21,272 nt of DNA from a virus. The stretch spans positions 1-21,272 of the IMG/VR virus record IMGVR_UViG_3300031951_001413; one strand, given 5' to 3'. A model generated the notes under the pieces. It ran no database searches. It saw nothing but the letters and a program-made list of their open reading frames with translations, and was not told the DNA's origin. A program made the translations under genes and the position numbers. Shown here one piece after another: positions 1-21,272 of the stretch. Every line of letters starts with the position of its first letter. Position 1 is the stretch's first letter.

Positions 1-10
1 GAAATAAAGA

Positions 11-169
11 ATGAAAGAAATTATTTTATCAGTATTAACAGGTTTTGGATGCGGTGTCGTGTTCGCAGCATTCAAATTGCCAGTACCAGCACCACCAGTT
101 TTTGCGGGAGTCGCAGGAATTATTGGTTTATGGATTGGCTTCACAACACTAACACGAATTATATCCTAG
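11..169 (+). CDS. XapX-domain small membrane protein
   Basis: 52-residue hydrophobic protein starting MKEIILSVLTGFGCGVVFAA. It has two predicted membrane segments (about 3-20 and 31-50) separated by the motif KLPVPAPPVFAG, which matches the XapX family (DUF1427 type), a small inner-membrane protein of unknown biochemical role. The ATG at 11 follows a purine-rich stretch; the stop lies 8 bases before the next ATG, so the two genes are co-transcribed. In phages such a protein beside a holin-like gene would fit a lysis module, but that role is inferred from position only. Confidence 0.8.
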   Translation: MKEIILSVLTGFGCGVVFAAFKLPVPAPPVFAGVAGIIGLWIGFTTLTRIIS

Positions 170-177
170 GAGGAATA

Positions 178-444
178 ATGAATAAGATAATCAATGATAA
201 GACTAAAGCAATGCTGGCATCATATGGTCGCTCAGTACTTGCATCAGGTCTTGCACTGTACATGGCAGGCGTAACAGATCCAAAGGATCTATGGACAGCA
301 CTTGTTGCAGCCATTGCGCCAGTAGCAATTAGAGCAATTAATCCAAACGACAAGGCTTTTGGTGTACTACCAGATGTTAAGGAAGTTGAGAAGGCTCTTA
401 AGGCTGCAAAGGCACCAGCAAAGAAGGCTGCCGCAAAGAAGTAA
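178..444 (+). CDS. holin-like small membrane protein
   Basis: 88 residues from the ATG at 178, which follows a strong Shine-Dalgarno sequence (AGGAGGA, 168-174); a longer reading to an upstream ATG at 49 would overlap the XapX gene and lacks such a site. Two hydrophobic stretches (about 16-33 and 39-55) with a short turn are followed by a lysine/alanine-rich basic tail ending AKKAAAKK. A short N-terminus, two helices and a charged C-terminal tail are typical of phage holins, which make the membrane lesions that release endolysin. No endolysin is visible, so holin is the best guess, not proven. A terminator follows. Confidence 0.55.
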   Translation: MNKIINDKTKAMLASYGRSVLASGLALYMAGVTDPKDLWTALVAAIAPVAIRAINPNDKAFGVLPDVKEVEKALKAAKAPAKKAAAKK

Positions 445-461
445 TCAATCTTCTATCAGGA

Positions 462-494
462 AGCCAGTCTAGAGATAGGCTGGCTTTTCTGTTT
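462..494 (+). terminator. Rho-independent terminator after the holin-like gene
   Basis: A 10-bp stem (AGCCAGTCTA / TAGGCTGGCT, one G-U pair) closed by a GAGA tetraloop at 472-475 and followed by TTTCTGTTT. It sits 18 bases after the holin-like stop and at the end of the converging glycan operon (stop at 493), so it may also separate the two converging transcripts. Confidence 0.85.
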
Positions 495-1530
495 ACTCAT
501 TTATAATATCAAGATATTTTTGTTTTAATTTATCAACAGAAAAGTTATCTAAACCTATTTGAACCGCAGTTTCTTTTATTTCTTTTTTACTGTCATTGCC
601 AATATACTTATCAATAATCTTGGCAAGTCTTTCTGGATTAACATTATAAACATCAACCATAGATTTAGTTCTGAATGTATCTATTTTCTTTGAATCTGCT
701 AACCATTTTGATGGAAGGATTGCATTGTTTGGTGATATGTCAGTCATAAAAACTGGCAGGGCACTCATAAGAGCCTCATTCATAGGTAAACAAAGACCAG
801 CATAACGTCTAGGAAGCACCATAGCATCAAACCCACTATACATGTCTTGTCTGTTATCAGGGTTTCCTATTTCAACCTTCACTCTTGGATCTTTGCAAGT
901 ATGGTTCATTGGGGTTTGAGATTTAATTACTAATTCGTAATCTTCTTTAGAATACTTAATCATTTCAAAAATACTGTCAGTACCGTTTCTATCTTTTGCA
1001 GCCTTTTTTCCAGCAATATGAAGTATTCTTCTATGGTCTTTTAAAAGGTTTGTTTCTTTTGCATCATTAAATAAACTGTGATCTGTTGGTGGAGGCAAAT
1101 GCACTACTTTTGTTTTACTGCCAAATTTTTCCATAACTATATCTAAGTTCCATATGCTTGGTGAAAGTAACACATCTGGCAATGTCCAGTCTGGGTTTAC
1201 TAAGTTGCCAAATAACTCATAGTTATATTGAAGAATAGTTTTAATTCCCTGTTTTTTAGCACGATCAACTAACTCTAAATGATAAAAAGTTTCACAACTT
1301 ATTACTACATCCAGTCCTTCAAGAAATTGAATTATCTCATTTGTTTTGGGCATACCCTTAACAGTTTCAATAACGTTATACCCCTTGTACCATTCAGGAT
1401 GTTGTTTATTGTTATTAAAAAATTGAGAGTTAATTAAAAGTATTTTATCAGGACTAAGCATTTTAACAAGTTCCATGGTTTGATTACCAAGACCAGTGTT
1501 ATCAGATCGTGCAATAATTCCTAATTTCAT
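493..1530 (-). CDS. glycosyltransferase, GT-B fold (GT4-like)
   Basis: 345-residue protein, last gene of the leftward glycan operon. It starts MKLGIIARSDNTGLGNQTME; the glycine-rich GLGN (13-16) is where GT-B enzymes of the GT4 type bind the nucleotide-sugar phosphates. The C-terminal half has the family pattern of a hydrophobic strand followed by a conserved loop and helix (DAMVLPRRYAGLCLPMNEAL, about 235-254), equivalent to the usual GxxxxEAxxxG donor-binding region. An ATG 15 bases further upstream is possible, but the ATG at 1530 overlaps the upstream stop as ATGA, the standard coupling here. It probably transfers a sugar to a phage surface or host glycan; donor and acceptor are unknown. 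Confidence 0.75.
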   Translation of the reverse strand: MKLGIIARSDNTGLGNQTMELVKMLSPDKILLINSQFFNNNKQHPEWYKGYNVIETVKGMPKTNEIIQFLEGLDVVISCETFYHLELVDRAKKQGIKTILQYNYELFGNLVNPDWTLPDVLLSPSIWNLDIVMEKFGSKTKVVHLPPPTDHSLFNDAKETNLLKDHRRILHIAGKKAAKDRNGTDSIFEMIKYSKEDYELVIKSQTPMNHTCKDPRVKVEIGNPDNRQDMYSGFDAMVLPRRYAGLCLPMNEALMSALPVFMTDISPNNAILPSKWLADSKKIDTFRTKSMVDVYNVNPERLAKIIDKYIGNDSKKEIKETAVQIGLDNFSVDKLKQKYLDIINE

Positions 1531-2288
1531 TGTGTATATCCCCAAATATCATCGTCTGTTGTAAATTTTCTAGTACCTTCACGACCATCTAAATGATAAG
1601 ATCGTTTTATGTGACCTTCTGGATGGTATATCCAAAGTTTATGGTGTTCCCATCCTTCTTGACTAAAAGTTCCGTAAGGTAAACAATCATCCTGAACTCT
1701 GCCATGAAACCTATCTTCAATAAAAGTTTTTTCGTCAGAAAAAGGTAAGATAACATCTTTATAATATCTTACAGTGCTTAAGTGAGGTCGTTGGCTCCAT
1801 TGTGCAGTCTTCATAAATCCATCTTCTAAACCAAACATTAGGTGTTTATGTGGCTCAGGAATTGATGCTTCAAAATGAAAACGAATGGTATTAGCCTTTT
1901 TATACTCTAACATATCTAAACATTTTTGCCAATCAATTTCACAGTCTGGAGTAATCGGTGCATCACCTTCAATATAAAGCATTACTGAGGTATCTATAAG
2001 ATTAATAGTTTGTTTCATCATCGTGGTTTGATGGCTATGCTCTTTGAATATTATTGGTAAAACATTTTTCCACTCATGCAAACATTTCCATAAAACTCTA
2101 TTCTTGTACTCATCATAATCTAATTTACGTGACATTCTTTCTTCACGTAACCCATCTATTTGTAAAATAATTTCATTGTCTGGAAAGTGTGATCTTATTG
2201 AAGAAATTGTTTCATCAAGAATAAATGTATTAGGATGACTTGGTAAAACAGAAGTTACAACTACAATGGTTATATCTCTTTTATGCAT
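1527..2288 (-). CDS. glycosyltransferase, GT-A type
   Basis: 253 residues. It opens with a hydrophobic strand and dialogue typical of GT-A enzymes (ITIVVVTSVLPSHPN, about 6-20), then ILQIDGLREE (41-50), and a metal-site-like YIEGDAP at 105-111, where EGD replaces the usual DxD. The remainder is rich in His/Trp/Tyr and not recognisable in detail. Its start overlaps the upstream gene by 8 bases and its stop overlaps the next start as ATGA, so translation is coupled. Expected role: transfer of one sugar from a nucleotide donor within the cassette. Family assignment beyond GT-A is not possible by eye. Confidence 0.65.
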   Translation of the reverse strand: MHKRDITIVVVTSVLPSHPNTFILDETISSIRSHFPDNEIILQIDGLREERMSRKLDYDEYKNRVLWKCLHEWKNVLPIIFKEHSHQTTMMKQTINLIDTSVMLYIEGDAPITPDCEIDWQKCLDMLEYKKANTIRFHFEASIPEPHKHLMFGLEDGFMKTAQWSQRPHLSTVRYYKDVILPFSDEKTFIEDRFHGRVQDDCLPYGTFSQEGWEHHKLWIYHPEGHIKRSYHLDGREGTRKFTTDDDIWGYTQ

Positions 2289-3129
2289 TTACTTGCCTCA
2301 TAATCTTAATACCTAAATCTCTTTTATATTTAATCCACCAACAAACAGCCTCATGCATATTTTCAGGATAATTATTTAATAACTCAGGAACTATACTTTT
2401 TAACAGATGCCAGTTTTTTACAGACTTTATTGGTGTCTTTCCTTCAAAAATAAAATCATAATAATTAATAGGATTACCAAATGGATCAACAGCATCTACC
2501 ACTGGCAAGCATAACATTTCTAAAGCCTCATAAAATCTAAAAGATTCTATTACAACGGCTCCAGAGGGTGATGGAGCAATCTTTGCACTAGCAAGGTTCA
2601 TATAGTAGTCCTTTGGGTGATCACCTTGTGCAAAGCCTGCTGTAGGCTTAAAAAGGGCATTAGAGATGGTTTGCATGGCATCAGACAACTGCTTTCGTCT
2701 TGAATGTGTGATTTGTCCACCAAAATATACATCATACTTTTTATTTGGATATTCAGGCACATATTTTTTTAAATGTTGTGGTACACCTAAAGGTAATTTG
2801 TTATATTTTTTGTGTTGTTTATGTGGTGTTTGAATCCATATTTCTATGTTAGGATGATTAATCTTAGTTAAATTAAATCTAACTTCTTCATCTCCTGTAA
2901 AAAATAAAACTACTCTACCTATTTTTTGTAACTCTTTATTAACATCTTCTTCGTGACCAAGGTTTTGAGGTCCAGGAACAACAACAAAAGCACGATCAAC
3001 ATCTGGTAATGAGTTTACCTTTATTTGTTCAATATTATATTTATCAAATATTTCTTTTAATAAACCGTAATCCCATTTATCAGAAGCACAATCCTTTTCA
3101 TCAAAGGAGTATAGATATGCCTTTACCAT
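2281..3129 (-). CDS. exostosin-like glycosyltransferase (GT47-like)
   Basis: 282 residues. The recognisable part is at about 184-212: IAPSPSG followed by ESFRFYEALEMLCLPVV, the donor-binding signature of exostosin/GT47-type GT-B enzymes (SxRxxEAxxxGCIPVV). The N-terminal half, about 1-130, contains alternating strands and helices consistent with the acceptor domain. The gene lies 3 bases after the FkbM gene and overlaps the following glycosyltransferase by 8 bases. Substrate unknown. The same motif also occurs in other GT-B proteins of the CgeB type, so the exact family is tentative. Confidence 0.65.
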   Translation of the reverse strand: MVKAYLYSFDEKDCASDKWDYGLLKEIFDKYNIEQIKVNSLPDVDRAFVVVPGPQNLGHEEDVNKELQKIGRVVLFFTGDEEVRFNLTKINHPNIEIWIQTPHKQHKKYNKLPLGVPQHLKKYVPEYPNKKYDVYFGGQITHSRRKQLSDAMQTISNALFKPTAGFAQGDHPKDYYMNLASAKIAPSPSGAVVIESFRFYEALEMLCLPVVDAVDPFGNPINYYDFIFEGKTPIKSVKNWHLLKSIVPELLNNYPENMHEAVCWWIKYKRDLGIKIMRQVNA

Positions 3130-3132
3130 TTA

Positions 3133-3885
3133 TTATCTTTTCTCAAAATACCAATGTGCTTCGTGGTTCTTTGCTAAGAACTCTCCAACATAGCCAAAAG
3201 ATTCTAAGTAAGATATGGTATCTTCAGGCGTTGTATTATAATCACGGATACCCAGATCATCATGAATAGATACAAATATTTTTAAATTATTATCTTGTAA
3301 TGTTTTTTCCGCACCCTTAAATACAAGAAGTTCTGCACCTTCTACGTCGATGTTTAGAACATCTGGAACAATACCAACCTCAGAAACATAATCATCTACC
3401 TTAATCATTGGTATGCTTTCTGTATTGTCATGAATATATACATACTTATTTCTATCAATAATTGGTCCAAGATACTTTTCTCCCCAAGCATTTAAGTCAC
3501 TGCCTTTTCGGGTATCTGTTGTTTTATCACCCATTAATCCAGAGTAACATGCCATAGGGTCTACAGAATAGTTTTTATACCATAGTGCATGTATGTTTGC
3601 CCAGAACTCTGGCGTTGGCTCAATTAGTACCATGTTTTCTGGTCCAACAATGTCAGCATAAACTAAATTACACCATCCAGCCTCTGTTCCAATATCAAAA
3701 AATACATCACCCTTTTTTAGATGAGACTTCATGCTGTAGATTCTTTCGCTCTCCCAATAATCCCATACATCCCAATTTGCTAATGGCTCATTAAGTTTTA
3801 ATCTGTAGTCATAGTTCTTTGTTTGCCCTTGACGCAAGTATGGAACTGTTTTCCATATAATGTCTGATCTTTCAATAAAATTCAT
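3133..3885 (-). CDS. FkbM-family SAM-dependent methyltransferase
   Basis: 250 residues with the full FkbM pattern: SAM-binding motif I FFDIGTEAGW (62-71), motif II VLIEPTPE (86-93) and the diagnostic LNIDVEGAELLVFKGA (177-192), then SIHDD where the family normally has an E/D-rich strand. FkbM enzymes O-methylate hydroxyls, often of sugars. In this operon of glycosyltransferases the likely job is capping or decorating the glycan made by its neighbours. Start overlaps the upstream gene as ATGA (3882-3885). Family call is firm; substrate is inferred. Confidence 0.88.
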   Translation of the reverse strand: MNFIERSDIIWKTVPYLRQGQTKNYDYRLKLNEPLANWDVWDYWESERIYSMKSHLKKGDVFFDIGTEAGWCNLVYADIVGPENMVLIEPTPEFWANIHALWYKNYSVDPMACYSGLMGDKTTDTRKGSDLNAWGEKYLGPIIDRNKYVYIHDNTESIPMIKVDDYVSEVGIVPDVLNIDVEGAELLVFKGAEKTLQDNNLKIFVSIHDDLGIRDYNTTPEDTISYLESFGYVGEFLAKNHEAHWYFEKR

Positions 3886-4838
3886 AGCCCTAACTCCTTC
3901 ATGATAGTTGCCCAGCGATGGACATATGTATGTTCTTTCTTTGTTCTTTCATGCCCAGCAATCCTTATGTTTTCTCTTGAAAGACCATCCAGAAGATACT
4001 TGTCTATCTTAGTTTTTAAATCTTCAAGGTTGCCATGTTCATAAAATACAATTTCATTTCCATCTTCAAAATATTCCTCAAGCCCCTTAATGCGAGGGTA
4101 GATAGTAAAGCCGCCACGACCAGTACTTTCAAATAGTCTATCGCTAGTATAGTAAGGGTAGTTAAAATTAATGTTAAGACTATCTCCTACGGCTATTCTG
4201 CTTTGTGCATATATCTGGTTCAATGCGTCTCCACGAACTGTTCCAGTATCACCATCTCCACCAACATGAAGAAACTTTTTTCCATATGTTTTTCTTAAAA
4301 AATCTATTAACTGTGGACGATACTTATGCTCAGGGTGATATCCCTTGCTGCCAACAAATATAATATCGTATTTAAAATCGTAAGGGTTGTAATCTTTATG
4401 CATATAACATTCTTTATCGTATACACCTGCAGGTAAGAAGTGACCTTTTACCTCTGTATTTTCATTAAACCAATCACACATTAGTTTATCTGTAGCAAAG
4501 AAATGACCTATGTTTGTGTAAAAGTCGTCATTCTTTAAATCTTTTTCACGTTCAATGCCAAACCACAAATCTAGATGATATGTCATGGTTGGTATACCAG
4601 CAGCCTTTAATTCTTTTAGTACGTCTGTCATAGACTTTGATCCTGGAGTTTGCCACCTATGTGTATGAACCCAGACAAATACATCCGACTTTAATGAATG
4701 GTCTAGTACCTGCTCACTTGTGGCTTTCTTTTCTTGCAACTTTGTGACGGTATGTCCAAGCGACTCAAGACTATTTACATGATGATTTTCACTACTATAA
4801 GGCACTTCAAAGTTACCTAAAAACACTATATTAGCCAA
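3882..4838 (-). CDS. glycosyltransferase, CgeB / Glyco_trans_1_2-like
   Basis: 318 residues, first gene of the leftward glycan operon. C-terminal GT-B domain is visible: YDIIFVGSKGYHPEHKYRP (157-174), then TSDRLFESTGRGGFTIYPRIKGLEEYFEDG (231-260), the pattern of CgeB-like proteins in which the E of SDRLFE binds the donor. I chose the TTG at 4838 because AGGTGGG lies 6 bases upstream and the protein then starts MANIVFLGNF; a GTG nine bases earlier (4847) has no ribosome site. It shares a short divergent promoter region with the rightward transferase at 4910. Sugar and acceptor unknown. Confidence 0.72.
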   Translation of the reverse strand: MANIVFLGNFEVPYSSENHHVNSLESLGHTVTKLQEKKATSEQVLDHSLKSDVFVWVHTHRWQTPGSKSMTDVLKELKAAGIPTMTYHLDLWFGIEREKDLKNDDFYTNIGHFFATDKLMCDWFNENTEVKGHFLPAGVYDKECYMHKDYNPYDFKYDIIFVGSKGYHPEHKYRPQLIDFLRKTYGKKFLHVGGDGDTGTVRGDALNQIYAQSRIAVGDSLNINFNYPYYTSDRLFESTGRGGFTIYPRIKGLEEYFEDGNEIVFYEHGNLEDLKTKIDKYLLDGLSRENIRIAGHERTKKEHTYVHRWATIMKELGL

Positions 4839-4909
4839 GGATCCCACCTATTCTATATTTATACCAGTATACCAGATTCTGATATACTTGTTATAAAGGT
4901 AGGGACATA
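4839..4909. promoter_or_regulatory. divergent promoter region of the glycan cassette
   Basis: 71-base AT-rich gap between divergent glycan genes. It contains two direct copies of TATACCAG (about 4861-4876) and -10-like boxes on both strands: TATACT at 4883-4888 (+), and TATACT plus TATAAA on the minus strand about 20-30 bases before the TTG start. No good -35 is visible on either strand. Both ribosome sites (AGGTGGG on minus, AGGTAGGGA on plus) are clear. Confidence 0.45.
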
Positions 4910-5602
4910 GTGGACTTTGTTTATATATGCAAATCTGGAGACAATGAAGAACTTAGATACTCAATACGTTCTGTTGTAAATAGTTTTCCAGATGCTAGGG
5001 TTTGGCTGGTTGGCGGTAAGCCAGACTGGTACTCTGGTGACTTTATAGAAGTAGAGCAAAAGCACCACAAGTATGCCAATGCAATAAATAATCTACAAGC
5101 ATTATGCAATTCTGAAGAAATATCTAATAACTTTGTACTTATGAACGATGACTTTTTTATTATTAAACCAATAGAAAAAATTGATCAATTCTATAGTGGT
5201 TTTCTGTCTGATAAGATAGATAAGTATGTTAAGATTACAGGGTCATCAATGTATATCAAAAAACTAATACTTACACGAACAAGGCTAGTAGACCAGGGTA
5301 TACAAAATCCATATGACTATGAACTACATATACCAATGCCAATGGAAAAGGATAAACTAAATAATGTGATTAAAAAGTATCCTAGTTGTTTATGGCGATC
5401 TATGTATGGCAATATCTACAATGTTGGTGGAAGCCAGATGGATGATGTTAAGGTTTATGTAAACAAAAAACATTTAGAAAGATCAAGCCATATTAAGGAT
5501 AGTTCAGTATTTTTATCAACAGAGGACCAAGCATTTGGCATGATGCTTGACGTTGTGCTATTAAAACTTTTTCCCAATCCAAGTAAATATGAGTACGCCT
5601 AG
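4910..5602 (+). CDS. Stealth-type (CR2-like) sugar-phosphate transferase
   Basis: 230 residues from a GTG at 4910, preceded by AGGTAGGGA. The start MDFVYICKSGDNEELRYSIRS, then WLVGGKPDW (32-40) and the acidic LMNDDFFI (77-84) correspond to the Stealth CR2 arrangement (D/NDD as metal site in capsule hexose-phosphate transferases). Late in the protein, STEDQAF (about 203-209) resembles the catalytic acidic end of such folds. Stealth proteins make phosphate-linked capsule polymers; here it stands alone, divergent from the glycan operon. Its stop codon falls inside the 3' end of the oppositely oriented tRNA-Arg gene. Confidence 0.6.
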   Translation: MDFVYICKSGDNEELRYSIRSVVNSFPDARVWLVGGKPDWYSGDFIEVEQKHHKYANAINNLQALCNSEEISNNFVLMNDDFFIIKPIEKIDQFYSGFLSDKIDKYVKITGSSMYIKKLILTRTRLVDQGIQNPYDYELHIPMPMEKDKLNNVIKKYPSCLWRSMYGNIYNVGGSQMDDVKVYVNKKHLERSSHIKDSSVFLSTEDQAFGMMLDVVLLKLFPNPSKYEYA

Positions 5603-5665
5603 AGGGATTTGAACCCCCGACAGTCTGGGTAGAAACCAGATACTCTTCCGCTGAGTTATAGGCGT
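5594..5665 (-). tRNA. tRNA-Arg (anticodon TCT)
   Basis: Complete 72-nt cloverleaf: acceptor ACGCCTA/TAGGCGT with discriminator A, D stem ACTC/GAGT, anticodon stem TCTGG/CCAGA around loop TTTCTAC (anticodon TCT, reads AGA), T arm GGGGG-TTCAAAT-CCCTC with one G-U pair. No CCA is encoded. The AGA codon is frequent in this AT-rich DNA and rarer in GC-richer actinobacteria, which fits a codon-supplementing role. The last 9 bases overlap the Stealth-type gene end on the other strand. Confidence 0.93.
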
Positions 5666-5669
5666 TTAG

Positions 5670-5743
5670 TAGAGCAGGTAGGACTCGAACCTACGATTAC
5701 CGAATTATGAGTTCGGGGCATTAACCAACTATGCTACTGCTCC
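5670..5743 (-). tRNA. tRNA-Met (anticodon CAT)
   Basis: 74-nt cloverleaf: acceptor GGAGCAG/CTGCTCT (G-U first pair), D stem GCAT/ATGC, anticodon stem CCGAA/TTCGG with loop CTCATAA, T arm GTAGG-TTCGAGT-CCTAC, discriminator A. The first base pair is not the C-A mismatch of an initiator. A CAT anticodon may also belong to tRNA-Ile2 after lysidine modification, which cannot be excluded. It lies 4 bases from tRNA-Arg and 3 bases from the end of the next gene, so all three are probably on one transcript. Confidence 0.92.
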
Positions 5744-5746
5744 AGA

Positions 5747-6667
5747 TTATATAAATTGTTTAATGTTTCTTCCACCAAGAGGGTTAATTGTTATCCTAGC
5801 ATTCTTGATTCCATGATCACTTCTATCTTTCTTGTGTACTGCAATAAATACTGGCTCATAATTTTGCGAGGGAACAATTGGATTCCTAAGTCCATGGTGA
5901 GAAGCAATAAGCATATAACAGTCACCAATGTTCTTTAATGATAGATTACCTTGTAATACAGCCTCAACATTGTTAAGACCAAACCCTAAGCCAAAGTCAG
6001 TGCCATATATAGCCAATTGCTTTAGCGTATCATCTTTAATTCTACGGGCTACAGTACTTGCTTTGGGTAATTCAGATCCAAGGTTTTGTAGTGCTGCAAT
6101 AAAACTTGCAGTTTCTGGATGATTAAATATTCTTTCCTGAAATCTTTTTGAAGTACCAGACCATTGCTGAAAGTCTCTTGGGCTATTGCCATACTTATGT
6201 GAAATATGTAGAACAGCATTGCCTTCAATATCCATAAAGTGAAAGTCAGACTTGTATCCAAATGGTGAAGAGATAACAGTTACAACTCTATAAATGGTTT
6301 CACTAACACGAACATCTACATAGGGTTTTCCAGTCTTCTTCTTAATCTCTTCTAGTTTATGAGATAGACTATACACTTCTAGGTCTTGTTTAATGGTTGT
6401 GTTTTGTGTTCTATTGGAGAACTCTGAGTCCTTGTATAGGCTTGTTAGTTTAATCTTGTTCCCACCCCTTGTTGGAAGCAGGATAGAGTTCTTCTCTTCG
6501 TAATATCTTAAGCCCTCTAAGTCATCAATATTATCTAGAATAGATGTGTCTAATAGTATTAGTTCATCCATGCCAACAACATAAAATCCTTGACCAATGC
6601 TAATGCGCTTAGTAAAAATATTAAAGTTGTTTCGCTTGGACAACTCTTTCATTGATAGGCTTGCCAT
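5747..6667 (-). CDS. hypothetical phage protein, possible nuclease-like fold
   Basis: 306 residues, no certain family. Visible landmarks: N-terminal MKELSKRNNFNIFTKRISIG, a central PTRGGNKIKLTSLYKDSEF (65-83) resembling a recurring phage motif (DGKxxxLxxLxKTxEFGG), and KSDFHFMDIEGNAVLHISHKYGNSPRDFQQW (139-169). The last stretch, an aspartate strand followed by a second strand ending in SHK, could be a PD-(D/E)XK-like metal site (D141 or D146 with K158), but the usual acidic residue before K is missing. Start overlaps the upstream stop as TAATG. Located directly before the two tRNA genes. Function unproven. Confidence 0.7.
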   Translation of the reverse strand: MASLSMKELSKRNNFNIFTKRISIGQGFYVVGMDELILLDTSILDNIDDLEGLRYYEEKNSILLPTRGGNKIKLTSLYKDSEFSNRTQNTTIKQDLEVYSLSHKLEEIKKKTGKPYVDVRVSETIYRVVTVISSPFGYKSDFHFMDIEGNAVLHISHKYGNSPRDFQQWSGTSKRFQERIFNHPETASFIAALQNLGSELPKASTVARRIKDDTLKQLAIYGTDFGLGFGLNNVEAVLQGNLSLKNIGDCYMLIASHHGLRNPIVPSQNYEPVFIAVHKKDRSDHGIKNARITINPLGGRNIKQFI

Positions 6668-6924
6668 TACTTTTTCTTTGGCATTCTTTCTTTAATTAGT
6701 TTAACAACTTCATCAATACCTTCAGCGTATGCTGATGCATCATCTTTAGCCCAAAACAAACTACCATCTTCATTAAATGATGATCCACGATAAACTAAAT
6801 ACTCATGCTTATGTTTTTCAAATAGTTCAATTAACTGTTTTCTTTCCCAAGCAACAGCCTTAGAGCAACCAGAACATGGGCATGCCCAATCACCACGAGC
6901 AGGGGTTTGAGTTGGGTCTGCCAT
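6667..6924 (-). CDS. hypothetical cysteine-containing protein
   Basis: 85 residues, MADPTQTPARGDWACPCSGC... Cysteines 15, 17 and 20 near the N-terminus could hold a metal with one more ligand, or form disulfides. The rest is a charged helical protein ending RMPKKK. Translationally coupled on both sides (TAATG overlaps at 6667 and 6924). Not recognised beyond resemblance to small actinophage proteins. Confidence 0.7.
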   Translation of the reverse strand: MADPTQTPARGDWACPCSGCSKAVAWERKQLIELFEKHKHEYLVYRGSSFNEDGSLFWAKDDASAYAEGIDEVVKLIKERMPKKK

Positions 6925-7031
6925 TACTTATGCTCCTTCATGTGACGATTAAGAGTTAGATAAGCAAAGTCCGATCTAACCTCAACTTCTTTTTTACAAA
7001 CTTCACAAATAACTATTCTGTTACTCGCCAT
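6924..7031 (-). CDS. 35-residue C2H2-type zinc-finger microprotein
   Basis: Short protein MASNRIVICEVCKKEVEVRS... with ligands C9-x2-C12 and H30-x3-H34, a spacing expected of a single C2H2 zinc finger (x17 between pairs is longer than the classical 12). The start overlaps the end of the membrane microprotein gene by 11 bases, and its TAA overlaps the next ATG (TAATG), so it is in a coupled run. Could bind DNA or protein; a single finger is usually a protein-interaction or small-regulator module. Confidence 0.68.
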   Translation of the reverse strand: MASNRIVICEVCKKEVEVRSDFAYLTLNRHMKEHK

Positions 7032-7116
7032 TCTGATTTACTCCGTATGTCATTGCAACATAACAGGCAACGTATCCCATAATAAAGGCTGGGATTAAAA
7101 ATAATACATGTATCAT
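7021..7116 (-). CDS. 31-residue single-helix membrane microprotein
   Basis: MIHVLFLIPAFIMGYVACYV then a short polar tail ending NQNGE. One clear membrane segment (3-20). The ATG at 7116 is preceded by AGAGGAG at good spacing, which supports a real gene despite the size. The end overlaps the zinc-finger gene. Role unknown. Confidence 0.6.
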   Translation of the reverse strand: MIHVLFLIPAFIMGYVACYVAMTYGVNQNGE

Positions 7117-7131
7117 CTATCTACTCCTCTC

Positions 7132-7422
7132 TTACTCAAAACTGCTTTGTGTAGCGTAGAACTCTTCATTCTCACGCTTTAAGTCGTTAATAGTCTTTGC
7201 TGGAATTTTCTTTTCATCTGCTTTCCAGTGCAGGTAAGACCTGACATAGACCACGGCATAGGCAAGAGCGGAAAATATAAAGCCGTATTGATCGGTAATA
7301 AGGGCGTAGGTAATCCAAAGCAACTCGTTAAACAATAGAACGAGCCAACCCCAAATAGTTTTACGTCCGACAAAAAATATGCCTGCAACGCCAATCACTG
7401 CTAATACCCAAGACCACCACAT
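7132..7422 (-). CDS. three-helix membrane protein, PnuC-like
   Basis: 96 residues. Membrane segments about 3-18, 23-41 and 47-65; a tryptophan-rich start MWWSWVLAVIGVAG, conserved-looking NELLWITYALITDQYGF, then a charged tail. The order of W-, TxQYGF- and YVR-containing helices resembles half of a PnuC-type vitamin transporter repeat, and similar proteins occur in actinophages as unassigned membrane proteins. I chose ATG 7422 because GGTGGGA sits 4-5 bases upstream; a TTG at 7434 has no such site. Not proof of transport. Confidence 0.72.
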   Translation of the reverse strand: MWWSWVLAVIGVAGIFFVGRKTIWGWLVLLFNELLWITYALITDQYGFIFSALAYAVVYVRSYLHWKADEKKIPAKTINDLKRENEEFYATQSSFE

Positions 7423-7503
7423 AATTCCCACCAATCTTCTATAAGTCTATCACAAATTCAAGTTTAAGGTTCGGCGCAAAATAGAGACTTATATTCCTAC
7501 CTA

Positions 7504-7519
7504 TGACACTTACGTGTCA
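7504..7519. promoter_or_regulatory. perfect palindrome TGACAC-TTAC-GTGTCA
   Basis: 6-bp inverted arms around a 4-base centre in the 107-base gap between two leftward genes (7423-7529). A minus-strand promoter-like pair lies just beyond it, TTAAAC about 18 bases before TATAGA near 7440, feeding the PnuC-like gene. The palindrome could be an operator for it or a weak terminator stem for the gene ending at 7530; no T-run follows. Confidence 0.35.
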
Positions 7520-7529
7520 CTAACGGTAA

Positions 7530-7742
7530 CTAAATCTCGTTCTGCCCTCTGGCAATGGCTGCTGATATCTGAAATGCCTTGGTTGTGCGACGGGACTTAT
7601 TAAGCCCTTTAGCCTTCCACAACTCACTAGTACCCTCAATATCCTGAGCAATCTGTTCTCTAATCTCTTTTACAGTCTCAACAATAAAATCCCAAAGTTG
7701 TTCTTTGTGTTCATCTGATAATTCATCAGTCCAATTACTCAT
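7530..7742 (-). CDS. hypothetical 70-residue helical protein
   Basis: MSNWTDELSDEHKEQLWDF... a charged amphipathic helical protein, ending AIARGQNEI. Similar small proteins recur in actinophages without known role. Start overlaps the upstream gene by 8 bases, so the pair is co-translated. No metal ligands or membrane segments. Confidence 0.75.
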   Translation of the reverse strand: MSNWTDELSDEHKEQLWDFIVETVKEIREQIAQDIEGTSELWKAKGLNKSRRTTKAFQISAAIARGQNEI

Positions 7743-8091
7743 ATTTCTCCCAATAGGCTACGCCATTCTCATCATAATCTGATCCAAGTTTTCTCATCAA
7801 TTCCTCATGCTCTGGGTCTTGGTCCCAAAACTTCTTAACTGAACCCATATCAACAAGATAGTAGGTACCCCACCACTCATAGGGTTTATTTACATAATGC
7901 CAAACCTTACTATGAAATTTAAAGCGGTGTCCAAGATTATTCTCATCTTGTAAATTAAATGCCTTAACTAGGCTATTGGTAGCAATATAACTACAGGCAT
8001 TGCCAAACCACCTAAGCGGAAGTATCCTGGTCTTTTCTACCTTCTTGCTGTGGAACCCACCGAACTCTTCCGTCTCTGTATTCTTTTTCAT
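7735..8091 (-). CDS. hypothetical 118-residue protein
   Basis: MKKNTETEEFGGFHSKKVEK... with tryptophan/tyrosine-rich middle (KVWHYVNKPYEWWGTYYL). The pattern of aromatic strands followed by an acidic helical end (DPEHEELMRKLGSDYDENG) suggests a small mixed alpha/beta fold. No family recognised. Overlaps the next gene by 8 bases. It starts 42 bases after the end of the 32-residue zinc-ribbon gene. Confidence 0.72.
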   Translation of the reverse strand: MKKNTETEEFGGFHSKKVEKTRILPLRWFGNACSYIATNSLVKAFNLQDENNLGHRFKFHSKVWHYVNKPYEWWGTYYLVDMGSVKKFWDQDPEHEELMRKLGSDYDENGVAYWEKYE

Positions 8092-8133
8092 AACCCAACG
8101 CTTTCCAATCCATTTTCATAATGCTTGGTTCTT

Positions 8134-8232
8134 TCAATCTTCTTCCTCAAATTCCTTTAGGGCATTGGAGTTATCAAAGCAAAGGTTACAGTCACCATTG
8201 ATGAGTCTATTCCCACACCGACTACAGAACAT
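8134..8232 (-). CDS. 32-residue zinc-ribbon microprotein, leaderless
   Basis: MFCSRCGNRLINGDCNLCFD... with C3-x2-C6 and C15-x2-C18, a minimal zinc ribbon, followed by an acidic tail. There is no ribosome site; instead a consensus promoter places the transcript start on the ATG itself (TATACT, 6 bases, ATG). This is strong support for a real leaderless gene. Function unknown. Confidence 0.78.
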   Translation of the reverse strand: MFCSRCGNRLINGDCNLCFDNSNALKEFEEED

Positions 8233-8238
8233 ATACTC

Positions 8239-8267
8239 AGTATATCAAAATTATAAATGTTTGTCAA
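8239..8267 (-). promoter_or_regulatory. consensus promoter TTGACA-N17-TATACT (leaderless)
   Basis: On the minus strand, -35 TTGACA is at 8262-8267 and -10 TATACT at 8239-8244, with a 17-base spacer. The ATG of the 32-residue gene begins 7 bases after the -10, at the expected +1. The TGA stop of the upstream 26-residue gene lies inside the -35 box. Confidence 0.88.
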
Positions 8268-8344
8268 TCACTAAGTTTTTTGATGGCATATAGAACCATC
8301 CAAGAAATAACGAGGGCAAAGAAGATGTCTATTAAAGTAGTCAT
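8264..8344 (-). CDS. 26-residue membrane microprotein, leaderless
   Basis: MTTLIDIFFALVISWMVLYA then IKKLSD: one hydrophobic helix (about 4-20) with a basic C-terminal end. The -10 box TATAAT (8351-8356, minus) is 6 bases upstream of the ATG, the same leaderless spacing as the neighbouring gene. The -35 is weak. Its small size makes the call moderate. Confidence 0.55.
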   Translation of the reverse strand: MTTLIDIFFALVISWMVLYAIKKLSD

Positions 8345-8350
8345 TGATAT

Positions 8351-8356
8351 ATTATA
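8351..8356 (-). promoter_or_regulatory. -10 box TATAAT, leaderless start of 26-residue gene
   Basis: Perfect -10 hexamer on the minus strand with exactly 6 bases between it and ATG at 8344. No convincing -35 at 16-18 bases upstream. It overlaps, back to back, the rightward promoter of the gene at 8394. Confidence 0.55.
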
Positions 8357-8358
8357 CC

Positions 8359-8387
8359 TTGTAATTTCTGCGGGAATGTGATAAACT
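8359..8387 (+). promoter_or_regulatory. rightward promoter TTGTAA-N17-TAAACT (leaderless)
   Basis: -35 TTGTAA at 8359-8364 and -10 TAAACT at 8382-8387 with a 17-base spacer; the ATG at 8394 follows after 6 bases. No ribosome site precedes that ATG, consistent with a leaderless transcript. Confidence 0.6.
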
Positions 8388-8393
8388 TATTAG

Positions 8394-8591
8394 ATGTGCC
8401 CATTATGTAATAACAAACTCACCCCTATAATCTATACAAAGATAGTCGATGACCGCTATATGCAGATGCATAAGGATGGTTTGATACTCTTGGCTGGGGA
8501 AGAAAATCGCTATGGCGATGCCCCTAAGTCATATTGTAATAAGTGTCAGGAACCCTTTGATCGACTTGTTCCTATAGATAACTTACTCTGA
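8394..8591 (+). CDS. 65-residue zinc-ribbon protein
   Basis: The only rightward gene between the glycan cassette and the origin. MCPLCNNKLTPIIYTKIVDD... has C2-x2-C5 and C48-x2-C51, a zinc-ribbon pair separated by a 42-residue insertion. No Shine-Dalgarno; its promoter predicts a leaderless mRNA. Its last 9 bases overlap the end of the convergent 60-residue gene. Possibly a small transcription or RNA-binding factor, which is only inferred. Confidence 0.75.
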   Translation: MCPLCNNKLTPIIYTKIVDDRYMQMHKDGLILLAGEENRYGDAPKSYCNKCQEPFDRLVPIDNLL

Positions 8592-8765
8592 TTGCCTGCC
8601 GTTAAAAAGCGGTACCGAATCCATTAAAGTAACCTTACGGCTAGTAACATATCCACCACTCTTTTCAAGTTGGTCTGCAGCCTTTGGCTCATCCTCTGCT
8701 AGTATCTGAATAATCATCTCTACCTTGTAGGTATAGCAGGTTGTATCTTCAATCTTGTCTGACAT
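8583..8765 (-). CDS. hypothetical 60-residue protein
   Basis: MSDKIEDTTCYTYKVEMIIQ... mixed beta/alpha, no family recognised. It has a good ribosome site (AAAGGGGAAACA then ATG) and a strong promoter 24 bases before the start, so it is a real gene. Converges with the zinc-ribbon gene at 8394. Confidence 0.75.
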   Translation of the reverse strand: MSDKIEDTTCYTYKVEMIIQILAEDEPKAADQLEKSGGYVTSRKVTLMDSVPLFNGRQSE

Positions 8766-8789
8766 TGTTTCCCCTTTAGTTGAATCTCA

Positions 8790-8818
8790 AGTATACCCTA
8801 TTTCGGCGGGATTGGCAA
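8790..8818 (-). promoter_or_regulatory. promoter TTGCCA-N17-TATACT
   Basis: -35 TTGCCA (8813-8818, minus) and -10 TATACT (8790-8795) with a 17-base spacer, partly inside the 3' end of the 44-residue gene. It drives the 60-residue gene with a normal short leader carrying AAAGGGG. Confidence 0.8.
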
Positions 8819-8932
8819 AGAAGCAGAATTACCCCTAGTAGTAATACACTTAGGGCATTGTTGTGTTGGTTTGGGAGTGTCATATAAAACCTCATACATT
8901 CCCCCACAGTCGAAGCATAGGACATTGAGCAT
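8798..8932 (-). CDS. 44-residue zinc-ribbon microprotein, leaderless
   Basis: MLNVLCFDCGGMYEVLYDTP... with C6-x2-C9 and C26-x2-C29, a compact zinc ribbon, then a proline-rich tail. No ribosome site, but a TATACT box lies 6 bases upstream of the ATG, as in the other leaderless genes nearby. First gene left of the putative origin. Confidence 0.75.
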   Translation of the reverse strand: MLNVLCFDCGGMYEVLYDTPKPTQQCPKCITTRGNSASLPIPPK

Positions 8933-8938
8933 GTATCT

Positions 8939-8944
8939 AGTATA
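8939..8944 (-). promoter_or_regulatory. -10 box TATACT, leaderless start of 44-residue gene
   Basis: TATACT on the minus strand exactly 6 bases before ATG 8932. The -35 is poor, so recognition may rely on the -10 alone, as in many actinobacterial promoters. Confidence 0.55.
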
Positions 8945-9010
8945 GCCTATATGCCAGAGATACGCCTTATATAAGCCAGAGATAGGGTTTGATGGTTTGA
9001 TACCCTGGAG

Positions 9011-9086
9011 TTATCCACAGGTCAATATGTCTGGTTTGAGAGGTTTTTCTGGTTTGATACTATAGTTATCCACAGGTTTATCCACA
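9011..9086 (+). other. three DnaA boxes (TTATCCACA)
   Basis: Exact TTATCCACA at 9011-9019, 9066-9074 and 9078-9086, all in the same orientation; the last two are 12 bases apart. An AT-rich stretch follows directly (9087-9115), as expected for DnaA-assisted strand opening. Confidence 0.72.
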
Positions 9087-9121
9087 GATAAATCTTACTG
9101 ATATTTTTTAGATTGGGTTAG

Positions 9122-9151
9122 AGTGGAGGAAAGTGGAGATAAGTGGAGAAT
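9122..9151 (+). repeat. three 10-bp tandem repeats, AGTGGAG core
   Basis: AGTGGAGGAA, AGTGGAGATA and AGTGGAGAAT follow each other without gaps, then a partial TGGAG. One repeat per helical turn suggests a row of protein-binding sites next to the AT-rich segment. Confidence 0.75.
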
Positions 9152-9439
9152 GGAGCGCTTTTATAGAGGGGCTTCGTAATGTCTGGAGCCGTCAAACCTC
9201 CTACCACAAAACCTTCATATTGTCAAACCTCCAAACCTCATATGCCCGATACCCTGCTTATACCACAAATATGGTGGTTTGTCAAACCTTTATAGCCTAA
9301 AAACCCCCTATAAATTTGCACCAAAATTGTGGAAAACAATAACAAAAAGTTATAAAAGGTTTGGTAAATAATCTAAAACCAGGAAAAAAGGTTTGTTATC
9401 GTAATGTTTTATATAGGGTGGTTTGTTGTGTATCTTTTG

Positions 9440-9496
9440 ATCCCCCGCTGCAGGGGCTGTCTGCTAATCCTGTCAGTCATCGCTAGGGCGGGGGAT
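9440..9496. repeat. 9-bp inverted repeat ATCCCCCGC / GCGGGGGAT
   Basis: Perfect GC-rich arms at 9440-9448 and 9488-9496 enclose 39 bases in otherwise AT-rich DNA. As RNA or single-stranded DNA it would form a stable stem; role unknown. It separates two groups of iterons. Confidence 0.7.
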
Positions 9497-9514
9497 AAAC
9501 AAGGTCATTCATAA

Positions 9515-9536
9515 TGTCAGTAGTATAAGATACAAT
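9515..9536 (+). promoter_or_regulatory. rightward TGTCAG-N10-TACAAT promoter copy in the origin
   Basis: TGTCAG at 9515-9520 and TACAAT at 9531-9536, exactly 10 bases apart, the same arrangement as nine leftward promoters to the right. It points away from the left genes into the iteron cluster and no gene follows; a transcript might prime or regulate replication. Confidence 0.5.
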
Positions 9537-9601
9537 ACAAAACCTTTATACCTGGATACAGGGTTTGACAATACAAGGTTTGTATGATATAAGGTTTGGC
9601 T

Positions 9602-9717
9602 ATGAATCTGGAAAATATTTCAAACCTTCGTAATAAGTTTTTAAGGTTTGGCAAAAGCCCATGAATCTGGAAAATTATTTGGTGGATCGTAATAAGTTTT
9701 TCGTAAATAAGGTTTGG
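9602..9717 (+). repeat. imperfect direct duplication of about 50 bp
   Basis: Copy 1 (9602-9651) and copy 2 (9661-9717) share ATGAATCTGGAAAAT, ATTT, CGTAATAAGTTTTT and a final AGGTTTGG, with a different 7-8 bases in the middle (CAAACCTT versus GGTGGAT). Part of the iteron array. Confidence 0.8.
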
Positions 9718-9748
9718 GAGGTTTGTACCATATGTCCGATTTGCCGGG

Positions 9749-9775
9749 GCGCACCGCCGCATGTAGCGGCAGCGC
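9749..9775. terminator. GC-rich hairpin at end of origin region
   Basis: Nested arms GCGC (9749-9752 / 9772-9775) and GCCGC (9756-9760) / GCGGC (9766-9770) with loop ATGTA. It lies 11 bases after the stop of the leftward 91-residue gene; no T-run, so it would be a tail-less terminator or a transcript-end structure. Confidence 0.45.
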
Positions 9776-9785
9776 AACCTAAAGA

Positions 9786-10061
9786 CTACTTGTCTTTGCT
9801 TCTCTCTTCAGCAATTGAAAATAATTCTTCCAAACTGTCAAACCCTTCATCTTTCATATTAAGACCTGCTAAAAATAGTTGCCAGGTTTCTGTGATGTAG
9901 CGAACTCCGTCATCTGAAGGTTCGCAAAGGTTCTCTTTAGTTAGATATGCCAATGGCAAACCTAAATCGTTGAACTCAATAAAATCTTTGAAGTCTTTAT
10001 CTTCTCTATGATTGGCATAAAGGCTTCCTAAGATGTCGCAAATGCTAGAAAAGTCTGTCAT
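9786..10061 (-). CDS. hypothetical 91-residue acidic protein
   Basis: MTDFSSICDILGSLYANHRE... acidic, probably helical, no family recognised. Last gene of a two-gene unit transcribed toward the origin; overlaps the upstream gene by 17 bases. No ribosome site of note, so translation is likely coupled. Confidence 0.75.
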   Translation of the reverse strand: MTDFSSICDILGSLYANHREDKDFKDFIEFNDLGLPLAYLTKENLCEPSDDGVRYITETWQLFLAGLNMKDEGFDSLEELFSIAEERSKDK

Positions 10062-10278
10062 GGTTATATTCTATCCGTTTCTGTTCTACTAGGTCTTCTT
10101 GGAACTGTGCGCTTTCTAATACTTCGAGTGCCCTGCGATAAACCAAATATGGCGTGGCTTTGGCTAAGTAATAACCAACCTTCTCTAAGTCAAGATGAAA
10201 GTCGGAAAGTAGTTTTCCAATAGCGATTGCAGTTTTCTCCTCTTTGCTGGTTAGAACGGCTCTGCTAATGCGATACAT
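10045..10278 (-). CDS. hypothetical 77-residue helical protein
   Basis: MYRISRAVLTSKEEKTAIAI... charged helical protein with no recognised domain. Ribosome site GAGAGGAG precedes the ATG at normal distance and a near-consensus promoter lies upstream, so this is the first gene of its unit. Confidence 0.78.
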   Translation of the reverse strand: MYRISRAVLTSKEEKTAIAIGKLLSDFHLDLEKVGYYLAKATPYLVYRRALEVLESAQFQEDLVEQKRIEYNHDRLF

Positions 10279-10296
10279 ACAAACTCCTCTCAGTTC

Positions 10297-10325
10297 ATTA
10301 TATCAAAAAAGTGGAGAGGGGGCAA
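10297..10325 (-). promoter_or_regulatory. promoter TTGCCC-N17-TATAAT
   Basis: -35 TTGCCC (10320-10325, minus) and perfect -10 TATAAT (10297-10302), 17-base spacer. The -35 overlaps one arm of a G/C hairpin (10318-10346), so promoter and hairpin may interfere. Confidence 0.8.
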
Positions 10326-10346
10326 GCCCACCACAAACCTGCCCCC
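10318..10346 (-). terminator. GGGGGCA / TGCCCCC hairpin
   Basis: 7-bp perfect stem with a 15-base loop, 25 bases after the stop of the 123-residue gene; on the minus strand it is followed by TCTCCAC then six T. The delayed T-run makes it an imperfect intrinsic terminator, but position and stability fit the end of the upstream unit. Confidence 0.5.
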
Positions 10347-10371
10347 GTCTCATTATATGGACAGTGTGACC

Positions 10372-10743
10372 CTACACCGTCTCTATCTCAGCGGGAATCA
10401 TGTCTAGGTGATAAGAAATAAATTTATCAATTGGCTTGGTTAGGTCCCCAATAGTAACAGTATTGTTAGTCAGGTCGACTTCTTTGTACTCATACTGCTC
10501 CTCGTGGTTAACCTCTCCTACGTAGATACCGTAGCCAGTCTCACTGTCATGGTCTTCTTGGAGGGCATTGATAATGATACGTGCAGCATAGGATGTATCT
10601 CCCATACGAATGCGTGGCATTGCCTTATTAAGGGCATTGGCTAGGTCCATAACGCTAGAGTCTCCACCCCAGTGTGAGTATAGATTAATATTCTGGTTTG
10701 GGTCCTCGGTCGTTACGATAGTGAAATTGGTACGTGCTCCCAT
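10372..10743 (-). CDS. hypothetical 123-residue phage protein
   Basis: MGARTNFTIVTTEDPNQNIN... LYSHWGGDSS... The pattern (GARTNFTI, then NLYxHWGG, then DTSYAARI and ETGYGIYVG) recurs in actinophage proteins of unknown function. Strong ribosome site AAAGGACC. Monocistronic: own promoter and a hairpin at the end. Confidence 0.82.
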   Translation of the reverse strand: MGARTNFTIVTTEDPNQNINLYSHWGGDSSVMDLANALNKAMPRIRMGDTSYAARIIINALQEDHDSETGYGIYVGEVNHEEQYEYKEVDLTNNTVTIGDLTKPIDKFISYHLDMIPAEIETV

Positions 10744-10776
10744 GGTAGGGTCCTTTCGATAGTAGGGTTTACTTCA

Positions 10777-10805
10777 ATGATATCAAATAGAGCAGGCTGT
10801 GTCCA
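10777..10805 (-). promoter_or_regulatory. promoter TGGACA-N17-TATCAT
   Basis: -35 TGGACA (10800-10805, minus) and -10 TATCAT (10777-10782) with a 17-base spacer, upstream of the 123-residue gene, whose leader carries AAAGGACC. Confidence 0.6.
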
Positions 10806-10806
10806 G

Positions 10807-10944
10807 TTACTGCTCATCCTGCAGGTCCTTGATTAATTCAGCAATGATGTTATGGGCTGCTATGTTCTCTGTTTCAGATCCACCCCAAAGCAATTGCTGT
10901 GCCTCATTTAGTTTTAGATTGATAAACTCTTTAGTCATCTTCAT
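10807..10944 (-). CDS. hypothetical 45-residue protein
   Basis: MKMTKEFINLKLNEAQQLLW... amphipathic helical protein. I chose ATG 10944 because GAGGGGGA is 5 bases upstream; ATG 10938 is an alternative. The longer reading up to 10992 lies inside the upstream gene. Overlaps that gene by 14 bases. Confidence 0.65.
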   Translation of the reverse strand: MKMTKEFINLKLNEAQQLLWGGSETENIAAHNIIAELIKDLQDEQ

Positions 10945-11263
10945 CAAGGTCCCCCTCGAAATCAATAACAACCTTGGATACTCGTCCATCATCGTTTAGT
11001 TGTACATAGACAGGATAAAGACCATCGCCATAGCCAGTAGAGAATACAACAGCGCTTGCTGCTCCTACCTGACCAAAGTTATCCTCCAGTGTTCTAGCAG
11101 ATACGCCGTGGTATGAGTACTGACCCTTCTTGCCTTCTAGGTTCCACTCATCGTTCTTGTTAGTGTCCCATTCATCTAGATAGCACGGGTCGCCTACCAT
11201 TGCTTGACCTGAGTCAACTCCGAAAGAGCCTGCGTAGACTAAATCAGTTATTGTGGTGTTCAT
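10931..11263 (-). CDS. DUF4241-like protein
   Basis: 110 residues from the second ATG (GAGGAG is 7 bases upstream; the first ATG at 11269 is too close to it). Motifs: FGVDSGQAMVGDPCYLDEW (about 14-32), then a late STGYGDGLYPVYVQLNDDGR with a hydrophobic VVIDFE strand, as in DUF4241 proteins (GVDSG... GDGxYPVY...DG). DUF4241 proteins are small beta-rich proteins of unknown role; some serve as toxin-immunity-type domains. Acidic tail DLDEDD. Overlaps the upstream gene by 20 bases. Confidence 0.7.
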   Translation of the reverse strand: MNTTITDLVYAGSFGVDSGQAMVGDPCYLDEWDTNKNDEWNLEGKKGQYSYHGVSARTLEDNFGQVGAASAVVFSTGYGDGLYPVYVQLNDDGRVSKVVIDFEGDLDEDD

Positions 11264-11693
11264 TTTCATACTCCTCTATTTCTTTTAGTTGTTCAACTGT
11301 AGCACATTCTGGGCAGGATGTAAAGTCATACCCGCCAAACTTATCACTAATAGCATTATCTGGGTCTTCTAGTTCTGCATTGCAGTTTTCACAGAAAAAC
11401 CACGGCATAGAAACTTTAACCTGAATAGTAGTATTGTCAGGGCACGGCACCTCAGTAATAAAATAACCAATCCTATTTACAAAGTGCCAGCCATTCCATA
11501 CATAAGACCCACCGTCGTCTCCATCTCCATACATCCAGATATAGGCAGGGTCTGCCTTCTTGACAAACTCTACCTCATCGCCATATGTCTCAAACATATG
11601 ACCATCAAAGGAAGCATTTGTGTCTATATTATTAGGGATTGGCTTGTAGGTATCAAACCACTCATCAAAGTCCATCTCAACAAAGTTGCTCAT
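11244..11693 (-). CDS. hypothetical protein with C-terminal zinc ribbon
   Basis: 149 residues. Acidic, aromatic N-terminal part (MSNFVEMDFDEWFDTYKPIP..., DGDDGGSYVWNGWHFVN) and a C-terminal zinc ribbon C101-x2-C104 ... C127-x2-C130, followed by an EEYENE helix. Overlaps neighbours by 4 bases upstream (ATGA) and 20 downstream. Role unknown. Confidence 0.75.
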   Translation of the reverse strand: MSNFVEMDFDEWFDTYKPIPNNIDTNASFDGHMFETYGDEVEFVKKADPAYIWMYGDGDDGGSYVWNGWHFVNRIGYFITEVPCPDNTTIQVKVSMPWFFCENCNAELEDPDNAISDKFGGYDFTSCPECATVEQLKEIEEYENEHHNN

Positions 11694-11869
11694 AGTCTAC
11701 CCTCTATGTTAGTGGAGTCACAGTCTGCACAGTGACCATTGGTAACATCATCATACCAGTCTGTCTCTACATCTTCAAGTTCCCCTGCAGCATTGTAGAT
11801 ACCCAACTTATGGGATGTCTCGTCATACCAAAACTTATTGGTTTGACCACAGTCTAAACACTTAGGCAT
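11690..11869 (-). CDS. 59-residue zinc-ribbon protein
   Basis: Starts MPKCLDCGQTNKFWYDETSH; ligands C4-x2-C7 and C47-x2-C50. ATG 11869 overlaps the upstream stop by 8 bases and is preferred over a longer reading from 11908. Ends with ATGA overlap to the next gene. Confidence 0.75.
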   Translation of the reverse strand: MPKCLDCGQTNKFWYDETSHKLGIYNAAGELEDVETDWYDDVTNGHCADCDSTNIEGRL

Positions 11870-12140
11870 TCTTAGCCTCCATATCTGCGATAGCAAATGA
11901 GATATCATATGTCAAGCCATATAGGTGTACATAAGCGTCTAGCATGCCTTCTGCTCGTGTACGTTCCATAGAGTCCATGGCTTCTTCAGTTGCGTCCTCT
12001 ACTGCTTGTGCATGCTCTAGTTCACGCTCTGCCAGCAGCATTAGATTCTTTAGTTCGCCATGTAGGATATCAATACCTGATACCCCATGGTCTACCATAC
12101 GTTGTAGGTGCGGTTGGATTGGGTCTGCGTTTTCTTTCAT
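11862..12140 (-). CDS. hypothetical 92-residue helical protein, leaderless
   Basis: MKENADPIQPHLQRMVDHGV... long helices with many Glu/Ala (ERELEHAQAVEDATEEAMDS), suggesting a helical bundle or coiled coil. There is no ribosome site; a TGTCAG-type promoter puts its -10 exactly 6 bases before the ATG, predicting a leaderless mRNA. Overlaps the next gene by 8 bases. Confidence 0.75.
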   Translation of the reverse strand: MKENADPIQPHLQRMVDHGVSGIDILHGELKNLMLLAERELEHAQAVEDATEEAMDSMERTRAEGMLDAYVHLYGLTYDISFAIADMEAKNA

Positions 12141-12142
12141 GA

Positions 12143-12316
12143 TTAAATCATACCCTCTGCCACTGACAAAAGGTGGCGGGTATTATAAATCTCAGCCTCT
12201 TTAGTCCTATAGAAATGATGTTCATTAACATAGTCAATCTTCTCAAGGTCTTGTAAAAGACTTATCTCATGAATCTTCATATACTCAATGAAACTATTCA
12301 ACTGATTCATCTTCAT
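12143..12316 (-). CDS. hypothetical 57-residue protein
   Basis: MKMNQLNSFIEYMKIHEISL... helical, no family recognised. Two in-frame ATGs (12316 and 12310) have equally spaced GAGG sites, so the start is uncertain by two codons; the longer reading to 12343 runs deep into the upstream gene. Stop lies 2 bases before the next start. Confidence 0.65.
   Translation of the reverse strand: MKMNQLNSFIEYMKIHEISLLQDLEKIDYVNEHHFYRTKEAEIYNTRHLLSVAEGMI
12147..12168 (-). promoter_or_regulatory. TGTCAG-N10-TATGAT promoter (leaderless)
   Basis: TGTCAG at 12163-12168 (minus) and TATGAT at 12147-12152, 10 bases between; ATG 12140 follows after 6 bases. It lies in the 3' end of the 57-residue gene. Confidence 0.65.
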
Positions 12317-12479
12317 CCTCTTCTTCAGGTTCAGGTTGCTCATCTATCTCAATAGAATAAACCTCAGCGGTGTATCCGTAGTCTTCGTAGTGCCAGCCTT
12401 GTTCTTCTGCCTCTTGGTCGTTGTCTGCTTCTACTTCGTAATTGTATTCAACGATTACTTTTACATCATATGTTGGCAT
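12294..12479 (-). CDS. hypothetical 61-residue acidic protein
   Basis: MPTYDVKVIVEYNYEVEADN... beta-strand N-terminus then a strongly acidic tail (EQPEPEEEDEDESVE). Small proteins with a YEVEADNEEEA-like segment are common in phages, function unknown. Ribosome site AAAGGAAA; strong promoter upstream. First gene of a leftward unit. Confidence 0.75.
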   Translation of the reverse strand: MPTYDVKVIVEYNYEVEADNDQEAEEQGWHYEDYGYTAEVYSIEIDEQPEPEEEDEDESVE

Positions 12480-12511
12480 TTTGGGATTTCCTTTCTATGG
12501 TCGTAATAACA

Positions 12512-12540
12512 ATTATAGGGTTTGGGGATTATAATTGCAA
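12512..12540 (-). promoter_or_regulatory. promoter TTGCAA-N17-TATAAT
   Basis: -35 TTGCAA (12535-12540) and perfect -10 TATAAT (12512-12517) on the minus strand, 17-base spacer. An 8-bp inverted repeat (CAATTATA / TATAATTG) spans the spacer and -10 and could be an operator. A CRP-like palindrome lies upstream at 12562-12577. Confidence 0.82.
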
Positions 12541-12561
12541 GGTCGTAATAGGGTTTTGGGG

Positions 12562-12577
12562 TGTGACCTTCATCACG
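12562..12577. promoter_or_regulatory. CRP/GlxR-like palindrome, TGTGA-N6-TCACG
   Basis: One mismatch from TGTGA-N6-TCACA. Its centre is 55 bp upstream of the -10 centre of the promoter at 12512. It overlaps the last bases of the upstream gene. Confidence 0.5.
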
Positions 12578-12848
12578 TTTGGCTACATCCACAGTCGCAA
12601 CAATAATTACACACGGTGAGATAATGATCACAGTGCTCTGACTCTTTATCTAATACCTCATTGCAACGGGAGCACAGGAAAGTCTCAGACTCCCCTAACT
12701 CTTCGTAACTAATATAGTTTAACTTCCTACCACATGGGCACATCATCTCGACAACTCCCAGGGGAAAGCCAAATCCATCCCTGGCAGTAAACTCAACAAG
12801 AGCGTCACACTCTTCGGGATCACATGTAAAAGTATACTTACCCCACAT
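12573..12848 (-). CDS. 91-residue cysteine-rich zinc-ribbon protein
   Basis: MWGKYTFTCDPEECDALVEF... twelve cysteines: C9, C14, C37, C39, C59, C62, C73, C80, C83, C84, C86 and C88. The C59-x2-C62 pair with later cysteines and H72/H75 look like zinc knuckles; three metal sites are possible. Starts in TAATG overlap with the upstream stop. Role unknown. Confidence 0.75.
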   Translation of the reverse strand: MWGKYTFTCDPEECDALVEFTARDGFGFPLGVVEMMCPCGRKLNYISYEELGESETFLCSRCNEVLDKESEHCDHYLTVCNYCCDCGCSQT

Positions 12849-13006
12849 TAGTCAAAGTACCCCTCTGCCCACAAACCTTCAAGGAATTCTTGAGTCTTCG
12901 ATAGGCTCCCGTGTAACCAAGGGTCATCGTCAGGATTCACGGTAGTTATGGCAGAAGCCACGGCATCAGTCATATTATCTAAATCTTCCTTAGTATAGCC
13001 TAACAT
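12848..13006 (-). CDS. hypothetical 52-residue protein
   Basis: MLGYTKEDLDNMTDAVASAI... helical, ends with LEGLWAEGYFD. The ATG at 13006 has GGGGAGA five bases upstream and overlaps the upstream stop as TAATG, so the longer reading from 13057 is rejected. Coupled on both sides. Confidence 0.72.
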   Translation of the reverse strand: MLGYTKEDLDNMTDAVASAITTVNPDDDPWLHGSLSKTQEFLEGLWAEGYFD

Positions 13007-13167
13007 TATTCTCCCCAATACTTGACAATGGTGTTCATGGTAATATGTAAGTGGCAATCACATGGGTCTCCCCCCATGTTTTCCTCAAATTCAAAGTGCG
13101 ATAGGTTGTCCTCATAAATCTCATTTACGAGTTCTGATATTGTGTATGGTTTGTATGTTGTGGTCAT
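13006..13167 (-). CDS. hypothetical 53-residue protein with C/H cluster, leaderless
   Basis: MTTTYKPYTISELVNEIYED... then GGDPCDCHLHITMNTIVKYWGE. The compact C-D-C-H-L-H cluster (34-39) may bind metal. Similar small proteins with DPCDCHLHI occur in actinophages. Overlaps the upstream stop as ATGA and the next start as TAATG. A TGTCAG-type promoter gives a leaderless start (TATGAT, 6 bases, ATG), so it may also be transcribed independently. Confidence 0.75.
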   Translation of the reverse strand: MTTTYKPYTISELVNEIYEDNLSHFEFEENMGGDPCDCHLHITMNTIVKYWGE

Positions 13168-13589
13168 GATAATATCATATCGCTAGGCACTGACATCTTA
13201 GATTGCCATAGGGAACAGTTTCTATCTAATCTATCACCAAAGACACGGATGTAGTCTGCGATATCCTCTGTTTGTTCTGTTAGACATTCTTTAACAGTAT
13301 CTACAGAGATAAACACTCTACCATTCCATAGACCCATTTGACCAATGTTAGTTGGTACTTCTAGACATCCATAAGTGTCCTGCTCCCAGCCTACTCCTTC
13401 TGAGCAAACCAAGGCATACTTATTGTCGCCAAATACATTCTTTTCTTCAAGGGTAACAAATAACAAATTATCTACTGTACATTCACTAAAGTCATTGCTA
13501 TACTGTAGACGATAGATATCATTTGCTATTGTTGCTAACTTCTTACCGTCAACTATTTGACCAATATATCCTTTTGATCTTTCACTCAT
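13164..13589 (-). CDS. hypothetical 141-residue protein
   Basis: MSERSKGYIGQIVDGKKLAT... mixed alpha/beta protein, no family recognised; note VGWEQDTYGCLEVPTNIGQMG in the middle. I chose ATG 13589, preceded by AAAGGAAACACC; upstream in-frame codons run into the promoter. First gene of the leftward unit that continues with the small overlapping genes. Confidence 0.78.
   Translation of the reverse strand: MSERSKGYIGQIVDGKKLATIANDIYRLQYSNDFSECTVDNLLFVTLEEKNVFGDNKYALVCSEGVGWEQDTYGCLEVPTNIGQMGLWNGRVFISVDTVKECLTEQTEDIADYIRVFGDRLDRNCSLWQSKMSVPSDMILS
13174..13195 (-). promoter_or_regulatory. TGTCAG-N10-TATGAT promoter (leaderless)
   Basis: TGTCAG at 13190-13195 and TATGAT at 13174-13179 on the minus strand, inside the 3' end of the 141-residue gene; ATG 13167 follows the -10 by 6 bases. 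Confidence 0.65.
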
Positions 13590-13620
13590 GGTGTTTCCTT
13601 TGGTTAGTAGGTATATATTA

Positions 13621-13649
13621 ATTTTACCCGAAAATGGGAAATAAATCAA
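13621..13649 (-). promoter_or_regulatory. promoter TTGATT-N17-TAAAAT, spacer with TTTCCCA
   Basis: -35 TTGATT (13644-13649) and -10 TAAAAT (13621-13626), 17-base spacer. The spacer contains TTTCCCATTTTC, closely similar to the promoter at 18231-18259 (TTTCCCAATTTC). Drives the 141-residue gene. In the same gap, GCAATGC and GCATTGC arms (about 13662 and 13702) form a weak hairpin. Confidence 0.8.
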
Positions 13650-13707
13650 GTCTCCGTAATGCAATGCTAATAAAATAAACAAAAATCCGGCACCGCTTTT
13701 TGCATTG

Positions 13708-13780
13708 CGCCCCGTACGAGATTTGAACTCGTGATCTTCACAGTGACAGTGTGATGATTTAACCGCTAATCTAACGGAGC
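13708..13780 (-). tRNA. tRNA-Asp (anticodon GTC)
   Basis: 73-nt cloverleaf: acceptor GCTCCGT/ACGGGGC with discriminator G (the aspartate identity base G73), anticodon stem TCACA/TGTGA with loop CTGTCAC (GTC), T arm ACGAG-TTCAAAT-CTCGT. No encoded CCA. Lies alone between the DUF932 unit and the next promoter, 46 bases from the DUF932 stop, and may be part of that transcript. Confidence 0.94.
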
Positions 13781-13783
13781 GTG

Positions 13784-13810
13784 TGAGCAGTTTTGATTCT
13801 TGCTCAGGAA
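13784..13810 (-). terminator. 3'-end hairpin family copy 1 (TGAGCA...TGCTCA)
   Basis: 6-bp stem TGAGCA (13784-13789) / TGCTCA (13801-13806), flanked by CCTGAGCA on the transcript side; 15 bases after the DUF932 stop and directly before tRNA-Asp. One of five copies in the window. Confidence 0.6.
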
Positions 13811-13825
13811 TTTTCTTTCGTTTGC

Positions 13826-14848
13826 TTATGCTAATTGCATAACATTTTGCACAACTTTTAGCAGACGATTTTTTTCTGCGTTGATAGCAGGGTCAAATCC
13901 GCTTGCGCTTGCAAGGATAGATTCGTTAGAACCACCACGAGCAGAACGATACCAGTCAAGACGCTCAGTAAGTGCATTGAACGCACCCCACGCATTACCA
14001 GCAATCATTCCATTGAATTCACCAGTGTAAATATCGTTGATAACATCAACTTTATTTTCCCACTTCTTCATTGAACCCTTAGAATCTTTTTCTGGCTTAG
14101 CATATGCAGCAAGAATGATGTCATTGAAATCCTTAGCAGAAACTTCTTTTTCAATCATAGCCTTAGCCATAACATCAAATTCGTCCATATAAGCATTAGC
14201 AAGACCAAGAGTTTCACGAGCAATCTGCACTTTACCATTTGCAGTTTGTGTGTGGCGAATCTTGAAAGATTGCTTGATACCCTTGTTCTTCTTGCGACCT
14301 ACGCCACCAAGAGCAAGGTTAAGAGTATTAGCGCACACAACACGAACAGGTGTTATGCTTGCTTGAATAGCGATTGAGCCATCGTGTGATGTGTTGATAA
14401 GTAAATAAGTCTTTACCTTATCTGCAACACCGCTAGGGTCTAGGATTGTTTCACGCTCTAGTGCTAATGCACCGAATACAACACGCCCACCCTTGATTGA
14501 GCCAGCAGTTTCCCAACGACCTCCGCCGTCTAGGATATTATCACCGAATGAGAATAAATCTTCATTCTGCAATACGTGATAACGCTCACCAACAACACCA
14601 AGAATATCAGTCTGGGTGTTATCAGTAGGATTAGTACGCAAGACATATTGGTAAGCCTTGTCGCTTGTTAGGTGTGCGGGTGTTTGCATATCTTCAAGGC
14701 GAACATTCCACCCATTAAGATTTGCAGCCTCTAGCATTTCTGCGGTTGTTTTTTCTTCGGTAAATACAGTACCCAATCCGTGCCAAGCAGGTTCTCTGAA
14801 TGAGGCGAATGAGGTTTTACCATTTTGTGTTTCTAAGTCGTGAGCCAC
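13826..14848 (-). CDS. DUF932 phage/plasmid-like protein
   Basis: 340 residues, starting at a GTG (14848) preceded by AGAAGGAAA. Typical DUF932 (TIGR03299) start MAHDLETQNGKTSFASFREP followed by AWHGLGTVF, then GVVGERYHVLQNEDLFSFGD, and INTSHDGSIAIQASITPVRVVCANTLNLAL, all family hallmarks. It is common in actinophages and plasmids; its role is unknown, with suggestions of DNA-related activity only. Expressed from a TGTCAG-type promoter with an upstream CRP-like site. Its size is normal for the family. Confidence 0.92.
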   Translation of the reverse strand: MAHDLETQNGKTSFASFREPAWHGLGTVFTEEKTTAEMLEAANLNGWNVRLEDMQTPAHLTSDKAYQYVLRTNPTDNTQTDILGVVGERYHVLQNEDLFSFGDNILDGGGRWETAGSIKGGRVVFGALALERETILDPSGVADKVKTYLLINTSHDGSIAIQASITPVRVVCANTLNLALGGVGRKKNKGIKQSFKIRHTQTANGKVQIARETLGLANAYMDEFDVMAKAMIEKEVSAKDFNDIILAAYAKPEKDSKGSMKKWENKVDVINDIYTGEFNGMIAGNAWGAFNALTERLDWYRSARGGSNESILASASGFDPAINAEKNRLLKVVQNVMQLA

Positions 14849-14878
14849 GATTTCCTTCTTTCTTTTGTTGTTAATCTA

Positions 14879-14900
14879 ATCATACACCTAGCCACCGACA
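14879..14900 (-). promoter_or_regulatory. TGTCGG-N10-TATGAT promoter of DUF932
   Basis: TGTCGG (one base from TGTCAG) at 14895-14900 and TATGAT at 14879-14884, minus strand. A TTGCAT lies 17 bases upstream of the -10 as a possible -35. The DUF932 leader is about 30 bases with AAGGAAA. Confidence 0.65.
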
Positions 14901-14948
14901 AATGCAAATCAGGATAGTTAAATAGGGGTAAATCGGACATTTTGGGAA

Positions 14949-14964
14949 TGTGGGGAATCTCACA
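14949..14964. promoter_or_regulatory. CRP/GlxR-like palindrome, TGTGG-N6-TCACA
   Basis: One mismatch from the TGTGA-N6-TCACA consensus; centre 75 bp upstream of the DUF932 -10 centre. Confidence 0.55.
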
Positions 14965-15008
14965 TAATCGTAACTTGACAAACCAGGCTGGGCGTGCCGG
15001 AATTTACA

Positions 15009-15121
15009 AGTGGTAGTGTGCCCTGTTGCTTATAGATCATCCTTCTGATGAACTCCAGGTATTCTTATTCTTACGAGATAAGCACCCACTTACTCAACAC
15101 ACTACCACTCTAATAAGTGGG
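15009..15121 (-). ncRNA. structured RNA element with interlocked helices
   Basis: On the minus strand a 12-bp perfect helix AGTGGTAGTGTG / CACACTACCACT pairs 15098-15109 with 15009-15020. An inner 7-bp helix (TGCTTAT/ATAAGCA: 15078-15084 with 15027-15033) and a 5-bp hairpin (15037-15051, loop 15042-15046) nest inside. A second 8-bp helix CCCACTTA / TAAGTGGG pairs 15114-15121 with 15085-15092 and crosses the 12-bp helix, so the two form a pseudoknot or exclude each other. It lies in the 3' region of the 159-residue gene. No known RNA family recognised. Confidence 0.55.
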
Positions 15122-15129
15122 AATATTGG

Positions 15130-15158
15130 TGAGCCGTTTACATGGACACTGCTCAGGT
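15130..15158 (-). terminator. 3'-end hairpin family copy 5
   Basis: TGAGC (15130-15134) / GCTCA (15151-15155) with ACCTGAGCA on the transcript side; 26 bases after the stop at 15185, just before the structured RNA element. Confidence 0.5.
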
Positions 15159-15163
15159 CCCTT

Positions 15164-15183
15164 TTTCATAGCCCCCTATGAAA
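15164..15183 (-). terminator. 8-bp hairpin right after a stop codon
   Basis: TTTCATAG / CTATGAAA with a 4-base loop, 1-2 bases after the stop of the 159-residue gene. No T-run after it on the minus strand; likely a transcript-end or decay-blocking structure. Confidence 0.5.
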
Positions 15184-15184
15184 C

Positions 15185-15664
15185 TTAGTAGTGCTCCTCA
15201 AGAGATACTTCGTCAACACAAAAGTCTGCATCATAGTCATATGAATTTAAATCAACATCGACTGAAACATTACTTAAGTCAAAGTCTTCTGCTTCTGCAA
15301 TTGGTACACGCACTGTTCCTGTAAATGTTACAGTTCCTTGTACTTCAATTTCCTTGGTAGGATTAATACCAAAGTATTCACAGATTCCAGCAAGAACCTC
15401 ATCCTTTTCATAGTTAGGATTAGTCCATTCAATAACTTGCTCATCTAGTCCATTGATAAGATTCTCTAACTTATCAAGTCTCTTAGTATTATTGCGTGAT
15501 ACGTGTAGGTCCCATTCAATATCGGTAACCTTGCTTGTTAAGAATGTAGGCACTTCAGGTGCAGCATATGTATCTGGAATTGCCTTATAAGTAACCAGTA
15601 AGTGCGGGTTGTATGCGACGGTTAACTTATCTTCTGTTACCGCTTCAAGTATATTAGTTGACAT
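15185..15664 (-). CDS. hypothetical 159-residue acidic protein
   Basis: MSTNILEAVTEDKLTVAYNP... The middle segment (VSRNNTKRLDKLENLINGLD) is helical; the end has beta strands (TVTFTGTVRVPIAEAEDF) followed by a very acidic tail. Proteins of this kind are frequent in actinophages, function unknown. Starts 5 bases after the end of the 87-residue gene and is co-transcribed with it. Confidence 0.8.
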   Translation of the reverse strand: MSTNILEAVTEDKLTVAYNPHLLVTYKAIPDTYAAPEVPTFLTSKVTDIEWDLHVSRNNTKRLDKLENLINGLDEQVIEWTNPNYEKDEVLAGICEYFGINPTKEIEVQGTVTFTGTVRVPIAEAEDFDLSNVSVDVDLNSYDYDADFCVDEVSLEEHY

Positions 15665-15669
15665 AGGGG

Positions 15670-15933
15670 TTATTCCATTTCTTGTTCTAGTTGGTCGAAT
15701 TCTTTAATGGTATCTACCATATCGTTCATCTGACTTTCTGTCAAACAAACTGATGTAACCAATGTAGCAGTTAGGGCTGACAAACTGGCTGAGTATTTAA
15801 ATAAGAACTGAACAAACTCTTCGTCTGTCATTTCGTTTCTTGCGTGGTATAAATGTCCAGCCATATCCATAATCATATTATCGTGAACGGCTGAGGCAGT
15901 TGCATCTTGGATTGCTATCGCTGTTGCTATCAT
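15670..15933 (-). CDS. hypothetical 87-residue protein
   Basis: MIATAIAIQDATASAVHDNM... alpha-helical, with a mildly hydrophobic centre (FKYSASLSALTATLVTSVCL). Strong ribosome site GAAGGAG. First gene of a two-gene unit driven by a TGTCAG promoter and a perfect CRP-like site. No family recognised. Confidence 0.78.
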   Translation of the reverse strand: MIATAIAIQDATASAVHDNMIMDMAGHLYHARNEMTDEEFVQFLFKYSASLSALTATLVTSVCLTESQMNDMVDTIKEFDQLEQEME

Positions 15934-15962
15934 AGGGGTCTCCTTCTTTGTGGTTTAATATA

Positions 15963-15984
15963 AGTATACATATGAGGACTGACA
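15963..15984 (-). promoter_or_regulatory. TGTCAG-N10-TATACT promoter
   Basis: TGTCAG at 15979-15984 and TATACT at 15963-15968 on the minus strand, upstream of the 87-residue gene. Confidence 0.72.
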
Positions 15985-16022
15985 AGTACAAATGGGAATC
16001 GTAACTATCTCATATAATGAGA

Positions 16023-16038
16023 TGTGATGTTGATCACA
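16023..16038. promoter_or_regulatory. perfect CRP/GlxR-like palindrome TGTGA-N6-TCACA
   Basis: TGTGATGTTGATCACA, perfect at all ten consensus positions; centre 65 bp upstream of the -10 centre at 15963-15968. Confidence 0.68.
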
Positions 16039-16056
16039 CGAGCCCGGCAAAATTTT

Positions 16057-16081
16057 TGAGCCTTTTTCCATCATGCTCAGG
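16057..16081 (-). terminator. 3'-end hairpin family copy 2
   Basis: TGAGC (16057-16061) / GCTCA (16075-16079), CCTGAGCA on the transcript side, 82 bases after the stop of the 56-residue gene. The 124 bases between 16039 and 16162 hold no gene; a CACCT/AGGTG hairpin (about 16097-16115) is also present. Confidence 0.5.
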
Positions 16082-16162
16082 ATGTATGGGTTCTTGCACC
16101 TGCCCAATAAGGTGGCTCTATAGTATTTCTATTATCGCCCTAATCAGCCTGGCGAATTCTTT

Positions 16163-16333
16163 TTACTTAGATGTTTTTACCATAGCAAATCGGTGTGCGC
16201 CATTTGCTAACTGTAATGAAACTCTAGTAAGTTTAGAATTGATAGGTGTAAAGTTGCTAATACGACCTGTAATTCCTGTTTTGCTTGTTGTGAATAAATC
16301 ACCAATTTGGTAAGTGTATCCGCCTAGTGTCAT
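16163..16333 (-). CDS. 56-residue small protein, paralogue of the gene at 16977
   Basis: MTLGGYTYQIGDLFTTSKTG ITGRI... then VSLQLANGAHRFAMVKTSK. The pattern YxxGDxxTTxKxxxxGxIxxx...VxLxxxGxxRx aligns with the 54-residue protein encoded at 16977-17141, so the two are paralogues. Strand-rich and SH3-barrel-like in appearance, with no assigned role. AAAGG lies upstream of the ATG. It is probably co-transcribed with the 141-residue gene. Confidence 0.72.
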   Translation of the reverse strand: MTLGGYTYQIGDLFTTSKTGITGRISNFTPINSKLTRVSLQLANGAHRFAMVKTSK

Positions 16334-16371
16334 TTTGGGTCTTGCCTTTCTGTTGTGGTGTTTAGAGTTGG

Positions 16372-16400
16372 TGAGCAGTTTTAGTAGTCATACTCAGGAC
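16372..16400 (-). terminator. 3'-end hairpin family copy 3 (covarying)
   Basis: TGAGCA (16372-16377) / TACTCA (16391-16396): the stem keeps 6 pairs with a G-U instead of G-C relative to copies 1 and 4. It is 16 bases after the stop of the 141-residue gene at 16417. Confidence 0.55.
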
Positions 16401-16416
16401 TTTTCCTTAGTAGGAA

Positions 16417-16842
16417 TTATAGGTAGCGTGCTACCGCATTATATGTAGAAGTATTTACAACTTCCTCATCTGTCATCTTTAGGATACGAATTGCATTTGC
16501 AATTTCCTCTTTCTGACTTTGATATTCGTGAGTGTGTAGCACTACGAAATCACGATTTGGTTCTACTGGCATATCGCTTTCTTTTGCTACGATAATATCG
16601 TAGTCAATGTTTAGCGTGTTGTTGTATGAACGATATGAAGTGCGGAAGTTGGTTGCCTTCTTGATGTTAGCAATAGCGTATTCTTGAACTTCTTTACGCC
16701 ACTTCTCTCTTGCCTTCTCATACTTTGCTTCATTGGCTTCTTGTGAAGTCCAATCAAGTTCTAGTTTATTTAGTGCCTGTTCTAGTGCCTTGATTACCTT
16801 TGGTGTTGCGATTTTTACTGAGATTGCTTTTCCTCTTGACAT
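16417..16842 (-). CDS. hypothetical 141-residue protein
   Basis: MSRGKAISVKIATPKVIKAL... helical, strongly charged, with a long KLELDWTSQEANEAKYEKAREKW coiled-coil-like part (about 27-50), then an FVVLHTHEYQSQKEEIANAI segment and a C-terminal helix. Strong ribosome site AAAAGGAAA. Own TGTCAG promoter. No family recognised; similar proteins appear in actinophages. Confidence 0.8.
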   Translation of the reverse strand: MSRGKAISVKIATPKVIKALEQALNKLELDWTSQEANEAKYEKAREKWRKEVQEYAIANIKKATNFRTSYRSYNNTLNIDYDIIVAKESDMPVEPNRDFVVLHTHEYQSQKEEIANAIRILKMTDEEVVNTSTYNAVARYL

Positions 16843-16872
16843 TGGTTTCCTTTTCTTTGGTGGTTAGTTTCT

Positions 16873-16894
16873 ATTGTAGGGGGTGGGTCTGACA
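16873..16894 (-). promoter_or_regulatory. TGTCAG-N10-TACAAT promoter
   Basis: TGTCAG at 16889-16894 and TACAAT at 16873-16878 (minus). A CCCCC-GAA-GGGGG hairpin sits immediately upstream; no CRP-like site is present here. Confidence 0.65.
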
Positions 16895-16909
16895 TTTCCC
16901 CCGAAGGGG

Positions 16910-16948
16910 GGAGAGTTCTTACTTACGACATTGGGCTAGATACTCTCC
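16910..16948 (-). terminator. hairpin GGAGAGT / ACTCTCC after the 54-residue gene
   Basis: 7-bp perfect stem with a 25-base loop, about 29 bases after the stop at 16977. It probably ends the upstream transcript; no T-run. Confidence 0.4.
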
Positions 16949-16976
16949 TAAACTGCCCCTGTTTCGTTATTTTATT

Positions 16977-17141
16977 TTACTTGGCTGTCCAAGTTGTGTA
17001 TCGGGTCTTTCCCTCTACATCTAGCGCAACACGGACATTTCCGTTAGCCTGTGGAATAATCTCCTTGATTACTCCTGTGACTTTGGACTTCTGTGTTGTG
17101 TAGGTATCTCCTACTTTGTAAGTTGCGGTTGCTACTGACAT
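16977..17141 (-). CDS. 54-residue small protein, paralogue of the gene at 16163
   Basis: MSVATATYKVGDTYTTQKSK VTGVI... NVRVALDVEGKTRYTTWTAK. Shares YxxGDxxTTxKxxxxGxI and a C-terminal VxLxxxGxxRx strand with the 56-residue protein. Ribosome site AAAGGAAA; own TGTCAG promoter and a perfect CRP-like site upstream. Role unknown. Confidence 0.75.
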   Translation of the reverse strand: MSVATATYKVGDTYTTQKSKVTGVIKEIIPQANGNVRVALDVEGKTRYTTWTAK

Positions 17142-17171
17142 TGTATTTCCTTTCGTTAGGTTGATATTATT

Positions 17172-17193
17172 ATTTTACTACTACCTACTGACA
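17172..17193 (-). promoter_or_regulatory. TGTCAG-N10-TAAAAT promoter
   Basis: TGTCAG at 17188-17193 and TAAAAT at 17172-17177 (minus). TTGCAT lies 18 bases upstream of the -10 as a possible -35. Confidence 0.68.
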
Positions 17194-17242
17194 AAATGCA
17201 AGTCGGAAGGGTAAAAATCTCACTATTTGATACATTTTTGAT

Positions 17243-17258
17243 TGTGATATAAATCACA
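17243..17258. promoter_or_regulatory. perfect CRP/GlxR-like palindrome TGTGA-N6-TCACA
   Basis: TGTGATATAAATCACA; centre 76 bp upstream of the -10 centre at 17172-17177. Beside it lie the repeats TGTCCGATA and TGTCCAGA (17259-17280, minus). Confidence 0.68.
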
Positions 17259-17282
17259 TCTGGACATATCGGACATTACGGA

Positions 17283-17345
17283 CTATTGGGTAAGAAACAT
17301 TAGAAATAGCCATAGCAGAATATATAAGATTATACTGTTATCCAT
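17283..17345 (-). CDS. possible 20-residue hydrophobic peptide
   Basis: MDNSIILYILLWLFLMFLTQ, one membrane helix, starting 10 bases after the GP88 stop. Ribosome site weak (GTGAG), so this is uncertain; it is reported because other membrane microproteins (26, 31, 33 and 50 residues) occur in the window. Confidence 0.3.
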   Translation of the reverse strand: MDNSIILYILLWLFLMFLTQ

Positions 17346-17355
17346 TGTTGGTATC

Positions 17356-18078
17356 TCACTTTTTAGTTGCGGAAAAAACTATGTCTGCCTTCGAGTATAC
17401 ACACAATCCGCAAGAAACGCAAGCCGAGCCTTTCTGTGAGATAAGTGGAATAGACTTATTATTCTCAGGGCACTTAGCACCAGGCTTATTGAATAACTCT
17501 TTCATATCCCCTTGACCGATAGCAAAATTTTTGGCAAGGTATGCAAGTCTAATACCATGATTACTCTTTAGGTCAACGCCTACACTCTTATTCTCGCTAT
17601 CTGTAGAATAATATAAAGATAGATTAGGAATGTCTTTTAGGATAAGCGCTGCAGACTTAACTCTAGTGTATACCCAGAATTGAATATCAGGTTGCTCTTC
17701 GATTACTGAACGCCATGCTTGTGCGTACTCATCGTTAAAGAAATCGCCATCCCAGTGAATGCGAAATAGCATAGGGGCATTGCGTCTAACACAATCTGTT
17801 TTAAACTCTGCAATCATTTCTGAAATTAGTGTGTACATCTCAACACGATCAGCATTACGTAGTAATTCCCAGTTATGCAATAAGTTTTTCTTTACTGTTG
17901 GGAATACCTTTTCCAATTTGCCTGCATAGCAAACACTCTCGCAGACACTCGTAGCGCCAGGACATGAATAGTTTTTTCCTGCAGGTAATCCGAATGTATT
18001 TGCGATACTTGCTTGTTTTCCATTTGGGGTGACGGCATTTGCTACTTTCCTATCTTTGCTTCTAAGTAATTTTGACAT
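17356..18078 (-). CDS. GP88-family protein (mycobacteriophage gene product 88 type)
   Basis: 240 residues. Starts MSKLLRSKDRKVANAVTPNG; has NYSCPGATSVCESVCYAGK (cysteines 39, 46 and 50), FRIHWDGDFFNDEYAQAW (105-122), FWVYTR (134-139) and a C-terminal CVSCGLC (220-226). This set is diagnostic of the GP88 family, found in many actinophages with no known function. Seven cysteines in two clusters plus C203 suggest an iron-sulphur or zinc centre, and the FxIHxxGDF...YTR pattern recalls a TIM-barrel enzyme; both are inference. Own TGTCAG promoter inside the upstream gene. Confidence 0.9.
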   Translation of the reverse strand: MSKLLRSKDRKVANAVTPNGKQASIANTFGLPAGKNYSCPGATSVCESVCYAGKLEKVFPTVKKNLLHNWELLRNADRVEMYTLISEMIAEFKTDCVRRNAPMLFRIHWDGDFFNDEYAQAWRSVIEEQPDIQFWVYTRVKSAALILKDIPNLSLYYSTDSENKSVGVDLKSNHGIRLAYLAKNFAIGQGDMKELFNKPGAKCPENNKSIPLISQKGSACVSCGLCVYSKADIVFSATKK

Positions 18079-18084
18079 GGTGGA

Positions 18085-18225
18085 TTACTCACTTTCTTTC
18101 TTTAATTCTAGCATTAGGGACTGACATTTCTTGCGGTTGTATTTCTTTTTATTAGGGACCGATGAGGCAGCATTGCTACGGCGTAATTCCATAAGCCTGC
18201 GTAATTCCTCTGGTGTTTTTTTCAT
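18085..18225 (-). CDS. 46-residue basic protein, leaderless
   Basis: MKKTPEELRRLMELRRSNAA... NKKKYNRKKCQSLMLELKK. Basic helical protein with an LRRSNAA motif seen in several small actinophage proteins. Ends 6 bases before the GP88 start. A near-consensus promoter (TTGATA-N17-TAAGAT) ends 5 bases before its ATG, and no ribosome site is visible, so it is predicted leaderless. Confidence 0.72.
   Translation of the reverse strand: MKKTPEELRRLMELRRSNAASSVPNKKKYNRKKCQSLMLELKKESE
18105..18126 (-). promoter_or_regulatory. TGTCAG-N10-TAGAAT promoter of GP88
   Basis: TGTCAG at 18121-18126 and TAGAAT at 18105-18110 (minus), inside the 3' part of the 46-residue gene, about 27 bases before the GP88 ATG. 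No CRP-like site upstream. Confidence 0.6.
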
Positions 18226-18230
18226 ACTTA

Positions 18231-18259
18231 ATCTTAGCAGAAATTGGGAAAAATATCAA
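18231..18259 (-). promoter_or_regulatory. promoter TTGATA-N17-TAAGAT, spacer with TTTCCCA
   Basis: -35 TTGATA (18254-18259) and -10 TAAGAT (18231-18236), 17-base spacer containing TTTCCCAATTTC. Near copy of the promoter at 13621-13649. ATG 18225 follows after 5 bases. Confidence 0.8.
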
Positions 18260-18326
18260 CTCCCCATAATCAGGAGGTTCTGGACAAAACGGACACGCCG
18301 GGGTTTTTATGCAGTGTTATGAATTT

Positions 18327-18569
18327 TTATTCATCATCATCTATAAAGACATACAACTTAAACATATCTTCATAGGTGCAAAGAGTTTCTTCTACTTCAT
18401 CATATTCATTCTTATGAGTAATTGTATAGTTATCTCCAGTAGCGTCATCAACTACTGAAATAACTTCCACAATATCATTATCAATATTGATCAAGTCACC
18501 TTCCATTAACTGGCTAGGTGTAAGTAAGTCTGCATACACAAATTTCATATTTGTTATTGTAGCAGTCAT
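18327..18569 (-). CDS. hypothetical 80-residue acidic protein
   Basis: MTATITNMKFVYADLLTPSQ LMEGDLI... beta-strand pattern (GDLINIDNDIVEVISVVDD) resembling a small beta barrel, ending in an acidic LYVFIDDDE. Ribosome site GAGGAATA. Follows the 94-residue gene by one base. A hairpin ATGAAT/ATTCAT spans its stop codon. Function unknown. Confidence 0.78.
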   Translation of the reverse strand: MTATITNMKFVYADLLTPSQLMEGDLINIDNDIVEVISVVDDATGDNYTITHKNEYDEVEETLCTYEDMFKLYVFIDDDE

Positions 18570-18570
18570 T

Positions 18571-18855
18571 TTAGTATTCCTCTTCAGGTAGCCAGAATGA
18601 TAAGTGGTGCTGGTCTACGATAGCCCTTGCAGGTGCTTGCGTTGAGCCACGATATAAAATCTGAAAGTCACCAACTTTTGGCATATCAATCATTCGGTCA
18701 TAGTCCTCATCATAGTAAGCGTCAATAGCCTCAATGCAAGGTTGTACCATTTCTGCGGGTACTGGAGGATAGTGATTACCCTTCAAGTGATAGAGAATCT
18801 GAGTCTCCAAGTCTAATACTGTATCTTGAATTCCTAGTGCGGTTACTGAACCCAT
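18571..18855 (-). CDS. hypothetical 94-residue protein
   Basis: MGSVTALGIQDTVLDLETQI... with conserved-looking HLKGNHYPPVP (23-33), a segment typical of small actinophage proteins of unknown role, and an end with QHHLSFWLPEEEY. Separated from neighbours by one base on each side, so it is part of a four-gene unit. Confidence 0.78.
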   Translation of the reverse strand: MGSVTALGIQDTVLDLETQILYHLKGNHYPPVPAEMVQPCIEAIDAYYDEDYDRMIDMPKVGDFQILYRGSTQAPARAIVDQHHLSFWLPEEEY

Positions 18856-18856
18856 A

Positions 18857-19066
18857 TTATTTTACACTCACATTTCCGTTGCGGTAGAAGGTCTTAGTAT
18901 ACATTTTGCCAGTAGGGTCTGACAAGTTATAGGTTGCGTATTCTTTAGCGTCGCCAAAGTCTACACATTTAGTCCAAGCGTTTACTGCCTCTAGCATATC
19001 GCTAACACGCAGGGTATTTACAAGTTCTCCATCATATGAAGTAGTAAGTGAGTAGTTATATTCCAT
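18857..19066 (-). CDS. hypothetical 69-residue protein
   Basis: MEYNYSLTTSYDGELVNTLR... beta-rich small protein ending KTFYRNGNVSVK. Starts as TAATG overlap with the zinc-ribbon gene. Family not recognised, although an RVSDMLEAVNAWTKCVDFGDA-like helix is typical of small phage proteins. Confidence 0.75.
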   Translation of the reverse strand: MEYNYSLTTSYDGELVNTLRVSDMLEAVNAWTKCVDFGDAKEYATYNLSDPTGKMYTKTFYRNGNVSVK

Positions 19067-19260
19067 TATGCGTTCTCCTTAGCATATTCGTTCATTTCAT
19101 TTTCAGCATACCATACGGCATACTCATTAGCAAATCCCTGCCCTTTTTCACAATCAGCGCAGAAATCATTTATAAATCCATCGCTATCCATATCAGTAAA
19201 GATAACGCCCTCATCATAGCAAGTGTAGCAAGTTCCTATTTTATCAAATAAGTTTCCCAT
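19066..19260 (-). CDS. 64-residue zinc-ribbon protein
   Basis: MGNLFDKIGTCYTCYDEGVI... ligands C11-x2-C14 and C34-x2-C37, then an acidic helix. Strong ribosome site AAAGGAAAA. First gene of the four-gene unit, driven by a TGTCAG promoter with an upstream CRP-like site. Role unknown. Confidence 0.78.
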   Translation of the reverse strand: MGNLFDKIGTCYTCYDEGVIFTDMDSDGFINDFCADCEKGQGFANEYAVWYAENEMNEYAKENA

Positions 19261-19287
19261 TAGTTTTCCTTTCGTCTTGATAAATCA

Positions 19288-19309
19288 AGCCTATCAGACT
19301 GGACTGACA
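19288..19309 (-). promoter_or_regulatory. TGTCAG-N10-TAGGCT promoter
   Basis: TGTCAG at 19304-19309 and TAGGCT at 19288-19293 (minus). The -10 match is modest (TAnnnT only). Confidence 0.58.
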
Positions 19310-19337
19310 TTTTCCAGTTCATAAGGTCATTTCGGGG

Positions 19338-19353
19338 TGTGTTTAATATCACA
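19338..19353. promoter_or_regulatory. CRP/GlxR-like palindrome, TGTGT-N6-TCACA
   Basis: One mismatch; centre 55 bp upstream of the -10 centre at 19288-19293. A DnaA box (TGTGGATAA, 19364-19372) lies next to it. Confidence 0.52.
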
Positions 19354-19398
19354 CGTAAAGGTCTGTGGATAACCTGTGGACGACACGCCGGAAATTTT

Positions 19399-19425
19399 TG
19401 AGCAGTTTTAAATCTTGCTCAGGAT
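19399..19425 (-). terminator. 3'-end hairpin family copy 4
   Basis: 6-bp stem TGAGCA (19399-19404) / TGCTCA (19416-19421); CCTGAGCA on the transcript side; 8 bases after the stop of the 50-residue gene. On the other strand it is followed by six T, so it could work in both directions. Confidence 0.6.
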
Positions 19426-19432
19426 TTTTTAT

Positions 19433-19585
19433 TTATTTTTTTAGTCGTTCACTTCTCAACGCAATTTGCAATCTGCGAATTTCTTTTTGTTGTGCAATAT
19501 TTTGTTTCCAAAACATACCCATTACAAAAAGAGATCCAGCAAGTGCAATTGTTATTCCGATTAGTGTTCCAGTATCTAGAATCAT
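19433..19585 (-). CDS. 50-residue single-helix membrane protein
   Basis: MILDTGTLIGITIALAGSLF VMGMF then WKQNIAQQKEIRRLQIALRS. One membrane helix (about 7-25) followed by a basic, amphipathic, possibly coiled-coil tail. Overlaps the upstream gene as ATGA. Shape resembles small holin/spanin-like or membrane-anchor proteins; no family recognised. Confidence 0.72.
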   Translation of the reverse strand: MILDTGTLIGITIALAGSLFVMGMFWKQNIAQQKEIRRLQIALRSERLKK

Positions 19586-19752
19586 TTCATGCACGCCTCT
19601 CTGAATTTATCAAATTTAAAATTTGGATTATCCTCTGCAAAGAATGAAGAAAAATCTTCTACCAAATCTTCAAATAAAAATTCATCACCTATTAAATCTT
19701 TATAAGATGAAAGAATTTCTGCAACGGCTACATAGTCTTTGCGTGTCATCAT
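19582..19752 (-). CDS. hypothetical 56-residue acidic protein
   Basis: MMTRKDYVAVAEILSSYKDL... NPNFKFDKFREACMK. A MTRKDYxxxAxxL start, central acidic helix and NPxFxxxxFxxAC end is a recurrent actinophage/plasmid small-protein pattern of unknown role. Two adjacent ATGs (19752 and 19749) leave the start ambiguous by one codon. Coupled to the 50-residue gene by ATGA. Confidence 0.75.
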   Translation of the reverse strand: MMTRKDYVAVAEILSSYKDLIGDEFLFEDLVEDFSSFFAEDNPNFKFDKFREACMK

Positions 19753-19959
19753 TTATTTTGCCACCTTTAGCGTTGCATAAGAATTGCCCTCGTTGAGTTC
19801 ATCAAGTGTTGGTTGAATCATAGGTGCAAGTAATTCTTTTAGCATACCTTCAAGCATTTGCACTTGTTCAATTTCTGAAAGTGTTAGCAGGCGTTGTGCT
19901 ACTGGGTGAGTTTCGTCTAGTTCGGTGACGAATTGTAGTGAGTGATAGATTTTTTTCAT
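19753..19959 (-). CDS. hypothetical 68-residue helical protein
   Basis: MKKIYHSLQFVTELDETHPV... LTLSEIEQVQMLEGMLKELL..., mostly helical. ATG 19959 overlaps the upstream stop (TAATG); the longer reading to 20010 is rejected. No family recognised. Confidence 0.75.
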   Translation of the reverse strand: MKKIYHSLQFVTELDETHPVAQRLLTLSEIEQVQMLEGMLKELLAPMIQPTLDELNEGNSYATLKVAK

Positions 19960-20141
19960 TATAGTGTAGCCTTTCCACGAAGTGTGCCAGTAATTCCAAG
20001 AGTATCGCAAGCGATTTTTACGGATACGCCAACGGGTAATTGTGTTGGGTATGTTGATATGAATTGAGCAACCGCACCTTTTGAGGGCAGGCTGATAGTT
20101 TTTACTGAACCATTAAAGGTTTCTAGTTTTACATTATACAT
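19959..20141 (-). CDS. hypothetical 60-residue protein
   Basis: MYNVKLETFNGSVKTISLPS KGAVAQFIS... strands plus one helix, with glycine turns; no family recognised. Ribosome site AAAGGAAAA is 11 bases from the ATG. Coupled to the next gene by TAATG. Confidence 0.75.
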   Translation of the reverse strand: MYNVKLETFNGSVKTISLPSKGAVAQFISTYPTQLPVGVSVKIACDTLGITGTLRGKATL

Positions 20142-20158
20142 ATTTCAGTTTTCCTTTC

Positions 20159-20377
20159 TTAGTTATTTTCAGTTTTTACGGCTACAGTTCGGTAAGTTCT
20201 GCGACCAAAATTATTGTAGCCACTATTAGGTGCAACCTCTACAAGATAAGTTTCGCAACCTTCATACCAAATACCTTTAGGGTGAATTTCTGCAGATACG
20301 ATTTCACCTTGCAAGGTGCGTGAGTAGTAGTTTTTTCCTACAAGTAGGTTTTCTATTGAATAGACATTTGCGGACAT
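20159..20377 (-). CDS. hypothetical 72-residue protein
   Basis: MSANVYSIENLLVGKNYYSR... beta-rich; no family recognised. Strong ribosome site AAAGGAGAA. First gene of the five-gene unit (20377 to 19433) driven by tandem promoters and two CRP-like sites. Confidence 0.77.
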   Translation of the reverse strand: MSANVYSIENLLVGKNYYSRTLQGEIVSAEIHPKGIWYEGCETYLVEVAPNSGYNNFGRRTYRTVAVKTENN

Positions 20378-20418
20378 TGAGTTCTCCTTTCAAGAGACTT
20401 TCATTTTCTTACATAGTA

Positions 20419-20440
20419 AGTCTAGCAGTTTTGGCTGACA
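20419..20440 (-). promoter_or_regulatory. TGTCAG-N10-TAGACT promoter
   Basis: TGTCAG at 20435-20440 and TAGACT at 20419-20424 (minus). TTGATA lies 17 bases upstream of the -10 as a -35. Confidence 0.7.
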
Positions 20441-20478
20441 TTATCAAATTGAAAATCGGACATATCAGACAAATTGAA

Positions 20479-20494
20479 TGTGAATTACATCACA
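20479..20494. promoter_or_regulatory. perfect CRP/GlxR-like palindrome TGTGA-N6-TCACA
   Basis: TGTGAATTACATCACA; centre 65 bp upstream of the -10 centre at 20419-20424, and just downstream of the second promoter's start. Confidence 0.66.
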
Positions 20495-20527
20495 TCGTTT
20501 TTGCTATTTATTTAATTGTATAAGAGA

Positions 20528-20556
20528 ATACTACCAGATAAATCTCAAAAAGTCAA
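20528..20556 (-). promoter_or_regulatory. second promoter TTGACT-N17-TAGTAT
   Basis: -35 TTGACT (20551-20556) and -10 TAGTAT (20528-20533), 17-base spacer, tandem with the TGTCAG promoter about 110 bases closer to the genes. Confidence 0.72.
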
Positions 20557-20588
20557 GACGACACGCCGTAATTCTGGAAATTATTTTA

Positions 20589-20604
20589 TGTGATCTTAAC
20601 CACA
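20589..20604. promoter_or_regulatory. CRP/GlxR-like palindrome, TGTGA-N6-CCACA
   Basis: One mismatch; centre 66 bp upstream of the second promoter's -10 centre, repeating the 65-bp offset seen at the inner promoter. The rest of 20495-20658 holds no gene; it carries GACACGCC motifs at 20560 and 20606. Confidence 0.55.
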
Positions 20605-20658
20605 CGACACGCCCGAGTGCGCCGGGCATTTTAGTTGAAAGTTAAATTATTTTTAAGA

Positions 20659-20760
20659 TTATTCTTTTATAAATAAATAACTTCCATAAATAAAAGTAAT
20701 CATTGAAAACCAAAACAATGCATTACCACTTACAAAAAATGTTTGATAAAAGTTATTCAT
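20659..20760 (-). CDS. 33-residue membrane microprotein
   Basis: MNNFYQTFFVSGNALFWFSM ITFIYGSYLF then IKE: one long aromatic membrane helix. Starts inside the upstream stop (ATGA overlap), which supports coupled translation. Role unknown. Confidence 0.6.
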   Translation of the reverse strand: MNNFYQTFFVSGNALFWFSMITFIYGSYLFIKE

Positions 20761-20933
20761 TTATTATTTTCCATTTCTTCTAAATCTTTATTAAATAATT
20801 TTGCAATTCTAATTTGCTCTTTCTCTGGAGTGTTAGCCCAAAGATAACCAAGCAAATAGTGAGTGCCTGAATCTCTATCGTTTCCACGAATTTGACGGCA
20901 TACTTTTAGTACATCTTGAAGTTCAATACTCAT
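20757..20933 (-). CDS. hypothetical 58-residue protein
   Basis: MSIELQDVLKVCRQIRGNDR DSGTHYLLGYLW... helical, with a repeated actinophage-style IRGxDRD...HYLLGYLW pattern. Overlaps neighbours by ATGA and TAATG. Function unknown. Confidence 0.72.
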   Translation of the reverse strand: MSIELQDVLKVCRQIRGNDRDSGTHYLLGYLWANTPEKEQIRIAKLFNKDLEEMENNK

Positions 20934-21037
20934 TAGTTATAACTCCTTTTACATTCTGAACATAGGTAATTTAATTTGCAGTAGCAACCAGCATATACTG
21001 GCGCAGGGTTTTCATAGTAGTCATCATAGGAATCCAT
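20933..21037 (-). CDS. 34-residue cysteine-cluster microprotein
   Basis: MDSYDDYYENPAPVYAGCYC... with C18-x-C20 and C26-x2-C29, possible zinc ribbon. TAATG coupling to the 58-residue gene. Ribosome site weak (TATAT region), so translation is probably coupled from the upstream gene 6 bases away. Confidence 0.6.
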   Translation of the reverse strand: MDSYDDYYENPAPVYAGCYCKLNYLCSECKRSYN

Positions 21038-21043
21038 TATATA

Positions 21044-21157
21044 TTAACCCCAACATTCTGAGCAAGTAGCAGTTAGATATTTAGAATCTTCGAGAGCAAC
21101 CTCAACGGCTGGCTCCTCGCAGATTTGACATGACAAGGTTATCATTTCTTTATCCAT
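21044..21157 (-). CDS. 37-residue zinc-ribbon microprotein
   Basis: MDKEMITLSCQICEEPAVEV... ligands C10-x2-C13 and C32-x2-C35. ATG 21157 overlaps the upstream stop by 8 bases and has GGTGA six bases upstream, so longer readings are rejected. Role unknown. Confidence 0.68.
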   Translation of the reverse strand: MDKEMITLSCQICEEPAVEVALEDSKYLTATCSECWG

Positions 21158-21272
21158 TGTTTTCACCATTTTCTTTTTGAGAGTGGATAAGTTCATTTTG
21201 TTTTGCAGCATTAGCAAGAATTGCCATAGCGTCAATGCGTGAGAATACACGCTTATCATTTACGAATTTTTT
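21150..21272 (-). CDS. partial gene, C-terminal end only
   Basis: The last 40 residues, KKFVNDKRVFSRIDAMAILA... ending SQKENGENNG; the start lies beyond the window. Alpha-helical, polar; not enough to assign a family. It overlaps the following microprotein by 8 bases, so it heads the coupled run 21272 to 20659. Confidence 0.6.
   Translation of the reverse strand, partial: KKFVNDKRVFSRIDAMAILANAAKQNELIHSQKENGENNG

Follow-up and report, generated by a model that had tools for sequence, protein, structure and literature searches.

The window analysed here, i.e. the whole stretch of 21,272 nucleotides (one strand, positions 1 to 21,272 of IMGVR_UViG_3300031951_001413), contains three perfect copies of the palindrome TGTGA-N6-TCACA, starting at 16023, 17243 and 20479, and six copies with one mismatch. 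The perfect copies and four of the others (12562, 14949, 19338 and 20589) are the seven sites of the original prediction, all of which are present where it had placed them; the remaining two, at 11707 and 12617, lie within ORFs and were missing from its list. Five promoters with a TGTCAG box, hereafter box promoters, were called next to palindromes with a model trained on related phages, and palindromes played no part in the training. The features are as follows.

20589 to 20604, minus strand: Crp-like palindrome, one mismatch, 66 bp from the -10 centre at 20530.5
20528 to 20556, minus strand: sigma-A-type promoter TTGACT-N17-TAGTAT, facing the 20589 palindrome
20479 to 20494, minus strand: Crp-like palindrome, perfect, 65 bp from the -10 centre at 20421.5
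20419 to 20443, minus strand: box promoter TAATGTCAG...TGCTAGACT, 5' of ORF 20159-20377, score 22.4
19338 to 19353, minus strand: Crp-like palindrome, one mismatch, 55 bp from the -10 centre at 19290.5
19288 to 19312, minus strand: box promoter AAATGTCAG...TGATAGGCT, 5' of ORF 19066-19260, score 26.1
18105 to 18129, minus strand: box promoter without palindrome, at the 3' end of ORF 18085-18225 and 5' of the GP88 gene 17356-18078, score 31.1
17243 to 17258, minus strand: Crp-like palindrome, perfect, 76 bp from the -10 centre at 17174.5
17172 to 17196, minus strand: box promoter TTTTGTCAG...TAGTAAAAT, 5' of ORF 16977-17141, score 16.1
16873 to 16897, minus strand: box promoter without palindrome, 5' of ORF 16417-16842, score 26.9
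16023 to 16038, minus strand: Crp-like palindrome, perfect, 65 bp from the -10 centre at 15965.5
15963 to 15987, minus strand: box promoter ACTTGTCAG...ATGTATACT, 5' of ORF 15670-15933, score 18.0
14949 to 14964, minus strand: Crp-like palindrome, one mismatch, 75 bp from the -10 centre at 14881.5
14879 to 14903, minus strand: box promoter ATTTGTCGG...GTGTATGAT, 5' of the DUF932 gene 13826-14848 (Pfam), score 20.8
12617 to 12632, minus strand: extra palindrome, one mismatch, within ORF 12573-12848, 110 bp from the -10 centre at 12514.5, of doubtful functional role
12562 to 12577, minus strand: Crp-like palindrome, one mismatch, 55 bp from the -10 centre at 12514.5
12512 to 12540, minus strand: sigma-A-type promoter TTGCAA-N17-TATAAT, 5' of ORF 12294-12479, facing the 12562 palindrome

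Recomputing the distances to the -10 centres returned exactly the set claimed at the outset (55, 55, 65, 65, 66, 75 and 76 bp). In 60 runs of a first-order simulation of the window, 0.017 perfect sites were expected against the three observed, and 0.83 one-mismatch sites (at most three) against the six observed. When up to two mismatches are allowed, the window has 12 palindromes and the shuffles 11.5, i.e. no excess, and the signal is thus limited to sites with no or one mismatch.

Palindromes and promoters in related phages

Relatives were found by homology to the DUF932 and GP88 genes, both within the block (best 80 of 450 and best 80 of 597 matches), and removal of overlaps retained 89 of 160 loci, i.e. 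89 non-redundant relatives totalling 1.37 Mb. Since they were picked by homology of these two genes, they are close kin and not independent samples. The perfect palindrome occurs 440 times in these loci, drawn from the best-80 sets, and is present in all 89. It is by far the commonest inverted repeat of 5 bp: the runner-up at the same spacing has 69 copies, and among the other spacings between 0 and 14, none gives the TGTGA repeat more than seven. The centre of the palindrome favours TA (T 0.52, A 0.47). For five of the six genes examined gene by gene, leaving out matches that start past residue 8 or less than 200 bases from the locus start, the palindrome is kept upstream in more than half of the relatives; the exception is the 19338 palindrome, kept in one of 13. 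Upstream of the two genes whose box promoters have no palindrome in the window, a site with no or one mismatch is found in one of 88 relatives for GP88 and in two of 86 for ORF 16417-16842.

In most of these promoters a TGTCAG box located 10 bp before the -10 replaces the normal -35. The box and the missing conserved -35 are features that the original prediction had not reported. Among the 830 occurrences of [AT]TGTCAG on the gene strand of the relatives, TANNNT lies at spacing 11 in 657 and at spacing 17 in 175, which rules out for box promoters a general model with TTGTCA as the -35, N17 and TATAAT. In the -35 columns conservation is limited to A-rich positions. The N17 model yields different distances for the five box promoters of the window, but still suits a smaller class, TTGTAA-N17-TATAAT, with palindromes at 44 bp. 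This distance is found in 22 of 23 cases in gene cluster 6, 20 of 21 in cluster 7 and 14 of 14 in cluster 10.

Of the 440 perfect sites, 223 have a box promoter within 110 bp and 217 do not, many of the latter facing TTGTAA-type promoters. Distances in the former group are concentrated at 44-45, 55-56, 64-67 or 74-76 bp (169 sites), and one-mismatch sites peak at 55, 65 and 75-76 bp. Over 66 unique pairs of gene family and distance, a period of 10.2 bp fits best (R 0.64, a value reached by none of 5000 jittered sets); this holds for the range of 40-85 bp, outside which 25 sites at 87-106 bp fall, with sites lacking an assigned gene pooled as one family and with kinship corrected only in part by the counting of families. 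Cluster 0 shows the pattern within one family: of its 70 members, 40 have a box promoter no farther than 110 bp away, and in these the site lies at 55 (4), 65-66 (15) or 74-76 bp (21), with none in between. The shifts in distance among relatives are mostly whole turns.

Yet, 54 of the 223 sites lie off the main peaks, with exceptions at 59-61, 69 and 87-106 bp. Cluster 2 has 20 of its 28 sites at 60-61 bp, half a turn out of phase. The DUF932 family, with 14 of 23 sites at 92-93 bp, comes into phase only on the assumption that the working site is a second, degenerate one lying 16 bp closer. For sites of the 55 and 75 classes, the A+T content 3' of the palindrome has a peak about 20-28 bp away, which is weaker in the 65 class; other peaks being equally high, we do not count it as evidence of an alpha-CTD site.

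In the three genomes read whole (109-119 kb), perfect sites gather in one opposite-strand block, and 9 of 10, 10 of 10 and 10 of 11 box promoters fall within one single-strand block. Around 788 box promoters, no perfect site is centred from -40 to +59, and only four one-mismatch sites are found at -40 to -31. The absence of perfect sites from the core promoter matches the expectation for an activator. No palindrome with up to one mismatch lies 40-100 bp upstream in 439 of the 788.

The likely host and the regulators at hand

One close relative of the phage sits in an Actinomycetota MAG, and the likeness of tRNAs to those of the likely host is modest (79-85%). From this one MAG contig and the tRNAs, we infer that this freshwater virus of actinobacteria has an acI-type (Nanopelagicales-like) host. 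The likely host order is represented by 151 genomes, of which 132 match the cNMP-binding domain PF00027, 130 of them strongly (E 1.6e-18 or better); the MAG holding the close phage contig, which may be incomplete, gave no match. The Crp of the likely host is closely related to the actinobacterial structures 3d0s and 4byy, which we take to be Rv3676 and GlxR. Its helix GASRETVNKALADFA is encoded at all 20 crp loci fetched from the order and is identical in the aligned chain of 3d0s, with which its cAMP-binding stretch also aligns well.

The perfect palindrome is not enriched on the chromosomes of the order: across 81 genomes it occurs at 14 places, of which one is the phage contig, while its reversed pattern has 30. 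Ranking of inverted repeats and counts at 0-2 mismatches revealed no recognisable Crp regulon in 1.2 of the 1.38 Mb of one genome, and nothing was found in a search for Crp sites upstream of 20 crp genes. For comparison, in the wider class the palindrome exceeds the reversed control in many genomes (for instance 20 to 0, 15 to 0, 13 to 0) and is lacking in 23 of 118. As for cyclases in the likely host order, class III adenylate cyclases (PF00211) were found in none of 81 genomes and CYTH proteins in none of 41. With neither of the two cyclase families found, it is doubtful that Crp depends on cAMP in this group. The original description of the regulator as cAMP-responsive, linking phage expression to the nutritional state of the host, finds no support in these searches or in the distribution of the palindrome on host chromosomes.

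As for regulators encoded by phages, PF00027 is absent from all 17 phage records, which speaks against a phage-encoded Crp; WhiB is encoded in all 17. The Pfam families listed for 87 of the 107 ORFs with 95 aa or more in one genome include neither a sigma factor nor a relative of MotA or AsiA, a scan which is incomplete since 25 of 30 families are listed for one part and the WhiB known from that genome is not among them.

A probable host switch for a phage gene block

We consider it probable that the palindromes are sites of a host regulator of the GlxR/Crp type that activates the phage block in a class I-like manner. The original prediction of a host activator at phased sites is supported in this respect, without its cAMP-responsiveness: the motif is the GlxR consensus with its central TA, motif and phasing recur in relatives, PF00027 is absent from the 17 phage records and the likely host order has a GlxR-type Crp. 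Bound to the palindromes whole turns upstream of the core promoter, the regulator would always sit on one face of the DNA and would recruit the host RNA polymerase to many small transcription units in one block of the phage genome, probably the early, host-takeover block. We infer binding by Crp, activation by this binding and early timing of the block. Taken together, this suggests that the virus borrows a host switch for turning on a gene block.

A protein from outside the CRP family, of host or phage, might instead read the palindrome and activate these promoters. Chromosomes devoid of the consensus in an order that has Crp would fit this possibility, and a phage regulator may have diverged too far to be recognised by Pfam in a scan limited to ORFs of at least 95 aa. 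Yet, the match to the GlxR consensus extends to the central TA, and the Crp of the likely host order shares its recognition helix with the mycobacterial structure, so that we regard such a protein as rather unlikely.

It is less plausible still that the sites are operators of a repressor serving phage immunity or timing, stoperator-like and sharing the CRP consensus by coincidence. Several perfect symmetric sites are indeed distributed across one block, and some phage immunity systems have such symmetric sites spread out. But at the 788 box promoters no perfect site shows the overlap with the core promoter expected of stoperator-like operators, one-mismatch sites number only four at -40 to -31, and helical phasing 44-76 bp upstream better suits activation. 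We give the same low credence to the idea that the sites are decoys titrating host Crp, which would activate only as a side effect or not at all. Perfect sites number 3-9 in each of the 17 phage records and are missing altogether from 69 of the 81 genomes searched in the likely host order, and a replicating phage would exceed the host sites in number. Decoys, however, need neither phasing nor a fixed place upstream of promoters, and both are observed. Chance or composition with cherry-picked phasing, for which one might invoke the shuffle-level count at two mismatches and the two sites missing from the original list, is hardly credible given 440 copies against 69, presence in all 89 non-redundant loci and phasing over the 66 family and distance pairs.

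Activation by the host regulator can be compared with known systems. GlxR of Corynebacterium glutamicum binds the site TGTGANNTANNTCACA and is mostly an activator (PMC4254451); the phage palindromes match this site, central TA preference included. The system differs in that the sites are here on the phage; in the likely host order neither of the cyclase families looked for turned up, and the consensus is missing from the chromosomes. As in class I CRP promoters of E. coli, the phage sites lie upstream at helically phased distances, with centres near -53.5, -64.5, -74.5 and -85 if the -10 hexamer spans -12 to -7. The last three would presumably be about 3 bp away from the E. coli class I optima, and -53.5 would have no known class I counterpart. 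Unlike these E. coli promoters, most phage core promoters here have no -35.

Phage T1 also ties gene control to host CRP and metabolic state, with cAMP-CRP repressing pir (PMC6737242); unlike this repression, the positions seen here argue for the activation of several promoters. The T4 middle promoters have a MotA box instead of the -35 and a host-type -10, often TGn-extended (PMC2988021). The promoters described here likewise have a phage-specific box near -30 instead of the -35 and a host-type -10. They differ in the sequence of the box (TGTCAG here, TGCTT in T4), in the distance from its end to the -10 (10 bp here, 12 plus or minus 1 bp in T4; PMC2988021) and in the helically phased Crp sites that precede them.

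Streptomyces phage Riptide has the best DUF932 protein match among phage records (53% identity), and its DUF932 gene also lies in a left-end, mostly one-strand block of small genes. Its first 16 kb do not show this architecture: perfect palindromes are absent, a single palindrome has one mismatch, and box promoters amount to two weak calls. Among the open-licence papers found, judged by titles and the beginnings of abstracts, no report of phased Crp sites in an actinophage came up.

One might tentatively speculate, with less confidence than for activation itself, that a streamlined freshwater actinobacterium keeps a GlxR-type Crp after the loss of recognisable adenylate cyclases and of consensus sites, and that its phages use it as an always-on activator of the takeover block, through perfect phased sites and a phage-specific TGTCAG element replacing the -35. 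If so, consensus Crp sites are more numerous on these phages than on the chromosome of their host.

The common view of lytic phages is that infection starts from strong promoters independent of regulators. The freshwater group described here seems to have put sites for a host regulator ahead of many promoters in one block, keeping them in register, so that one can test directly whether infection depends on a single host regulator. What the Crp of the likely host senses, if not cAMP, is a question raised by these results, and the phage sites may provide a readable set for a regulator whose regulon was invisible in the host chromosomes searched.

Palindromes in the window and its relatives

The window (a virus record of 21,272 bases, G+C 0.38, with three tRNA genes) has no DNA-level match in the phage collection searched in 'near' mode, and the best protein match of its DUF932 gene is in Streptomyces phage Riptide (53% identity). 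Close relatives are abundant in IMG/VR: we fetched 160 loci by homology of DUF932 and GP88, and 89 (1,372,442 bases) were left after removal of overlaps.

TGTGA-N6-TCACA occurs in the window as three perfect and six one-mismatch copies, against 0.017 and 0.83 expected under a first-order model. In a ranking of every 5-base inverted repeat found in the relatives, it had 440 copies and the runner-up at N6 spacing 69, while the TGTGA repeat at other spacings from 0 to 14 had at most 7 copies each. All 89 loci carry at least one perfect palindrome (median 5). Among the six inner bases TA is favoured at the centre, as in the GlxR consensus TGTGANNTANNTCACA (PMC4254451). The palindromes are real. 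Across spacings of 0 to 14 the second-commonest inverted repeat is a hairpin, GAGCA-N11-TGCTC (189 copies in the 89 loci; window 13785-13805 and 19400-19420). These hairpins are perhaps terminators separating small transcription units.

Window genes used for selection of relatives or for conservation; counts are orthologues with a 0-1 mismatch site upstream
12294-12479, ORF, 15 of 18
13826-14848, DUF932 gene, 63 of 84
15670-15933, ORF, 7 of 13
16977-17141, ORF, 61 of 86
17356-18078, GP88 gene, used for selection
19066-19260, ORF, 1 of 13
20159-20377, ORF, 62 of 76

The original prediction listed seven palindromes (12562, 14949, 16023, 17243, 19338, 20479 and 20589), with coordinates and promoter distances that proved correct. 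Sites recur in more than half of the orthologues for five of six genes, the exception being the hardly conserved 19338 site. Eight of eleven comparison genes have almost none (0/85, 0/82, 1/88, 2/86, 0/4, 1/20, 1/70 and 1/59). For the other three, relatives do show sites (16163-16333, 55/75; 18085-18225, 52/84; 13164-13591, 4/14), so sites are gained and lost among promoters.

A family of box promoters and its phased sites

The promoters follow the consensus AaWTGTCAG-N10-TANNNT (window 12147-20443, minus strand, and the 89 related loci). Of 830 gene-strand [AT]TGTCAG words, 657 have TANNNT 11 bp past TTGTCA, 175 have it at 17 bp and 90 at 6 bp; an extended TGn is present in 413 of the 657. 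The expected -35 hexamer is unconserved except for A-rich positions, and the box would lie at about -29 to -23 if the -10 is taken as -12 to -7. A re-estimated 25-column model makes 798 calls on the gene strand of the 1.37 Mb and 40 on the opposite one. At a score above 9 it finds 11 minus-strand promoters in the window and a single plus-strand one. Of those 11, some are within ORFs and five are preceded, 55-76 bp upstream, by one of the seven palindromes. A smaller class in the relatives, TTGTAA-N17-TATAAT, has palindromes at 44 bp.

Other words accompany these promoters. TTATCCACA, which we liken to a DnaA box, occurs in the window at 9011, 9066 and 9078 (plus strand) and 19364 (minus strand), and 477 times per 1.37 Mb of relatives versus 15 for the reversed word. 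It lies within 130 bp upstream of 127 box promoters, 91 of which also have a 0-1 mismatch Crp-like site. Upstream of box promoters in the relatives, AATGTCCG is about 12-fold enriched and ATGTCC favours 31, 39-40, 48-50 and 56-57 bp from the -10. The box promoters share their plan with T4 middle promoters (PMC2988021), where a phage box at -30 replaces the -35 before a host-type -10, but sequence and spacing differ.

Around 788 box promoters no perfect palindrome is centred from -40 to +59, and four one-mismatch centres fall at -40 to -31. A 0-1 mismatch site stands 40-100 bp upstream of 349 of the 788 (218 perfect); for positions drawn at random from those loci the count is 122 of 3560. These positions, upstream and off the core promoter, argue for activation.

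Of the perfect sites, 223 have a box promoter no more than 110 bp away; their distances from palindrome centre to -10 centre cluster at 44-45 (3), 55-56 (55), 64-67 (46) and 74-76 bp (65). The remaining 54 lie at 59-61 (25), 69 (4), 87-95 (23) and 105-106 bp (2). For 66 unique gene-family/distance pairs at 40-85 bp the best period is 10.2 bp (R 0.64, a value not reached in 5000 sets whose distances were jittered by at most 5 bp), and one-mismatch sites, independent of the peak finding, also peak at 55, 65 and 75-76 bp. The site shifts by whole turns for the same gene across phages in three downstream gene families: 55 (4), 65-66 (15) and 74-76 (21) in cluster 0, 64 (1) and 75-76 (11) in cluster 3, 65 (3) and 74 (2) in cluster 11. 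The proposed helical phasing thus extends to the relatives, with two exceptions: in cluster 2 (e.g. loci L010 and L144) 20 of 28 perfect sites stand half a turn out of phase, at 60-61 bp, and in the DUF932 family (cluster 5) 14 of 23 stand at 92-93 bp. In several DUF932-family sequences a degenerate second palindrome adjoins the first and would stand at about 76.

A single genomic block

Seventeen records of 98-119 kb have 3-9 perfect palindromes each, with positions taken from the matches listed, and none of the reversed pattern. Three records read whole have 10, 10 and 11 box promoters, all on one strand, of which 9, 10 and 10 fall inside one 7.5-11 kb stretch; its genes lie on the box-promoter strand, and the rest of the genome is mostly coded on the other. 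The perfect sites share this neighbourhood (68.9-79.5 kb in G005, 95.0-103.6 kb in G009, 69.0-82.9 kb in G017), and a few one-mismatch sites lie outside it. The block is probably an early one, to judge from its many small genes, its opposite strand and the left-end place that the related block takes in Riptide.

Elsewhere, a minus-strand cluster of the window (493-4847), with a glycosyltransferase (493-1545) and an FkbM-type methyltransferase (3133-3885), lies near tRNA-Arg and tRNA-Met genes. The relative G009 (L268-L273) has metabolic genes for 2OG-Fe(II) oxygenases, a carbamoyltransferase, APS kinase, Hsp20 and a B12-type ribonucleotide reductase.

Likely host and candidate regulator

The genome collection yielded three DUF932 relatives: two distant (31% in Dyadobacter, 25% in an Azonexaceae MAG) and one close (82% identity), on a 4.7-kb contig of the MAG 'Actinomycetota bacterium isolate WB8_2xO_007' that bears a perfect palindrome (L165). 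We infer that the order of this MAG is Ca. Nanopelagicales, which the size range of its genomes (1.0-2.2 Mb) fits. A phage tRNA pair matches, via one tRNA (79-85% identity), all 8 sampled genomes known to belong to the order (E 8.9e-11 or better) and 1 of the other 110 sampled genomes. Of 151 genomes of the order, 132 have a PF00027 match; the WB8_2xO_007 MAG itself has none. The match is strong in 130, the other two being a fragment at a contig end (G102) and a protein of 618 aa (G153). All 20 fetched loci of the order encode the recognition helix GASRETVNKALADFA, identical in the aligned chain 3d0s, which we take to be Rv3676 of M. tuberculosis.

The original prediction also made the regulator cAMP-responsive and tied phage expression to host nutrition. 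This link is unproven, and some findings speak against it. In this order, that of genome record G018, the Crp-like protein is found in 130 of 151 genomes, yet searches for class III (PF00211) and CYTH cyclases, both positive in Corynebacterium glutamicum, gave 0/81 and 0/41. Across 81 genomes of the order we counted 14 perfect palindromes (one on the phage contig) and 30 copies of the reversed pattern; one genome, in 1.2 of its 1.38 Mb, has no perfect site and one non-coding one-mismatch site. In many other genomes of the same class the palindrome exceeds the reversed control. DdrI, a member of the CRP family, binds the motif TGTGA-N6-TCACA independently of cAMP (PMC11253593). With neither of these two cyclase families found, no chromosomal enrichment and this precedent, the host Crp may be cAMP-independent or answer to a signal outside those searched, or the true host may be another.

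Activation by a host Crp, as originally proposed, is still the best explanation of the motif enrichment, the phasing and the upstream position in phages where no cNMP-binding regulator was found (17 records). WhiB, which marks actinophages (PMC10202952), is in all 17. Taken singly, the elements are of known types; their combination, with Crp sites set in phase on a family of TGTCAG-box promoters inside one block of the phage, is new.
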